From positions 30,849 to 94,848 of the forward strand of contig CANMVX010000015.1 of NCBI GenBank assembly GCA_947501115.1: 64,000 nucleotides of DNA, written 5' to 3'. This document shows, piece after piece, positions 1-64,000 of this stretch. Source of the stretch: Haliscomenobacteraceae bacterium. GTDB taxonomy: Bacteria > Bacteroidota > Bacteroidia > Chitinophagales > Saprospiraceae. The notes under the pieces were generated by a model, which saw only the letters and a program-made list of their open reading frames with translations, was not told the DNA's origin and made no database searches. The position numbers and the translations under genes were made by a program. Every line of letters begins with the position of its first letter. The first letter of the stretch is position 1.

Positions 1-1
1 A

Positions 2-1282
2 CCTGTTGGTTCTTTTGGTGTGGTAACAGCAACAAACTCATTTTTACCAGGCGGCGTAAGTGCGGTGGAGTCTATGTTTACCCTCACACCCGCTAAAATT
101 AATATTTATTTAAATCCGGGTTGGAACACTATTTCAAGCTATGTAATACCCGAATTGAAGGCCTTTGATTTTTTAGTAGATTGGTCAAAATTGACCTTCA
201 TCAAATCTATTGAGAATGAGGGTGGGGATACTTATATCGTAGAAAAAAAGAATACAAATTATCCCGCTTTTGATATTAGAAAAGGATACAAGGTATTCGC
301 TGAAACGGCAGGTAATCTAACTTTACAAGGTTCGGTGGTAAAACCAACATTTTACCCAATTTTGATTCAAAAAGGATCTCAATTAATTCCTTTTTATAGT
401 TTTTTATCCAGGTCGGTCACAGAAGTTTTAAAGCCAATAATCAATGAGATAAAGTTGATAAAGGATAATGAGGGGAAGGTTTTTATTCCTGAATTGTCCA
501 TTAATCATTTGAGACAATTAAATCCAGGACAAGGATATTTTATTCAGGCAAAAAAGGAATTGCTATTTACTTATCCGGATAATTATGTTTCAGGTATGAT
601 GCCCCCTGGTAGTCAGCACAATCCGCTGCTTGATACCTTAGAGTATTACAAACTAAGGAATACTATCAATACTGGAAATAATAGTACCATAGCCATCAGG
701 TATTCTTCCCAATACTTAAAAAAGGGAGATGAAATAGGGCTTTTTGCTAATGATACTTTGCTTTTTGGTGCCTCAAAGGTAGATACAGGAAATATCGCAA
801 TCATTGCATGGGGAAATACCCAGAATAGCTCGGGAAGAAATGGTTTTTTTGAAAATGAAAATATACGTATAAAACTTTGGAGAAAATCTGAAAACAAGGT
901 TTACCCGCTTATCATTGATTGGGAAGACGACGCTGTTGGCAAATATCGTAAAGATGATTTACAAATTGGTCAAATTAAAAGTGTTGCCAGTACCTCTGTA
1001 TTTTCATTTGATAAAGAAGTAGGATTCGAAAGTTTGGATGTGTTCCCTAATCCGGTCAGTGATTTTTGTAGAGTAATAGCCAATGAAGAGATAAATGGGG
1101 AGGTCATCCTAAGTCTTTGGAACGCGGATGGAAAATCATTGCAACAGTGGGTTTTTTCTAAAGGGTTAAAAAAGGATGAAACGGTAAATATTCCAGTAAA
1201 TAATTTCCCACCGGGGAGTTATTTATTAAAATTTGAAGGAAAAAATATCCGTGGATTTAAAAAATTGCAAATAATTCGATAA
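2..1282 (+). CDS. T9SS type A sorting domain protein, 5' end outside window
   Basis: The reading frame is open to the left edge of the window, so the GTG at 20 is unlikely to be the true start and the gene is partial. The visible 420+ residues are a secreted beta-rich protein of unknown function. The last ~85 residues, from about 335, begin with a 'DVFPNPVSD' motif and run through 'LSLWNADGKSL' and 'FPPGSYLLKF' to 'KKLQIIR'. This is the standard layout of the type A C-terminal sorting signal, which directs proteins through the type IX secretion system to the cell surface or medium. No catalytic motif is visible in the rest. The signal peptide must lie upstream of the window. Sorting-domain call is firm; the role of the passenger region is unknown. 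Confidence 0.85.
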   Translation, partial: PVGSFGVVTATNSFLPGGVSAVESMFTLTPAKINIYLNPGWNTISSYVIPELKAFDFLVDWSKLTFIKSIENEGGDTYIVEKKNTNYPAFDIRKGYKVFAETAGNLTLQGSVVKPTFYPILIQKGSQLIPFYSFLSRSVTEVLKPIINEIKLIKDNEGKVFIPELSINHLRQLNPGQGYFIQAKKELLFTYPDNYVSGMMPPGSQHNPLLDTLEYYKLRNTINTGNNSTIAIRYSSQYLKKGDEIGLFANDTLLFGASKVDTGNIAIIAWGNTQNSSGRNGFFENENIRIKLWRKSENKVYPLIIDWEDDAVGKYRKDDLQIGQIKSVASTSVFSFDKEVGFESLDVFPNPVSDFCRVIANEEINGEVILSLWNADGKSLQQWVFSKGLKKDETVNIPVNNFPPGSYLLKFEGKNIRGFKKLQIIR

Positions 1283-1310
1283 CTAATCAGGAAGAAAACT
1301 TTATACTACG

Positions 1311-1318
1311 TACCTTTG
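1311..1318 (+). promoter_or_regulatory. Bacteroidota -7 promoter element (TACCTTTG)
   Basis: TACCTTTG fits the Bacteroidota -7 consensus TAnnTTTG and lies 39 bases before the ATG of the DUF4290 gene. No clear TTG -33 element is seen at the usual spacing, so this is a candidate only. Confidence 0.45.
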
Positions 1319-1356
1319 TAGTAATTTTTATTGTTTAACCGCTGCAATTCAGCAAA

Positions 1357-2094
1357 ATGAATAAAGTGAATTTACCGGAAATCGAATATAATTCTCAGAG
1401 AGTAGATATTAACATTGCTGAATATGGAAGGAATATTCAAAAAATGTTAGCCCACGTGGCGGAAATAGAGGATTTGGACAAACAGAGGAAATATGTTGAT
1501 AAAATTATAGACCTTATGATTGTCATTAATCCTCAGTGTAGAAATGTGGAGGATTTTAGAAGTAAACTATGGAAACATGCTTATCGTATTTCAGGTTTTA
1601 AGCTTAAATTAACCCCTCCGGATGGAGTGGTATTTTCAGAGGAAGATAAAAGGGAAAATCCGGAAGAAGTGGCTTATCCTGTGATTGAAAATAACTACAG
1701 GCATTATGGACATCATATTCAGTTGCTCATAAAGAAGGCAAAAGAAATGCCTGAAGGTCCTAAAAAGGTAGGGATGATAAATACGATTGCCTCTTATATG
1801 AAATTGGCATATAAAACGTGGAATCGGGAGAATTATGTGAGTGATGAATCCATAAAAAATGATTTAGCGATTATTTCAAAGGGCACACTTTATGTTGAGG
1901 ACGGTTCTTCCATTGATACCTTTGGTCAACCTTCAAATAATTCAAACGCCAGAAGACGGCCAATGGGTAAATCTTATGGAAGTAACGATTATGGCAGAAA
2001 CAGGTCAAATTATCCCCAAAATGCCAATAAAAATAAATCAAGACAGCGCTTCAGTAATCCGGTAGCACCAGGTAAGCGAAAACCTAATATCTAA
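1357..2094 (+). CDS. DUF4290 domain-containing protein
   Basis: A 245-residue protein with no signal peptide, predicted to be cytoplasmic. Residues 1-180 match the DUF4290 family as I know it from Bacteroidota, with stretches such as 'EYGRNIQKMLAHV' and 'LWKHAYRISGF'. The C-terminal ~55 residues are low in complexity, rich in Asn, Ser, Arg and Lys, basic and probably disordered. This tail could bind nucleic acid, but that is inference. The family has no established function. The gene is followed after 3 bases by a DUF4286 gene, so the two are probably co-transcribed. Confidence 0.85.
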   Translation: MNKVNLPEIEYNSQRVDINIAEYGRNIQKMLAHVAEIEDLDKQRKYVDKIIDLMIVINPQCRNVEDFRSKLWKHAYRISGFKLKLTPPDGVVFSEEDKRENPEEVAYPVIENNYRHYGHHIQLLIKKAKEMPEGPKKVGMINTIASYMKLAYKTWNRENYVSDESIKNDLAIISKGTLYVEDGSSIDTFGQPSNNSNARRRPMGKSYGSNDYGRNRSNYPQNANKNKSRQRFSNPVAPGKRKPNI

Positions 2095-2097
2095 TAA

Positions 2098-2409
2098 ATG
2101 TACTTATATAATATTACTTATAGAGTCGAAAATACTGTTTTCGACGCTTGGAAAAGTTGGGTTTTAGAGAAAAATATTCCTTCTATCATGTCATTGGGTT
2201 TATTTTCCAGTTTTAGATTTTGCGCTCTTTTAGGAGAAGAAAATGTAGATGCACAAACCTATGCGTTGCAATTTAAATGTGAAAGTTGGGAAACTTTTCT
2301 GCAATATAGAGACGGTAATATGTCTGCATTTTTTGAACAGCAAATGTCATTGTTTGGTGAAGATGTCCTCACTTTTAGTTCCCTTCTTGAAATACATTTA
2401 GAAGGATAG
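2098..2409 (+). CDS. DUF4286 family protein
   Basis: A 103-residue protein that starts three bases after the preceding stop codon (TAA-taa-ATG). It opens with 'MYLYNITYRVE', then has a 'WKSWVLEKNIPSIM' helix and a 'TYALQFKC' strand. This is the small ferredoxin-like (dimeric alpha-beta barrel type) layout of DUF4286. No catalytic residues are evident and the function is unknown. The tight spacing suggests translational coupling with the DUF4290 gene. Confidence 0.8.
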   Translation: MYLYNITYRVENTVFDAWKSWVLEKNIPSIMSLGLFSSFRFCALLGEENVDAQTYALQFKCESWETFLQYRDGNMSAFFEQQMSLFGEDVLTFSSLLEIHLEG

Positions 2410-2512
2410 GGCTTTTAGTGGACAAAAAGTCCTTATTCCCGCCCTCGTTAAGTGGCATGAATTTTTTTTAAATGATTGAATATCAATTATTTATTTAAAT
2501 ATTTTTTGCATT

Positions 2513-2520
2513 TAATTTTG
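2513..2520 (+). promoter_or_regulatory. Bacteroidota -7 promoter element (TAATTTTG)
   Basis: TAATTTTG matches TAnnTTTG and lies 81 bases before the comM start, in the 191-base gap after the DUF4286 gene. No TTG is found at the expected -33 position, so the call rests on the -7 match and location. Confidence 0.4.
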
Positions 2521-2600
2521 AACTGTTCATTTCTCTTTTATAATTCGGAGAGGTTTTAATGGCTTACCTTTCATTTTTTACTTAGAAATATGGGTGAAAT

Positions 2601-4160
2601 ATGTTGGTAAAAACATTTGCCAGTGCCGTTCAGGGTGTTGGTGCAAAAACAATTACAGTGGAGGTAAATAGTGGGGGACAGCCAGTAGCGGGAACAAACT
2701 ATTACAACATGGTAGGGTTACCTGATAACGCAGTAAGGGAGGGTTTTCAGCGTATTGAAGCGGCTATTATCAATGCTGGTCTAAAAATGCCCCGTGTTAA
2801 AACCATTGTAAATCTGGCGCCTGCAGATTTAAGAAAAGAGGGATCATCTTATGACCTTCCTATAGCTCTGGGCATTTTAGCTTCCTCGGGTCAGATACCT
2901 TTGGAAAAACTCGATCGGTTTTTAGTTATGGGTGAATTATCATTAGATGGTACTTTACAACCTTTGAGAGGTGCTCTTCCTATAGCCATACAAGCCAGAA
3001 AGGAGCATTTTTACGGGTTGATTTTGCCTTTAGCCAATGCCAGAGAAGCGGGTATTGTTAATAATCTGGAAGTGATAGGGGTAAAAAATCTAACCGAAAT
3101 AGTGGCTTATTTAAGAGGTGAATTAGATATCAAATCTACCCAAGTAGATACTCGGGATGATTTTTTTAGAAATCAAACAACGCATAATGTTGATTTTTCT
3201 GATGTAAAAGGTCAAAGTCACATAAAGCGAGCCCTTGAAATAGCTGCGGCTGGCGGACATAATGCCATTCTTATTGGCCCTCCGGGTGCGGGAAAAACTA
3301 TGTTAGCTAGGAGGTTACCAACCATTTTGCCACCTCTAACGCTGGCAGAAGCTTTGGAGACGACAAAAATTCATTCCGTTGCTGGTATTTTATCCCCTGA
3401 AACAGCCCTGGTACATACCAGACCATTTCGATCGCCACACCATACTATAAGTGACACGGCAATGACTGGAGGTACCTCCAATCCTAAACCGGGGGAAATT
3501 TCCTTGGCGCATAATGGTATACTTTTCTTAGATGAACTACCAGAATTTCGCAGAAGTGTGCTGGAAGTGCTTAGGCAACCCATGGAAGAAAATATGGTTA
3601 CCATATCACGCGCTAAAATAACGGTGGAATATCCCGCCGGGTTTATGCTCATTGCTTCCATGAATCCCTGCCCTTGTGGATTTTATAATCACCCCGAAAA
3701 GGAATGTGTTTGTGGTGCCGGAGCAGTAAAAAAATATTTGAATAAGATTTCAGGCCCATTAATGGATAGGATTGATTTACATGTTGAAGTTACTCCCGTA
3801 TCTTATGATGAGCTGGCTATTACCAAATCTCAGGCGGAAACAAGTGAAATGATTCGCGAAAGAGTTATTAGAGCCAGGGAAATTCAGCAGCTTAGATATG
3901 TTTCTACGCCTGAAATACATAATAATTCGCAAATGCCAGCTAATCAAGTCAGGAATATTTGCGTTTTAGATAGTGCGGGAAATTTACTGGTCAAAAAAGC
4001 GATGGAAAAACTTCAGTTATCGGCAAGGGCTTATGATCGAATATTAAAAGTTGCCAGAACTTTAGCAGATTTGTCAGGGGATGAAAAAATTGGTTTGGAG
4101 CACCTGGCAGAGGCCATTCATTTTAGAAGTTTAGATAGAGCAAATTGGGCTAGCCAATAG
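2601..4160 (+). CDS. comM: YifB/ComM family AAA+ Mg-chelatase-like ATPase
   Basis: A 519-residue cytoplasmic AAA+ protein of full family length. The N-terminal ~170 residues are the ChlI-like/Lon-protease-like fold domain. The AAA+ core has Walker A 'GPPGAGKT' at 226-233, a Walker B-type 'LFLDELPEF' and a Cys-rich insert, 'CPCGFYNHPEKECVCG', typical of the Mg-chelatase subunit I branch. In Gram-negative bacteria ComM is a hexameric helicase that drives branch migration during natural transformation. YifB homologues are widespread, so competence in this organism is not implied. The ATG at 2601 gives the usual 'MLVKTFASAVQG' N-terminus. Confidence in the family is high; the in vivo role is inferred. 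Confidence 0.93.
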   Translation: MLVKTFASAVQGVGAKTITVEVNSGGQPVAGTNYYNMVGLPDNAVREGFQRIEAAIINAGLKMPRVKTIVNLAPADLRKEGSSYDLPIALGILASSGQIPLEKLDRFLVMGELSLDGTLQPLRGALPIAIQARKEHFYGLILPLANAREAGIVNNLEVIGVKNLTEIVAYLRGELDIKSTQVDTRDDFFRNQTTHNVDFSDVKGQSHIKRALEIAAAGGHNAILIGPPGAGKTMLARRLPTILPPLTLAEALETTKIHSVAGILSPETALVHTRPFRSPHHTISDTAMTGGTSNPKPGEISLAHNGILFLDELPEFRRSVLEVLRQPMEENMVTISRAKITVEYPAGFMLIASMNPCPCGFYNHPEKECVCGAGAVKKYLNKISGPLMDRIDLHVEVTPVSYDELAITKSQAETSEMIRERVIRAREIQQLRYVSTPEIHNNSQMPANQVRNICVLDSAGNLLVKKAMEKLQLSARAYDRILKVARTLADLSGDEKIGLEHLAEAIHFRSLDRANWASQ

Positions 4161-4219
4161 CCATTTATTATGAATGCTTTGGCGTAATTGATGTATATTA
4201 CCAAAATTAAAAATTTGAA

Positions 4220-5077
4220 ATGATTGCAAAGTATGTTAATCCGTTTACGGATTTTGGGTTTAAGAAAATATTTGGGGAAGAAGGAAGTAAGTTCTTACTG
4301 ATGGATTTTTTGAATACTTTACTACCTGAAGAAAATAAGATTTCAAGCTTAACGCTTAGAAATTCAGAAAATCTACCCCGAACGGAATTAGAGCGGCGGG
4401 CTATTTTTGATGTTTATTGCATGAACCAAAAAGGTGAAAGATTTATTGTAGAATTACAAAAAGCAAAAGAAAATTTTTTCAAGGAGAGGACTGTTTATTA
4501 TTCTACTTTCCCCATTATGGAACAAGCAGAAAAGGGTATTTGGGACTTTAATTTAAAAGCGGTTTTTTGTGTTGGTATTTTAGATTTTTCTTTTGATAAT
4601 AAAAAGGAAAAAGAGAATGTTGAGGAGGTGGTTCATGAAATCAAGTTAAAAAATCAAAATGGAAAGGTGTTTTATGAAAAGCTTACCTACATTTATATAG
4701 AATTGCCTCATTTTATAAAAAAGGAATCTGAGTTGATAACCCAGTTAGACAGGTGGTTATATTTCATCAAAAATTTAGAAGATTTTGAAGAAATTCCTTC
4801 GATTTTTAAAACGGAAGTATTTGAAAGCGCCTTTGAAAAAGCAGAACTTGCCAAGTTTAAACCAGGTGAGATGGATGCGTACGAAGGAAATTTAAAGGAT
4901 TTTCGTGTTACACATAATGTAATAACAACAGCTTATAGCGATGGTGAAATAAAAGGGAGACAAGAAGGAATTTTAGATATGGCTAAAAAATTGGTTTTAA
5001 GCGGTATGGAACAAAATAAAGTGTCTGAAATAACTGGCTTGAGTTTATCAGAATTAGAAAATCTAGGAGAAGACTAA
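4220..5077 (+). CDS. Rpn family PD-(D/E)XK nuclease / putative transposase
   Basis: A 285-residue protein beginning 'YVNPFTDFGFKKIFGEE', the signature of the PD-(D/E)XK nuclease family transposase group related to E. coli RpnA. The nuclease core includes Asp64 ('IFDVYC') and Glu78-Leu-Gln80 ('FIVELQKAK'), the D...ExQ arrangement of this family. The C-terminal 50 residues hold the usual 'GRQEGILDMAKKLVLSGM' helix and a short helix-turn-helix-like segment. Rpn proteins promote RecA-independent recombination and some act in phage defence. No inverted repeats or target duplications flank it, so it looks like a solitary copy, not an active element. Confidence 0.88.
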   Translation: MIAKYVNPFTDFGFKKIFGEEGSKFLLMDFLNTLLPEENKISSLTLRNSENLPRTELERRAIFDVYCMNQKGERFIVELQKAKENFFKERTVYYSTFPIMEQAEKGIWDFNLKAVFCVGILDFSFDNKKEKENVEEVVHEIKLKNQNGKVFYEKLTYIYIELPHFIKKESELITQLDRWLYFIKNLEDFEEIPSIFKTEVFESAFEKAELAKFKPGEMDAYEGNLKDFRVTHNVITTAYSDGEIKGRQEGILDMAKKLVLSGMEQNKVSEITGLSLSELENLGED

Positions 5078-5115
5078 CCTAAGTTTATGTTATGCTCAGG
5101 TTTATCAAGCCCTTT

Positions 5116-5697
5116 TTAAACCGCCTGCCATCTTTTTGTCATAGTAATGGCATAATCCATAAAGTTTTGGGCACTATCAGCATATACTTTATTTTCAGAA
5201 AGTAAGGTAGTAGCATTAATGTTTAAGTGTGTTTCATGCGATTCCCATAATTTAGGGCAAACAATACTTTGATTATTTGTGAAACTTATAATTTTGTTAA
5301 AAATCATCATTTGTTCCAATGCCGATTGTCTGCCACCTCTACCCGTAGAAACTCCAACAAAGGCAAATACTTTATTATTGAATAGATAAGCGTGATTTTT
5401 AGTGCCTAACTGGTGCGCCAGATTTATCAACTCTGCATTGGTTGACCAATTGTATTCTGGGGCAGTAATGATAACTAATGCAGCATTATGCCATTTTTCT
5501 ATGAGGTTTTTTTGGAAATCTGATAAATGTTCAGGATCTATACTACCTCGTCCTACGTTCGGTATTTGTTCTTCTGCTAAGTCAACAACAGAAAAATGTA
5601 TATCTGAAGAATGGCCATTTTGTTTGGTTAGATAGTTTGCAACCAGCAATGAATTGCTGTTTTTCCTGGAAGATCCTGATAAAATCAATATTTGCAT
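5116..5697 (-). CDS. NAD(P)H-dependent FMN reductase family flavoprotein
   Basis: A 193-residue flavodoxin-like protein. The N-terminal 'LILSGSSRKNSNS' is the FMN phosphate-binding loop (GSxRxxS type). 'ITAPEYNWSTNAELINL' is the conserved PEYN segment, and 'VSTGRGGRQS' lies over the flavin. Family members reduce FMN, quinones, azo dyes or chromate using NAD(P)H, usually as dimers; the substrate cannot be told here. It is convergent with the Rpn gene and divergent from gatA, so it is probably transcribed alone. Confidence 0.88.
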   Translation of the reverse strand: MQILILSGSSRKNSNSLLVANYLTKQNGHSSDIHFSVVDLAEEQIPNVGRGSIDPEHLSDFQKNLIEKWHNAALVIITAPEYNWSTNAELINLAHQLGTKNHAYLFNNKVFAFVGVSTGRGGRQSALEQMMIFNKIISFTNNQSIVCPKLWESHETHLNINATTLLSENKVYADSAQNFMDYAITMTKRWQAV

Positions 5698-5734
5698 GTA
5701 CTCATTTTGGTTTTCTTAACAGTAATGCCGTAGA

Positions 5735-5764
5735 TTTGGTTCTTTAAATTGAATTTTACTTTTG
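5735..5764 (+). promoter_or_regulatory. gatA promoter (TTTG-N18-TACTTTTG)
   Basis: TTTG at 5735-5738 is followed 18 bases later by TACTTTTG at 5757-5764, which fits the Bacteroidota -33/-7 arrangement. Transcription would begin near 5770, leaving a leader of about 10 bases before the ATG at 5780. This argues against the TTG at 5762 as start codon, because it would lie inside the promoter. Confidence 0.65.
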
Positions 5765-5779
5765 AACAAAGTTTTTGTT

Positions 5780-7192
5780 ATGCTGCGAAGTTTTGAAGAA
5801 ATAAAGGTGGCCTTGCACTCGGGCGAGTTAACACTACCTCAATTGGTCGAAAATTATCTCGAACAAATTGAAAAAAATAAACAGCTAAATATGTATGTTG
5901 AAGTTTGGGCAGAGGAATCACTGACCCGGGCTAAGGAACTTCAAGCGGCTTTTGATAGAGATAAAACGAGCGTTGGTTCACTTTTCGGTATGGTGGTCTC
6001 CATAAAAGACGTTATTTGTTATAAAGATCATACGGTTACTGCCGGGTCAAAAATTCTTAGTGGTTTCAAATCTTTATACTCCTCCACGGCAGTTGACAGA
6101 TTATTGGTTGAGGACGCGATACTCATTGGCAGCACAAATTGCGATGAATTTGCCATGGGTTCGACCAATGAAACTTCCTATTACGGTGTGGTTAGGAATG
6201 CGGTGAATACAGATTTAGTGCCTGGAGGATCGTCAGGTGGCGCGGCTGTTTCTGTGCAAACGGACACTTGTTTAGTTGCATTAGGATCTGACACGGGTGG
6301 GTCTGTCCGCCAACCTGCTGCATTTTGTGGTATAAATGGCTTTAAGCCAACGTATGGTAGAATTTCCCGACATGGTTTGCTGGCTTATGGATCGTCGTTT
6401 GACCAAATTGGTATTTTCGCTCATAATATAAAGGATATTGCAAGGACACTTTCTATTATTGCCGGTCCCGATGAATATGATAGTACGGCATTGACATCAA
6501 TACCTGAAAAGTATGAAAACCATCTGACGGCACCCAAAAAGTCTAAAATAGCGTACTTTAAAGCCGCCCTGGAACATCCCAGTTTAGACAAAACGGTTCG
6601 CGAAAGGTGTGAAAGTATGATTGAAAATTTAAAAAGTAAAGGTCATTCCGTCGAAGGCGTTGACTTTGAATACTTAGATTTTATGATTCCTGCGTATTAT
6701 GTTTTGACAACGGCGGAAGCTTCTTCAAATTTATCGAGATATGATGGCATTCGATTCGGGTATAGAAGTCCCAATGCCACTAATTTAGAGGAAACCTATA
6801 AACTATCAAGAACTGAAGGTTTCGGAAGAGAGGTTAAACGCCGTATATTGCTGGGAACGTTTGTTTTAAGTTCGGGTTATTACGACGCTTTTTATGGTAA
6901 AGCACAACGGGTCAGAAGGTTAATTATTGAAAAAACAGAGGAGATTTTTAATCAGTATGATTTTATTTTAATGCCCACCGCACCCGGGCCTGCATGGCCT
7001 ATTGGAGAAAGTTTGGATGATCCCATTGCTATGTATTTGGCCGATATTTTCACTGTTCATGCAAATTTAACGGGTATTCCCGCTATTTCTATCCCCGTTC
7101 AGCCTACAGACGAGGGTTTACCGCTGGGTATTCAGTTTTTTGCAAACAAGGAAAGGGAATCATCTTTACTGGGATTTGTTGATTCTCTATAA
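5780..7192 (+). CDS. gatA: Asp-tRNA(Asn)/Glu-tRNA(Gln) amidotransferase subunit A
   Basis: Amidase-signature protein, 470 residues from the ATG at 5780. The ORF track's TTG at 5762 is rejected because it overlaps the promoter -7 element. The Ser-cisSer-Lys triad is visible: Lys76 ('VVSIKDVI'), cis-Ser near 151 ('PGGSSGG') and nucleophile Ser175 ('GSDTGGSVRQPA'). GatA releases ammonia from glutamine and GatB uses it to convert misacylated Glu-tRNA(Gln) or Asp-tRNA(Asn). gatB and gatC are not in the window, as is common where gat genes are scattered. The C-terminus is short but ends after the conserved 'LPLGIQFFANK' strand. Its stop codon lies one base from the convergent cyclase gene's stop. 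Confidence 0.92.
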   Translation: MLRSFEEIKVALHSGELTLPQLVENYLEQIEKNKQLNMYVEVWAEESLTRAKELQAAFDRDKTSVGSLFGMVVSIKDVICYKDHTVTAGSKILSGFKSLYSSTAVDRLLVEDAILIGSTNCDEFAMGSTNETSYYGVVRNAVNTDLVPGGSSGGAAVSVQTDTCLVALGSDTGGSVRQPAAFCGINGFKPTYGRISRHGLLAYGSSFDQIGIFAHNIKDIARTLSIIAGPDEYDSTALTSIPEKYENHLTAPKKSKIAYFKAALEHPSLDKTVRERCESMIENLKSKGHSVEGVDFEYLDFMIPAYYVLTTAEASSNLSRYDGIRFGYRSPNATNLEETYKLSRTEGFGREVKRRILLGTFVLSSGYYDAFYGKAQRVRRLIIEKTEEIFNQYDFILMPTAPGPAWPIGESLDDPIAMYLADIFTVHANLTGIPAISIPVQPTDEGLPLGIQFFANKERESSLLGFVDSL

Positions 7193-7193
7193 A

Positions 7194-10100
7194 TTAGTTT
7201 ATATAGGTGTTTAAGATTCTTAGCCGTTCTTTATAAATATACTTTGGTGTCATATCCAGCAAAGAATGGTATTTATTTTTAGCATTTTCTCGCAGGGTTG
7301 CTTCATGAGGAAACAACATAACCCATTCAAAAAATCTTTCCGCTTCTTGTTCTTGGGTGCACGGCATATTTTCCATTTGAACGAGGATTTCAGCAGCTTG
7401 GATTTTTTCTCCGTTTGCCCGGGTATATTTTGCTTCCAATAGTCTAACATCGAACTTGAAAGCGTCGTTGGATAATTCGTTTGCAAGGTCGGAAGCCTCT
7501 GTTAATAGCGCTTTGACTTTGTCATATTGCCCGTCAACCAATAAAACAATAGCCAGTTCAAAGAGACTATATCCTAAAACCAGTTTATTATTTATTCTTC
7601 TCGTCAGCGTTATTGCCCGCTCGTAAAAATGGATAGAACGCTCATATTCATTTTTGAAATAATAAACATCGCCCAAGGTATTTAACGCTTTTGCCATTCC
7701 TTTTTGGAAACCCAGCATTTCGCTAATAGTTAACGCTTTTTGTAAGTGATTTATAGCTTCCATAAACTCACCTTTAAGATTAAGTAACTGACCAATAAGG
7801 CATAATACAATAGAGGTGCCTTGTTTGTCGTCTAGTTCCTTGCATAAATCCAGGTCTTTTTCGTAATGAGTCATTGCGCGGTCAAAATCTCCTTCTTTTT
7901 CATAAATCAGGCCAATATTTCCGAGGGCAATAGCTTGTAAATGCTTGTTACCCGTTTGATTTGCCAATTCAATCCCTTCATTAAAATTTATTTTTGCTGC
8001 TTCGATTTCATCTTTATCCACATGAACAAGGCCTTTGTATATATATATGGTTGCTAATCCTAGTTTGTCCTTTTCTTTAATACAATGAATTAATTGTTCA
8101 TTTAAAGTATCCAGGGCCTGTTCATTTTTGCCCATATTCATTTGAGTAAGGGCAATTTTTGCATATACCTGCGTCGTTGGATAATTTTTATCAGTGGATG
8201 ATTTTAGTTTTAAACTTTCATTGAAGTGATAATTTGCCTCATCATATTTGCCCATTCTGAAATAAATATTTCCCAAATAGGCCAATGTTGAAGGTATTAA
8301 GGTAGGGAGATTATTTTTTTCAGAATAAGTTAGGGCTTTTTTTTGAGAAGCCATTGCTGCCGAATAATCCCCTTTAAAAAGTTGCGTCCGACCTATATTA
8401 TTAAATAAAATGGGAATTAATTCGCCGGAATAATCTTCATTTAGTGAGGAATAAGCTTGAAGGTATATTTTTTCTGCTCTTTCCCAATAACCGGTAATCT
8501 CTAAAATGGAGCCTTGTAGAATAAGGGCTTTAAACCTGAAAGGGTGGTGCTGATTTAAATGTATATTTTTCAATAATTTTTCTAAGAAACCAAGGGCATG
8601 TTCATTCAAATAATTATTTTTTGCCTGAACTGCGGCGAGATATAAAAATTCACTGGCTTTTTGGATATGATTTGCCAACTCATAATGGTAGGCCAGTTCT
8701 TGTAATTTTAGTTCAATATGGTCTTTAAAATGTAGTTCAATAGCCTCAGCCACAAGTAAATGAATCTGTTGAAGGGTGGCAGGCAGCTGAATATTATAAG
8801 CCGCTTCTCTGAGTAAAGCGTGTTGAAATAAAAATCGTCTTTTAGTTAATGGTCGCCAAATATTCTCTCTTGTCCCAGCTTTAATAAGGTTTTCTATAAA
8901 ACCGATTTGTGTCTGAAGAATATTTGCATCGGTATGAAGTGCTTTCCACACATTTTCTAAAATAGTCAGGTCAAATTCCCTTCCTATCACGGCAGCAACT
9001 TTGCATAATTCGCGTAGGTCAGGGTTCAGGCTATCAATGCGGGTAGTAAGAAGATTTCCAATTTTTTCAGGGGTTACAATTTCACCTGTATTTAGTGTCC
9101 ATTTGCCGTGATAAGTTGTCAGCCAATCTTTTTCTTTTAGAAATTCTACCATTTGCTCCAGGTAAAACGGATTTCTGTTGGTAGTTACCTCCACATAATC
9201 TAACAGAGCCTCATTGGCCTCATTTCCAAGAATTATTTCGGTAAATTGAGCACAGGTTTTTCTGGTGAAATTTTCAAGATGTATAAAAACGCCAACCTGT
9301 GAGGAGGAATTGGTAGGTAAAAATGTTTTTATTTCCGTTGACGCCTCGGTTCGGGACGTGACTACGAGCATGATTGGAAAGGTGGGTAACTGTTGACAAA
9401 GAGAAACAAGTAACTCTTTGGAGGATGGGTCCAGCCAATGGGAATCTTCAATTTGTAATAAAAGAGGGTGTAACAGAGATTCTGCTAAAATAAGAGATAT
9501 AATGCCATCTTTTGCCATTTGATACCTGCTTTGAGGGGCCAGATCATCCCAATCGGGCGTAGAAAGGCTTAGACCTAACAGAAATCGAAAGGCATTATCG
9601 GAATGGTTTAGTTTTTCTATCAAATCTTTGGCAACCATAGACGAAAAACCTTCTACGCTGGAAATGGCTTGTAACTTGTTGATCAGTGATTTAAATTGTC
9701 TTTGATATTGATAATGCCGATTGGAAAGACCTCTGATGTTTTGACTAAAGTAATGCCTTAAAAGATGAATAAATGGATTGAATGGTTTTTTTATAACGGC
9801 ATCACAAGGACAGAAAAACCAATTTGCCTTGCCATTTCTTATGGTTTCTTCTCTTAAACTGCCAACAAGTCGACTCTTACCTACCCCGGGATCGCCGGAA
9901 ATTATAATAATCTGTCCGGTTTTGGTCGATAAAAGTTTGTTGAATTCAGTTTGGAGGACCTGCATTTCATGATCTCTTCCCACCAGTGGGTACAGAAATT
10001 TTTGAAATCCTTCAGGCTTTTGATTTTTTAAAAGAAATGTTTCTACGGGTTCAAGCATTCCCTTATAACTGATTTCACCTGCTATTTCAAATAGGAAAAA

Positions 10101-11240
10101 GTCTGATTGTGCTATTTGCCTGTCCGTTCTTATTTCTCCCCATTGAGCCTGATTAATCATTCTTGCGGCAAGATTCACAAAATTTCCTACCACACTATAT
10201 TGCTGCATTTCTTTACCGCCAATAAATCCAGTATAGCCTGTACCGCTGGTCACGGCAGCTTTCATTTTTATTCCAAATGGCGCATACATTTCTCTTAAGT
10301 CACGAAAAAGACTGTGAATACAATTTAATGCCCGTTCCAGCTGGTTTTCAAAAGCGAGGGGAACACCGAAAAAGGTAATTAACCAGGGAATTTCCTCACT
10401 GAAATCAAATTCTTTGCAGTAGCCCCCATATTCATTGATATGTTTGACCATCTGACTAAGGAAATCTGAAAAAATTTGTTTGTCCCCAGAGGGAGTAAAG
10501 CCAATGAAAATGGCAATACAGGACCTAAACTCTCCTGAAGGAATGTGTCGGGAAAAAACAGGAGATAGAAAGGGAGAACTATCAGAAACAGGAAGCGATG
10601 TATTTTTTTTAGTCTTTATTAATCCCTCCTTTACTTTGATTTTTTTTATTTCCGACGACTTCCAGGTATAAAAATTTTCTTCAATGGACTCGGAATGAAG
10701 ATCAATGGTTTCAAAGTAATCTCTTATCGTGGAGGTAAAAACGATGCCCTCGTCCTGAAATCTTGCTTTTTGCTGACAAATAGCACTATTTCTAAGAACC
10801 TCCCCACTAAAGTAGTAAGAATAGGGTTCCTTTCCTACAATTCCCCAAGTGAGTATTCCCACGTCTAAACCAATCTTGACACTTACAGGAAGTGACCTGT
10901 TTTTTGCGTTTTTTGTCCTAAAATGAGCGTGAACTTTTTTAACAGCCACGGTGAAAACATATATATCAGTGGATGATTTTGGGAAAATGGCAAAAAATGC
11001 ATCTCCCGCGAAATGAGGAATAAAGCCTCCGTGCTGATAAACAATATCTACCAAAGGAGAGAAAACATCATTTAATAAATCGGAAACCTCCTCCGCCCCT
11101 GCACCCGCATCTTGTAAAAGGGAAGCCGTTAGAGGGGTAAATCCCGTGAGATCAATGTACATGATCCAGGAATCCAAATCTCCATGGAATCTTTCTTTTT
11201 TAAATACGTCAAGTATAAAGTCGGGTACAATAATGCTCAC
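7194..11240 (-). CDS. Tandem class III adenylate cyclase - AAA ATPase - TPR protein (soluble adenylyl cyclase-like)
   Basis: 1348 residues, no signal peptide or membrane segment. Cyclase domain C1 (about 20-180) keeps both metal-binding aspartates, Asp30 ('IDLTGFT') and Asp80 ('FAGDAFFAIF'), but its Asn/Arg motif is degenerate. C2 (about 235-405) lacks the first aspartate ('AIFIGFTP') but keeps Lys343, Asn356 and Arg360 ('GNFVNLAAR'). The two halves could therefore make one complete active site. An AAA_16 ATPase follows, with Walker A 'GDPGVGKS' at 449-456 and an 'LLLQIEDSHWLD' Walker B. From about 860 to the end there are at least eight TPRs, such as 'GNIYFRMGKYDEANYHFNESL'. This order matches mammalian ADCY10 and bacterial relatives. 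Predicted product is cAMP, but cGMP or a non-catalytic role is possible. The start is backed by a -7 element just upstream. Confidence 0.9.
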   Translation of the reverse strand: MSIIVPDFILDVFKKERFHGDLDSWIMYIDLTGFTPLTASLLQDAGAGAEEVSDLLNDVFSPLVDIVYQHGGFIPHFAGDAFFAIFPKSSTDIYVFTVAVKKVHAHFRTKNAKNRSLPVSVKIGLDVGILTWGIVGKEPYSYYFSGEVLRNSAICQQKARFQDEGIVFTSTIRDYFETIDLHSESIEENFYTWKSSEIKKIKVKEGLIKTKKNTSLPVSDSSPFLSPVFSRHIPSGEFRSCIAIFIGFTPSGDKQIFSDFLSQMVKHINEYGGYCKEFDFSEEIPWLITFFGVPLAFENQLERALNCIHSLFRDLREMYAPFGIKMKAAVTSGTGYTGFIGGKEMQQYSVVGNFVNLAARMINQAQWGEIRTDRQIAQSDFFLFEIAGEISYKGMLEPVETFLLKNQKPEGFQKFLYPLVGRDHEMQVLQTEFNKLLSTKTGQIIIISGDPGVGKSRLVGSLREETIRNGKANWFFCPCDAVIKKPFNPFIHLLRHYFSQNIRGLSNRHYQYQRQFKSLINKLQAISSVEGFSSMVAKDLIEKLNHSDNAFRFLLGLSLSTPDWDDLAPQSRYQMAKDGIISLILAESLLHPLLLQIEDSHWLDPSSKELLVSLCQQLPTFPIMLVVTSRTEASTEIKTFLPTNSSSQVGVFIHLENFTRKTCAQFTEIILGNEANEALLDYVEVTTNRNPFYLEQMVEFLKEKDWLTTYHGKWTLNTGEIVTPEKIGNLLTTRIDSLNPDLRELCKVAAVIGREFDLTILENVWKALHTDANILQTQIGFIENLIKAGTRENIWRPLTKRRFLFQHALLREAAYNIQLPATLQQIHLLVAEAIELHFKDHIELKLQELAYHYELANHIQKASEFLYLAAVQAKNNYLNEHALGFLEKLLKNIHLNQHHPFRFKALILQGSILEITGYWERAEKIYLQAYSSLNEDYSGELIPILFNNIGRTQLFKGDYSAAMASQKKALTYSEKNNLPTLIPSTLAYLGNIYFRMGKYDEANYHFNESLKLKSSTDKNYPTTQVYAKIALTQMNMGKNEQALDTLNEQLIHCIKEKDKLGLATIYIYKGLVHVDKDEIEAAKINFNEGIELANQTGNKHLQAIALGNIGLIYEKEGDFDRAMTHYEKDLDLCKELDDKQGTSIVLCLIGQLLNLKGEFMEAINHLQKALTISEMLGFQKGMAKALNTLGDVYYFKNEYERSIHFYERAITLTRRINNKLVLGYSLFELAIVLLVDGQYDKVKALLTEASDLANELSNDAFKFDVRLLEAKYTRANGEKIQAAEILVQMENMPCTQEQEAERFFEWVMLFPHEATLRENAKNKYHSLLDMTPKYIYKERLRILNTYIN

Positions 11241-11256
11241 AATACTATTATTGATG

Positions 11257-11264
11257 CAAAAGTA
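11257..11264 (-). promoter_or_regulatory. Bacteroidota -7 element for the cyclase gene
   Basis: On the minus strand this reads TACTTTTG, a match to TAnnTTTG, 16 bases before the ATG at 11240. That implies a very short leader, as at gatA. No TTG is seen at the -33 spacing. Confidence 0.45.
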
Positions 11265-11395
11265 ATGATTTTATTTACTTGTAACCTTTCTAAGGTCTTA
11301 TTACCTCTTATTTTAACCATTGGTCGATTAAGTGCATCTGAAAAATATTTTTTATAGTCTTTTGTGGCATTATTTAAAAATGCTAAAAACGGCTT

Positions 11396-13840
11396 ATGCT
11401 TCGACTTCATTGTTATTTACTTTTATTTATTTCCACTTTTTTAATAGCTCAAAACAACGACCCAATTGCCAAAAAAATAATGGAAGCTAAGCGGGTTGAA
11501 GGAAAAATGGTAATGGATGGAAAACTAGATGAAAACGACTGGCAATCGGCTGTCGCTGCCGATAGTTTCGTTACTTTTCAGCCCGTTCCTGGTTTGAAAG
11601 CGTCAGAAGATGGACAAATACGAGTTTTATACGATAATGAAGGATTTTATATAGGCGCATTTCTCGCAGACAATGATCCTGAAACTATTCCAAAACAGTT
11701 ATCGCAGCGAGATGAAATTCAAAATACAGATTGGTTTGCAGTCATTTTAGATACTTATAAGGATGGAAACAATGGTCTTGGTTTTATCGTATCAGCAAGT
11801 GGTGTTCAGCTTGATGTAAAATATTCCGTTTACGGCGAAGATAGCGGTTGGGATGCTGTTTGGGAAAGTGCAGTATCTTTCACTGACAAAGGTTGGATTG
11901 TTGAAATGAAAATTCCCTATTCGGCCATCAGGTTTCCCAAACAGGAAAATCAGGAATGGCATATTAACTTCCTAAGACTTTATCAAAGGAAACAGGAAAA
12001 ATCATCCTGGAGTACAATTAATCCGTTAATTTCCGGTTTCCTCAATCAGTCAGGTATTTTAACTGGTATAAAAAATATTTCTTCGCCAATACGTTTGCAG
12101 GCTACGCCATTTTTTGCGGTTTACGGACAACAATTTACAGACAAGGCGGCAGCTCAAAAAAATGTCTATGGTTCTTCATTTAATGGGGGTATGGACATTA
12201 AATACGGTATTAATGATGCTTTTACCTTAGATATGACGTTGATTCCTGATTTTGGGGAGGCTCAATCAGATAATCAAGTGCTCAATCTGACCCCTTTTGA
12301 AGTTAGATTTGATGAAAATAGACAGTTTTTTACAGAAGGAACAGAGTTATTCAACAAAGGGAATATTTTTTACTCCCGTCGAATTGGGGGTACTCCTTTA
12401 AATTACGGCAAAGCTTATCAGGGTTTGTTGCCAGGTGAGAAAGTGATTAATAATCCTCAAAGAGGGAAAATCGTGAATGCAACAAAAATTTCAGGCCGAA
12501 CCCCTTCTGGCTTGGGACTGGGATTGTTTAATGCTACGTCCTTGAAATCTTATGCAACTATTCAAAGGGAAAATGGGGAGGAAAGGAATGTCGAAACGGA
12601 TCCATTGACAAATTATAATATTTTTGTGTTAGACCAGAATTTAAAAAATAATTCATACATAAGTTTTATTAATACCACCGTTTATCGGTTTGGTGAAGAC
12701 TATGATGCGAATGTCTCTGCCATGGAATTTGACCTGAGGACAAAAGATAATGCCTATTCATTTAGTGGAAATGGCGCGCTTTCTCAAAAGTATTTCATAG
12801 GAAAAGCGGATTTTGGGCATACCTACGCTTTTAAATTAGCAAAAAATGGAGGAGCATTTACCTTTGATATTGCTTATAACGAAGAGAGCAATACTTACGA
12901 CCCGAAAGACCTTGGATTTTTGTTTAATAATAATGAGAGAAGCCTTCAAGGGGAGTTGAACTATAAAGTATTGAAGCCCTGGAGTATATTTAACAGGTAT
13001 GGCGCTGGCGCTGAATGGCGATATATGAGATTATATAAACCTTTTGTTTTCAATGATGCAGGTGGCGATGTATATGTTTGGGGACAAACGAAGAAATTCT
13101 GGGAAATGAATGCTTGGGTTTCTATGGAACCTTGGGCAACCTTTGATTATTTTGAGCCTAGAACCGCGGGCCGTTTCTATCGTTATCCAACCAATCGGGG
13201 GGTGGGTATGTTTCTTTCCACGGATAGTCGTAAGGAGGTTTTATTGACAACTAATTTAAGGTTTAGGTATTTTGATGAAGAAGATAGAAACACTCTTAGA
13301 TTTTCTATTGGACCTCGCTGGAGAGTGAGTGACCAACTCAATTTTTCATTTAACACTGCGGTTAATTTCTTTTCAAATGATGTGGGATTCGTAAATAAGG
13401 TATCGAAAAATGCGGGTGAGAAGGATATCATTTTTGGGGTAAGAGACATTTCCACGGTGGAAAACTCTTTGTTTGCAGCTTATAATTTTACACCAACCAT
13501 GTCTCTGACTTTCCGAATGAGGCATTATTGGTCCAAAGTAGCTTATGATAAGTTTGCCATGCTAAATCTAAATGGAACCTTAGCTCCAACAGATTATAAA
13601 GGTAATCATAATGCCAATTTCAATGCCTTTAATATTGATATGATTTACAGATGGCGGTTTGCACCTGGTAGCGATCTTTATGTTGTTTGGAAAAATAGCA
13701 TTTTGGAAAATCAACAAAGGACGGATCTTGATTATTGGTCAAATCTCGATGGATTATTTGAAAACCCACAAAGAAATATTATTTCACTGAAAATGATTTA
13801 TTTCTTAGATTATAATAGTATTTTCAGCAATAATTCATAA
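11396..13840 (+). CDS. DUF5916 outer-membrane protein with CBM9-like N-terminal domain
   Basis: 814 residues with an N-terminal signal peptide ('LLLFISTFLIAQ'). Residues ~30-225 form a carbohydrate-binding family 9-like domain: 'VMDGKLDENDWQSA', 'GFYIGAFLADN' and 'WIVEMKIPYSAIRFPK'. The rest is DUF5916, rich in alternating aromatic strands and typical of an outer-membrane beta-barrel: 'FDENRQFFTEGTELF', 'FYSRRIGG' and a strand-like C-terminus. The family is common in Bacteroidota and uncharacterised; ligand binding or uptake at the outer membrane is inferred. A second family member lies at 47399. The Rieske oxygenase gene begins five bases after the stop, so the two are likely co-transcribed. 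Confidence 0.87.
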   Translation: MLRLHCYLLLFISTFLIAQNNDPIAKKIMEAKRVEGKMVMDGKLDENDWQSAVAADSFVTFQPVPGLKASEDGQIRVLYDNEGFYIGAFLADNDPETIPKQLSQRDEIQNTDWFAVILDTYKDGNNGLGFIVSASGVQLDVKYSVYGEDSGWDAVWESAVSFTDKGWIVEMKIPYSAIRFPKQENQEWHINFLRLYQRKQEKSSWSTINPLISGFLNQSGILTGIKNISSPIRLQATPFFAVYGQQFTDKAAAQKNVYGSSFNGGMDIKYGINDAFTLDMTLIPDFGEAQSDNQVLNLTPFEVRFDENRQFFTEGTELFNKGNIFYSRRIGGTPLNYGKAYQGLLPGEKVINNPQRGKIVNATKISGRTPSGLGLGLFNATSLKSYATIQRENGEERNVETDPLTNYNIFVLDQNLKNNSYISFINTTVYRFGEDYDANVSAMEFDLRTKDNAYSFSGNGALSQKYFIGKADFGHTYAFKLAKNGGAFTFDIAYNEESNTYDPKDLGFLFNNNERSLQGELNYKVLKPWSIFNRYGAGAEWRYMRLYKPFVFNDAGGDVYVWGQTKKFWEMNAWVSMEPWATFDYFEPRTAGRFYRYPTNRGVGMFLSTDSRKEVLLTTNLRFRYFDEEDRNTLRFSIGPRWRVSDQLNFSFNTAVNFFSNDVGFVNKVSKNAGEKDIIFGVRDISTVENSLFAAYNFTPTMSLTFRMRHYWSKVAYDKFAMLNLNGTLAPTDYKGNHNANFNAFNIDMIYRWRFAPGSDLYVVWKNSILENQQRTDLDYWSNLDGLFENPQRNIISLKMIYFLDYNSIFSNNS

Positions 13841-13845
13841 GTGGC

Positions 13846-14940
13846 ATGGAGATTTTTCATATTGATGAGGATATTAGAAAGTCAGATACACTGCCTTCAT
13901 CTTTTTATAGAGAAAGGGAGTGGTTTGAACGCTCTATTTCTGAAATTTGGGAAAAATGTTGGATTTTTATAGGTAATAATACCGATCAGGCTCCGGTTGG
14001 CACTTTAACGCCTATGGTCTTATTACCGGATGTTTTAAATGAACCTGTTGTCCTTTCCACAGATTCAGATGGGGAGGTATATTGTTTATCGAACGTTTGT
14101 ACGCATAGGGGTAAATTGGTAGTTTCTTCCTCCTGTTCCGGACAGCGGATACTTCGTTGTGGTTATCATGGACGGTGTTTCAGACTAAATGGGACATTTA
14201 AAAGTATGCCTGAATTTGACCAGACAGAAAATTTCCCAACGGAAAGGGATCATTTGAAACAATTGCCGCTGGCTACTTTTTTTCCTTTGTACTTCACCTC
14301 CATTAATCCCCTTGCTTCATTTGCCACTTTCATTCAACCCATGTTGGATAGAGTTTCATTTTTACCTTTACATACCCTCACCTTTAATCCTGATGCTTCC
14401 AAAGATTTCGATGTAAGGGCGCATTGGGCGTTATATGTTGACAATTATCTGGAAGGTTTTCATATTCCGTTTGTACATCCGGCGTTGAATCAAGCTATAG
14501 AATTTGAAAAATATGAATATCACTTATTTGAATGGGGTAATCTACAAATAGGTGTTGCGGCTGACGATGAACCATATTTTAATACGCCAAAAGGTCATGT
14601 GGACGAGGGCAAGAAAATATATGCCTATTATTTTTGGATTTTCCCCAATTTGATGTTCAATTTTTATCCCTGGGGTTTATCCTTAAATGTTGTAGAACCC
14701 AAAGGACATAAAATGACGGTGGTGAAATTCCGCTCATATTATTTTGAGGGAACCTCATTCGATCGAGAAAAGAACCAATTAGATGTCACCGAATTAGAAG
14801 ACGAAGAGGTGGTCGAATCTGTTCAAATGGGAATGCAAGGCCGATATTATAATAGGGGAAGGTATTCTGTTAACATGGAAATTAATGTCCATCACTTCCA
14901 TCGTATCATTTCAAACCTATTGAATAAGCAAAAAGACTAA
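13846..14940 (+). CDS. Rieske non-heme iron oxygenase, alpha subunit
   Basis: 364 residues. The Rieske [2Fe-2S] cluster ligands are Cys85/His87 ('CTHRG') and Cys105/His108 ('CGYHGRCF'). The catalytic domain carries the mononuclear iron site 'DNYLEGFHIPFVHP', with His206 and His211 and a bridging Asp200 near. Enzymes of this family oxygenate aromatic rings or quaternary amines such as choline or carnitine, using electrons from a separate reductase. The sequence does not settle the substrate, and no reductase or ferredoxin gene is adjacent. Coupling to the preceding DUF5916 gene could link uptake with oxidation, which is speculative. Confidence 0.9.
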   Translation: MEIFHIDEDIRKSDTLPSSFYREREWFERSISEIWEKCWIFIGNNTDQAPVGTLTPMVLLPDVLNEPVVLSTDSDGEVYCLSNVCTHRGKLVVSSSCSGQRILRCGYHGRCFRLNGTFKSMPEFDQTENFPTERDHLKQLPLATFFPLYFTSINPLASFATFIQPMLDRVSFLPLHTLTFNPDASKDFDVRAHWALYVDNYLEGFHIPFVHPALNQAIEFEKYEYHLFEWGNLQIGVAADDEPYFNTPKGHVDEGKKIYAYYFWIFPNLMFNFYPWGLSLNVVEPKGHKMTVVKFRSYYFEGTSFDREKNQLDVTELEDEEVVESVQMGMQGRYYNRGRYSVNMEINVHHFHRIISNLLNKQKD

Positions 14941-15046
14941 AAATATAGTATTTTGTCTATAAGTTTCATTAATCTGCTGTTAATTAAAGTACATTTTAAT
15001 TAACTTGCACTTTTATTTTTAGCTATTGAAAAAATATAAGGCTCAG

Positions 15047-18000
15047 ATGCAAAGAATTCTATTTATCTCTTTTATTCTACTTTGTTTATCGGTTGTTTTT
15101 CTTCAGGCTCAAACCTCATTAGGGGGGAAAGTAATCGATGAAGAGTCAAAAGAGCCCATCTCTTTCGGCACTATTGCCTTATTTAAAAATGGGGTTTTAG
15201 TTACTGGAACGGAGACAGATGTAGAGGGATATTTTAATTTCCCCGACATGGATCCAGGTCTTTATGACGTTGAAGCCAGTTACTTGGGCTATACCTCCAG
15301 AAGGATTACGGGAGTAAAAGTTTTGGCTGGAAAGTCAACTAAGTTAGATATTCAACTTGGTTCTGATGGAGGCGTTGTGTTACAGGAAATTACCATAGTT
15401 GAATATAAGGTGCCATTGATTGAGCAAGATAATACTACGTCTGGTTCGGTTATTACGAGCGATCAAATACGGTCATTACCTACGAGAAATATTAATGCTT
15501 TAGCTGCTACTACAGCAGGTTTAGCCGCTGCCGATGAGGGGAAAGCGATAACTATCAGGGGTTCTCGTTCCGATGCTACAAACTACTATATCGACGGTAT
15601 CAGAATTCAGGGTAACCTCATTCCAGAATCAGAAATAGATCAGCTTCAAGTAATTACGGGGGGGATTGAAGCGCAATATGGTGATGTGACCGGAGGTATT
15701 ATCTCCATCACAACAAAGGGTCCGTCAAATAAATTTAGTGGGGGAGTAGAAGTTGAATCATCTAAATATCTTGATCCATACAGCAACAGTTTAATAGGTG
15801 TAAACCTGAGTGGACCCATTTTAAAAAATAAGAAGGGTCAATCTATTTTGGGTTACCGTTTCTCGGGAAGATATACCCATCAGTACGAGGATAATCCACC
15901 AGCTACCTCAATTTATAGGGTTAAAGAGGACAAATTAGCAGAGTTAGAGGCTAATCCAGTAACCGCCCTTGGGTCAAGTTTCATCATAAGCGCTGATAAC
16001 CTGCTTGCCGATGATGTTGATATTTTAAAAGCCAGAAATAACGAAACGAATGAGAGGCTTGATCTAACTGGTAAAATTGATGCGCGATTAGGTGAATCTA
16101 TTGATATGACGCTTACCGGAGCACTTACCGATGCTAAAAATCAATTTACGCCAGGTGGTTGGGGCGTTCTGAACAGTAAAAATAATCCGTTCAGTTTAGG
16201 AAGAACGTATAGAGCAAATTTTAGATTAAGACAAAGATTTGGTGCAAATGGAGGTGCCGGTAATGAAAAAGGGGCTATTCAAAATGCTTCATATACCTTG
16301 CAGGGAGGTTATGAAAAATCGACAGGGGAACAAGCTGACCAACGACATGGGTTTAATTATTTTGATTATGGGTATGTGGGAAAATTTGATTTGGAATGGG
16401 TACCTACCTTTGCGCTGGCCTTTGATCCTGCTTCTCAAGGTGTAGCCATGCAACATACAGATTACAGACAGGTACTTAGAAAATATACCCCGGGAGAGCA
16501 AAATCCTGTTCTTTCAAATTATAATAATGCGCTCGACCTTAAACAGGGTGAGGGAATTAATCCACAAGTTGGAAAATATATATTATCTAATTTTTTCAAT
16601 AGTCAAAATTTACTTTCCTTGGGCAACTTTATAGCACCCAACGGATTTATATCCCCTGTTTATAACAACTCATGGGGTTTTCATACCAATGTTGGCTGGG
16701 TATATAATACGGCGGGAAGGTCCACAAATGATGTATATTCATTTAATGCCAGAACTAATTTTGACTGGATTCCAGGTAGTTCGAAAAATGGCAGACACAA
16801 TATACAAATAGGGTTTATTTATGAGGAGCGTTTAAATAGAAGTTATACTGTTATTCCGAGAGGACTTTGGGATATCGCCAGACAGCAGGCAAATAATCAT
16901 ATTCAAGGTATTGCCCCCAATGCAGATACCATAGGTTATATTGATTTACCCAATTTCCCGAAAACACCTCTTCGCGCTTTATCTATTGTAAATAGTGAGG
17001 ACAACAAATTTTATAAATCTATCAGAGAAGAATTAGGTTTACCTCTTACTACTTTTGTAAATGTAGATGGGTTGGATCCCGATCAATTGAGGTTAGATAT
17101 GTTTTCGGCAAAGGAATTAAATGATCAAAACGCAATAAGTTATTTTGGCCACGACTATTTAGGTCGCCCTTTCGATGGTACGTTTGAAGATTTTTTTTCT
17201 ACGGTTGACGAAAATGGAGTAAGAACTTTTCCCGTAGCTCCGAACAGACCTATTTATTCTGCAGCCTATATCCAGGATAAATTTACATTCAGAGATATTA
17301 TCTTCAGGTTAGGCGTACGTATGGACAGATATGACGCTAATACCAGGGTATTAAAAGACCCATATTCGTTGTATGACATTATGGAGGCCTCAGAATTTCA
17401 TAACCTTCCGGAAACAAAATCTGAAAAACCAGGTAGCATTGGCGATGATTACAAAGTTTATCTAAATGACAGTGGAACGGACGTGTTGGCTTATCGCGAT
17501 GGTGACTTATGGTATAGGTCAAATGGTAATCCTGTTAATAGTCCGATAGATATCTTTTCCGGAGGATTAGTATTTCCAAAATACAAGGATCCCCGGGCAC
17601 AAAATATAAATAACTACATCAAAGATAAGGCATTTGACCCATCAGTTTCTTTCAAGGATTATGAAGTTCAGGTAAATTTTATGCCTCGACTAGCCTTTTC
17701 TTTTCCTATTTCTGATGACGCTAACTTCTTTGCACACTACGATGTACTTATTCAGCGACCGCCTTCAAATACTTTGGCCACAGCGTTAGATTATTTTTAC
17801 TTCACTGATTTCCCATCGGTTATTCGAAATAACCCAGATCTAAGGCCGGAGAGAACAATAGATTATGAAGTAGGATTTCAACAAAAGTTATCAGCAACTT
17901 CAAAGTTAAAAATCGCGGCATATTATAAGGAATTGAGAGATATGATTCAGCAAAGAACCTATTTCCCTGTGCCCATAGTTAACCAATATACGACTTACGG

Positions 18001-18706
18001 AAATTTGGATTTTGGCACAGTTAAAGGATTTTCTTTTGAATATGAAATGCGCAGAACAGGGAATCTTTCTTTAGTGACCAATTATACCCTTCAGTTTGCT
18101 GATGGTACAGGTTCTGATGCTAATTCACAGAGAGGTTTAACGAGCAGAGGCAATCTCCGGACCCTGTTTCCTTTGAATTTTGATGAAAGACATCGCGTAA
18201 ATATGAATTTAGATTACCGGTTCGGGGCAGGAAAATTTTATAATGGACCTAATCTTTTTGGTTCTGATATCCTTGCCAATGCAGGTCTGAGTTTGCAGGC
18301 CATTGCTGTTTCTGGTCGTCCTTATACGGCAACAATCACTCCTCTTGAATTAGGAGGGGCTCAAACAGCTGGTTCAATTAATGGATCTCGCAAACCATGG
18401 AACTATACCATTAATTTACGAGTGGATAAAGTGGTTCAAGTAAGTAAAGGTTTAAGCATGAATATTTATTGTAGGGTGTCAAATCTGCTCAATCAACAAA
18501 ATATTTTAAATGTTTATTCTTCCACAGGATCACCAAAGGATGACGGATTTCTTGCTTCCTCGAATGGTCAGGACAAGCTACTAAACATAGTAAATTCAAA
18601 TAGGGTGGTTGATGCTTATTTGGCGTCTTACCAGTGGGCATTGTTAAATCCTGGGTTATTTAGCTTACCGAGAAGGATTTTTGCCGGTGTGATTATGGAT
18701 TTTTAA
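15047..18706 (+). CDS. TonB-dependent receptor with carboxypeptidase-regulatory-like domain
   Basis: The ATG at 15047 gives a clean signal peptide ('MQRILFISFILL...FLQAQ'); the TTG at 15026 would add seven residues. After the signal comes a carboxypeptidase-regulatory-like beta-sandwich ('GGKVIDEESKEPISFGTIAL'), then a plug domain with 'ITIRGSRSDATNYYIDGIR' and 'GGIEAQYGDVTGGIISI', then a large 22-strand-type barrel to the end ('RRIFAGVIMDF'). Such receptors import large ligands with TonB/ExbBD energy, and none of those energy genes is here. No SusD partner follows. Instead a 1324-residue secreted protein and a PorV-like protein come next with 9-20 base gaps, so the usual SusCD glycan-uptake reading does not apply directly. 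Confidence 0.93.
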   Translation: MQRILFISFILLCLSVVFLQAQTSLGGKVIDEESKEPISFGTIALFKNGVLVTGTETDVEGYFNFPDMDPGLYDVEASYLGYTSRRITGVKVLAGKSTKLDIQLGSDGGVVLQEITIVEYKVPLIEQDNTTSGSVITSDQIRSLPTRNINALAATTAGLAAADEGKAITIRGSRSDATNYYIDGIRIQGNLIPESEIDQLQVITGGIEAQYGDVTGGIISITTKGPSNKFSGGVEVESSKYLDPYSNSLIGVNLSGPILKNKKGQSILGYRFSGRYTHQYEDNPPATSIYRVKEDKLAELEANPVTALGSSFIISADNLLADDVDILKARNNETNERLDLTGKIDARLGESIDMTLTGALTDAKNQFTPGGWGVLNSKNNPFSLGRTYRANFRLRQRFGANGGAGNEKGAIQNASYTLQGGYEKSTGEQADQRHGFNYFDYGYVGKFDLEWVPTFALAFDPASQGVAMQHTDYRQVLRKYTPGEQNPVLSNYNNALDLKQGEGINPQVGKYILSNFFNSQNLLSLGNFIAPNGFISPVYNNSWGFHTNVGWVYNTAGRSTNDVYSFNARTNFDWIPGSSKNGRHNIQIGFIYEERLNRSYTVIPRGLWDIARQQANNHIQGIAPNADTIGYIDLPNFPKTPLRALSIVNSEDNKFYKSIREELGLPLTTFVNVDGLDPDQLRLDMFSAKELNDQNAISYFGHDYLGRPFDGTFEDFFSTVDENGVRTFPVAPNRPIYSAAYIQDKFTFRDIIFRLGVRMDRYDANTRVLKDPYSLYDIMEASEFHNLPETKSEKPGSIGDDYKVYLNDSGTDVLAYRDGDLWYRSNGNPVNSPIDIFSGGLVFPKYKDPRAQNINNYIKDKAFDPSVSFKDYEVQVNFMPRLAFSFPISDDANFFAHYDVLIQRPPSNTLATALDYFYFTDFPSVIRNNPDLRPERTIDYEVGFQQKLSATSKLKIAAYYKELRDMIQQRTYFPVPIVNQYTTYGNLDFGTVKGFSFEYEMRRTGNLSLVTNYTLQFADGTGSDANSQRGLTSRGNLRTLFPLNFDERHRVNMNLDYRFGAGKFYNGPNLFGSDILANAGLSLQAIAVSGRPYTATITPLELGGAQTAGSINGSRKPWNYTINLRVDKVVQVSKGLSMNIYCRVSNLLNQQNILNVYSSTGSPKDDGFLASSNGQDKLLNIVNSNRVVDAYLASYQWALLNPGLFSLPRRIFAGVIMDF

Positions 18707-18715
18707 ATTGAAATT

Positions 18716-21700
18716 ATGACTAGGATGGTATATAAAAGGTTAATTAGCATCGTTTCTTTTAGCATTTTAATGGGGGTTATTTTATCTCCTATTGTAATGA
18801 CTGCCAGAAATAATCCTTTGTTAAAAGAAAGAAGAGGCAATACGACAGTAAAACTGCGATTTGCTGAAAATTGCAATAATGCAGTAGCTCAGATTGATCA
18901 GGCAATAAATAATGTAAGAGCACGATTAACTACTGGAGGGGATGTTTGGTGGGACAGTAATGACGGCCGATACATTGTACCGAAAGTACCAGCTGGTCTT
19001 CCTGAGGTTTCTTCTATTTTTGCAGGAGCAGTTTGGTTGGGTGGCGTTGACCCCGCTGGTAATTTAAAAGTGGCCGCTCAAACGTATGGTCGTAGTTCAG
19101 GCGATTTTGACTTCTGGCCTGGTCCACTTAATCCTGAAACAGGAAAAACTAATCAAGCGATATGTTCCCGTTGGGACCGTTTCTTCACTGTTAAAGGAGA
19201 AAATATCAGAGAGCATATCAGAAAATTTCAACTGGCGGAGAAAAGTGGCGTAGCTTATAATCCCGATGATATTCCCAGAGATATAAAAGGTTGGCCAGCT
19301 CGTGGGAATGAATTCTTCTTCGATATTCATAATTTTGAATTACCTAATACCTCGCAAGGCCTTGCTGCATTTTGGGATCAGGATGGAGATGGCTTATATA
19401 ACCCGGACAGAGGTGATTTTCCAGTCATTGAAATAAGAGGTTGTGTATCAAAACCGCAATTTCCGGACGAAATGATTTTCTGGGTTTATAATGATGCAGG
19501 TAATATCCATTCAGAATCTAGAGGTGACCCTATTCAGATGGAAGTACAGGTGCAAGCCTTTTCTTATGCTACCAATGACGAAATAAATGATATGACTTTT
19601 CAACGGTATAAACTCATTAACCGTGCCGTTGAAAGTATTGATTCCATGTTCTTTGCTATGTGGGTAGATGCTGACTTAGGCTGTTTTACAGATGATTATG
19701 TCGGAAGTGATGTTTCCAGAAGTCTTGGTTATATGTATAATGAAGATGCTTTAGATGGTCAAACGGGTTGTGCATGCCCTCAAGGGGTCAATACCTATTG
19801 CGATGAAGTGCCTATTTTGGGTGTGGATTATTTTAGAGGGCCCTTAGACGAAAATGGGGAAGAAATTGGTATGTCTTCTTTTACTTATTATAATAATGGA
19901 GGCGTTGGAAGTCCGGCACCTGGTACCACAGACCCTGCTACCGCTCAAGAGTACTTTAACTATTTATCTGGTTCCTGGCGTGACGGTAGTCCTTTCACTT
20001 TCGGTGATGATGCCTATCAAGATGGTGCTAAGGTAAAATACGCTTTTTCAGATGCACCAAATAATTCAAGAGGCTGGTCAATGTGTACTTCAAATCTTCC
20101 TTTTGGTGATCGTCGTACCATACAAGCCTCAGGCCCTTTTCGTTTAGATCCGGGTGCTGTAAATGAGCTAATCATCGGAGTAGTTTGGGTAGCAGATCAA
20201 ACATATCCCTGCCCGGATATCTCAAAATTACTCGAAGCGGATGATATCGCTCAGGCATTATTTGATAATTGTTTTGAATTAACGGATGGACCTGATGCCC
20301 CGGATATTGATTTTATAGAGCTGGATAGAGAGATTATTGCTGTATTTACAAATGATAGCATTACTTCTAATAATGCTTTTGAAGGTTATGCTCAGCGTGG
20401 TTTGCAAATTCCAGCTGGTGCAAAGGATAGTTTATATACCTTTGAAGGGTACAAATTGTATCAATTATCCAATTCTTCAGTAACGATTGCAGATTTAGAA
20501 AATCCTGATAAATCACGATTGATTTATCAAGTAGATTTAAAAAACAACATAAATAGAATTTTCAATTGGAAAACCATTGATAATCCGACAGGAGAGGAGT
20601 ACTATGTTCCTGAGTTAAAAGTTGAAGGTGGGAATAATGGTATTCAACATACTTTTAAGATTAAGGAAGATCAATTTTCAGAAGGCGATCGCAGATTAAT
20701 TAATCATAAGAAATATTATTTTGTCGCGGTTGCTTACGCACATAATAATTATAGAGTTTTTGACCCCAAAGCAGTACTGGGGCAAAGAAAGCCTTATTTG
20801 GAGGGGAGAAGGAATATTGGAGACGGTAGAAATCCATTTTATACGGTATTACCTCATCCAACCACAGATAAAATATTAAATGCCAGTTATGGTGAAGGAA
20901 CGGTTATTACCCGTATTTCAGGAGCTGGAACAGGAGCTAATTTTCTTGATATTTCTGATGCGACCAGGTCTGCGATATTGGGTACTTCTTTCAATGGACA
21001 GATAACTTATCTTCCTGGAAGAGCGCCCATCCAAGTGAAAATTTTTAATCCTTTGGAAGTAAAGGACGGACAGTTTGAACTAAAGTTTAAAGACAATAAT
21101 GCTACTAACGGGATTTTAGAATCTCCTGTTACCTGGGAGTTAAGAAATCTTAGAGATCCGAATAGTCCGGTTATCAGATCAGAAAGACCTATTGAGCAGT
21201 TGAACGAACAGATCATCAGAGCATTTGGTTTCTCCATTATAATAGGTCAGGTTTCAGAACCGGGGAGTTTAAAAGATGCCAAAAATGGGACTATTGGTAT
21301 TGAAGTTACTTACAAAGATAAAAATGGTGCGCAATGGCTGGGATTTATCAATGATGGATTTAGTGCAGGTCCCACGAACTTTGACGCAACCGTTTTTGAT
21401 TATATTTCAACGGGTGACGGGCAAGTTGATGCGGTATTAGATCCAACCCAGGCTTTTTCAAAAATGGGTGCCGGACAATTTACTCCCTATTTCCTTGCCG
21501 ATTGGAGAGTAAAAGGGGAGAGAGATCCTGCCTATATTTCTCCCGCTATTTCTGATAATAGCGCTAGTTCCATTCTAAGAACACGAATGAAATTAGCCGA
21601 TTTGAATAATGTGGATATTGTTTTCACAAAAGATAAGAGTCTTTGGAGTAAGTGTGTTATCATTGAGTCTGCTAACAGATTTTATCGTACCCAAGGGTTT

Positions 21701-22690
21701 AATACAGAGGGAAATCGCAGGCACTTTGATTTAAGGGCCAGGCCTGGGGTAACAAAAGATGATACAAATAGTGATGGTTTACCGGACCCAAATACAGCTG
21801 ATTTAACAGAGGGATTTGGATGGTTCCCAGGCTATGCCATAGATGTGGAAACAGGTAGAAGGCTAAATATTTTCTTTGGGGAAAATTCTGTTTATAATGG
21901 TACCGTATTGGAAAACTATAAGTTGGGTGCCGATATGATGTTTAACCCTGATAACTTAGTCCGTTTAGCGGGGGTAAGTAACGGAAATCTTGGATTCTAT
22001 CCTGTTGGTGGACAGCACTTTGTATATGTTACGAAGCAAACGTATGACGAATGCAAGGCAATTAGAAATTCATTGAGAAATGCAGCGCCTGTCGCTAAGA
22101 TTCTTGCCTTGCAGGAGATTACCTGGTCTGGTCTGATTTTTAATCAATCTACAACCCCGTTTCTTTCTTACAAAGATGGTTTGATTCCAAATGACGCTGT
22201 TGTAAAAATTCGTGTTAATAATCCTTACTCGTTGGCAGGAAATGAAAATAACGGCCACCCTGTTTATCGCTTTCAATTTGATAAAAAGGAAGCAGAAAAG
22301 CGGGATGCAAGTAATTACAATGCTGCTTTAGATGCAATAAACGTAGTTCCTAATCCATATTACGGTTTCTCCGATTATGAGGTTTCCCAATTTACCACGA
22401 CCATTAAGTTTACTAATCTGCCCGCCAATTGTACAGTTACCATTTATTCTTTGGATGGTAAATTTATCAGGCAATATAAACGGGATGAAGTGGGAGCGGT
22501 TCCACGAGGCAACAACCGAGCCATTACGAATAATCAAATAACGCCTGATTTAGAGTGGGATTTAAGAAATAACCGGGGAATTCCAGTTGCAAGTGGTGTT
22601 TATTTGATGAATATTGACGCGGGCGAATTGGGATCTAAAACGATAAAGTGGTTTGGTGTAAACAGAAAATTTGATCCTTCTGGATTGTAA
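18716..22690 (+). CDS. Large secreted surface protein with FlgD-like C-terminal domain
   Basis: 1324 residues with an N-terminal signal peptide ending near 'VMTARNN'; the Met at residue 4 is an alternative start. Aspartate-rich loops typical of calcium binding occur near residue 220 ('DQDGDGLYNPDRGD') and near 1015 ('DTNSDGLPDPN'). A Cys-rich loop 'TGCACPQGVNTYCDE' lies near 350. The last ~110 residues have 'NVVPNPYYGFSDYE', 'TVTIYSLDGKFIRQY' and 'GIPVASGVYLMNI', a FlgD-Ig-like or T9SS-A-like terminal domain, extended by 'FGVNRKFDPSGL'. I do not recognise an enzymatic domain. The gene starts ten bases after the TonB receptor and is followed by a PorV-like gene, so it is probably the exported partner of that module. 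Confidence 0.8.
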   Translation: MTRMVYKRLISIVSFSILMGVILSPIVMTARNNPLLKERRGNTTVKLRFAENCNNAVAQIDQAINNVRARLTTGGDVWWDSNDGRYIVPKVPAGLPEVSSIFAGAVWLGGVDPAGNLKVAAQTYGRSSGDFDFWPGPLNPETGKTNQAICSRWDRFFTVKGENIREHIRKFQLAEKSGVAYNPDDIPRDIKGWPARGNEFFFDIHNFELPNTSQGLAAFWDQDGDGLYNPDRGDFPVIEIRGCVSKPQFPDEMIFWVYNDAGNIHSESRGDPIQMEVQVQAFSYATNDEINDMTFQRYKLINRAVESIDSMFFAMWVDADLGCFTDDYVGSDVSRSLGYMYNEDALDGQTGCACPQGVNTYCDEVPILGVDYFRGPLDENGEEIGMSSFTYYNNGGVGSPAPGTTDPATAQEYFNYLSGSWRDGSPFTFGDDAYQDGAKVKYAFSDAPNNSRGWSMCTSNLPFGDRRTIQASGPFRLDPGAVNELIIGVVWVADQTYPCPDISKLLEADDIAQALFDNCFELTDGPDAPDIDFIELDREIIAVFTNDSITSNNAFEGYAQRGLQIPAGAKDSLYTFEGYKLYQLSNSSVTIADLENPDKSRLIYQVDLKNNINRIFNWKTIDNPTGEEYYVPELKVEGGNNGIQHTFKIKEDQFSEGDRRLINHKKYYFVAVAYAHNNYRVFDPKAVLGQRKPYLEGRRNIGDGRNPFYTVLPHPTTDKILNASYGEGTVITRISGAGTGANFLDISDATRSAILGTSFNGQITYLPGRAPIQVKIFNPLEVKDGQFELKFKDNNATNGILESPVTWELRNLRDPNSPVIRSERPIEQLNEQIIRAFGFSIIIGQVSEPGSLKDAKNGTIGIEVTYKDKNGAQWLGFINDGFSAGPTNFDATVFDYISTGDGQVDAVLDPTQAFSKMGAGQFTPYFLADWRVKGERDPAYISPAISDNSASSILRTRMKLADLNNVDIVFTKDKSLWSKCVIIESANRFYRTQGFNTEGNRRHFDLRARPGVTKDDTNSDGLPDPNTADLTEGFGWFPGYAIDVETGRRLNIFFGENSVYNGTVLENYKLGADMMFNPDNLVRLAGVSNGNLGFYPVGGQHFVYVTKQTYDECKAIRNSLRNAAPVAKILALQEITWSGLIFNQSTTPFLSYKDGLIPNDAVVKIRVNNPYSLAGNENNGHPVYRFQFDKKEAEKRDASNYNAALDAINVVPNPYYGFSDYEVSQFTTTIKFTNLPANCTVTIYSLDGKFIRQYKRDEVGAVPRGNNRAITNNQITPDLEWDLRNNRGIPVASGVYLMNIDAGELGSKTIKWFGVNRKFDPSGL

Positions 22691-22710
22691 ACAATGAATA
22701 ATTTAATGAA

Positions 22711-23757
22711 ATGAGGATTAAGGTTTTTTTTATTATTGGTAGTTTAATTTTTCTTTCCCACCCTTTTTTAAAGGCTGGGAATCCCGACAGACAGGGTGAG
22801 GCTGGAGCTTATGAGCTACTATTGAATCCCTGGGCAAGAAGTTCTGGTTTATTTCATATCAATACTGCTTCAGTCAGAGGGGTTGAAGCAATGAGAATTA
22901 ATATTGCTGGTTTACCGCGTATAAATAGTCTGGAAATCAATCTTTCCGGAGCTAATTACTTACAAGGTACAGGCATTCGAATGAATGCTTTCGGAATTTC
23001 CCGAAAGTTGAAAAATGGCGCTGCGTTAGGTCTTAGTCTAACATCGCTAAATTTTGGTGAAAATAAAGTAACTACAGAAGACCAACCTGAGGGAACAGGG
23101 GCAAATTTTTCTCCTAATTTCTTTAATATAGCCTTGGGCTATGCATATACCTTTGAAAATAAGGTGTCTGTTGGTATTTTGATGAGAGGTATTTCTGAAT
23201 CTCTTTCTAATGTAAGCGCCTTTGGCTTGGCAATTGATGCGGGGGTTCAGTATGTAACAGGTGATAAAGAAGAATTCAAATTCGGGATTAGTCTGAGTAA
23301 TGTTGGTTCAAGGATGGTTTTTAATGGAGAAGGTCTCTCTTTTCAGGGAAACACCCCGAATAAAGCTGGATATCAACTTACTTTTGATCAACGCGCAGCA
23401 GGTTTCGAGTTACCGTCTATGTTAAATATTGGATTGTCCTACGATATACTTCTGGGCGAACCTCACAGGATTAGTTTGATTGGGAACTTTACTTCTAATT
23501 CTTTCAGCAGAGACCAGATAGGGGCGGGTATTGAGTATGCTCTTTGGGATTCCTTTATGTTAAGAGGTGCTTATAAATATGATCTTGGTGCTTCTACTCT
23601 GGAAGAAAGGCCTGTAAATACTGGTTTGAGTGCCGGAGGAAGTATTGATTTTCCATTATCTAAAGGGTCTAAAAATAAGATTGCTTTGGACTATGCCTAT
23701 CAGGCAACCCGAGTTTGGACAGGTACGCATAATATTTCCCTTCGATTCAATTTCTAG
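22711..23757 (+). CDS. PorV/PorQ family outer-membrane protein
   Basis: 348 residues, signal peptide 'MRIKVFFIIGSLIFLSHPFLKAG', then 'QGEAGAYELLLNPWARSSG', the N-terminal pattern of the PorV/PorQ (UPF0164-like) barrel family. Alternating hydrophobic strands continue to an outer-membrane-style terminal strand ending in 'ISLRFNF'. In T9SS, PorV shuttles cargo from the translocon to the attachment complex, and PorQ works with PorZ. This copy follows a TonB receptor and a large secreted protein in the same transcription unit. It is therefore more likely a dedicated accessory barrel than the housekeeping PorV, by inference from context. Confidence 0.82.
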   Translation: MRIKVFFIIGSLIFLSHPFLKAGNPDRQGEAGAYELLLNPWARSSGLFHINTASVRGVEAMRINIAGLPRINSLEINLSGANYLQGTGIRMNAFGISRKLKNGAALGLSLTSLNFGENKVTTEDQPEGTGANFSPNFFNIALGYAYTFENKVSVGILMRGISESLSNVSAFGLAIDAGVQYVTGDKEEFKFGISLSNVGSRMVFNGEGLSFQGNTPNKAGYQLTFDQRAAGFELPSMLNIGLSYDILLGEPHRISLIGNFTSNSFSRDQIGAGIEYALWDSFMLRGAYKYDLGASTLEERPVNTGLSAGGSIDFPLSKGSKNKIALDYAYQATRVWTGTHNISLRFNF

Positions 23758-23798
23758 GTATATTTTTATATGGAGGATATTTAATTAGGCATTTATTC

Positions 23799-23829
23799 TT
23801 GAAAATGTAAGAATTTTGACCTATATTTG
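23799..23829 (+). promoter_or_regulatory. greA promoter (TTG-N20-TATATTTG)
   Basis: TTG at 23799-23801 and TATATTTG at 23822-23829 fit the Bacteroidota -33/-7 pattern with 20-base spacing. The predicted start near 23835 lies upstream of the hairpin at 23845-23876, leaving a ~95-base leader before greA. No other TAnnTTTG lies between the hairpin and the ATG. Confidence 0.6.
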
Positions 23830-23844
23830 TTAAAATAATGATTG

Positions 23845-23884
23845 AAAACGATTTGGGAATATTCTCATATCGTTTTTGTTTTTT
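23845..23884 (+). terminator. Terminator-like hairpin in the greA leader
   Basis: AAAACGAT (23845-23852) pairs with ATCGTTTT (23869-23876). After a T-T mismatch the stem continues TGGG/CTCA (one G-T pair) around an AATATT loop. The T-rich run TTTTTGTTTTTT (23873-23884) follows. This has the form of an intrinsic terminator. It lies downstream of the predicted greA promoter, so it may attenuate greA; it may equally be the terminator of the upstream PorV-like operon. Confidence 0.6.
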
Positions 23885-23931
23885 AAAGTCTATCACCCTA
23901 ATCATTCCAAAAATCTCAAAAAATTAATGTT

Positions 23932-24405
23932 ATGTCTGGTATCAATTACCTGACCCGAGAGGGTTTTGAACGACTAAATAGTGAATTAGAAGATATGAAA
24001 TCGCGAGGTAGATCGGAAGCTGCTAAAGCTATTGCCGAAGCTCGTGAGAAAGGAGATTTGTCTGAAAATGCAGAATATGACGCGGCAAAAGAGGCGCAGG
24101 GAATGCTGGAACTAAGAATTAACGACCTAGAAAAACAACTTGCTAATGCCAGAGTAATGGAAATCAGCGATGTAGATATTTCTAAAGTTACCGTTCTTTC
24201 TAAGGTAACCATTAAAAATAAGGCTAATAATGCCACAATAACCTATCAAATAGTTTCAGAATCAGAATCTGATCTTAAAGCTAAACGTATTTCGATTAGC
24301 TCGCCCATGGGTAAAGGCTTATTGGGAAAGAAAATTGGGGATGTAGCTCACGTGGAGACACCTAATGGTAAATTAGAATTTGTTATTGAAAATATTTCAA
24401 TCTAG
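23932..24405 (+). CDS. greA: Transcription elongation factor GreA
   Basis: 157 residues, the normal length. The N-terminal coiled coil starts 'NYLTREGFERLNSELEDM' and carries the acidic tip motif 'EAREKGDLSENAEYDAAKE', whose residues reach the RNA polymerase active site through the secondary channel and stimulate cleavage of backtracked transcripts. The C-terminal FKBP-like domain ends 'SSPMGKGLLGKKIGDVAHVETPNGKLEF'. A HIT-family gene starts seven bases after the stop, so the two form a probable operon. The leader contains a terminator-like hairpin that could feed back on greA expression. Confidence 0.96.
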   Translation: MSGINYLTREGFERLNSELEDMKSRGRSEAAKAIAEAREKGDLSENAEYDAAKEAQGMLELRINDLEKQLANARVMEISDVDISKVTVLSKVTIKNKANNATITYQIVSESESDLKAKRISISSPMGKGLLGKKIGDVAHVETPNGKLEFVIENISI

Positions 24406-24412
24406 CCAAGGT

Positions 24413-24814
24413 ATGCCAAGTATTTTTTCCCGTATTATAAATGGAGAAATTCCTGCATGGAAAGTAGCAGAATCAGAGCATTTTCTGGCGTTTCTTGACG
24501 TGAATCCGCTTGCGAAAGGACATACCTTAATCGTTCCAAAAGTAGAGATAGATTATTTTTTTGATCTATCAGACGAGGAAATATCAGGTATCATGTTATT
24601 TTCAAAAAAGGTCGCTTCTGCATTGCTCAGCACGCTGCCATGCCTTAGAATAGGAATGAGTGTCATAGGTTTGGAAGTACCCCATGCACATGTACATTTA
24701 GTTCCACTAAACAGTATGGGGGATATTAATTTTAGTAACTCAAGGCCAAATTTTTCGGCAGAAGAAATGGAAGCAATAGCTGCTTCCATTCGTTCCGCTT
24801 ACGATAAATTATAA
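24413..24814 (+). CDS. HIT family nucleotide hydrolase/transferase
   Basis: 133 residues from the ATG at 24413. The ORF track's TTG at 24380 would overlap greA and add a non-conserved leader, so it is rejected. 'SIFSRIINGEIPAWKV' is the usual HIT N-terminus and 'HAHVHLVP' near residue 95 is the histidine triad with the catalytic histidine. The group (Hint/HinT-like) hydrolyses purine phosphoramidates such as AMP-lysine. The position after greA suggests co-transcription; a greA-HIT pair recurs in Bacteroidota as I recall. The stop lies three bases from that of the convergent SDR gene. Confidence 0.9.
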   Translation: MPSIFSRIINGEIPAWKVAESEHFLAFLDVNPLAKGHTLIVPKVEIDYFFDLSDEEISGIMLFSKKVASALLSTLPCLRIGMSVIGLEVPHAHVHLVPLNSMGDINFSNSRPNFSAEEMEAIAASIRSAYDKL

Positions 24815-24817
24815 AGT

Positions 24818-25573
24818 TTATTTGGCTACCCATCCTCCATCTACGGGGATGGCCGCTCCAGTAACAAAAGATCCTCCTTTGCCACATAGCCATAGAACCG
24901 CATCAGCGATTTCTTCGGGTTCTCCTAATCTTCCAACCGGTTGTACCTTAGCAAATTGCGCTTCGATAGCTTTATCCTTTCCTGTAAATCTGTCAATCAT
25001 TGGCGTTCTAACCACACCTGGACAAATGGCATTGACCCTTATTCCTTTTGTTGCATAGTCCAGCGCCGCATTTTTAGTTAATCCTACGATGGCGTGTTTT
25101 GATGCCACATAAGCTGGTATGCCTTCGAAACCAACCAATCCGGCGACAGAAGCAATGTTGATAATAACGCCTGCACCTTGTTTCAACATCATTGGAATTT
25201 CACCTTTCATGCATAAAAAAGTACCTGTCAAATTTACATTGAGTACATGGTGCCAATTTTCTAAGGTACAAGAATCTATGGGACTGCTATGACCTTCAAT
25301 GCCAGCATTATTTATAGCGAAATCAAGCCTTCCATAGTTTTTCTCTATGGTTTCCATTAAATGGTTTACCTGTTCCACATTAGAAACATCGCATTGTATA
25401 AAAATACCCGTACCTCCATTTTTCTTTATTAAATCTAAGGTTTCTGAACCGTCTTCCCAATCGGCAATCACTACCGTGGCACCTTGAGCGGCAAATGCCA
25501 AAGCGGTAGCCCGGCCAATACCAAAGCTTCCTCCTGTCACCAGTGCTACTTTTTTGTTAAATGAATTTTCCAT
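24818..25573 (-). CDS. Short-chain dehydrogenase/reductase (SDR)
   Basis: 251 residues of classical SDR type. The cofactor motif is 'TGGSFGIGRATALAF', and Asp39 within 'VIADWEDG' favours NAD(H) over NADP(H). 'NNAGIEG' is the structural motif, the catalytic Ser is in 'INIASVAG', and 'YVASK' holds the catalytic Tyr and Lys. 'NAICPGVVRTPM' and a C-terminal 'GAAIPVDGGWVAK' are typical. Substrate is not predictable; relatives include glucose 1-dehydrogenase-like enzymes. ruvC lies 41 bases upstream in the same direction, so the two could share a transcript. Confidence 0.9.
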   Translation of the reverse strand: MENSFNKKVALVTGGSFGIGRATALAFAAQGATVVIADWEDGSETLDLIKKNGGTGIFIQCDVSNVEQVNHLMETIEKNYGRLDFAINNAGIEGHSSPIDSCTLENWHHVLNVNLTGTFLCMKGEIPMMLKQGAGVIINIASVAGLVGFEGIPAYVASKHAIVGLTKNAALDYATKGIRVNAICPGVVRTPMIDRFTGKDKAIEAQFAKVQPVGRLGEPEEIADAVLWLCGKGGSFVTGAAIPVDGGWVAK

Positions 25574-25614
25574 GATATTAAATTAGTTATGAATGAAATT
25601 GAACGTTTATCCGT

Positions 25615-26199
25615 TTATTTTAACCTGTCTGGATTGTCAGCTAAAAATTTTTCCCAGGTAGCTTTACTCTTTTTTACCGGCGTCTTCTTTGTGGATGTGC
25701 TTATTTTTCCATTTTGATAAAAATGGCACACGGCAACAGCTAAGGCATCCGTGGCATCTAAGAGCTGCCCGGCCAGATCAACTTTTAGCTGACTTTGCAA
25801 CAAAAATGCAACTTGTTCTTTGCTTGCATTACCATTGCCTGTTACCGACTGTTTTATCTTTCTGGGAGAATATTCGAAAATCTCTAATCCTTTATCCATT
25901 CCTACAGCTATGGCAACCCCCTGAGCTCTTCCCAATTTCAACATAGATTGCACATTTTTTGCATAAAATGGAGCTTCAACAGCCATTATAGTTGGTTTAT
26001 AAGTGATAATGATGCTCTGTAACCTTTCCAGAATTTTCAAAAGCCTTGTGGGGTGATCGCTGAGGGCATCCAGGAAAATAACCCCAATGTCCACACTTTT
26101 CATCTGACTTCCATTAATTTCTAATAAGGCATAACCCATTTTCACCGTTCCAGGATCGACACCTAAAATACGATATGTTTTATTTTCAGTTAGTGACAT
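25615..26199 (-). CDS. ruvC: Holliday junction resolvase RuvC
   Basis: 194 residues, slightly long because of a Lys-rich tail ('STKKTPVKKSKATWEKF'). The RNase H-fold acidic residues are visible: Asp in 'ILGVDPGTVKMGYAL', Glu in 'MAVEAPFYAKN', and two Asp in 'LLDATDALAVAVCHF'. 'SPRKIKQSVTGNGNASKEQV' is the conserved DNA-binding segment. RuvC dimers cut Holliday junctions together with RuvAB, which are not encoded here. It is divergent from the IDO-family gene with a 200-base gap in which I see no exact TAnnTTTG for ruvC. Confidence 0.95.
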   Translation of the reverse strand: MSLTENKTYRILGVDPGTVKMGYALLEINGSQMKSVDIGVIFLDALSDHPTRLLKILERLQSIIITYKPTIMAVEAPFYAKNVQSMLKLGRAQGVAIAVGMDKGLEIFEYSPRKIKQSVTGNGNASKEQVAFLLQSQLKVDLAGQLLDATDALAVAVCHFYQNGKISTSTKKTPVKKSKATWEKFLADNPDRLK

Positions 26200-26398
26200 T
26201 TATCAGTTCTATTTAATGACAATGTAGTGATAAAATTAAATCTTTTTTTATAGTGCCCCTTCATCCCAATCTAAAAGTTGGATTTTAAACCTGACTTGCG
26301 TTCATCGAGTTTACTATAAAACCATATATCATTTGTTTTTGGGCGATATTGATGCTATATTGACGCTCTATTTTGCCAAATAACCAAATACCAAATGT

Positions 26399-27832
26399 AT
26401 GAAACTTCAGAACCATTATAAGGATGGCTTTTTTGACGTATGTGCTGAACATGGCTTTTTGCCCGTAAAAGATCCAATCGTTTCGCTACCTTCTACTTAC
26501 GCCGATGTACAAAAAATATTGGATGATATGCCTGTAGTTTTGCCGGATGGTGAGCATGGATTGCTTCATCATGAAGGTTCAATCATGAAGGCCATTGAAG
26601 CGCTTGAAAATCATCTGGAAGATGTTAAAAAGGAGGATGATCTTTTTGTCATTCAAGCTCTTTTCCGTTCGTATGGATTTTTAACTTCCGCATACCTTCT
26701 GGAGCCTTCTTTTCAACAATTCCGGCTCGATGGTACCTATGGAAAAGCAAGAAATGTGCTACCAGCAAATATTGCACAACCTTTTTGTTACGTTGCTGAT
26801 AAATTGGGGATTTTTCCCTGGATCGATTATCACTATGCCTATTCCTTAGGGAACTACAGGAAATTAGATAACAAGAAAGATCTGAACTGGGAAAATATTA
26901 CCATGTGTAACTGTTTTTCCGGGCAATCGGATGAGGTAGGGTTTATTATGCTTCATGTTGATATTAATAGATTTTCACCCCAATTAGTGGGTTCTGTTAT
27001 GCGCACTTTAGAAGTTGTCAAAGATGAAAGTAAGCCGGTACATGATTTTTTGGAAGCCAATTGGCTGACCATGAAGAAAATGAATGAGCGAAGAAAGGAG
27101 ATGTGGAAGGCTTCAAGATGGCAACATTATAACGATTTCAGGATTTTTATAATGGGTGTTAAAGGGAATGAGGAAATTTTCGGCCCTGGAGTAACTTATG
27201 AGGGCGTTTGGGACGAACCAAAGGCTTTCAGAGGACAAACCGGTGCCCAAGATGATATTATTCCAATGCAAGACATTTTTTCTGGAGTCATTTTTCATTA
27301 TCCTCAAAATGATTTAACGAAATATTTACTTGATCTGAGAGCCTACAGACCTGTTTGCGTTCAAAATTTTTTCTCCGATCTTTCTGAAACGATGGAAAAA
27401 ATTCATCCAAAGGGATTGTTGGGTATTTTAAAAGAAAGAAACGATGTAGATTCCCTTTGTTTCCTCATCGGAATTTTGGAAGAAATTTATCATTTTAGAA
27501 ATGGTCACTGGCAATTCGTCCAAAAATATATCATGTCAAATACCAAGTATGCTAAAGCTACAGGGGGAACACCTATAACTTCCTGGATACCTAACCAAAT
27601 TATGGCTGTCATTATACAGATGGAAGAGGTGCTCGATACGTTAAGCCTTTATGGTGAAAGCAGTAGTGGTACCGCCCAAAAAATCAGGGAAAGAAATATT
27701 CAATTATTACCTACCAAAAGAAAGCTTTTAGAAGGTCAATTAGCGCTCATTCATAACAATGACTTTACAGCCGAATCTGTTTTTGAACTGAATAAGGCTT
27801 ATGGTTATGTTGATTCAGAGCATATTAATTGA
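26399..27832 (+). CDS. Indoleamine 2,3-dioxygenase family heme protein
   Basis: 477 residues that align through their length with indoleamine 2,3-dioxygenase as I recall it. 'LPANIAQPFCYVADKLG' corresponds to the LP-I-PLCEVSRKLG region. 'IFIMGVKGNEEI' and 'VTYEGVWDEPKAFRGQTGAQ' match the IDO1 region with GWKGNPQL, YEGFWEDPKEF and GGSAGQ. 'FRNGHWQFVQKYI' matches the proximal helix, so His370 is the predicted heme ligand. 'ATGGT' at 387-391 matches the mobile loop. The known reaction is tryptophan to N-formylkynurenine with O2. No kynurenine-pathway gene lies nearby, so the substrate is uncertain. A near-consensus promoter (TTG-N17-TATTTTG) lies at 26349-26375. Confidence 0.88.
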   Translation: MKLQNHYKDGFFDVCAEHGFLPVKDPIVSLPSTYADVQKILDDMPVVLPDGEHGLLHHEGSIMKAIEALENHLEDVKKEDDLFVIQALFRSYGFLTSAYLLEPSFQQFRLDGTYGKARNVLPANIAQPFCYVADKLGIFPWIDYHYAYSLGNYRKLDNKKDLNWENITMCNCFSGQSDEVGFIMLHVDINRFSPQLVGSVMRTLEVVKDESKPVHDFLEANWLTMKKMNERRKEMWKASRWQHYNDFRIFIMGVKGNEEIFGPGVTYEGVWDEPKAFRGQTGAQDDIIPMQDIFSGVIFHYPQNDLTKYLLDLRAYRPVCVQNFFSDLSETMEKIHPKGLLGILKERNDVDSLCFLIGILEEIYHFRNGHWQFVQKYIMSNTKYAKATGGTPITSWIPNQIMAVIIQMEEVLDTLSLYGESSSGTAQKIRERNIQLLPTKRKLLEGQLALIHNNDFTAESVFELNKAYGYVDSEHIN

Positions 27833-27848
27833 TATAATTATTTATACT

Positions 27849-27903
27849 TAAAAAGGTTATGATATTTTAAATCACTTTCATAAAAATAGTCATAACCTTT
27901 TTA
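27849..27903. terminator. Bidirectional intrinsic terminator
   Basis: A perfect 14-base inverted repeat, TAAAAAGGTTATGA (27849-27862) and TCATAACCTTTTTA (27890-27903), with a 27-base loop. It sits in the gap between the convergent IDO-family and DoxX genes. A-tracts outside the GC core give T-runs in both directions, so it can serve both genes. Confidence 0.8.
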
Positions 27904-27904
27904 T

Positions 27905-28261
27905 CTATTTACTTAAATACCAGGTCCAGTAGATTAAAATAAATTGGACGGGGATTCTAATGATAGCCAGTTTCTTGCTTCCTATCGCCGGTTTTTCTTT
28001 GAATACATCTAAAACATGGATGGGTAAGAAAAATAACATTAAATAGAACATACCTTTTCCCGCCATCTGTTGATATTGGGGGATAAGAAGTCCAATACCC
28101 AGCAAAACTTCAATAATGCCAGCCAAATAGTTGGCAAACAACTTTGGAATAAAATCTGGAATAAACCGGTTGTAGAAACGGGGCTTTACGAAATGCATAA
28201 TGCCTGCAAAAATCATAAAAACAGCTAACAGAATAGTTAAATAATACATGTAATGGTTCAT
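27905..28261 (-). CDS. DoxX-like small membrane protein
   Basis: 118 residues with four predicted transmembrane helices. 'MYYLTILLAVFMIFAGIMHFVKP' is the first, with the 'GxxHF' pattern of the DoxX/MauE-like group. 'LAGIIEVLLGIGLLIP' follows, then 'GMFYLMLFFLPIHVLDV' and a last helix near the C-terminus. Members are linked with thiol or quinone redox chemistry, but most are uncharacterised. It follows the sulfatase gene by 27 bases in the same direction and is probably in its operon. Confidence 0.82.
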   Translation of the reverse strand: MNHYMYYLTILLAVFMIFAGIMHFVKPRFYNRFIPDFIPKLFANYLAGIIEVLLGIGLLIPQYQQMAGKGMFYLMLFFLPIHVLDVFKEKPAIGSKKLAIIRIPVQFILIYWTWYLSK

Positions 28262-28288
28262 ATTGATATTAATTAAAGGGATGTAGTT

Positions 28289-29845
28289 TTAAATTTCATC
28301 AGGCCATGGAGCGGCTTGATTTGTTTGTTTAAATAGGGGTCTGTCCGCGTTCACTTTTCTAAGGTACTCCCCGAGTAAAGCAGATAATTCGTCCACTTTT
28401 TCAGGGTATTTATTAGCTAAGTCATTATTTTCACTCAGATCTTCTTCTAATCGGTAAAGTTCCTTCTTTCCGTCTTTATACCAATAGATTAATTTCCAGT
28501 TACCATGGCGGATAGTACTGGTTGTTCCAATACCAGGTCCTGTCGGCCCCCATTTGTTCGGATAATGCCAGACGAGCGTTCTATCTTTTTGAACCTTTGA
28601 TTTTTGGAATAGAAAAGGAGTGAAACTCACGCCATCTATTACTTGAACGGTATTTATTTTTTTAACGCCAGCCAGGTCTAAGAGGGTTGAAAAAAAATCT
28701 TCTGCGATAATGGGTTGGTTACAAACAGTGCCGGGTTTAACTTTTCCAGGCCATTTAACCATCATGGGTTCTCTGATGCCCCCTTCATAAGCCGAGCCTT
28801 TACCACTTTTTAATGGTGAATTATGAGTGTGTTTTTGGCCTCCACGGGCAGTTGCGCTCAAGGAACCATTATCAGACATAAAAACAATAATGGTATTTTT
28901 GTCAAGATTATTTTCGGATAGAAAGGACATGAGATCACCTAAACTTTTATCCATACCTTCAACCATGGAGGCGAAGCGAGCTTCGGGTTCCTCCAAGCCC
29001 ATATTTTTGTACTTTTTGTAAAATCTGGCATCAGCTTCCAATGGCGTGTGCACGGCATAATGCGACATATTCAGGAAAAAGGGTTTATTTAATTTTTGAG
29101 CCTGTTGGATGGCAGAAATAGCTTCCAGGGTTAATACCTCAGTCAGATTTATGGTATCACCATGATATTTGCCCAAGCCGGGAACACCCCAGGGTAGCGT
29201 TTGTTTGTCACCATCTTTATTACCAAAATTCTTTTCCCCCTGATAGCTTCCGGGAGCACCTGCAGCATGCCCTGCAATATTCAAGTCGAATCCCAGATTC
29301 AGGGGATTGGCACCTGGCGTATTCATAGCACCCCAATGCGCTTTCCCGCAATGGACAGTGAAATACCCATTTTGTTTTAGTATTTGAGGTAGGGTAGTGG
29401 CATGAACCGAATTTTCAATGCTATCTACTGGTTGTAATCCGTTCATATTCCAGACAGGCATTTTCAAAACATCATCGGCATGATCTTCTGAGATATTTCG
29501 TTTCAATGTCCAGTTGGTAACCCTGTGTCTTGCTGCATTCATACCCGTCATAAGACTGACCCGGGTAGGAGAGCACACGCTACTGGCATAAGCCTGGGTA
29601 AATTTCATCCCTTCTGTGGCCATTTTTTCCATATTCGGCGTTTGGTAAAGCAGATTTAATGCCGTTTTTTCAGTCCAAAAGGGAACAGATGTATCCTGCC
29701 AACCCATATCATCCACCAGGAAAAAAATAATATTGGGTTTTTTTAAAGAGGCTTTCCAATCAAAAGGTACAGTGGAGGAGCTAAAAATAAAAACATATAT
29801 GAGCAGAGCAATTTTTATAAAATGATGAATCATGAGCATATTCAT
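28289..29845 (-). CDS. Secreted arylsulfatase-type sulfatase (S1 family)
   Basis: 518 residues with an N-terminal signal sequence. Starts at residues 1, 3 or 5 are all possible Met. 'NIIFFLVDDMGWQD' gives the calcium ligands Asp45 and Asp46. 'CSPTR' at 91-95 is the formylglycine motif, where Cys91 would be oxidised by a maturase. 'HYAVHTPLEAD' and 'VFMSDNG' are further conserved active-site segments. S1 sulfatases remove sulfate esters from polysaccharides or small esters; the specificity is unknown. It sits beside DUF1080 and beta-propeller genes, which suggests use of carbohydrate polymers. A terminator at 30009-30044 separates it from the upstream gene. Confidence 0.92.
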   Translation of the reverse strand: MNMLMIHHFIKIALLIYVFIFSSSTVPFDWKASLKKPNIIFFLVDDMGWQDTSVPFWTEKTALNLLYQTPNMEKMATEGMKFTQAYASSVCSPTRVSLMTGMNAARHRVTNWTLKRNISEDHADDVLKMPVWNMNGLQPVDSIENSVHATTLPQILKQNGYFTVHCGKAHWGAMNTPGANPLNLGFDLNIAGHAAGAPGSYQGEKNFGNKDGDKQTLPWGVPGLGKYHGDTINLTEVLTLEAISAIQQAQKLNKPFFLNMSHYAVHTPLEADARFYKKYKNMGLEEPEARFASMVEGMDKSLGDLMSFLSENNLDKNTIIVFMSDNGSLSATARGGQKHTHNSPLKSGKGSAYEGGIREPMMVKWPGKVKPGTVCNQPIIAEDFFSTLLDLAGVKKINTVQVIDGVSFTPFLFQKSKVQKDRTLVWHYPNKWGPTGPGIGTTSTIRHGNWKLIYWYKDGKKELYRLEEDLSENNDLANKYPEKVDELSALLGEYLRKVNADRPLFKQTNQAAPWPDEI

Positions 29846-30008
29846 TGATTTGAAGTAGGTAAATAAGCTTTAACTTGTAGAGTCAGAACGCCTAAATCTT
29901 TTTAATAGGACAAGTTAATTTATTTTTAGGATGGATTGGCAATACCTGAAGGTAGAATTTTCATGATTTATTTGTTTTCAATCAAATTATAGATTGTTTC
30001 TACCTATA

Positions 30009-30044
30009 AAAAAAGGGAACAGGTATAGTCCTGATCCCTTTTTT
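30009..30044 (-). terminator. Intrinsic terminator after the propeller-cupredoxin gene
   Basis: AAAAAAGGGAACAGG (30009-30023) pairs with CCTGATCCCTTTTTT (30030-30044), 14 of 15 bases, around a TATAGT loop. On the minus strand the stem ends in a T-run 25 bases after the stop codon. The A/T-tracts are symmetrical, so it could also act on the plus strand. Confidence 0.8.
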
Positions 30045-30068
30045 AAAAATATCAAAACGACAAAATCA

Positions 30069-32081
30069 TTATTTCACCACCTTTAATATCCCTCTCATTA
30101 AAGTATGATGACCCGGATAGGTGCATACAAAAGAATATTCTCCCGGTTTAGAGGGTGCCACAAAATAAATAGTCTGTGATGCTTCCGGTTGCAGCAGAGT
30201 AGTATGAAAAAGAACTTTATTGCTATTAGGGACATAGCTCATTTGGGAACCTTTCACACCCAGGGAGAAAGCAGACAGGCCAACTTCGTCAGCGGTACCT
30301 GGCTCAACGATGACCAGATTATGGGTCATGTCGTCATCTAAGTTATTGAAAGTAAGTTTTACCTTAGTTCCTGCCTTAACCTCTAGTTCTGTTACATCAT
30401 ATTTCATACCTGGAACAGTACCTATAACCAGGGTTTTATCGGGGGTTGCCCAATCGGACGGCATGGTTGTCAGGTGTTTACTACTGTTTTTGCTGTTTTT
30501 CTTGGTTGTCGGTTCCGCAGTTGTCTCCATTGGGACAGTATGTTGGTGACTTTCAGCAGGAGGGGGAGCAACTGCTGCCATTTTATTTTTAGACAAATCT
30601 GCCGTCATTCCTGCTGGAATATTATTGAGGGTGTAATACCCCACCTCGTGTAAAAGCAATTCTCCATTTACGGCTTTAACTCCTTTAGGTTTAATTTCAT
30701 GAATATAGAACCGTCTGGTTTCATCGAGTACTAAACGTACTTTTGTATGATCATCAGAAATCAGGATTGCTTTGATTACATGAGATTTATTTTCAATAAC
30801 GGGGCTACCATAAAAGTGGTGATATTGGTAATTAAAGCTATTGATATCATAATTTGCTGCTTGAACTGCGGTGGAAACATCAACAGGTTTAGTAAAAGTG
30901 ATTTCAAATCCATCGGACATGGCGTGTACTTCAGCCATTTCAAAAGGCGTTTCCCCACTCCATAACATCCTTTGAAGACCGAATAAATCTTTACCGGTAG
31001 AACCCCATCCTCTTGAGGTCATTCCACCAAACATGGAGCCGTCATTTCCCCAGGACAAACGAAGTAAACCTGATTGCCAGCCCTCACGGAAAGGGAAACA
31101 AATGCCTTGATATTGACCATTTACTTTCTCCAGCATCATGCGCATCACCTTCGAATGTCCCTGATCAGAAACAAAGTATTGACCTTTGAAAAAGGGACCC
31201 ATGTTTCCATTAACATCCTCAATCATATCAGCGGTGGAAATGCCCATCAACGTGTGAGGATACCAAACAGCGGGTAGTTTCAGATTTTTCACTTTTTCAG
31301 CTGCTTTGTACATAGGCTCACTGTTATCGGGCACATCAGAAATTTGGGTGGTCATAGGTGAACCGGGCTCATTTGACCAAACCAAACTACTTGCGTGACC
31401 AGCAAAATCACCTTTTTCCAAATGGGTAATTCTACCTGAACCTACCCAATCCCCTTGATTTTCAGTATAAAAAATATCACCAGCACTATTCATCATAACA
31501 CCAGCCGGAGATCTTAAGCCAGAAGCAACAGGAGATAAGGTTCCGTCAGGAGAAACTTTTACCATCCAACCTCTCCATTTTGATAATTTGGCTTCGCCGA
31601 AACCTACCCAGGCTACATTGAAGGTGAGATACATATTGTCCTGAGCATCAAAAACAGGGCCGTAGGAATATTCATGATAATTTCCTTCTAATTCCCAATT
31701 GGCTATATTTTGATAATGGTCGGCGGAACCATCTCCGTTTTGGTCGGTTAATTTGGTTAATTCACCCCGCTGAACGGCATACAAGGAACCTTTATGGAAG
31801 TTCAAACCGAGCACTTCGTGCATACCACTGGCAAAGAGTCTGTAAAATGGCGTGGCAGAATAGGGATTTTCAACCATCCATATTTCTCCCCGACGGGTAC
31901 TTACTGCCAGTCTTCCGTCGGGAATGGTGGCCATTCCGCCAACCTCCAGCTCTATATTATGGGGGATTGGTAAAGTTCTTAGCGGATAATATTCTGCTTC
32001 GGCCACCGCTTTCTGAGCTTCAAGGCCTTGAATAGTTAATATGGATAAACAAGCTATAAGAAATATATTTTTCATTGTCAT
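30069..32081 (-). CDS. Secreted beta-propeller protein fused to an azurin-type cupredoxin
   Basis: The ORF track begins at 32099 (676 residues, numbering used here), overlapping the DUF1080 gene by 11 bases. Met7 (32081) or Met9 gives a better signal peptide ('KNIFLIACLSILTIQGLEAQ') with no overlap. Residues ~40-390 form a PQQ-dependent sugar dehydrogenase-like propeller: 'GGMATIPDGRLAVSTRRGEI', 'SGLRSPAGVMMNSAGDIFYTENQGDW'. After a Ser/Thr-rich linker comes a cupredoxin with 'DDDMTHNLVIV' and 'CTYPGHHTLM'. Its His together with Cys659, His664 and Met668 form an azurin-like type 1 copper site. Sugar oxidation with electron transfer to the attached copper domain is a plausible reading but unproven. 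A strong terminator follows. Confidence 0.88.
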   Translation of the reverse strand: MTMKNIFLIACLSILTIQGLEAQKAVAEAEYYPLRTLPIPHNIELEVGGMATIPDGRLAVSTRRGEIWMVENPYSATPFYRLFASGMHEVLGLNFHKGSLYAVQRGELTKLTDQNGDGSADHYQNIANWELEGNYHEYSYGPVFDAQDNMYLTFNVAWVGFGEAKLSKWRGWMVKVSPDGTLSPVASGLRSPAGVMMNSAGDIFYTENQGDWVGSGRITHLEKGDFAGHASSLVWSNEPGSPMTTQISDVPDNSEPMYKAAEKVKNLKLPAVWYPHTLMGISTADMIEDVNGNMGPFFKGQYFVSDQGHSKVMRMMLEKVNGQYQGICFPFREGWQSGLLRLSWGNDGSMFGGMTSRGWGSTGKDLFGLQRMLWSGETPFEMAEVHAMSDGFEITFTKPVDVSTAVQAANYDINSFNYQYHHFYGSPVIENKSHVIKAILISDDHTKVRLVLDETRRFYIHEIKPKGVKAVNGELLLHEVGYYTLNNIPAGMTADLSKNKMAAVAPPPAESHQHTVPMETTAEPTTKKNSKNSSKHLTTMPSDWATPDKTLVIGTVPGMKYDVTELEVKAGTKVKLTFNNLDDDMTHNLVIVEPGTADEVGLSAFSLGVKGSQMSYVPNSNKVLFHTTLLQPEASQTIYFVAPSKPGEYSFVCTYPGHHTLMRGILKVVK

Positions 32082-32088
32082 TCGTTTT

Positions 32089-33981
32089 TTAAAATACAAT
32101 CTGATAGGTGAAAGTAGTATTTTTAATATCTGAAATCAACCATTGTTGCCCATCCTTTTGAATGATTACGGGAACATTTGGGGAATTGACTTTTATAAAA
32201 TAAGCGGCATCATCCACAGAAAATAATCCGTCCGCTACTTTTTTTATTCCTTTTTTTGAGTTCGCCAGCAGAAAATGTTTGTCAGTGGGTAGAGTGGAAA
32301 ATGAAATAAATCGGGTGAGCCCCTGACCGTTTGCGGAGGGTTGTAACCAATCTTTCAAGGTTATGTCCCCCATTTTCATAACATATTGGGGTGTTTTTTG
32401 CCCATCAACCTCAGTAAATTGCATCCCTTCATATCGGAAAGCTGCAGGTGAAACAAGCTGTTGACTGATTTTATCTATAAATGGAAAGAGGCCGGTCATT
32501 TGTTGAGACATTCCAAGCGGTTCAGCGGTTTGTTCGGTACCACGGTCATGCCACATTTCAGTGGTATTTAAAAAGCGGCCTCGCCAAACATTTAATATCG
32601 CACCAGCTTTAGTGTCATAACTGTAGTGAACGGCCTGAGGAAAACCTACGTTGATAGCATGGGTTCTTTTTGAGCCGTCAAAGACGACGAAAGAACGTTG
32701 AAAAACAGGTTGGTTAGAAAGGTAAACTTCGTTCATCACTGTTTTAGAAAACTCCATCTCCGATTTTTTATCATGCAGCGTTTGCCAGCCTTCACTTTCT
32801 CCCTCAGCCTTAACAGATAATCCGAAAGCACGGACACTTCTCTCCCAATCCCTGTGGGTATATCCAATCCGAAAGGTATGTTTGCCAGCGTCTAGTCTTT
32901 TTTTTCCGAGAACTTCCTCATTAAAACTCATTCCATACCAGGGAACATCGACATCGGATAGTACTAGCTCATTGTCAATCAATACGTTGGCATATCCGTG
33001 ATAATTTCCTTTGAATAAATAAACGTTGGCTTTTGATACTTCAAAAGAACCTGTGATAACGTAATACTGGGTTCCTCTTCTTGAAACGGAAACGTCTATT
33101 AGCTCCGTTTCTCCAACCTTGACAGGCGTTAAGGTACTTAAATCTTTTTCTTTGGGAACCGTTTGTATATCCCCTTTCTTTTCACGCGTAAAAGCATTTT
33201 CATAAATTTTATACTGAACAGGCGGGACAATCTTTACACTGGCATTTCCTATTTTTGTTATTCTGATATTTCTGAAGGCAATGGGACCATGATCACCTTG
33301 AAACATGAGGGGCCCCATCGATTTTTCATCTTGAAAAGCCGCCGCTCTGGTAGGACCGAACAGTTCTACATTCTGATGTATAACCATTCCATTCCAGGAC
33401 ACTTTTAACATTTTGGCATTCGATATCTTTTGTCCGTTGACATCAAATTTTGGTGCTTGAAAACTTATTTCAACACGATTCCATAATCCGGGAGCTTTTA
33501 CGGCATTAAAACGGGGGGCATGACCTTCAAAACCTTCGTTGTTTTTGCCCCTTTTTTCATCCCATCGTTGATAAATCCCTCCTGCATCGTCAAAAGATGG
33601 TGTGGCCTTACCCCAACTATCAAATACCTGAACTTCATACCTTCCTTGCAGATAAATACCTGAATTAGAACCTTTTGGAATCATAACCTCCAGCGATAAA
33701 TCAAGATCGCCATGTTCCATTAGGGTAATAAGATTATCGCTTGCCTTGAACGAACCATTCTTTAATTCACAAACCAAGACGCCTTTTCCTTGTTTTGAAA
33801 AAAGCGATTTTTCATTGGGATGACCAGTAACCTCACTTGTTTCCTGCCAGTTTGCTGAAGGATTTTTAAACAAGGAAAGGTTGTCCAGTGATTCATAGGA
33901 TTGGGCATGAAGGATCAATGGAAAAAATAAAATGGGACATAGCCGAATAAGTAGCCCGCGGTGCATACCAGTGAAGAACAT
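32089..33981 (-). CDS. DUF1080 (3-keto-disaccharide hydrolase-like) multidomain secreted protein
   Basis: 630 residues with signal peptide ('LLIRLCPILFFPLILHAQS'). Residues ~35-250 are a DUF1080/LamG-like jelly roll: 'GDLDLSLEVMIPKGSNSGIYLQGRYEVQVFDS' and 'GPIAFRNIRI'. A PA14-like beta domain follows at about 300-400 ('YLFKGNYHGYANVLID'). The last part, with 'PVFQRSFVVFDGSKRTHAINVGFP' and 'WRGRFLNTTEMWHDRG', resembles the region attached to membrane-bound dehydrogenase-type propellers. DUF1080 members include a 3-keto-glycoside hydrolase, which would suit a sugar-oxidising neighbour. The downstream propeller gene follows closely, so the two probably work together. Confidence 0.85.
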   Translation of the reverse strand: MFFTGMHRGLLIRLCPILFFPLILHAQSYESLDNLSLFKNPSANWQETSEVTGHPNEKSLFSKQGKGVLVCELKNGSFKASDNLITLMEHGDLDLSLEVMIPKGSNSGIYLQGRYEVQVFDSWGKATPSFDDAGGIYQRWDEKRGKNNEGFEGHAPRFNAVKAPGLWNRVEISFQAPKFDVNGQKISNAKMLKVSWNGMVIHQNVELFGPTRAAAFQDEKSMGPLMFQGDHGPIAFRNIRITKIGNASVKIVPPVQYKIYENAFTREKKGDIQTVPKEKDLSTLTPVKVGETELIDVSVSRRGTQYYVITGSFEVSKANVYLFKGNYHGYANVLIDNELVLSDVDVPWYGMSFNEEVLGKKRLDAGKHTFRIGYTHRDWERSVRAFGLSVKAEGESEGWQTLHDKKSEMEFSKTVMNEVYLSNQPVFQRSFVVFDGSKRTHAINVGFPQAVHYSYDTKAGAILNVWRGRFLNTTEMWHDRGTEQTAEPLGMSQQMTGLFPFIDKISQQLVSPAAFRYEGMQFTEVDGQKTPQYVMKMGDITLKDWLQPSANGQGLTRFISFSTLPTDKHFLLANSKKGIKKVADGLFSVDDAAYFIKVNSPNVPVIIQKDGQQWLISDIKNTTFTYQIVF

Positions 33982-34125
33982 AGGGATAGGTTTGTAAATG
34001 TATATTAATAGGTTCTTATCTCATGTTAAATATATGGATTAAAATCGGATTATTACTTTAGGTATTTGTATTTAAATGATAAGACCTATTTAAATTTTAA
34101 CTAATTTTCCGTGATAATATGAATT

Positions 34126-35631
34126 ATGATCTTGAATGTCAGTCAAATTCGCGCCTGGGACGCATTTACTATCGAGCATGAACCTATAAAATCAATAGAT
34201 TTAATGGAGCGTGCTGCGTTGGCTTGCTTTCATTGGTTGGAAATGAGAAATTTAACTTCAAGATCTTTTCAGATTTTTTGTGGAAAAGGTAATAACGGGG
34301 GCGATGGACTGGCACTGGGTAGGATACTTCTTCAGGCTGGCGCCAGGGTTGATATTTATGTTCTGTCCTCTGAGAACACAGGAACGGTTGACTTTCAATC
34401 TAATCTCTTGAGATGGAAGGATTATTCGAAAAGGGAAATCCATTGTTTGAAAGATTATCATGACTTTCCCTCATTGCCATCAAATAGCCTGGTTATCGAC
34501 GCTTTATTTGGTTCGGGATTAAACAGACCTCTTGAGGGCATCAGCGCCCAATTAATCAGTTATCTGAATGAAAATGCCAATACAATTATCTCCATTGACC
34601 TGCCATCGGGCTTAATGTCTGATACATTGGAAATAGGGGTTCCCATAATTCAGGCTTCCCATACGTTAAGTTTTCAGTCTCCTAAACTTGCTTTTTATTT
34701 TCCTGAAAATGAAAAATTCATAGGACAAATTCATCTGCTTGATATTGGTTTATCTGCGGGTTTTTTGCACCAGGTAGTTCCTGAGATCAGCCTTATTAAT
34801 CAGGAGTTAGTCGAAAAAATATATAAACCAAGGCAAAGATTTTCACACAAAGGTACCTTCGGGCATGCCCTTTTACTCGCAGGCAGTTATGGTAAAACAG
34901 GCGCCGCATTACTTGCTGCAAAAGCCTGTATGCATAGCGGTGTTGGACTACTTACAGTGGGCGTACCTCAATGCGCTTACCTTGTTTTACAAATGGGACT
35001 GCCCGAGGCTATGGTAACTTCCGACGAAAAAAAGAATAAATTAGCCACTATTATGCCTAATTATTCTAATTATCAGGCGGTGGGTATCGGTCCGGGAATA
35101 GGCACAGAGAAAATGACCAGGCAATGGCTTTTACATCAACTTTTAGTTATACAATGTCCGCTGGTTTTAGACGCCGATGCGTTAAATGCTACAGCTTATG
35201 AGGAAAAATGGCATTGTATTCCTAAAAATTCTATTTTAACGCCTCATCCAAAGGAATTTGACAGGTTATTTGGCTTATGTCAGAATAGTCAGGAAAGAAT
35301 GCTTAAGGCCATTGAAAAGGCAAAAGAGTTATCTTGTATTGTGGTTTTAAAAGGTCATCACACGCTCATTGCCACGGCAGAAGGGGAAGTTTGGTTTAAT
35401 ACAACAGGTAATGCCGGCATGGCTACAGGAGGTAGTGGCGATGTTTTAACAGGAATCATTACTGGTTTGTTGGCGCAAGGTTATGTCCCAAAAGATGCTG
35501 CATTATTGGGGGTTTGGTTGCATGGAAAGTCAGGGGATTTGGCTTCAAAAAGGCATGGACAAGAGGCTTTAGTGGCTAGCCATATTATTGAGTTTTTGGG
35601 TGATGCCTTTCTATTAATGGCCAATCGATGA
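34126..35631 (+). CDS. nnr: Bifunctional NAD(P)H-hydrate epimerase / ADP-dependent NAD(P)H-hydrate dehydratase
   Basis: 501 residues, full length for the fused enzyme. The N-terminal YjeF_N epimerase domain carries 'FCGKGNNGGDGLALGR' and 'VIDALFGSGLNRPLEG', with the phosphate loop 'IDLPSGL'. The C-terminal ribokinase-like dehydratase domain (from about 240) carries 'HKGTFGHALLLAGS', 'VLDADALNA', 'LTPHPKEFDRLF' and 'GNAGMATGGSGDVLTGIITGLLAQ'. The pair repairs damaged NADH and NADPH hydrates. The stop overlaps the next gene's start (ATGA), so translation of the flippase-like gene is probably coupled. Confidence 0.95.
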   Translation: MILNVSQIRAWDAFTIEHEPIKSIDLMERAALACFHWLEMRNLTSRSFQIFCGKGNNGGDGLALGRILLQAGARVDIYVLSSENTGTVDFQSNLLRWKDYSKREIHCLKDYHDFPSLPSNSLVIDALFGSGLNRPLEGISAQLISYLNENANTIISIDLPSGLMSDTLEIGVPIIQASHTLSFQSPKLAFYFPENEKFIGQIHLLDIGLSAGFLHQVVPEISLINQELVEKIYKPRQRFSHKGTFGHALLLAGSYGKTGAALLAAKACMHSGVGLLTVGVPQCAYLVLQMGLPEAMVTSDEKKNKLATIMPNYSNYQAVGIGPGIGTEKMTRQWLLHQLLVIQCPLVLDADALNATAYEEKWHCIPKNSILTPHPKEFDRLFGLCQNSQERMLKAIEKAKELSCIVVLKGHHTLIATAEGEVWFNTTGNAGMATGGSGDVLTGIITGLLAQGYVPKDAALLGVWLHGKSGDLASKRHGQEALVASHIIEFLGDAFLLMANR

Positions 35632-36578
35632 GTCATAAATATGGCAGGTGGATTTTTATCATTCTGAGCCTTTCTTTTATTCTGAAATTTTATGCAGATG
35701 AAAATTTTTGGCGATCGATACAAGATTTTCCAGCACTAAATACCTGGTCGCTTCCTTTATTTTGTATTATCATATTCCTCATTCCGTTCAATTGGTTTTT
35801 AGAAGGTTTAAAGTGGCGGGTATTTATATCAAAGGATAAAAAACCCAATTACCTGGTAATGTTGAAGATTATTTTTGCGGGGGTCACATGTGCTATTTTA
35901 ACACCTAACAGAATGGGAGATTTTATAGGAAGAGGCTTGGTTTCTCCTACAGAAATGCGGGAAGAAACCGTTTTAGCAACCTTTATGGGCAATTTTTGTC
36001 AGTTTTTTATCCTTTTGCTTTTTGGTATTCCTGCATTAGTTTTTTTATTTCCTTTATTAGCAAACCATAGTGCTCAACAGACCCATTTTCCCATAGTGGC
36101 GGTGGTATTTTGGTTAATCCTTTGTTTAGTTTTCCTTTTTGTATATCCATATATTTTTCAATTTTTTGCCAGGTTATCCAAGCGTTGGCAATGGACCACT
36201 TCATGGGAGGAGAAATTTTTATCCCTCAGTGATATAACTTACCCAACCTTATTTAAAGGATTGTTTTATGCTGGAGTGCGTTATCTGGTTTTTAGCTTCC
36301 AATACTATTTGGTTCTTAACTTATGGGGTGTACACCTGTCTCTTTTTCCAATGTACGTAGGGCTCGCTAGTTTATATCTCTTTCAAACTATTATTCCTCT
36401 TCCTCCTATATATAGCTTAATCGTTCGGGGGGAAACCTCTGTACTAGTCTGGGGTATTTGGGGCATTGCTCCCATAACAGCAATGACGGCAAGTTATATG
36501 TTATTTATATTTAATTTGTTTATACCAGCTGTCATCGGTTTTTTTATCTTGTTACCCATCAGGTCATCAAAAAAATAA
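35628..36578 (+). CDS. Lysylphosphatidylglycerol synthetase/flippase-like integral membrane protein
   Basis: 316 residues with about eight hydrophobic helices, for example 'WIFIILSLSFILKFYA', 'WSLPLFCIIIFLIPFNWFLEGLKWRVFI' and 'FFILLLFGIPALVFLFPLL'. 'ILTPNRMGDFIGRG' is the conserved loop of the UPF0104/LPG-synthase transmembrane family ('TPxRxGE/DxxR' type). Such proteins flip or modify lipids, or are unassigned; there is no synthetase domain here. The start codon overlaps the nnr stop by four bases. Confidence 0.78.
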   Translation: MSHKYGRWIFIILSLSFILKFYADENFWRSIQDFPALNTWSLPLFCIIIFLIPFNWFLEGLKWRVFISKDKKPNYLVMLKIIFAGVTCAILTPNRMGDFIGRGLVSPTEMREETVLATFMGNFCQFFILLLFGIPALVFLFPLLANHSAQQTHFPIVAVVFWLILCLVFLFVYPYIFQFFARLSKRWQWTTSWEEKFLSLSDITYPTLFKGLFYAGVRYLVFSFQYYLVLNLWGVHLSLFPMYVGLASLYLFQTIIPLPPIYSLIVRGETSVLVWGIWGIAPITAMTASYMLFIFNLFIPAVIGFFILLPIRSSKK

Positions 36579-36641
36579 GATTACATTCTTTTATTTGGAT
36601 TTTATTTACTAATTTCAAGTTTGCCTAAAACCGACTTGACA

Positions 36642-37685
36642 ATGAATAAATTAAAATGGTGCTTGCCACTTTGCCTATTCCTTTTGATGGGAACCTTTCT
36701 TTCCGCACAAAACAAGGCGAATTCACTTTCTTTATTATCCAGTTCTTTTATCTATGAGGAAGCTCCCTTTAAGGAATGTCATGCTTCAAGTTTGGTAGAA
36801 GTCAATGATGGTAAAATATTAGCTACCTGGTTTGGAGGGACTAGGGAAAAAAATCCGGATGTCACTATATGGCTTGCGGAATTTTCTAAAGGAAAATGGG
36901 GAGAAATCAGGGAAGTTGCTACGGGTATTCAAAATGATAAATTGAGATATGCGTGCTGGAATCCCGTATTATTTAATCATTCGTCTGGCATCTTATATCT
37001 TTTTTACAAGGTAGGACCCTCTCCAACTACCTGGTGGGGAGAGAGTATTCATTCTAAAGACAATGGTTTGACCTGGTCGAAACCCATCAAACTTCCCGAC
37101 GGATTTTTTGGACCAATTCGAGCAAAACCCCTTGAATTACCCGATGGGAATATTCTTTGCCCTTCCAGTCTGGAAATCCCCGACGGAAAATGGTCAGTTC
37201 ATTTTGAGCTTTTTAATCCAAAGGCAAATACCTGGAATAGAATAGCGGTCGATGATAATTCAGCGTATGATATTATTCAACCCACTTTGTTAGTTCACAA
37301 TGACCCAAATACGCTTCAAATTTTATGTCGGAGCAGGCAAAATAAAATTATAGAATCATGGTCTGTCGATGGAGGTAAAACCTGGTCTAAAACGGCAGAA
37401 ACATCATTACCCAACCCAAGTGCGGGTATAGATGCCGTTTCCATGCCTAATGTTGGACATTATTTGATTTATAATCCTACGGAAAAAGGGCCGAATGATA
37501 GGGCTAAACTAGCCGTTGCCTTCTCTAAAGATGGGAAAAATTGGGATTCAATGCTCCATTTAGAGGATGAAAAATCTGGAGAGTTTAGTTACCCTGCCAT
37601 GATTTTAGGTAAAGATGGTCAATTAAAAGTGACCTATACCTGGAAAAGAAGAAAGATTCGATTTGCGGAATTAAAAATTAATTAG
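36642..37685 (+). CDS. Secreted sialidase-superfamily (BNR repeat) protein
   Basis: The ATG at 36642 gives a signal peptide ('MNKLKWCLPLCLFLLMGTFLSAQ') and 347 residues; the TTG at 36621 is rejected. Asp-box repeats of the sialidase propeller are visible: 'SKDNGLTWS', 'SVDGGKTWS' and 'SKDGKNWDS'. 'ILATWFGGTREKNPDVTIWLAE' is the N-terminal signature of the BNR_2 group. The catalytic arginine triad of true sialidases cannot be confirmed by eye, so the substrate may be another glycan. The gene lies 11 bases before an N-acetylneuraminate-lyase-type aldolase and a sodium symporter, which makes glycan release, uptake and cleavage one likely pathway. Confidence 0.85.
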   Translation: MNKLKWCLPLCLFLLMGTFLSAQNKANSLSLLSSSFIYEEAPFKECHASSLVEVNDGKILATWFGGTREKNPDVTIWLAEFSKGKWGEIREVATGIQNDKLRYACWNPVLFNHSSGILYLFYKVGPSPTTWWGESIHSKDNGLTWSKPIKLPDGFFGPIRAKPLELPDGNILCPSSLEIPDGKWSVHFELFNPKANTWNRIAVDDNSAYDIIQPTLLVHNDPNTLQILCRSRQNKIIESWSVDGGKTWSKTAETSLPNPSAGIDAVSMPNVGHYLIYNPTEKGPNDRAKLAVAFSKDGKNWDSMLHLEDEKSGEFSYPAMILGKDGQLKVTYTWKRRKIRFAELKIN

Positions 37686-37696
37686 TTTACCGTTTT

Positions 37697-38605
37697 ATGT
37701 TGCCAACAAAACTTTTTGGAATTATTCCACCGGTTGTGTCACCATTGATTGACACAAACACTTTAGATATTGATGGGCTGGAACTTGTTTTAAACAGGCT
37801 TATTGAACATCAGGTTCACGGAATTTTTATATTAGGAACCACAGGGGAAGGTCCTAATTTAAGCCATAGAATCAGGAAGGAAATAATTAAGCATACCACG
37901 GCTTTCGTTCAGGAAAGGAAGCCCGTTTTTGTATGTGTTACTGATACAAGTCCGGAGGAATTATTGGAAATAGCTGGTTATGCTGCAGATAATGGTGCCG
38001 ATGCGCTCGTTTTTGCGCCACCTTATTATTCACCCATAAACCAACAAGAGTTATTAGCCTACTCCGAGTGGTTAATTCCTCAATTGCCTTTGCCTACCTT
38101 ACTTTATAACATGCCGTCTCATTGTAAGGTATCTTTTTCATTGGAGGCAGTGAAAAAACTATCTTTATCAGAAAAAATAATAGGCATTAAGGATAGTTCG
38201 GGAGACATGAGTTATCTGAATAACCTGATGGGCAGTGTTGAAAATCCGGATTTTTGCTTTTTTACCGGTCCTGAGATATTATTGGCGGAAACTTTATTTA
38301 TTGGTGGAAATGGGGGTGTCAGCGGTGGGGCCAATCTTTATCCACAGCTTTTTGTTGGGCTATTCGAAGCCTTTCAACAAGGAGATTTGATTAAAGTAAT
38401 GGAGTTTCAGCAAATTGTGAAAGAGCTGGACAGAGCGGTATATTTTGACGGATTCATGAAAGGGATAAAGGCAGCGCTCGCTTTGAAAGGCATTTGCCAG
38501 AATAAGGCTATGCCGCCTCTTTTTCCAATGGCAAATGAGGGATTAAAAAAGCTGGAATCTTCCATGAAGTATTTAGAGGATAAATATCCATTCTTAAAAA
38601 AATAG
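37697..38605 (+). CDS. Dihydrodipicolinate synthase/N-acetylneuraminate lyase family aldolase
   Basis: 302-residue class I TIM-barrel aldolase. 'GTTGEG' at 47-52 binds the pyruvate carboxylate, Tyr137 ('LLYNMPSH') is the proton relay and Lys165 ('IIGIKDSSGD') forms the Schiff base. DapA enzymes carry an Arg in the 'PSRTG' loop that binds the second substrate; here the loop reads 'PSHCKV', with His142 in that place. A lysine-biosynthesis role is therefore unlikely, and a sialic acid or sugar-acid lyase is favoured. The neighbours, a sialidase-fold protein and a sodium symporter, agree. The exact substrate remains open. Confidence 0.88.
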   Translation: MLPTKLFGIIPPVVSPLIDTNTLDIDGLELVLNRLIEHQVHGIFILGTTGEGPNLSHRIRKEIIKHTTAFVQERKPVFVCVTDTSPEELLEIAGYAADNGADALVFAPPYYSPINQQELLAYSEWLIPQLPLPTLLYNMPSHCKVSFSLEAVKKLSLSEKIIGIKDSSGDMSYLNNLMGSVENPDFCFFTGPEILLAETLFIGGNGGVSGGANLYPQLFVGLFEAFQQGDLIKVMEFQQIVKELDRAVYFDGFMKGIKAALALKGICQNKAMPPLFPMANEGLKKLESSMKYLEDKYPFLKK

Positions 38606-38624
38606 GTTTATTAAAATATTGATA

Positions 38625-40100
38625 ATGGGCAATTTAGCTTTTTTTGACTATCTTATTCTTGCTTTATACGGCATTATTTTATTGGGTATGGGTTTTTATT
38701 TTGCCAGGAAAATGAAAACGGCAGGTCAGTTTATGACGGCAAATGGGAAAATACCCGGTTGGGCAGCAGGTTTGGCGGTGATGAGTGCCTACACTAGCAG
38801 TATTTCTTACATCGCCACACCTGGAAAAGCTTTTGACTCTGACTGGCATCCCATCATTTTTGCCCTCTGTATGATACCGGTAAGCTGGATTGCTGTGGTT
38901 AAAATTATTCCACTATACAGAAAATTAAATCTTATATCCGTTTATACCTTTTTAGAGGAACGTCTTGGTTCATGGGCCAGGTTATATGCTGCATTTTCCT
39001 TTTTATTGTTTATGGTGGGTCGTATGGCCGTTATTTTATATTTGGTGGCTTTACTCATTCAACCATTCGTTGGGGGAAATCTAATATGGATTATTATAGT
39101 CATTGGTTTTATAACTATTCTATATACACTCATGGGTGGGGTAGAGGCAGTTATCTGGACAGATGTTATGCAATCTATTGTAATGATTGCCGGGATTGTT
39201 TATACCGTAGTATTTTTAGGAAACATGGTGTTTTTGTCTTCTCCGGAACTTTTTTCTCAAGCCTACGATGCGGGTAAATTTTCCTGGGGATTGTCTGATT
39301 TTTCTTTTGATAAAAGAACGATATGGGTGATGATTATCTATGGTTTAACTGAAAATCTTAGGAATCTTTTGGCAGACCAGAATTATGTTCAAAAATATGC
39401 CACTGTTCAGAATAATGAGGAGGCGGCAAAATCCATGAAACTGGCAACCATTATTTATTTGTTTCTTACCGTTTGCTTTCTTTTTATCGGAACCGCCTTA
39501 TTTTATTTTTATCAGATACAGGATTCCCTGCCTTCCAATATTAACAAAGGTGATCAGGTTTTCCCTTATTTTATTGCTACACAAATGCCTGTGGGTCTAA
39601 AAGGGCTCATTCTTGCTGCCATTATTGCCGCGGCAATGAGTACCGTTGATTCTGCTTTAAATTGCTCAGCCACTGTTATTTGGATTGATTTCTTAAAAGG
39701 AAGATTTGATGAAAATATAAGTGAAAAGAAACAAATGTTCATCCTTCAATCAGCTACCTGGGTTTGGGGTATTCTAGGAACTTTATTTGCCATTTGGATG
39801 ATTCAAGCGAAGAGTGCACTTGATGTTTGGTGGCAATTATCCGGTATTTTTGGAGGAGGCATACTTGGGCTATTTTTACTCGCTTTACTCAAAATAAAAT
39901 TATCCTATTTTCATGGATTGGTGGCTATTTCTTTAAGTATTATAGTCATTTCATGGAGTACTTTTTCCCGAAATTTACCAGAGTCAATCAGTTGGTTAAA
40001 TAGTTCAATTGATCCCATTTTGTCAGGGGTATTAGGTACTATAATCTTATTATTTTACGGAATAATAATACATGTAGTAAACAGAAAAACATCAGTATAG
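38625..40100 (+). CDS. Sodium:solute symporter (SSS family)
   Basis: 491 residues from the ATG at 38625; the TTG at 38619 adds only two residues. About 13 transmembrane helices are predicted. 'MKTAGQFMTANGKIPGWAAGLAVMSAYTSSISY' is the SSS N-terminal region including TM1. 'LLADQNYVQKY' and 'LAAIIAAAMSTVDSALNCSA' are the conserved loop and the TM8 segment with Ser/Thr sodium-site residues. Family members import sugars, sialic acid, amino acids or vitamins with sodium. The gene is 19 bases after the aldolase gene, so import of the aldolase substrate is the best guess. Confidence 0.92.
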   Translation: MGNLAFFDYLILALYGIILLGMGFYFARKMKTAGQFMTANGKIPGWAAGLAVMSAYTSSISYIATPGKAFDSDWHPIIFALCMIPVSWIAVVKIIPLYRKLNLISVYTFLEERLGSWARLYAAFSFLLFMVGRMAVILYLVALLIQPFVGGNLIWIIIVIGFITILYTLMGGVEAVIWTDVMQSIVMIAGIVYTVVFLGNMVFLSSPELFSQAYDAGKFSWGLSDFSFDKRTIWVMIIYGLTENLRNLLADQNYVQKYATVQNNEEAAKSMKLATIIYLFLTVCFLFIGTALFYFYQIQDSLPSNINKGDQVFPYFIATQMPVGLKGLILAAIIAAAMSTVDSALNCSATVIWIDFLKGRFDENISEKKQMFILQSATWVWGILGTLFAIWMIQAKSALDVWWQLSGIFGGGILGLFLLALLKIKLSYFHGLVAISLSIIVISWSTFSRNLPESISWLNSSIDPILSGVLGTIILLFYGIIIHVVNRKTSV

Positions 40101-40106
40101 CAAGGC

Positions 40107-40154
40107 AACCTATTTTTGATCCTTACCGTTATAAGGAAATAGATTGAATAGGTT
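40107..40154 (+). promoter_or_regulatory. Nested inverted repeat before the ECF sigma gene
   Basis: AACCTATT (40107-40114) and AATAGGTT (40147-40154) are a perfect inverted repeat. They enclose a second hairpin, CCTTA/TAAGG with a CCGTTA loop (40121-40136). The right arm ends three bases before the sigma factor ATG, so a folded transcript could limit ribosome access. No T-run follows, so it is not a standard terminator. Confidence 0.35.
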
Positions 40155-40157
40155 TCA

Positions 40158-40703
40158 ATGATTGATGAAAAATTAGAGAAAGTACTCAATAGTTGCAGGG
40201 TTGATAATAGAGCCGCTCAAAAAGAAATTTATGAGTTCTATTACAGTTTTGTTTTTTCTATTGTCAGGCGTTATGTAGGATCTTTTGAGGAATCAAAGGA
40301 GGTTACAAATGATGTATTTTTCAAAATTTTCACTAAAATAAATCTTTATCAACAGGGTACTAATTTTAAGGGTTGGATAACTCAACTGGCTAAAAGAGTG
40401 GCAATTGATAAGTATAGGGCCGATTTGAATAAAATCAAAACCAGTGAAAAGGATGAAATTCCTGATACGTCAGAACGATTTGATATACAATGGCTTAATA
40501 AAATGGATATCGAGGAGAAGATATTGCTTATTCAAAAACTTTCTCCTGCATATCGCCTCGTTTTCAATCTTTATGTGATTGAGCAATTATCTCATGAGGA
40601 AATTGCTCAACTTCTAAATATCTCAACGGGAACCTCTAAATCTAATCTTGCGAAAGCAAGAATTCAACTGAAAACATTAATGATTAAATACCAATATGTA
40701 TAG
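40158..40703 (+). CDS. ECF-type RNA polymerase sigma factor
   Basis: 181 residues. Region 2 spans about 20-90, with 'EFYYSFVFSIVRRYVGSFEESKEVTNDVFFKIFTKI' and 'FKGWITQLAKRVAIDKYR'. Region 4 spans about 125-178, with 'LSPAYRLVFNLYVIEQLSHEEIAQLLNIS' and 'TSKSNLAKARIQLK' as the helix-turn-helix. Regions 1 and 3 are absent, as expected for group 4 (ECF). It is followed after 24 bases by a gene whose protein has a short cytoplasmic N-terminus and a membrane helix, the normal place for an anti-sigma factor. T9SS-type genes lie downstream and may be its targets. Confidence 0.92.
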   Translation: MIDEKLEKVLNSCRVDNRAAQKEIYEFYYSFVFSIVRRYVGSFEESKEVTNDVFFKIFTKINLYQQGTNFKGWITQLAKRVAIDKYRADLNKIKTSEKDEIPDTSERFDIQWLNKMDIEEKILLIQKLSPAYRLVFNLYVIEQLSHEEIAQLLNISTGTSKSNLAKARIQLKTLMIKYQYV

Positions 40704-40727
40704 AAAAACTGACAATCCTGATATGCC

Positions 40728-41861
40728 ATGAGCGATAACGAATTCGACCAGATATTTTCCGAAAATTTGAAAAATGCTCGTTCAATTATTGATCCAGAGG
40801 AGAGTGACTGGCATGATTTGACTTCTAAATTAGATTATTTTCAATCAAAGAGACGGAATTGGCTGAAAGTTTTACCATGGATTTTATTACCTTTTATGTC
40901 GGGTTATGCAGTTTGGAGTGGAATTGCTTTACATAATTTGAAACTGGAAAAATCTTTTGCCAGGAATACTCAATATAATCAATCGATAGTAAGGGATACC
41001 ATTATCGTTGAGAAAGAAAAATACATCTATGATACGCTCTATAAAGTAGCTTATGTCCATCGGGTATCTAAGGAAAATGCAGTTTCGCCTGTCGTGAATC
41101 AACCCATTTTAGCTGTTCCATCGGAAGTTTTCACCCATCAAGAGGAATTAATATCGGTGGTTAAAAAGATAGATGAAAAGCAAGAATCTGTTTTACAGAT
41201 AGTGGATACATTGAGTGCCAACCTGGTTGAAAAAAAAGAAGAAATAAAAATACCAGATGAAAATAAAAAGGGATCAAAATCCAGCGTAAAAGTTGGCCTG
41301 TCAGCGGGGGCATTTATACCCCTAAGTTTAAATGAGATAAAAAATCCGGTGGCATTGCAATGGTCCACAGAATGGGTAATCTCACCGAGATTTAACTTAG
41401 TACCTTCTCTTATTTTTACGCAACATTTTTTTGAAACAGAAGACTTGAGCAGCAGCAAAGTCATGCTTTCTTCTAGTAATAATCCGCTTGGGTCATTTAC
41501 GTTACATGAAATAAAAGGATTAGAGAGAAATATTATACCATCCTTTTCAACGAATTATTATTTTCTGAATAAGAATAAAATCAGGGTATATTCAGGTATT
41601 GGACTGGGTGCTAAAATAACTATGCCGGCTCAAATTACCTATGAATTTATTGAACTTTCCAATAGCAGTAGCTATAAATATAATCAGGTAAGTAACAAGA
41701 TTTTCACTGAAATTTTGATGATGGGAAATATAGGTGGATCTCTACGGGTTACTTCAAGATTATCTTTTTTTGCCGAAGCTAAAATGGGCATATCAAAAGG
41801 AAATACAGCAAAAATAAACTCATTTTTAGCCACTTTTCTTGGTGTCGGATATCAATTTTGA
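40728..41861 (+). CDS. Anti-sigma-like membrane protein with outer-membrane beta-barrel-like C-terminus
   Basis: 377 residues. Residues 1-43 are charged and probably cytoplasmic ('DWHDLTSKLDYF'). One hydrophobic segment lies at about 46-68 ('LKVLPWILLPFMSGYAVWSGIAL'). A periplasmic stretch of ~110 residues with coiled-coil-like charge pattern follows. From about 185 it turns into alternating beta strands ('SVKVGLSAGAFIPLSL', 'FNLVPSLIFTQHFF', 'FFAEAKMGIS', ending 'FLGVGYQF') like PorT/OmpA-type barrels. The placement after an ECF sigma gene suggests an anti-sigma factor. I cannot name the N-terminal domain. The layout would allow one polypeptide to touch both membranes, which is inference. 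Confidence 0.7.
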   Translation: MSDNEFDQIFSENLKNARSIIDPEESDWHDLTSKLDYFQSKRRNWLKVLPWILLPFMSGYAVWSGIALHNLKLEKSFARNTQYNQSIVRDTIIVEKEKYIYDTLYKVAYVHRVSKENAVSPVVNQPILAVPSEVFTHQEELISVVKKIDEKQESVLQIVDTLSANLVEKKEEIKIPDENKKGSKSSVKVGLSAGAFIPLSLNEIKNPVALQWSTEWVISPRFNLVPSLIFTQHFFETEDLSSSKVMLSSSNNPLGSFTLHEIKGLERNIIPSFSTNYYFLNKNKIRVYSGIGLGAKITMPAQITYEFIELSNSSSYKYNQVSNKIFTEILMMGNIGGSLRVTSRLSFFAEAKMGISKGNTAKINSFLATFLGVGYQF

Positions 41862-41951
41862 GAATGAATAAAAAATGAAAATTTGATTTTTGTTTATCTA
41901 AAACGCTTTTTAAGGTAATAAATGTAAAATAACATATTGAGTTTATAATTA

Positions 41952-41982
41952 TTGTGATAAATAATTAATTTGTTTATATTTG
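41952..41982 (+). promoter_or_regulatory. Promoter of the T9SS type B / PorP operon (TTG-N20-TATATTTG)
   Basis: TTG at 41952-41954 and TATATTTG at 41975-41982 fit the Bacteroidota consensus with 20-base spacing. Transcription would start near 41988, about 58 bases before the ATG at 42046. This matches the housekeeping consensus, so the adjacent ECF sigma factor is not needed for this promoter. Confidence 0.65.
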
Positions 41983-42045
41983 TATCTACTTCCTTAGATT
42001 TCAGTTTAATACAGTTTAATAGTTTTAAATACAACTACAAAAGTG

Positions 42046-43170
42046 ATGTATAAAAACCTTTCATTTTTTTTAGTAGTCGCCCTGTTTGTTGGTATTGGTC
42101 TAATCAGTGTAGCGAACGGACAGGACAGTATTCCTTTTATACCAGCCTCAGGGGGAAATGGTGTTGTTAATGAGTTAAGTGGCTCAGCACAGGTGACTGT
42201 CGGGCAGGTCTTTTTTGGGAATGAAATAAATCTTGATTTTAATATTAACCAGGGGATACAGCAACCCTCGGTGTATGAGCTTGTATCTAAAGTAGAGGAG
42301 TTATCTTGTAGTGGGATTGTTTTAGATAATAAAGAGATATATAAGGGGGAAGTATATAATGGAGTTATGATATTACCTTATTTGAAAGGTAATGCTGCAT
42401 ATTTTTTAGGTCTGAATTTACCATCATCTGGCGTTTCAGGGTTGAACCTGAGTTTACAGCCGGGAAAACTAGCTAATGGTAATGGATCTGTTGAATTGGT
42501 AATTAAGGGCACACCTGCTGACACAGGTCTTGCTATTTTTAATCTGACATTTGGCACAAAAACATGCACGTTTAATTTCCCTGTGACTATATACGAACCA
42601 AAACTTTCTGTTTTGAATTGTGGTAGTATTGTGGTTAATCCAAAGGATGTAGGTTCAAAATTAGATTATTCCGGCTTAGTAACCATAAGTTATCAGGGAG
42701 GGAATAATAAGAAATCATATCCTGTTAATATCGTCTCTTCCGTTGTCAAGGGATTAACCTTGAAAGCGGATTCTTTGCTATTATATAGCACAGGGGGCAC
42801 TTTATCTTTCAACTTAAGTGGTAAACCTGATACAGCTGGAATAGCCTTTTTCGCACTTACTATTGGAGGAAAAACCTGCAATTTTATGGTTAAAGTGATT
42901 GATAGCGAAATAAAAATATCCAATGTATTTACACCAAACGAGGATGGCAAAAATGATTTATGGTCTATTCCTGCCCTTGCTTTCAAACCAGAATCAAAGG
43001 TATTTATTTTTGACAGATTAGGAAGATTGTTAATTGAATACCCCGGATCATCGCCTGGCTGGAATGGAATGATTAATAATTATCCTGCTACTGCAGGTGA
43101 CTATTGGTATGTCATTCAGATATCAAAAGGCGCAGTTCCGTTGAAAGGGAATTTCACCTTACTAAGATAA
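42046..43170 (+). CDS. T9SS type B sorting domain (gliding motility-associated C-terminal) protein
   Basis: 374 residues from the ATG at 42046, with a signal peptide ('LSFFLVVALFVGIGLISVANGQ'). An N-terminal 'SGSAQVTVGQVFFG...GIQQP' segment is the motif often found at the start of T9SS cargo. Two related ~95-residue domains follow (about 95-185 and 190-285). Each begins with a Cys ('ELSCSG', 'VLNCGS') and ends with 'KTC(T/N)F', so each may hold a disulfide. The last ~85 residues, 'SNVFTPNEDGKNDLW...IFDRLGRLLIEY', are the type B sorting domain. Such proteins are exported by T9SS, usually with a PorP/SprF partner, which is the next gene, 7 bases on. Confidence 0.9.
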   Translation: MYKNLSFFLVVALFVGIGLISVANGQDSIPFIPASGGNGVVNELSGSAQVTVGQVFFGNEINLDFNINQGIQQPSVYELVSKVEELSCSGIVLDNKEIYKGEVYNGVMILPYLKGNAAYFLGLNLPSSGVSGLNLSLQPGKLANGNGSVELVIKGTPADTGLAIFNLTFGTKTCTFNFPVTIYEPKLSVLNCGSIVVNPKDVGSKLDYSGLVTISYQGGNNKKSYPVNIVSSVVKGLTLKADSLLLYSTGGTLSFNLSGKPDTAGIAFFALTIGGKTCNFMVKVIDSEIKISNVFTPNEDGKNDLWSIPALAFKPESKVFIFDRLGRLLIEYPGSSPGWNGMINNYPATAGDYWYVIQISKGAVPLKGNFTLLR

Positions 43171-43177
43171 AAAGTGT

Positions 43178-44155
43178 ATGAAAAAATTATTGACTGTCCT
43201 TTTGGTTATCTATGGTATCACTGGAAATGGACAAAATTATATCTTTCAAAACCAACATTTCTTTAAGCCATATCTGACTAACCCTGCGATGGCTGGCGCA
43301 CAAAATAATGGAAATATTGCTTTAATATACAAAAAACAATTGTTAGGATTTGATAATTCACCAAACTCGCAAGTGATTTCGATGGATTATCCATTTTCTA
43401 AGAGTAAAATAGGCGTAGGAATTAACGGCTTTAAAGATCAGAATGGTGCTACTGGATTTTCTGGATTAGAATCAACTTTTGCCTATCATATTAGTACTGG
43501 GAAAAAAGGCAAAGATCCGTTGACAGGATTTTCTTTTGGTTTATCAGCAACCTATAACCAATATAGTGTTGATAATTCAAACTTCAAACCAGAAGAATCA
43601 GATGATTTAACTATAAATAACCCAGATAAATGGTCGGATTCATACCCTAACGCTAATTTCGGGTTCAATTTCTATTCGAATGGCTTTAATTTGGGTGTTT
43701 CTGCCTATAATATCATACCAAGAGTAAGTACTATTTTTACGAATGAAGATGATATTCAAAATGCCTTTACTTTTTTTATCAATGCTGGAATAGATTTAGA
43801 AGCGAAAGAAAACATTGTTATAAGACCTAATGTGTTAATTCGAACGCAAAGAAACTCTGATTATCAATTTGATATGATGTTAGATTTCAAATTCATATCG
43901 TCACCAAGTTCATTTTTTACCATTTCCCCTGTCTTTAGAAACTATGGCTATGCAGCCATAACGGGAAGACAGTCTATGGGTGTAAACGCTCTGGTATCCT
44001 GGCATCCATTTGTGATTGGCTATCAATTTGAAACGCCACTTTCTGCAGTGAATGACTTTTCAAGGGGAGGGAATCATGTTATTTTTCTGGCATTTAAATT
44101 AACTTCTAAACCAGAGTCCATTAAGCAGTTTAAGGCTGATGAAAAAAAGGAATAG
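43178..44155 (+). CDS. PorP/SprF family type IX secretion outer-membrane protein
   Basis: 325 residues with a signal peptide ('KLLTVLLVIYGITGNGQ'). 'FFKPYLTNPAMAGAQNNGNIALIYKKQ' is the diagnostic N-terminal motif of the PorP/SprF barrel family. 'GVGINGFKDQNGATGFSGLESTFAYHI' and later alternating strands continue the barrel. SprF-type proteins are needed for export and surface attachment of type B cargo such as SprB. Pairing with the type B substrate directly upstream is the expected arrangement, so this copy probably serves that cargo. A short C-terminal charged tail ('KQFKADEKKE') extends past the last strand. Confidence 0.93.
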   Translation: MKKLLTVLLVIYGITGNGQNYIFQNQHFFKPYLTNPAMAGAQNNGNIALIYKKQLLGFDNSPNSQVISMDYPFSKSKIGVGINGFKDQNGATGFSGLESTFAYHISTGKKGKDPLTGFSFGLSATYNQYSVDNSNFKPEESDDLTINNPDKWSDSYPNANFGFNFYSNGFNLGVSAYNIIPRVSTIFTNEDDIQNAFTFFINAGIDLEAKENIVIRPNVLIRTQRNSDYQFDMMLDFKFISSPSSFFTISPVFRNYGYAAITGRQSMGVNALVSWHPFVIGYQFETPLSAVNDFSRGGNHVIFLAFKLTSKPESIKQFKADEKKE

Positions 44156-44189
44156 GGCGCACCAGCATTAAGTACAAAAAATTAAAACT

Positions 44190-47100
44190 ATGAAAGGAAG
44201 TATTCTCTTCTTATTTTTTAACATGATTAGTATTATCGGCTTTACACAAGTCCCTGATTTGATTAGTTATCAGACTATTATCAGAAAAAATAATAATGAA
44301 TTAGTTTCTAATGTACCTGTTGGGGTTCGAATTAGCATACTCAGCGGATCAGCTGCCGATGTCTTGTGGTATCAGGAGGAACATAAAGTATCTACAAATT
44401 TGAACGGATTAGCTTATTTGAATATAGGTTCAGGTACCCTTTTGTTTGGAACAATGTCAGGAATAGACTGGTCAAAAGGTCCATTCTACATAAAATCAGA
44501 GACAGATCCAACAGGAGGTAAAAATTATTCACTGTTGGTTGTTTCAAAACTTCTCAGTGTACCATATTCCATTTATGCCAAAACAGCTGAAAAACTGACT
44601 GGTCCAATTACTGAATTAGATCCACTTTTTAATGCGAGTATTGCAAAGGGGATTACAGCTGCTGATACCGCATTATGGAATTCTGAATCAGATCCTTTTT
44701 TTAGTGCCAGCATCTCAAAAGGTATTACAGCAGTTGATACAGCTTATTGGAATAAAAAATTAAGTAGTTTCACAGAAAAAGATCCACTTTTTACTGCTAG
44801 TATTTCAAAAGGTATTACTGCTTTGGATACTGCGGGTTGGAACCAAAAAGTCGGACTTCCCCAAACTGGGAATACCGCAGGAGATATTTTATTTTGGAAT
44901 GGAACGGCTTGGGTTAAAATTCAAAAGGGTCTTCCAGGTCAGGGCTTATTTCTATCACAAACTGGCGTTCCTATGTGGTCAGGACCTGCCTTTGCTACCT
45001 TAACAACAAATGTAGCTACTACAGTGACTAATATTACGGCTATAAGTGGGGGTAATATAACCTCTGACGGAGGTACGCCTGTGACAGCCAGAGGTATTTG
45101 TTGGGGTACTTCACCAAATCCAACCGTAGCAAATGACTCGACGAGAAATGGCGTTGGACCAGGTGCCTTTACCAGTAATATTTCAGGATTATTGGGGAGT
45201 ACCACCTATTATGTAAGAGCTTATGCGATAAATACCACTGGGGTAGCTTATGGAAATCAGATAACCTTTACTACTCCTGTGCCAACGCCGCCTTCCCTCA
45301 CAACCACCGCCCTTTCATCTATTACCAGTGTAAGTGTTGCAACAGGTGGATCTATAGCGAATAATGGGGGAGCGCCAATTACAGCGAGAGGTGTGGTTTG
45401 GGATACTTTAGCAAATCCGCTCGTAACTAAAAACAGGTCAATTAATGGTTCAATAAATAATATTTTTCTTGATACGATTAGAGGCCTAGCTGGATCAAGA
45501 GTTTATTACGTTCGTTCTTATGCAACCAATAGCGTTGGAACAGCTTATGGAAATCAGGTAGTATTTACCACTTTGTCGCCAGTGATGCCTTCGGTAACTA
45601 TCAATCCAATAGATTTAATAACTAATGTTTCTGCAAGAAGCGGCGGGGCAATCTCCTCAGATGGAGGCGCTGCTATTCAAAGTAAAGGGGTTGTTTGGAG
45701 CACCTTCCCTAATCCTACGATTTCGAATTCGAGAACAAATGATGGCTCAGGAGTAGGTCCCTTTATTAGTCAATTGACGGGCCTGTTAGGTGATTCTGTT
45801 TATTATGTGCGTGCTTATGCAACCAATGCAATAGGTACGGGGTACAGTTCCCAACTTAGTTTTACCGCTATCGCAGCTGTTTTAGCATCAGTGATAACAA
45901 CACCTGTCACTTCCATAACATCCAATTCAGCCATTTCAGGGGGTAATATAACGGCCAGTGGTGGTGGTGTTATTTCTGCAAGAGGTGTCGTATGGAATAC
46001 AACGACAATGCCAACCTTAAGTCATTTCAAAACGACAAATGGTACAGGCACAGGTACATTTACCAGTAACTTAACTAGTTTGACGCCTCCCGGAACTACC
46101 TACTATGTCCGTGCTTATGTGACCAATAATATAGGAACAGCTTATGGAAACGAAGTTACTTTTACTTCGTTAGCAGTACCCCCAACCGTAGTTACAAAGC
46201 CAGTTACAACCATAACCTCTACCTCTGCCATTTCCGGAGGTACTATTTCTTTAACCGGGGGAGCACCACATTCAGAAAAGGGTTTAGTTTATAGTACTAC
46301 AAGGAATCCAACTATATTAAACACTAAATTAATAGATAATACTTCAGGTTTGGATTGGACAACCAATATCACAGGATTAATTGGAAATACACAATATTAT
46401 GTCCGTGCTTATGCCATAAATAGTGCAGGAACTGCTTATGGAGGGTTAGATAGTTTCAATACTAGTCCTTTAGTTCCAATTATTGCAACTGATCCAGTTG
46501 CTTCGATAACCAAAACTACTGCTGTAAGTGGTGGAAATATTTCTAACGATGGGGGTTCAGCCATTACGGCTAGAGGTATCGTTTGGAATAAAACGGGGAA
46601 TCCTTTAGTTGGTACTGATAGTATTCGTACTGATGCTTCCTTGACGATTGGATTATATACGCTCAATTTAGGTAATCTTAATTCTGGGATAACCTATTAT
46701 GTTCGTGCTTATGCCACTAATGCAGTAGGTACCGCTTATGGTAATACATTAACTTTCACCACTCAGCCTGTATTAGATACTATTGGAAATCAATACACTA
46801 CGATTACTATTAACGGTAAGGAATGGTTTAAAGAAAATCTGAAAACAACGAAATATGCTACTGGTACAGATATTTCAAATGTAACAGATAATGGATCATG
46901 GAATAATTTAAGTACTGGCGCCTGGGCTTATTATGATAACAATATTACCAATGATGCTACATACGGAAAATTATATAACTGGTATGCTGTTTCTGATGTT
47001 AGAGGTCTTTGTCCTACTGGCTGGTATGTTGCCACTGATGCAGATTGGACCTCTTTAACGGCACTTTATGGAACAGATGCTGCAGCTGCAAATGAGTTGA

Positions 47101-47345
47101 AATCTACAATTTTGTGGAACACGGTCAACTCAAACAATAATAATTCTGGATTTGGAGCCGTTCCTGGTGGTGGTCGCGGTGGTGGATTATTTGGAGATAT
47201 TACGAATAAAGGATTTTGGTGGACTTCCACTTTATTTGACTCGAGTAATTCCTACGCCAGAAGATTAGAATATAATTTGGATACTGTAGTAAGATATTAT
47301 GAAAGTAACAAATCCGGTTTCTCCGTACGATGTGTAAAAAATTAA
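44190..47345 (+). CDS. Repeat-containing FISUMP domain surface protein
   Basis: 1051 residues, signal peptide 'MKGSILFLFFNMISIIGFTQ'. Residues 21-135 form an N-terminal domain ('PDLISYQTIIRKNNNELVSNVPVGVRISI') common in Bacteroidota tail-fibre-like adhesins. Three copies of a 21-residue unit lie at 144-218 ('DPLFNASIAKGITAADTALWN' type). Six ~95-residue fibronectin-like repeats run from about 270 to 858, each with '(S)GG.I..(D/N)GG...ARG(I/V)VW' and ending 'YYVRAYATN..GTAYGN...FTT'. The FISUMP domain (862-1051) has 'INGKEWFKENL', 'GKLYNWYAV', 'GLCPTGWYVATDADW' and 'FSVRCVKN'. No T9SS sorting domain is seen, so the export route is unclear. Function is probably adhesion or binding at the surface. 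Confidence 0.88.
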   Translation: MKGSILFLFFNMISIIGFTQVPDLISYQTIIRKNNNELVSNVPVGVRISILSGSAADVLWYQEEHKVSTNLNGLAYLNIGSGTLLFGTMSGIDWSKGPFYIKSETDPTGGKNYSLLVVSKLLSVPYSIYAKTAEKLTGPITELDPLFNASIAKGITAADTALWNSESDPFFSASISKGITAVDTAYWNKKLSSFTEKDPLFTASISKGITALDTAGWNQKVGLPQTGNTAGDILFWNGTAWVKIQKGLPGQGLFLSQTGVPMWSGPAFATLTTNVATTVTNITAISGGNITSDGGTPVTARGICWGTSPNPTVANDSTRNGVGPGAFTSNISGLLGSTTYYVRAYAINTTGVAYGNQITFTTPVPTPPSLTTTALSSITSVSVATGGSIANNGGAPITARGVVWDTLANPLVTKNRSINGSINNIFLDTIRGLAGSRVYYVRSYATNSVGTAYGNQVVFTTLSPVMPSVTINPIDLITNVSARSGGAISSDGGAAIQSKGVVWSTFPNPTISNSRTNDGSGVGPFISQLTGLLGDSVYYVRAYATNAIGTGYSSQLSFTAIAAVLASVITTPVTSITSNSAISGGNITASGGGVISARGVVWNTTTMPTLSHFKTTNGTGTGTFTSNLTSLTPPGTTYYVRAYVTNNIGTAYGNEVTFTSLAVPPTVVTKPVTTITSTSAISGGTISLTGGAPHSEKGLVYSTTRNPTILNTKLIDNTSGLDWTTNITGLIGNTQYYVRAYAINSAGTAYGGLDSFNTSPLVPIIATDPVASITKTTAVSGGNISNDGGSAITARGIVWNKTGNPLVGTDSIRTDASLTIGLYTLNLGNLNSGITYYVRAYATNAVGTAYGNTLTFTTQPVLDTIGNQYTTITINGKEWFKENLKTTKYATGTDISNVTDNGSWNNLSTGAWAYYDNNITNDATYGKLYNWYAVSDVRGLCPTGWYVATDADWTSLTALYGTDAAAANELKSTILWNTVNSNNNNSGFGAVPGGGRGGGLFGDITNKGFWWTSTLFDSSNSYARRLEYNLDTVVRYYESNKSGFSVRCVKN
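44619..44843 (+). repeat. Three 21-codon repeats inside the FISUMP gene
   Basis: Units at 44619-44681, 44691-44753 and 44781-44843 encode DPxFxASIxKGITAxDTAxWN-type sequences. They are separated by short linkers of 3 and 9 codons. The DNA copies have diverged at many third positions, so the duplication is not recent. Confidence 0.85.
44997..46763 (+). repeat. Six ~95-codon fibronectin-like repeats inside the FISUMP gene
   Basis: Six consecutive units of 275-295 bases, with protein starts near residues 270, 368, 467, 567, 666 and 764. Each shares the GG..I, ARG(I/V)VW and YYVRAY(A/V) motifs. Conservation is strongest around the YYVRAY strand and the AYGN turn. Divergence at the DNA level is considerable. 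Confidence 0.9.
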
Positions 47346-47370
47346 TATTCATTTTACGAAGGTGATTACC

Positions 47371-47378
47371 TACTTTTG
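47371..47378 (+). promoter_or_regulatory. Bacteroidota -7 element (TACTTTTG) for the second DUF5916 gene
   Basis: TACTTTTG matches TAnnTTTG and lies 21 bases before the ATG at 47399, implying a leader of roughly 15 bases. No TTG is seen at -33. Confidence 0.45.
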
Positions 47379-47398
47379 TATGCACTTAATCATTACTT

Positions 47399-49621
47399 AT
47401 GACTTTTTTCACTCGCATATTATACCTGGGTACTTATTTTTTACTTTTTTTTGTTATGCCACTATTGTGTCAGGATGCTGAAATTTTTCCACCCAGCAAG
47501 GTTAAAAGAGCTATTGAATCAAAAAAAATTGAAAAATCTATTCGCATTGATGGCATGCTGAATGAGGAGGAATGGAAAAATACACCGGTAAATTCCTCCT
47601 TTCTTCAAATTGAACCTAATCAGGGCGAACTTGCTAATCAACAAACTTTTTTACGCGTCCTTTACAATAAACAGTATTTATATTTTGGCATTTTTGCCTC
47701 AGATTCTTTAGGTAAAAAGGCCATTCGTGCTACAGATTTTAAAAGGGACTTCAATTTCAATTCGCATGACCTGGTTGCCTTAGCTTTTGACGGCTTTAAT
47801 GACAATAGAAATGCTATGGCACTTACCATGAATGCTTATGGTGTGCAACGCGATTTGTTGTCTTTCGATGACCTTTATTATGATTCAGACTGGGATGGTT
47901 TGTGGCGTGTTCGCACCAATAGGACCGATTCAGGCTGGTATGCAGAAGTTGCCGTTCCCTGGCAAACCTTACGATATCCAAAATTAACGGATTCCATTCA
48001 AAATTGGGGGTTCAACATGATTAGAGTCAGACGTTCTACAAACGAAACTTCGGCATTTTCACCTTTCCCTCGCTCTTTTAGTGCTTTGAGAATGGCTTAT
48101 GCTGGATTGTTGACTAATCTCAAACCGCCCCCGCCTAAATCAAATATTCGTGTTCAACCTTATGTTTTGGGTGCTTTGGACAGATATTCACCGGAAATAA
48201 AAGATAAAAAACAACAATCGCTCAAATTAGGTGGCGAATTAAAATGGGCCATTAATCCCAATTCTGTTCTCGATGTTACCCTTAATACGGACTTTGCTCA
48301 AGCGGATGTGGATAGGCAGATTAATAATATTACCCGATTTTCTATTCTTTTTCCTGAAAGACGTCAGTTCTTCCTCGAAAATGCATCTCTTTTTGGTGTT
48401 GGTGGAGGTCCATCTCCCGATTTCTCAGGCGGATTTATGCGCATTCAACCTTTCTTTAGTAGAAGAATTGGTCTGGATGACAATGGTAATCCAATTCCTA
48501 TTGATATGGGTAGCAGATACGTTTACCGTTCCTTAAAGAGAAATGCTGGCGTAATGGCCATTCAGCAACGGGGTTTTAATGGAGAGGATCCAACCAGGTT
48601 TTTTATAGGCAGATTTTCAGAAAACCTGGGCGAACAACATAGAATTGGTGCCTTGGTTGCCTTAAAAGAAGGGCCAAATGGCATTCACGCTACCAGTATG
48701 TTAGATGGCTTTTTTCGTATGGGACAATCCCACTCCTTAAATACGATGTTGGTGAATACCACCAATTCAAATGGTGAAAAGTCAGGATTTGCTGGATATG
48801 CCCAATATTTTTATGCCACTAATCAATTGAAATTTTGGTGGACCCAATCTATTGTCAATAAAAGTTTTAATCCTGAACTTGGATTTGTCTCCAGAACGGA
48901 TGTAATTGGATCGACACCCGGCGTAAATATTTTTTATCGTGGAAAACATTTGCCGTTTAAAAAAGTCATTAGAGCCTTTGAACCGGGGCTGAATATAGAG
49001 ATTTATCACCAGGCTTCTACAGGAAAACTTATTGAAAGGCAGGTGAACCTTTGGCCGCTATTCTTCAATTTACAAAATGGGGGTTTTATTGGGTATGGTA
49101 CTTATTTTGCTTTTCAAAACTTAACGGAACCTTTTGAACCTCTCGGCGTTCGCATTCAAACAGGAACGTATAATTATCAAAGGAATCAGATTTTCCTAAG
49201 TTCAGATCCCTCAAAAATGTTAAATATTTTTTCTGATTTTAGCTGGGGAAATTACTTTGACGGTAAATTGAGTTCTTTGGATCTTACCATGCAATTTGCT
49301 CCCATTCCTCATTTTTCTTTATTGGGACGGGTAAATCGGAATGTTGTTAAAAAATTAGGTGAAAATGGTATCTCCGAAACCATTGATTTATTTAGTATTG
49401 AAGGAAGATTTGCCTTAAATCCAAGACTTCAGCTGGTGGGGTTTTATCAACAAAATGCAGAAAACAAGTTGAAAAATTACAACATTCGTATTTCATGGGA
49501 ATACAGACCTCTTTCGTTTATTTATCTGGTGTTAAACAAACGAGGATTTGAAAGATTTGATGGCATAAATCAAAATGAGCAGCATGCCATCTTAAAATTA
49601 AGTTACCTACGGCAATTATAA
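47399..49621 (+). CDS. DUF5916 outer-membrane protein with CBM9-like N-terminal domain (second copy)
   Basis: 740 residues with a signal peptide ('TYFLLFFVMPLLCQD'). The CBM9-like domain (about 30-225) has 'RIDGMLNEEEWKN', 'YLYFGIFASD' and 'GWYAEVAVPWQTLRYPK'. The DUF5916 barrel region has 'FPERRQFFLENASLFG' and 'FFSRRIGLDDNG'. It is the same architecture as the protein at 11396, but the sequences are far apart, so these are old paralogues, not a recent duplication. It appears to be transcribed alone and ends 14 bases before the convergent Gfo/Idh gene. Confidence 0.87.
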   Translation: MTFFTRILYLGTYFLLFFVMPLLCQDAEIFPPSKVKRAIESKKIEKSIRIDGMLNEEEWKNTPVNSSFLQIEPNQGELANQQTFLRVLYNKQYLYFGIFASDSLGKKAIRATDFKRDFNFNSHDLVALAFDGFNDNRNAMALTMNAYGVQRDLLSFDDLYYDSDWDGLWRVRTNRTDSGWYAEVAVPWQTLRYPKLTDSIQNWGFNMIRVRRSTNETSAFSPFPRSFSALRMAYAGLLTNLKPPPPKSNIRVQPYVLGALDRYSPEIKDKKQQSLKLGGELKWAINPNSVLDVTLNTDFAQADVDRQINNITRFSILFPERRQFFLENASLFGVGGGPSPDFSGGFMRIQPFFSRRIGLDDNGNPIPIDMGSRYVYRSLKRNAGVMAIQQRGFNGEDPTRFFIGRFSENLGEQHRIGALVALKEGPNGIHATSMLDGFFRMGQSHSLNTMLVNTTNSNGEKSGFAGYAQYFYATNQLKFWWTQSIVNKSFNPELGFVSRTDVIGSTPGVNIFYRGKHLPFKKVIRAFEPGLNIEIYHQASTGKLIERQVNLWPLFFNLQNGGFIGYGTYFAFQNLTEPFEPLGVRIQTGTYNYQRNQIFLSSDPSKMLNIFSDFSWGNYFDGKLSSLDLTMQFAPIPHFSLLGRVNRNVVKKLGENGISETIDLFSIEGRFALNPRLQLVGFYQQNAENKLKNYNIRISWEYRPLSFIYLVLNKRGFERFDGINQNEQHAILKLSYLRQL

Positions 49622-49635
49622 AAACTGGACGATAA

Positions 49636-50835
49636 CTAATCTTGGCGTGTTACTTTTTCAGTGATTACCCCTGTTTCCTTATTTTTCAATATCACTTTTT
49701 TATCTCCATTAGGTAATATTTCTTCCTTAATGAACCAGTGTTGTGCATCAAAATCAACATAAACGGAAGGTTTTGAAAGTCCTGTCTGGCCTCTCCAAAG
49801 TGGAAGCACAACGGGTTCCCACAATTTGGTTTTAGCAGATTTATAAGCTGCATCAATAATGGCATTCACCACATAGCCGTCGTAAAAGGTTTCGCGGGGA
49901 GATATGCCTTTTTCAAAGGAATCAAACATATCATTAAACATGTTAGGATAACCTAATTCGTGAGCTTCATCTCCAACAGGAAATTGCCAGCCCGATGTGC
50001 TTTCAGCCTTTTCGGCAACGTAGGCATTTCCCGCCCCACTGGTGTACATTTCAAATCCAGTCCTGAGAAAGGAATTTAACCAGATAGTACCCTCGGTACC
50101 CATCACTTCATCTCTCAAATCCATACCTCCCCGAAATGTCCAGGAAACTTCAAATTGACCAATGGCACCATTTTCATATTTAACCAGACCAATAGCATGG
50201 TCTTCTGCATCTATGGGTTTAACCTGTGTGTCGGCCCAGCACATTACTTCTACGGGTAACACATCTTTACCAATAAAGCTTCTGGAGATTTCGATACAAT
50301 GGCATCCTAAATCCAGCACAGCACCACCGCCAGCCTTTTCAATATCCCAAAACCAATCGGAATGTGGACCAGGATGAGTTTCCCTTGATTTTGCCCATAG
50401 TATTCTACCGATGGCACCTGCCTGTACACTTTTAAGTGATTTCAGAAATTTGGGGGTATAGCAAAGGTCTTCTAAATAGCCTGCAAAAACACCCGCTTCT
50501 TCGCAGGCCAAAGTCATTCGGAGGGCTTCAGCCGCATTTCTGCCCAAAGGTTTGGTACATAAAACCGCTTTTTTATGTTTGACACATAGCATAACAGCTT
50601 CTTCGTGCAAATTATTAGGTAGTCCAATAACTATAAACTCTGCATCGGGATGAACGATGGCTTCTTCCATATCGGTAGTAAAAAAAGGAACTTCATAGTC
50701 CTTTGCAAATCTTTCAGCCGTCTCTTTTCTTCTGGCGTAAATGACTTTAACCTCATCTTTTCCTCTTCTTCCACAAAGTGATTCGGCATAAAAGCGGCCG
50801 ATAAAGCCACCACCAAGAATGCATATTTTAGCCAT
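49636..50835 (-). CDS. Gfo/Idh/MocA family oxidoreductase
   Basis: 399 residues with no signal peptide. The N-terminal Rossmann fold has 'ILGGGFIGRFYAESL' as the dinucleotide-binding loop and 'VIGLPNNLHEEAVMLC'. The family's catalytic-site Lys-Pro is in 'VLCTKPLGRNAAEA'. The C-terminal alpha/beta substrate domain follows, with 'GGAVLDLGCHCIEISRSF', whose histidine is probably catalytic. Members oxidise or reduce sugars, inositols and related polyols using NAD(P). The start codon shares one base with the stop of the upstream phytanoyl-CoA dioxygenase-like gene (TAATG), so the two are coupled and may act on the same compound. Confidence 0.92.
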   Translation of the reverse strand: MAKICILGGGFIGRFYAESLCGRRGKDEVKVIYARRKETAERFAKDYEVPFFTTDMEEAIVHPDAEFIVIGLPNNLHEEAVMLCVKHKKAVLCTKPLGRNAAEALRMTLACEEAGVFAGYLEDLCYTPKFLKSLKSVQAGAIGRILWAKSRETHPGPHSDWFWDIEKAGGGAVLDLGCHCIEISRSFIGKDVLPVEVMCWADTQVKPIDAEDHAIGLVKYENGAIGQFEVSWTFRGGMDLRDEVMGTEGTIWLNSFLRTGFEMYTSGAGNAYVAEKAESTSGWQFPVGDEAHELGYPNMFNDMFDSFEKGISPRETFYDGYVVNAIIDAAYKSAKTKLWEPVVLPLWRGQTGLSKPSVYVDFDAQHWFIKEEILPNGDKKVILKNKETGVITEKVTRQD

Positions 50836-51650
50836 TACTTTTCAATTTTTAGGGTTATTTCTTGTTCTTTTCGTAAAAAATCAGCGTTTTCTACCTTGCT
50901 ATTTTTTTCATTTAACAAGGATGCATCTGGAACGACGGAGACAGGGGTTATGCAGGAAGTATGTTTTTCCCTGAAAGGTATATTGTAAGACAAATTATAG
51001 GCGGAAATAACAGACCATCTGGCATACTCTGATAAGTTAGCTTCAGATCTATGCAATACATTGGGGTGGAAAAAGAGTACGTCTCCTGCTGTTAATTCAC
51101 AATAAATGAGGTCAGAAATTTTAGCTGCTTCTGAAACAAAAGTGTCATCAGCGCCTTGTTGTTCACCGGCAAAGTGATGTTCAAACCTTTGCATTTTATG
51201 TGTCCCACGCAATACCTGTAAACAACCATTGGCTTTATTAGCGTCCGTTAAAGCCACCATGACAGAAATCATGGCTTCGGGAAATAAAAAGCCATTTTTG
51301 TACCAATAGCCATAATCTTGGTGCCACTCCCAGGCGCCGCCCACTCTGGGTTCTTTTTGCATGACTTTAGAATGAAAATGACAAACCTCTCCCTCGCCAA
51401 GTAATGATTGAACACTGTCTATCATTCGTTTACAACGAGACATTAATCCAAATGGGTCGTCCCCTGCCGTAAACCAAAGCGTTAGTTTTGTTTTTTTGCC
51501 ATCCTGGTCATTCAGATCGAAGGCATGATCTACTACCGATTCGTCGGTAGCCGTCTGATATAGCAAATCAATTTCAGCGGATGAAAAGAAATCTTTAATC
51601 ACCAGAAAACCATCCCGATGATAATCTATAACTTGTTTATTAGTTAACAT
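50835..51650 (-). CDS. Phytanoyl-CoA dioxygenase (PhyH) family protein
   Basis: 271 residues of the Fe(II)/2-oxoglutarate oxygenase double-stranded beta-helix type. 'WEWHQDYGYWY' supplies the HxD iron ligands and 'LFFHPNVLHRSEANLSEYARW' supplies the distal His and the Arg that binds 2-oxoglutarate. 'DGFLVIKDFFSSAEID' is the usual N-terminal start of the family. Bacterial relatives hydroxylate small metabolites such as ectoine or secondary metabolites; substrate unknown. Coupled to a Gfo/Idh oxidoreductase, it may hydroxylate a compound that is then oxidised. Confidence 0.9.
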   Translation of the reverse strand: MLTNKQVIDYHRDGFLVIKDFFSSAEIDLLYQTATDESVVDHAFDLNDQDGKKTKLTLWFTAGDDPFGLMSRCKRMIDSVQSLLGEGEVCHFHSKVMQKEPRVGGAWEWHQDYGYWYKNGFLFPEAMISVMVALTDANKANGCLQVLRGTHKMQRFEHHFAGEQQGADDTFVSEAAKISDLIYCELTAGDVLFFHPNVLHRSEANLSEYARWSVISAYNLSYNIPFREKHTSCITPVSVVPDASLLNEKNSKVENADFLRKEQEITLKIEK

Positions 51651-51740
51651 TTAGCCTATTTATTTCTCTAAGTTAAGAAATAGAAAGTTACGGAACAATA
51701 GGAAATAAGTGTTCTATAGGCAAAAAAAATATTTTTTGGT

Positions 51741-52682
51741 TTATTGTTGCTGGTTTGCCATATAATCAAGGGCTATTTGATCGGTTGTAAATGGTTCGGT
51801 TTCGAGAAGCACCCTATTGGTATCCTCAAATGTTAAGCCGTCTTCATAGCCAACGGACACATACACCGTCAAATTTTGCCTGGCATTACCTTTATAAATG
51901 CCTTTGGCGGGGGTACAGTTTGTAAAATTCCTTCCTACGGATAATTTCACATGAAAATGATTTACCCAAACTTTATTCGTCGGATCAATACCTACCCACC
52001 CAAGAGCAGGAATCCAGGCTTCTACCCATGCATGGGTGGCGCCATGACCTCTCATTCCATCAGCATTGGCACAAATATAACCACTAACATACCTGGAGGG
52101 AATTTGTAGTGTTCTTAAAATTTGCAGGAGCAAATGGGCAAAATCCTGGCAAACGCCTCTTTTATGGGCCAGAATTTCATCGACTGTTGTAAAAATATTG
52201 GTGATTCCTTTGGTATATACAAAGTTGGAAAAAACATAATTGCTGGCATTTTCTACTATTTTAACCAGGCTCTTTTCATTTTGAGATACTTCGTTGGCGA
52301 TATCTTCGATAATAGATTGTTTATGAATAGGGTCGTACCGTCGGCATTCGAGCAAAAGAATATTATCGGCGACATCGATATGTAACCCTTCAAAATCTGC
52401 CTCGGAGTCTAATGGGTTAGTTTGATTAATAATAGTTCTAACCAACATTTTACTTTCAATTTGTAATGATTTGTGGGCAATGGGAATAGAAAATAAGCCT
52501 ACTTTATTGCCGTAATAATCTTTATAAATTTGAACGTCAGGTTGATGAGTTATATGAATTTCTTGCTGCAAAATCTCTTGTTCCGGACAATTCAAGCCGA
52601 AAAGTCTTATTTCATTTACACTCTCTTTTACAGGTTTTTCATATTCATACCGGGTAATATGGTGGATGTTGAATACAGGCAT
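51741..52682 (-). CDS. Transglutaminase-like cysteine protease family protein
   Basis: 313 residues, probably cytoplasmic. The N-terminal ~110-residue beta domain ('HHITRYEYEKPVKESVNEIRL') is the 'transglutaminase N-terminal' (bacterial) domain. The catalytic triad is visible as Cys in 'HKRGVCQDFAHLL', His in 'GATHAWVEAW' and Asp in 'GWVGIDPTNKVW'. Together with the alpha-E and circularly permuted ATP-grasp genes upstream it forms the conserved three-gene cluster found in many bacteria. Such enzymes are thought to act as peptidases or amidases on a product of the ATP-grasp enzyme; the substrate is not established. Confidence 0.9.
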   Translation of the reverse strand: MPVFNIHHITRYEYEKPVKESVNEIRLFGLNCPEQEILQQEIHITHQPDVQIYKDYYGNKVGLFSIPIAHKSLQIESKMLVRTIINQTNPLDSEADFEGLHIDVADNILLLECRRYDPIHKQSIIEDIANEVSQNEKSLVKIVENASNYVFSNFVYTKGITNIFTTVDEILAHKRGVCQDFAHLLLQILRTLQIPSRYVSGYICANADGMRGHGATHAWVEAWIPALGWVGIDPTNKVWVNHFHVKLSVGRNFTNCTPAKGIYKGNARQNLTVYVSVGYEDGLTFEDTNRVLLETEPFTTDQIALDYMANQQQ

Positions 52683-52693
52683 TCGTAGTAATT

Positions 52694-53641
52694 TTAATAG
52701 TAATCAAAAAAAGTTTGACCAAGTGTGTGAGTGAACGGATAAATACTTGATTTGGTGTCATGGAGAAACTTTTTTAAGTTATCTCTGCGTATATATTCGA
52801 CATCGGCAAATTCAACCTGACTTATAAGTCTTCCAAATTGATTCAAGAGCGGGGCATTCATGGGAGAATTATTTTCTCCAATTACCTGATTTAAATAATT
52901 CCGCATTCTACCTAAACAATAAAGGACGGAGTGAGGAAATTGAGGATGAAGCATAACCTGATGAAGCACATTGAAATTGTAATCAAAATTCCTATAATTT
53001 TTCAGGTGAAATTCGTAACCAGAAAGGGAGAACAACAAATTTCGCCAATATAGAATATCTTTATTTTGATTAAGATCATATTGAATGGACTCAAAAAAGA
53101 AATCACCCAGTTCGAGGGTTAACAAAGTTCTTTCTGTGAATTTTCCTAAGCCCATAAAGTTCCAACCCATACCACGAGGCATGGTAGCATCGGTAATTCC
53201 GGTATATAACAAGCAATTTTTCAATAGGGATTCGATAACGGGCAGTCCTTCATTGTTTTGTAATTGTGATACTGTTTTAGGATTATTAATAATATGGTAC
53301 ATTTGATTGACTTGTTCCCAGACCTCTTTGGTAATATGATCTTGCATACCGCGGGCATTTTCACGGGCTTTGTTCAATAAAATGCGCAGAGAATTTTCAT
53401 TTTTCGGTTCAATTAGAAGGAATTGAATAATCTGATGAGCGGTAGCCGGTTTTAACGCCTCTTTTTCATTTTGGAGATTGGAAAATACATGCAATAATGA
53501 CTGCATACTATTTAACTCGGACGGACTTTTGTCAAGAGACAGAACATATTGGGTATGCAGCATACGTAACATTCCCTCGGAACGTTCCATATATCGCCCC
53601 AACCAATACATCGAATCAGCTATTCTACTAAGCATTTTCAT
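52694..53641 (-). CDS. Alpha-E domain-containing protein (DUF403)
   Basis: 315 residues, almost entirely helical. It opens 'MLSRIADSMYWLGRYMERSEGMLRML', the diagnostic alpha-E N-terminus; Met1 or Met3 could be the start. 'NARGMQDHITKEVWEQVN' is the second conserved block, typical of the E-rich helices. The family has no known catalytic activity and always travels with ATP-grasp and transglutaminase-type genes, as it does here. It lies 11 bases upstream of the transglutaminase gene and 15 bases after the ATP-grasp gene. Confidence 0.92.
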   Translation of the reverse strand: MKMLSRIADSMYWLGRYMERSEGMLRMLHTQYVLSLDKSPSELNSMQSLLHVFSNLQNEKEALKPATAHQIIQFLLIEPKNENSLRILLNKARENARGMQDHITKEVWEQVNQMYHIINNPKTVSQLQNNEGLPVIESLLKNCLLYTGITDATMPRGMGWNFMGLGKFTERTLLTLELGDFFFESIQYDLNQNKDILYWRNLLFSLSGYEFHLKNYRNFDYNFNVLHQVMLHPQFPHSVLYCLGRMRNYLNQVIGENNSPMNAPLLNQFGRLISQVEFADVEYIRRDNLKKFLHDTKSSIYPFTHTLGQTFFDYY

Positions 53642-53656
53642 GGGGTTACTTTTTTA

Positions 53657-55099
53657 TTAATTAATAATCCAGGTATCTTTACTACCTCCACCTTGAGATG
53701 AATTCACCACCATAGAACCTTCTCTAAGTGCCACCCTTGTGAGGCCACCGGGTACGATTTCGATACCAGAGGGTCCGCAAAGAGCATAAGGTCTAAGATC
53801 TACGTGTCTTGCCACCAATTTCCCATCGATGAGGCAAGGCACGGTTGAAAGTTGAATAATAGGTTGAGCTATAAATTCTCTGGGATTTTCATCTACTGCT
53901 TTTTTAAAAGCATTCACCTCTTCATCGGTTGTCTTATTGCCCATTAACATACCATAACCACCAGATTGATTGGTTCGTTTTAAGACCATCTGATGAATAT
54001 TTTTAAATACGTGATCACGTATTTCCTGATTTTCTAAATGATAAGTAGGTATATTTGGTAAAATCGGATCTTCGTTAAGATAATATTTTATCATTTGAGG
54101 AACGTATGCATAAACGGCCTTGTCATCGGCGACTCCGTTACCTAAGGCATTGGCAATAGCCACATTACCTTTTCTGTAGGCACCTACCAGGCCTGGAACA
54201 CCTAACATACTTCCCGAATTAAAGGTAATAGGATCCAAAAAATCATCATCTACTCTTCTGTAAATTACATCAACCTGCACTAAACCATGGGTTGTTTTCA
54301 TGAAAACCTTATGATTATCAACGAGTAAATCACTGCCTTCCACCAGTGGAATACCCATTTGGCGCGCCAGAAAAGTATGCTCATAATAGGCAGAATTAAA
54401 TACGCCGGGAGTAAGAATAACAGCGATAGGATTATTGGTTTGTCGGGGTGAAAGGGCAATGAGATTTGCGTGAAGTAGTAAGGGATAATTTCCAACCATA
54501 CTCACCTTATTTTCAGTGAGTAAAGATGGAAATATTCGTTTTGTCACCTCCCGGTTTTCCAACATGTAAGAGACCCCGGAAGGCGTTCTTAAATTATCCT
54601 CGAGGACATAAAATGCTTTATCCTCGCCTCTGATTAAATCAATGCCTGAAACATGTACATAAATATCATGGGGCACATTAATACCATAAACTTCTCTTGT
54701 AAAATGCGGGCAGGAGGCAATGAGGGATGCCGGTATTATTTTTTCCTTTAAAATATTTTGCTCGTGATAAATATCATTTAAAAAAAGATTGAGGGCTTTT
54801 AACCTTTGTTTAATACCCCGTGTCACTTGTTCCCACTCCAAAGTGGTAATAATGCGTGGAATAATGTCAAAGGGAAAAATTCTTTCAATGCCGGCATTAT
54901 CACTATACACCGTAAAAGTTATGCCTTGATTCATAAATAACTCATTGGCGTATTGCTCTTTCCTTAGTAATTCATCGAGTGGCATTTGTCCCATCGATGC
55001 CATAAGTGCCTGATAAGGAGCACGAATTACTTTACTTTCGAGCATTTCGTCCCAGCTCTTTCCTGTGGAATATGACCCAATGAGTTGTTCAAGATTCAT
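53657..55099 (-). CDS. Circularly permuted type 2 ATP-grasp protein
   Basis: 480 residues, full length for the family (DUF404/407). 'YVLEDNLRTPSGVSYMLENR' and 'VLTPGVFNSAYYEHTFLARQMGIPLVEGSDL' are hallmark segments. 'VYRRVDDDFLDP' and 'LKRTNQSGGYGMLMG' are nucleotide-binding regions, and 'RHVDLRPYALCG' is near the C-terminus. ATP-grasp enzymes activate a carboxylate and join it to an amine. Comparative genomics has suggested that this permuted group makes or attaches a small peptide. It is the first gene of the trio, so ligation followed by transglutaminase-type processing is the inferred order. Confidence 0.92.
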   Translation of the reverse strand: MNLEQLIGSYSTGKSWDEMLESKVIRAPYQALMASMGQMPLDELLRKEQYANELFMNQGITFTVYSDNAGIERIFPFDIIPRIITTLEWEQVTRGIKQRLKALNLFLNDIYHEQNILKEKIIPASLIASCPHFTREVYGINVPHDIYVHVSGIDLIRGEDKAFYVLEDNLRTPSGVSYMLENREVTKRIFPSLLTENKVSMVGNYPLLLHANLIALSPRQTNNPIAVILTPGVFNSAYYEHTFLARQMGIPLVEGSDLLVDNHKVFMKTTHGLVQVDVIYRRVDDDFLDPITFNSGSMLGVPGLVGAYRKGNVAIANALGNGVADDKAVYAYVPQMIKYYLNEDPILPNIPTYHLENQEIRDHVFKNIHQMVLKRTNQSGGYGMLMGNKTTDEEVNAFKKAVDENPREFIAQPIIQLSTVPCLIDGKLVARHVDLRPYALCGPSGIEIVPGGLTRVALREGSMVVNSSQGGGSKDTWIIN

Positions 55100-55223
55100 A
55101 ATAGATAAATAATTTATTACGTGGAATAAATTGTGAATACTAATATAACTTGATTTCTATTTGGTGGAACGTTGGAAAGGTAATAAAATATTTAGCTTTT
55201 TTCGTATATTTTCGAAAAAAACA

Positions 55224-55847
55224 ATGACGAAGGGTATCAAACTTTTTATGGGTATTATTTTTGTCCTGGCTTTATTTGGTGCGGGGTATCTTTTTGCACT
55301 ATATCTGAGTGAAAAGGAAAATAATGAAAACAGAATAGAGGAATCAACCATTCTGTTGGAGAAAATACAATCTGTAGCTAAAATGGTTACCATAGAGGGT
55401 TACTATTCAGAGCTTTACCGATATGAAGATTTTTGGGGCTACGATTGGTGGATCTTTCGGAAAAAGGCCATTATGCGGGTGAAAGCCAAGGTGTCGGTCG
55501 GGTTCGATTTAAATAATCTTAAATTTGACCTGGATAAAGAAACCTGGACATTATACATACGAAACGTCCCCACTGAACCCGAAATTATTTCCATCGACCA
55601 TCAGATTGATTATTATGACATAAGTCAGGGTTCTTTTAATTCGTTTTCCGAAAAAGATTACAATAAGATTCAGAAAAATGCGAAGGAAATGATTGCCAAA
55701 AAGGCTGCTACAGGAGAATTAATGATTAGGGCTAAAAAGCAAGGTTTAGAACTATTAGATCTTATAAAGTTTATGGCAGAAGGAGCTGGTTGGAAAGTGG
55801 AAGTGGAATCATTAACCCCAAAACAGGATAAAAACGAGAATCAATAA
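55224..55847 (+). CDS. DUF4230 domain-containing membrane-anchored protein
   Basis: 207 residues from the ATG at 55224. The ORF track's TTG at 55161 would add a basic 21-residue leader and is less likely, though not excluded. A single N-terminal transmembrane segment ('LFMGIIFVLALFGAGYLFALYL') is followed by DUF4230. That domain has 'VAKMVTIEGYYSELYRYED', 'IMRVKAKVSVGFDLNNL' and 'AKEMIAKKAATGELMIRAKKQGLE'. The protein would face the periplasm. The family function is unknown. It lies 99 bases upstream of two oligopeptide transporter genes on the same strand. Confidence 0.83.
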   Translation: MTKGIKLFMGIIFVLALFGAGYLFALYLSEKENNENRIEESTILLEKIQSVAKMVTIEGYYSELYRYEDFWGYDWWIFRKKAIMRVKAKVSVGFDLNNLKFDLDKETWTLYIRNVPTEPEIISIDHQIDYYDISQGSFNSFSEKDYNKIQKNAKEMIAKKAATGELMIRAKKQGLELLDLIKFMAEGAGWKVEVESLTPKQDKNENQ

Positions 55848-55945
55848 TGGCTTTATTTAAAGAAGCTATCTATTTATTCAACTATTTTGTTAACTTTATT
55901 TTTCTCAACATTTAATTTCATCAACCTTTAATATCAATATATAAA

Positions 55946-57511
55946 ATGAATGCAGGTTTAGCTTTATTAATTGCAGGATGGGTATTCGTACTCATTTGGG
56001 TACCGATAGTGGTACTATCGCAAAGAAAAATGCACCCAAAAGCGTTATTTACTTTGTTTTTTGCAGAATTATGGGAAAGATTTTCCTTTTATGGAATGCG
56101 TGCATTCCTCATTTTATATATGACCTCAAGGTTGTTTGATAAATTAAGCCAGGCCGATTCTGACGGAGCCTCCTACGGTATTTATGGTGCTTTTAATGCC
56201 TTATTATATGCATCGCCATTATTAGGAGGTATGTTGGCTGATAAGCTCATTGGATTTAGAAAGGCTATTATTACAGGCGGTTTATTTATGTCGTTTGGCC
56301 AAATTGTCCTTGCTTATAATGCTTTCAATGGCGATACAGAATTATTATTTTTTGTTGGCTTAAGCTTTTTAGCCATTGGAAATGGATTTTTCAAGCCAAA
56401 TATTTCAAGTTTCCTTGGTACTTTTTACGACCGTAACGACAATAGAAAGGATAGTGCATTTACTATTTTTTATATGGGTATAAATATTGGTGCTTTTCTT
56501 GCGCCGTTAACCTGCGGTTATCTTGCCAGAGAGGTTCATTATTCTCTTGGATTCTTGCTCGCTGGCTTAGGAATGCTCACTGGAGTCATTGTTTTCTATA
56601 AAAACAGAGCCGTTTTTGAAGGAAAGGGACTACCGCCTGATATTCCTTTTTTGAAATCATCTTTTATTGCAGGCATAAACAGAGAATGGGCCGTTCTTAT
56701 TGGCGCCTTTTTATTGGTGCCTGTTTTTTCATTCCTTATTCAGGCAGAAGAAATAACTGACTATATTTTACTCCTTGTTGGTTTTGGTATATTGGGATAT
56801 ATTCTATTTAATGCATTTAAATCAGATGAAAAGGAAGAAGGTCAACGATTACTCGTTTTTATGGCCTTATTTTTTGTCCACATGATTTTCTGGGCTTTAT
56901 TCGAACAAGCCGGAGGTTCTATTAATATTCTAACAGATAGATACGTTAACAAACATGGCATTGAAACCTCTCAGTTTCAGTCGGTCAATGCTTTATTTAT
57001 CATCTTACTTGCTCCTGTGTTTACCTGGATTTGGACGGTACTAGGTAGAAAAAAATTAGAACCACGAACACCTATGAAATTCTTTTATGCCATGCTTCAG
57101 ATAGCATTGGGGTATTTTATCATCGTAGTAGGTGCTAAATCTATTCTTCCGGAGGTAAATGAGGGAGGATTGATTCCCATTGTCTTCGTTTTAGGTATGT
57201 ATTTATTTCATACTACGGGCGAATTAAGTCTTTCACCTGTAGGTCTTTCTGTTGTTACTAAGCTTTCACCGGTTAAAACCGTTGGATTTGTTATGGGGTC
57301 CTGGTTTGTTTCTATTGCCTTTGGGCACAAGATTGGAGGCTATTTAGGTAAATTAATAGCTTCGCCGCCTGAGGGCGCCAGTAAAGCGATGGAGTTGCAA
57401 GGTTTCATTGATGTTTATATGAATTGGGGGGTATATATTGTGCTAGGGGTAGCCGCTATTTTGTTTTTTATATCACCTACATTAAAAAAATGGATGCACG
57501 GCGTGCATTAA
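55946..57511 (+). CDS. Proton-dependent oligopeptide transporter (POT/PTR family)
   Basis: 521 residues with about 14 transmembrane helices of the major facilitator fold. 'FAELWERFSFYGMRAFLILYM' carries the ExxERFxYYG motif (TM1), used for proton coupling. 'SAFTIFYMGINIGAFLAPLTCGYLA' is the FYxxINxG signature of the PTR2 family. 'FWALFEQAGGSINI' is the conserved TM7 segment (FWxxxxQ type). Family members take up di- and tripeptides. An OPT-family gene follows after 15 bases, so the locus appears devoted to peptide uptake. Confidence 0.94.
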   Translation: MNAGLALLIAGWVFVLIWVPIVVLSQRKMHPKALFTLFFAELWERFSFYGMRAFLILYMTSRLFDKLSQADSDGASYGIYGAFNALLYASPLLGGMLADKLIGFRKAIITGGLFMSFGQIVLAYNAFNGDTELLFFVGLSFLAIGNGFFKPNISSFLGTFYDRNDNRKDSAFTIFYMGINIGAFLAPLTCGYLAREVHYSLGFLLAGLGMLTGVIVFYKNRAVFEGKGLPPDIPFLKSSFIAGINREWAVLIGAFLLVPVFSFLIQAEEITDYILLLVGFGILGYILFNAFKSDEKEEGQRLLVFMALFFVHMIFWALFEQAGGSINILTDRYVNKHGIETSQFQSVNALFIILLAPVFTWIWTVLGRKKLEPRTPMKFFYAMLQIALGYFIIVVGAKSILPEVNEGGLIPIVFVLGMYLFHTTGELSLSPVGLSVVTKLSPVKTVGFVMGSWFVSIAFGHKIGGYLGKLIASPPEGASKAMELQGFIDVYMNWGVYIVLGVAAILFFISPTLKKWMHGVH

Positions 57512-57526
57512 ACCTTAAAATACAAA

Positions 57527-59500
57527 ATGGGTATGGATAAATCTACCTTCAAGCCGTTTATTTCTGCGGAGCAGCAGCTGCCAGAGCTTACTTTAAAGGC
57601 CATTATTCCAGGTATTTTCCTTGGTATTATCTTTGGTGTTGCCACGGTATATTTAGGATTAAAAGTGGGGTTGACGGTCAGCGCATCCATTCCTATTGCG
57701 GTTTTGGCTATTTCCTTTTTTAAAAAATGGGGAAAAGCCACTATTTTAGAAAGTAATATGGTGCAAACCATAGGTTCTGCTGGTGAATCCGTGGCAGCAG
57801 GCGTTGTATTTACTGTACCAGCTTTACTTTTTTTAGAAGGGGGAAGGCAATATTTTGAATATTTCCAGATTTTCGTACTGGCTCTTATTGGGGGCTTTTT
57901 AGGCGTGCTTTTTATGATTCCACTCCGTCGTGCCCTCATCGTAAAGGAACACGGAAATCTTCCTTACCCGGAAGGTACAGCTTGTGCCGATGTGTTAATT
58001 GCGGGGGAAAAGGGCGGCGATTTAGCTGGTAAAGTGTTTTTGGGTCTTGGCATTGCGTTTATGTATAAAGCGGCAATGTCTATTTTTGGACTTTGGAAAG
58101 AAGTGCCGGCCTTAATTTTCAAGAAGACGTCTGCATTGCCTAATGGAACTATTAACGGTGAAATTACGCCTGAACTTTTAGGCGTTGGGTATATTATTGG
58201 TCCAAGAATTGCCGGGGTCATGGTGGCTGGAGGCGTTCTTTCCTGGTTAGTACTTATTCCGCTCATTACACTCATCGGAGAGGGTTTAACGGTTCCTTTT
58301 GCGCCGGAAACGGTAAAATTGATTAGTGATATGTCTCCCGATGAAATCTGGAGCCGGTATATTCGATACATTGGTGCTGGTGCCGTAACTTTTGGAGGAA
58401 TCATTACGCTGATTAAGTCTCTTCCAACGATTGTTAATGCTTTCAGAGATTCTTTAAAAGACTTTAAAGTGCAAGGAAAATCAACTGAGCGTAGTGAGTC
58501 AATACCTAGAACAGAGAAAGATTTACCTTTATATTTTGTGTTGATTGGAAGTCTGGTTTTATTGGTTTTGATGATGGTTTTGCCTAATCTGCCTACTAAC
58601 TTCTTTTCCGCGCTGTTAATCCTCGTTTTTGGATTTTTCTTTGTCACTGTTAGTTCAAGGATTGTTGGGCTCATTGGAAGTTCTTCCAATCCGGTGTCCG
58701 GTATGACCATAGCTACCTTAATGGCTACGGCTTTGATTTTTTTAGGTATTGGCTGGACCGATTCTGCCTATCAATCGGTGGCATTAGTCGTAGGTTCAAT
58801 GGTTTGTATTGCAGCAGCGAATGCGGGGGCTACTTCCCAGGACTTGAAAACAGGTTATTTGCTGGGTGCGACACCTTGGAGACAACAAATTGGATTACTG
58901 ATAGGTGTTCTGGCTTCGGTGGTAGCTATTGGCTTTACGCTGTTGTTATTGGAGCGAACGTTGGGTATTGGTGAAGCTACTGCAGCACATCCAAACCCTC
59001 TTCCCGCACCACAGGCAACCCTGATGGCTACGGTAATTAAGGGATTATTGGATCAGCAATTACCATGGGGACTGGTTATAGCCGGCATGGGTATTGCAGC
59101 AATGGTTGAATTGTGTGGTATTAGCTCTCTTGCATTTGCCGTAGGTGCTTATCTACCTCTTTCAACTACTTCTCCCATTTTTATGGGAGGATTGATTAAA
59201 CTAATCGCTGATAAATTTAATAAGAAAAAGGATGATTCTGAAATTGGTCCAGGTGCATTATTTAGTTCTGGGTTGATTGCCGGCGGGGCACTTACTGGTA
59301 TTTTAGTCGCCATTTTTATGGGTACTAATATAGGTAATGATGCGCAGGGTAATCCCGTTTCGCTCATGTCTAAAATTAATACAGGTTGGGGAAATGCGAT
59401 GGGGTCAACAGGTGATATCGTTGGATTAATTGCCTTTCTGCTATTAAGTGTACTTTTATTGAAAATGGCGGTTGAGCCAAAAAATAAAGCCAAGGTGTAA
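57527..59500 (+). CDS. OPT family oligopeptide transporter
   Basis: 657 residues, about 16 hydrophobic helices, no similarity to the POT protein next door. 'PELTLKAIIPGIFLGIIFGVATVYLGLKVGLTVSASIP' is the OPT N-terminal signature. 'GNLPYPEGTACADVL' is the second conserved block, and 'NAGATSQDLKTGYLLGATPWRQQ' the third. Bacterial OPT members of this type are linked to oligopeptide, siderophore or metal-chelate uptake. Unlike the POT protein it could move larger or metal-bound peptides, but this is inference. The stop codon lies in the loop of a strong terminator. Confidence 0.93.
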   Translation: MGMDKSTFKPFISAEQQLPELTLKAIIPGIFLGIIFGVATVYLGLKVGLTVSASIPIAVLAISFFKKWGKATILESNMVQTIGSAGESVAAGVVFTVPALLFLEGGRQYFEYFQIFVLALIGGFLGVLFMIPLRRALIVKEHGNLPYPEGTACADVLIAGEKGGDLAGKVFLGLGIAFMYKAAMSIFGLWKEVPALIFKKTSALPNGTINGEITPELLGVGYIIGPRIAGVMVAGGVLSWLVLIPLITLIGEGLTVPFAPETVKLISDMSPDEIWSRYIRYIGAGAVTFGGIITLIKSLPTIVNAFRDSLKDFKVQGKSTERSESIPRTEKDLPLYFVLIGSLVLLVLMMVLPNLPTNFFSALLILVFGFFFVTVSSRIVGLIGSSSNPVSGMTIATLMATALIFLGIGWTDSAYQSVALVVGSMVCIAAANAGATSQDLKTGYLLGATPWRQQIGLLIGVLASVVAIGFTLLLLERTLGIGEATAAHPNPLPAPQATLMATVIKGLLDQQLPWGLVIAGMGIAAMVELCGISSLAFAVGAYLPLSTTSPIFMGGLIKLIADKFNKKKDDSEIGPGALFSSGLIAGGALTGILVAIFMGTNIGNDAQGNPVSLMSKINTGWGNAMGSTGDIVGLIAFLLLSVLLLKMAVEPKNKAKV

Positions 59501-59518
59501 TGCCTTGGCTTTATTTTT
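59480..59518. terminator. Strong bidirectional intrinsic terminator
   Basis: Left arm AAAAATAAAGCCAAGG (59480-59495) and right arm CCTTGGCTTTATTTTT (59503-59518) are a perfect 16-base inverted repeat with a 7-base loop. The OPT stop codon (59498-59500) is in the loop, so the last codons form the left arm. The convergent foldase gene ends at 59545, and the structure has a T-run in both directions. Confidence 0.88.
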
Positions 59519-59544
59519 AATATATGTAAATTTCTTGATATGTG

Positions 59545-60903
59545 TTAATTGGCGCCTCTACTCTGATTAATCCATATATCCAGGTTTGGACAAGTTGAAT
59601 ACTTTTGTTCTAATCTAATGAAGGTTGTACTTATTTTGTCGTCTATCCACGAATTTATATATTCATTTTTCTTTGATTCGATAGATGCTTTTTGGATTTT
59701 AGAGTAATCCTGAAGCAAATTTGCTTTATGGGGAGGTGTTTTTGACTGAAGCTGAATAATATGAAACTGAACTTCTCCAGATGGATCTCTAAATTCAAGA
59801 GGTGCCGTCATACCTTTGACTTTAAGCGTATCAATAGCAAAATAAATATCCGGGTCTAAATCACCTACTTCGAAGAACGTATTTCCTGTAACAGGATTAA
59901 CCATTCTTCCATCATTATTATAGGATTGTGCCTTGTCATAAGAGAATCTTTTAACCGCGAAGGAAAATGAAATAGAATCTTTAAGGATAAGGGTACGAAC
60001 TGAATCTAGTTTTCGTCTAACTAAATCGAAATCTTCCTCTGTAATTTCAGGTCTTAAAAGAATATGACGCACATTGATACTATTACCCCTGCGTCCCATT
60101 AATTGAATTAAGTGGAAACCAAATTGAGATTCAACGATATCGGAAATTTCATTTATTTCAAGTTTATAGGCGGCCGCTTCAAACTCGGGAACATATTTTC
60201 CTCTGGTGGCCCAACCTAAATCACCTCCTGTTTGGGCCGATCCGTCTGCGGAAAATTTTCCAGCCAGCACTGCAAAATCTTCATTATTTTCAATAATTCT
60301 TTTGCGGATTCCTTCTAGTTTATTCATAGTTATCTGGCGCTGAGTATCGTTTACTTTAGGGACGATAACAATTTCACCAATTTCGACTTCCGAGTTAAAG
60401 TAGGGTAGTGAATCCTTTGGTATTTTGGAGAAAAATGATTTTACTTCAGAGGGAGTGATGGTAATATCCTTCATGATTTCACCTCTCATTTTTTCGGATA
60501 GAAGCTGATTTTTTAAATCAGTTCGAAATTGTTCCTTTACATCATTTACAGACTGGCCGTAGTATTCCTCAAATTGCTTGATGTCATTATTCATGAAGGA
60601 TAAAATTCTATCAATTCTTGCGGCTAGTTGATTTTCTACTTCATCATCACCTACTTCAATACTATCCAGTTTAGACTGATTTATCAATAACTTACTGGTT
60701 AGTAATTGCTCTAAAATTTCACAACGGGCGTTCTGAGGTATATCACTCTTTTGAGACATAGCAAGGGCAAATTGTTCCTCCAATTCAGAAAGCAATATAA
60801 GTTCACCGCCTACGGTAGCAATAATTTTATCCATTACTTGTACTTGACCAAAACTGATAAAGCACTGAACGGCAAGAAATAGAGATAGAATATATTTTAA
60901 CAT
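59545..60903 (-). CDS. SurA-like periplasmic peptidylprolyl isomerase
   Basis: 452 residues, signal peptide 'MLKYILSLFLAVQCFISFGQ'. The SurA N-terminal chaperone domain covers about 22-170 ('VMDKIIATVGGELILLSELEEQF'). Two parvulin-type rotamase domains follow, about 180-275 ('EVGEIVIVPKVND...FGFHLIQL') and about 278-385 ('INVRHILLRPEITEE'). 'GGDLGWATRGKYVPEFEAAAY' is the conserved active-site segment of the first. SurA helps outer-membrane proteins through the periplasm, which suits a genome rich in barrels. It is the last gene of a three-gene minus-strand foldase cluster, 75 bases after the lipoprotein gene. Confidence 0.92.
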   Translation of the reverse strand: MLKYILSLFLAVQCFISFGQVQVMDKIIATVGGELILLSELEEQFALAMSQKSDIPQNARCEILEQLLTSKLLINQSKLDSIEVGDDEVENQLAARIDRILSFMNNDIKQFEEYYGQSVNDVKEQFRTDLKNQLLSEKMRGEIMKDITITPSEVKSFFSKIPKDSLPYFNSEVEIGEIVIVPKVNDTQRQITMNKLEGIRKRIIENNEDFAVLAGKFSADGSAQTGGDLGWATRGKYVPEFEAAAYKLEINEISDIVESQFGFHLIQLMGRRGNSINVRHILLRPEITEEDFDLVRRKLDSVRTLILKDSISFSFAVKRFSYDKAQSYNNDGRMVNPVTGNTFFEVGDLDPDIYFAIDTLKVKGMTAPLEFRDPSGEVQFHIIQLQSKTPPHKANLLQDYSKIQKASIESKKNEYINSWIDDKISTTFIRLEQKYSTCPNLDIWINQSRGAN

Positions 60904-60978
60904 AAATAAGGTTATTATCTAAAAAGATACAAAGATGAAAGGAATAGTTGGTTAATTACCTAAGAGGACACTAAAAAT

Positions 60979-61836
60979 TTACTTTAGATAAAAAATTTCA
61001 ATCTGACCTTTCCGTTTAGCAATATCAAACATATCTTCTTTTTTCTCTTCGAGCAATTTTGTTTTTCTGCTTAAAAGAAGCATTCTTTTGAGTTGTTCCT
61101 CTACATATTCTATGGGAGGAATTTCTTGAGGTTTTTTACTATCTAGTATTTTTACCCAAACTTCGAATTCACCATCCTGAATACTGAAGTCCTTTCCTTT
61201 TCTGGAAAACTCCTCAAAACCTATGTTTCTTGGCAGATAAACGGCTAAATTTTCCCATTCGTTCCATTTACTTCCGTCAAGAATATGAGCTAATTCGTAT
61301 TCTTCACAAATATTTTTTAACCGTGCCAGATTAACGTCCGTTGCATTTTTCCAAAGATATTTTAAACTATCTCTTACTGAAATAATCTTTGGGACAACGA
61401 CAACGTTTGCTTTTACGATAGGGTTATCTAATTGATATTGAATCTTATTTTTATCATAAAAGTTAGCAAGTTCTGGTCTAGATATTTCAGTTTCCATCAA
61501 CTGCTCTAATAGAACCTGCTCATAATTATTGCGAACTAAGGAAGATCTGTAATCACGCACCAGCCTGTCAATGTTTAAATCTTTAGGAAGATTATTTTCA
61601 GCTTCATACAGTAAAACAGCTTCTCTAACCCAGCGTTGGGTATAGGCATTGGTAATGAGAGAGCTGTCATAAGCGGAAGTTCCAGGAGGAAACATTCCTT
61701 CTAAATCTTTAATATACAAAGATTTATTATAAACGCGAGCCAGTAGAAAGTTGCCATTATTGGTTTGGATATCCTCGCTACATGAGTAACCAAGAAGAAC
61801 AAGACAAACCAATAAAAATTTGATTAAAGAAATCAT
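60979..61836 (-). CDS. SurA-like lipoprotein with degenerate parvulin region
   Basis: 285 residues. The N-terminus 'LIKFLLVCLVLLGYSCSED' has a lipobox with Cys at residue 19, so this is a predicted lipoprotein. 'LARVYNKSLYIKDLEGMFPPG' resembles a SurA-type N-terminal motif. Residues 140-250 have the outline of a parvulin domain ('VKANVVVVPK', 'EFEVWVKILDSKKP') but lack the usual 'HIL' and 'GGDLGW' motifs. It may therefore be a non-catalytic chaperone. It overlaps the upstream foldase gene by four bases (ATGA), and is followed by another SurA-like gene. I cannot assign a specific partner. Confidence 0.75.
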   Translation of the reverse strand: MISLIKFLLVCLVLLGYSCSEDIQTNNGNFLLARVYNKSLYIKDLEGMFPPGTSAYDSSLITNAYTQRWVREAVLLYEAENNLPKDLNIDRLVRDYRSSLVRNNYEQVLLEQLMETEISRPELANFYDKNKIQYQLDNPIVKANVVVVPKIISVRDSLKYLWKNATDVNLARLKNICEEYELAHILDGSKWNEWENLAVYLPRNIGFEEFSRKGKDFSIQDGEFEVWVKILDSKKPQEIPPIEYVEEQLKRMLLLSRKTKLLEEKKEDMFDIAKRKGQIEIFYLK

Positions 61837-63818
61837 TGTTTAATAAGGCTTTCAAAAGCGGCTTTTGAAATCTGAACAGCATATTTTTTTCTTAGACTAT
61901 CAACCCATTCTTTTTCAAGAAAATCTTGATAATCTGCTATGATATAACCTTTCGACTCATCGAGTGCTTTAGTACTAACAGGTAAAATCTTTTCAATTTT
62001 ATAAAATTCCATATCGGTTGATGTTGGGTTCAGCGCAGCATTAGTTACTATGCCAGACTTCCATTGCGTACCCAATTGACCCGCTTCGATAGATTTTCCT
62101 TTCTCTATGGTAACCTCTTCAGCACTAAGTATCTGGTTATCGTCTTTATTAAAGCGAATGAGAACCTCATTCTTTTTATGTGTTTTTGCGAAATCGCGAA
62201 TTTGAGCAATTTGCTCTTTTGCTGAAGCTTTCAATGTGTAGCGGGTAGTTAACGCTCTTTCGTTCCAGGTGTATTTTCCTTGAACCAACTTATAAAAGTT
62301 AGCGAGGCCCAGTGAGTCTTGACTTGCTTTATCCCAAACGGTTTGTCTGGTAACTTCGAAAAGTAAAATGCCTTCCTCATATTCTCTTAAAAGGTGTCTG
62401 AATTCAGGATATTTTTTTTCTAACTGGCTTTCCTCCAGTTTTAATGTTTCGTTCTCTAAATAGTCTTCATATAATTTTGTCAACATGGAAGGAACAGGAT
62501 CTTGTTGATTCAATCTGAAGCGTAATCGGGCAGATTTTTCAAGATACTGAGCAAAATCTAACAGAGTAAAGGTCTGATTTGCCAAAGTAAATAAATTCTC
62601 TGCTGGCAATTGAGCTGGTATTTTCCAACGGAAAGTGTAGAATGTATCGTTTACAAAAGGCACTAACTGATCGAGTGCTCCTTTATTTTCAACAAAGCCG
62701 GCATTTAATCGAATCTGGTTAAACATATTTTCCTTAGCAAAAGCATAGCGTGAATCCTGACGAACAGCTGCCTCCAGATTTGATTTTGACGTTTCAAAAT
62801 TTGGGATGGTTTTTCTGGAAATACGTTTAATGATATGCCAGCCTAAATTGGTTTGCACGGGCTGACTATATTCTCCATCTTTTTCAAGTTTATAAATCGC
62901 ATCTTCAAAGGCCTGTTCAAATTTATTAATTCCGAAAACGCCTATGTATCCGCCTTTACTTGCCGTTTTGTCATCTTCTGAAAAGGTTGTTGCCAGCGTT
63001 TCAAAACTTGTACCGGCGTTTAAAAGGGCATAAATACTATCTATTTTATTTTTAGGAGTAAAAGGATTTTCACCTTCACCTGATTTTCTTATCAAAATAT
63101 GTGCACCTTCTATTTCGCCGCGGGCTGGACGTCTGGCATTCACCTTTAATAGGTGAAGACCTGCGGGTGTATAAATGGGCAAAGAAATGTCCCCGGGGGC
63201 CATTGAATAAGCGGCTGTTTCCAGATCGTAAAACCCATTAGGGAAAGGAACGTTAATAAATCCGATATGGCCACTATTGGTCTTCGATGACCTGTCCAAA
63301 CTATAATTCCTTGCAAATTCTTCAAAATCAGCACCATTTTTTAGTTTTGCATAAAGATCCATCAAAAACCTGTTGGCACTTAAGGAATCATCTTTAGGTG
63401 CGCTATCGGAGATAGTATATAAAATATGACTAATATCAATATCTTCTAAAGAACGGTCATAGAGCTCTCTAATCAGCCTTCCTGTCACTTCTTTATTCAG
63501 TATATATGCATCGGAAAGTTGTCTTCGATAACCGAGTAGTTCCTCTTTTATATCAGGTAAATTACCTATTTTTTGTGCCTTTGCTTCTTCTACTTTTAAT
63601 TTAAATTTAGTGTATAAATCCAGGTATTCCTGTAAGGAGGCTTTGGTGAAATTTGCATTGGCTCCATTTGTTTTGGCGTAAATGTATTTGAATTCACCAA
63701 CGGTAACAGGATTATTATTTACGGTAAATAATACCTCTTCTTCATTTTGAGCGCTGGCAAAACCTGAAAATAAGATTAAAAATAAAACAGAGAGAAAATT
63801 GATTTTATGGAAATACAT
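61833..63818 (-). CDS. Double-parvulin periplasmic peptidylprolyl isomerase
   Basis: 661 residues, signal peptide 'INFLSVLFLILFSGFASAQ'. 'VLFTVNNNPVTVGEFKYIYAKTN' is the SurA-type N-terminal. The first parvulin domain is at about 130-230 ('DISHILYTISDSAPKDD', 'SGHIGFINVPFPNGFYDLE') and the second at about 240-340 ('EGAHILIRKSGEGENPF', 'KGGYIGVFGINKFEQAFEDAIY'). The C-terminal ~300 residues are a helical extension without recognisable catalytic motifs. It is the first gene of the three-gene foldase operon, overlapping the lipoprotein gene by four bases. The role is probably folding or delivery of outer-membrane and T9SS proteins. Confidence 0.92.
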   Translation of the reverse strand: MYFHKINFLSVLFLILFSGFASAQNEEEVLFTVNNNPVTVGEFKYIYAKTNGANANFTKASLQEYLDLYTKFKLKVEEAKAQKIGNLPDIKEELLGYRRQLSDAYILNKEVTGRLIRELYDRSLEDIDISHILYTISDSAPKDDSLSANRFLMDLYAKLKNGADFEEFARNYSLDRSSKTNSGHIGFINVPFPNGFYDLETAAYSMAPGDISLPIYTPAGLHLLKVNARRPARGEIEGAHILIRKSGEGENPFTPKNKIDSIYALLNAGTSFETLATTFSEDDKTASKGGYIGVFGINKFEQAFEDAIYKLEKDGEYSQPVQTNLGWHIIKRISRKTIPNFETSKSNLEAAVRQDSRYAFAKENMFNQIRLNAGFVENKGALDQLVPFVNDTFYTFRWKIPAQLPAENLFTLANQTFTLLDFAQYLEKSARLRFRLNQQDPVPSMLTKLYEDYLENETLKLEESQLEKKYPEFRHLLREYEEGILLFEVTRQTVWDKASQDSLGLANFYKLVQGKYTWNERALTTRYTLKASAKEQIAQIRDFAKTHKKNEVLIRFNKDDNQILSAEEVTIEKGKSIEAGQLGTQWKSGIVTNAALNPTSTDMEFYKIEKILPVSTKALDESKGYIIADYQDFLEKEWVDSLRKKYAVQISKAAFESLIKQ

Positions 63819-63861
63819 GGCAAGGTATAGTTTAAGTGATAATTTTTCATTTTTGAAAGAA

Positions 63862-63869
63862 CAAAACTA
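63862..63869 (-). promoter_or_regulatory. Bacteroidota -7 element for the foldase operon
   Basis: On the minus strand this reads TAGTTTTG, matching TAnnTTTG, 44 bases before the ATG at 63818. No TTG is seen at the standard -33 spacing. The remaining bases to the window edge are AT-rich with no gene visible. Confidence 0.4.
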
Positions 63870-64000
63870 AAAAATATATCTGACTAGTTAAAAACGAAAA
63901 CAAATTACCGATGATAACGAATTATTAAGAGAAAGATTGTTTGAAAATAATCATAAGTCAAATCCAATATCTTTTCGGTAATACTTATTTTTAAAATAAA

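Follow-up and report, generated by a model that had tools for sequence, protein, structure and literature searches.

Organisation of the Three-Gene Locus

The window, which is the whole stretch of 64,000 nucleotides analysed here, belongs to a genome assembled in 175 contigs with a completeness of 96.7%. Three open reading frames follow one another on its + strand with gaps of 9 and 20 bases. The first, TBDT (15047..18706), encodes a TonB-dependent receptor of 1219 aa with an N-terminal CarboxypepD_reg domain, a plug, and a barrel. The second, GIANT (18716..22690), encodes a secreted, mostly beta protein of 1324 aa, which belongs to no Pfam family; its C-terminal domain (CTD, 22310..22687, + strand) carries the conserved tail KWFGVNRKFDPSGL and is similar to the CTDs of PorZ and PorU. 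The third, PORV (22711..23757), encodes an outer-membrane barrel of the PorV/PorQ family, 348 aa in length. The greA and HIT genes located downstream on the same strand (23932..24814) are conserved landmarks outside the module. The scan of the genes surrounding the unit revealed no SusD; thus, the ORF positions and the domain scan agree with the preliminary description of a tight three-gene unit lacking SusD.

Several other genes of the window can be noted. A DUF5916/CBM9 protein and a Rieske ring-hydroxylating oxygenase are encoded directly upstream on the same strand (11396-14940) and are not among the conserved neighbours found. The protein encoded at 7194-11240 is 1348 aa long and combines nucleotide-cyclase, AAA, and TPR regions; at 44190-49621, the gene of a large Fib_succ_major protein precedes that of a second DUF5916 protein.

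The TonB-Dependent Receptor

The start of TBDT is the ATG at 15047, with an in-frame TTG upstream at 15026. The protein matches the Pfam families CarboxypepD_reg (6e-15), Plug (1.9e-11), and OMP_b-brl_3 (2.4e-10). The latter two exceed the Pfam cut-offs, which places the protein among TonB-dependent receptors by scored domains. A candidate TonB box, EITIVEYKVP (15386..15415, + strand), lies between the CarboxypepD_reg domain and the plug; it was recognised by this position and by the family consensus LDxVxVxEYKVP. No close paralogue of TBDT was found in the host genome. Import would be the default function of a receptor that has both a plug and a segment resembling a TonB box.

The Secreted Protein and Its C-Terminal Domain

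The body of GIANT has no counterpart among the sequence entries of Pfam, NCBIfam, and the PDB, and a PDB sequence search with GIANT and PORV returned no match. The most widely conserved core corresponds approximately to residues 235-693. Loops of the D-x-D-x-D-G type, spotted by eye, are partly conserved across the family, and their calcium role is putative. The FlgD-like label given earlier to the C-terminus corresponds to a weak PF13860 match in only 3 of the 19 relatives. The N-terminus of the protein (MTRMVYKRLISIVSFSILMGVILSPIVMTARNNPLL) contains no cysteine, so there is no lipobox characteristic of surface lipoproteins.

The body (residues 50-1198, alignment of 64 rows) was modelled with confidence (pLDDT 91.2, pTM 0.79) and is mostly beta. 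Its fold matches are partial and weak; the top ones are enzymes of the GH94/GH116 type with a TM-score of at most 0.16 by query length, which is too weak for use. A SusD-like fold was considered for GIANT and rejected: SusD is absent from the listed PDB fold matches of the body model, and the SusD Pfam domain has no match in the protein.

The last ~120 residues show weak matches to the C-terminal domains of PorZ, PorU, and TIGR04183. The type A CTD model TIGR04183 gives 14.8 bits on the GIANT of the window, under its cut-off of 23, and is matched at E<=0.01 in 8 of the 19 relatives. The PorZ model is matched by 17 of the 19 GIANTs, and in the window protein the match falls on the CTD part. In the model built from the relative in locus L055, the CTD forms a beta domain of high pLDDT; the GIANT CTD aligns with the CTDs of PorZ and PorU. 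The extreme C-terminus is strongly conserved within the family.

GIANT is present as a single copy in the host genome, while many other genomes contain extra full-length GIANTs. In the two-copy genomes examined, one copy belongs to the triad; the second either stands alone or lies directly behind PORV, without a TBDT or PORV of its own. Such second copies occupy L202:11627-15718, L065:15158-19075, L068:15406-19431, and L115:15322-19701, and solitary ones were seen in L174, L176, L179, L181, L183, and L193. No TBDT or PORV adjoins the solitary copies, and for most of them the nearest relative is the triad-linked GIANT encoded in the same genome; therefore, GIANT was duplicated repeatedly, while TBDT and PORV were not. 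These duplications look lineage-specific and repeated. A co-duplication of the whole three-gene unit was tested for and not found. In addition, short proteins (open frames of ~570-600 aa) comprising GIANT residues ~50-520 only are encoded at G130:C33:47680-49065, G191:C166:46254-47588, and elsewhere.

PORV and Other PorV-Family Barrels of the Host Genome

Four PorV-family barrels are encoded by the host genome, and PORV is the fourth and distinct one. Its score against the PorV/PorQ subfamily model NF033709 is 117.9 bits, above the cut-off of 90, and all 28 relatives match this model at E<=0.001. Its scores against the equivalog models of PorV (NF033710, 46.1 bits) and PorQ (NF033711, 63.1 bits) lie under the cut-offs of 250 and 220, respectively, and there is no match at E<=0.001 to the PorV2 equivalog NF052325 (cut-off of 325 bits). 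The PorV/PorQ-type identity proposed initially is thus upheld at the level of the subfamily.

The true PorV of the genome (G000:C1, 462.9 bits) is located beside the PorU sortase, while PorQ (G000:C16, 298 bits) and PorV2 (G000:C21, 405.7 bits) are encoded elsewhere, and all three exceed their cut-offs. A separate housekeeping porV, for which a search had been suggested, therefore exists, and the possibility that PORV is the only porV in the genome is rejected. No T9SS cargo or sortase gene was recognised near the host porV2 gene (L007:9460-10563). Like PorV2, PORV is a PorV-family barrel outside PorV and PorQ; unlike it, PORV gives no match to NF052325 at E<=0.001, and the true PorV2 lies at another site. 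PORV is probably a dedicated holder of GIANT.

Predicted Docking of the C-Terminal Domain on PORV

The CTD and PORV of the window are in different frames, and a fusion was taken instead from relatives in which both are in one frame. It consisted of the GIANT CTD (120 residues), the intergenic stretch as a linker (49 residues), and the barrel (325 residues); stop codons were read as G, and 45 rows were aligned with L055 first. For this read-through fusion AlphaFold2 gave a pLDDT of 88.2 and a pTM of 0.84; the two domains were predicted with confidence, and the poor regions fell mainly in the linker. The pTM expected for an undocked CTD is ~0.62-0.66, whereas 0.84 is expected if the CTD is placed to ~3 Angstrom; therefore, docking is implied. 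The docking of the GIANT CTD on PORV is supported by this prediction, which is read from the pTM of one fusion, in which the partners are tethered to each other. The best PDB matches of the barrel in the fused model are PorV in 8gl6 (the translocon-RemA-CTD complex) and PorV in 6h3i, with FadL and BamG behind them.

In the T9SS attachment complex, the FadL-type barrels PorV and PorQ retain PorU and PorZ, respectively, through CTDs that stay uncleaved (PMC5562754, PMC10202324). The module resembles the PorQ:PorZ and PorV:PorU pairs (PMC5562754) in that PORV has the PorV fold and the GIANT CTD matches those of PorZ and PorU. It differs from them in that PORV falls under both equivalog cut-offs, the GIANT body is unrelated in sequence to PorZ and PorU, and the module is tied to a TonB-dependent receptor, apart from the genome's own PorV, PorU, and PorQ.

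Conservation of the Gene Order

The searches covered Bacteroidota. Relatives of GIANT were found in 158 of the 199 genomes of the order, some of them as weak matches only. The 74 named loci with GIANT relatives come mostly from Saprospiraceae, with Flavobacteriales, Cryomorphaceae, and Bacteroidales (rumen, horse faeces) also among the labels; the near-identical loci (98-99%) are mostly from metagenome genomes labelled Saprospiraceae or Bacteroidota. Wherever the order is visible in the named loci, it is TBDT-GIANT-PORV, the exceptions being second GIANT copies and interrupted frames. Fifty-one (51) of these loci are fully intact, with median gaps of 39 and 77 bases.

A phylum-wide draw revealed GIANT relatives in 118 of 396 genomes, with matches at model positions 235-693 (the core) and 1190-1333 (the CTD). 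In 19 distant loci, nearly all outside the class of the window, TBDT is located upstream in all 19 and PORV downstream in 18, one locus being cut by the contig end. In total, 89 complete triads were collected, distant lineages of the phylum included. The conservation of the three-gene order, proposed earlier as a check, thus extends well beyond close relatives, and a chance adjacency of the three genes is rejected.

A TPR protein with multihaem cytochrome CXXCH motifs is encoded closely behind PORV in some distant lineages (L161:7840-10089, L164:4146-6407, L165:3992-6256, and L168:4871-6961). In L155, L170, and L172, a GWxTD-domain protein occupies this place instead.

The pairwise distance matrices of the 89 triads correlate at 0.96 (TBDT-GIANT), 0.95 (GIANT-PORV), and 0.93 (TBDT-PORV), which is as expected if the three genes were inherited together and vertically. 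The far conservation and the separate PorV, PorQ, and PorV2 bear out the idea of a dedicated module, and the modelled docking of the CTD on PORV fits a self-contained complex.

In a rival reading, PORV would act only as a private shuttle: GIANT would be taken from the translocon, cleaved by PorU, and then released or attached, with TBDT merely co-expressed. Cargoes with type B CTDs have their own adjacent cognate PorP/SprF barrels, which are needed for secretion (PMC12618676, PMC9143113), and such shuttles provide a precedent. The module is similar to them in that the GIANT cargo gene is followed at once by its own barrel gene, and unlike them in having a type A-like CTD and a barrel from the PorV/PorQ family. 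A second precedent may be the iron-responsive gene group of Prevotella intermedia, which contains a PorV/PorQ protein, an S8 peptidase, and a BACON protein and is perhaps another case of a cargo-linked PorV paralogue (PMC10434189). However, TBDT is linked to GIANT as tightly as PORV is, the strong conservation of the extreme C-terminus would be odd for a discarded signal, and the CTD is like the retained CTDs of PorZ and PorU. We consider the shuttle-only reading unlikely.

Co-Occurrence and Chromosomal Site

One set of 295 genomes of the class was scored for the presence of GIANT, PORV, TBDT, and SusD, and cross-counts were obtained by comparing the genome lists. GIANT was found in 245 of them, TBDT in 236, and PORV in 233. 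GIANT and PORV are both present in 232 genomes, GIANT without PORV in 13, PORV without GIANT in 1, and neither in 49; for GIANT and TBDT, these numbers are 234, 11, 2, and 48. Fisher's p is ~1e-42 for each pair, the genomes being related and the counts thus not phylogenetically independent. Many incomplete or fragmented genomes are among the exceptions. Nearly every positive genome of the class contains one TBDT and one PORV.

The chromosomal site is also stable. Of 87 triad loci, 54 have greA downstream of the triad in the same orientation and 49 have a HIT-family gene; serA, ruvC, and carB are frequent neighbours. In the genomes without a triad, greA and HIT are mostly still paired (18 of 19, with a HIT homologue in the retrieved stretch), and none of the triad genes occurs there. 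This fits a clean loss of the triad from an old site; an insertion is formally conceivable. A conserved chromosomal neighbourhood might by itself keep three genes together as ancestral synteny devoid of any functional link. However, the flanking genes vary while the three genes stay together, and their absence is all-or-none, with greA-HIT left behind. Mere co-location is disfavoured by these data and seems very improbable.

It is unusual for a substrate-specific importer to be nearly single-copy and to keep a fixed site next to housekeeping genes. Because of these two features, a housekeeping role in the envelope is a serious rival to import: the three proteins would form a complex that assembles, modifies, or organises surface components, drawing on TonB energy or on TBDT as a scaffold, and would import no nutrient. 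The single TBDT and PORV in nearly all positive genomes, the vertical inheritance, the phylum-wide spread, and the stable greA-HIT site with serA, ruvC, and carB nearby agree with such a role. The BAM complex of Bacteroidota, which has a FadL-type barrel and large surface subunits, offers a parallel (PMC12578637, PMC12611786). On the other hand, several large families are devoid of GIANT (50 of the 295 genomes), so the machine is not essential in general, and TBDT retains its plug and TonB-box-like segment. This role is a real possibility, though we hold it to be rather less likely than the complex proposed below.

Relation to SusC-SusD Systems

SusCD pairs occur in many copies per genome and are substrate-specific. 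The module is similar to them in that a TonB-dependent receptor adjoins a dedicated large surface protein. Unlike SusC-SusD, it has no SusD fold, SusD Pfam match, or lipoprotein signal, it contains an extra barrel, and it is found in about one copy per genome.

Its distribution is also inverse to that of SusD. Of the 295 genomes surveyed in the class, 101 contain SusD (PF07980, E<=1e-10): 57 of the 245 with GIANT versus 44 of the 50 without it, a correlation only, with strong lineage effects. Among 43 hand-picked genomes, the median number of SusD genes is 0 in those with the triad and 17 in those without it. The genome of the window itself contains the triad together with 24 SusD matches; therefore, the two systems are not mutually exclusive.

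Proposed Complex and Its Significance

The favoured interpretation, which we regard as somewhat better than an even guess, is that the three proteins form one complex in the outer membrane. There, PORV would hold GIANT after its export by the T9SS, and GIANT would serve TBDT as an extracellular subunit. GIANT would cross the outer membrane via the type IX secretion system by means of a non-canonical type A-like CTD. It would be neither released nor anchored by the sortase; its uncleaved CTD and conserved tail would remain seated on PORV, which would hold it after the manner of PorV-PorU and PorQ-PorZ. The body of ~1150 residues would lie over or beside TBDT as an extracellular subunit for ligand capture, as a lid, or for processing. 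Thereby, GIANT would fill the place of SusD by another route, with the T9SS and a barrel holder in place of a surface lipoprotein.

Given that the CTD is PorZ-like in 17 of 19 GIANTs and the tail is conserved, GIANT is probably exported by the T9SS and would be retained on PORV. Gene order, co-occurrence, and analogy suggest that GIANT works as the outer subunit of TBDT, with which it would be in contact; transport of a ligand, and its inward direction, are presumed.

More tentatively, and with somewhat less than even confidence, the unit may represent an outer-membrane transporter of a new class, in which the lid or receptor subunit of a TonB-dependent receptor is delivered by the T9SS and seated on its own PorV-type barrel. 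Such a transporter would go back to the ancestor of the phylum and would have mostly disappeared from the much-studied SusCD-rich lineages. The identity of the well-studied families without the unit is presumptive.

No description of the three-gene unit was found in the full-text literature searched, the scope of which did not extend to subscription papers and preprints; within it, the earlier statement that no function had been described for this combination stands. The pieces are of known kinds, and their combination is undescribed in that literature. The unit thus seems to be a surface complex of a type not described before, present mostly in SusD-less genomes. It occurs in most of the sampled genomes of the class, and its absence from families rich in SusD may be the reason that it was overlooked.

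If the proposed complex is real, a cargo of the T9SS can serve permanently as a subunit of a TonB-dependent complex, with a holder of its own. According to the current view, all type A CTDs share a common PorV (PMC12618676), and the module would be an exception to this view. It would also be a further case for the idea, put forward in a review, that cognate PorV-like barrels shield such CTDs from cleavage by the sortase (PMC10202324). Finally, it makes testable how SusD-less lineages equip their receptors.
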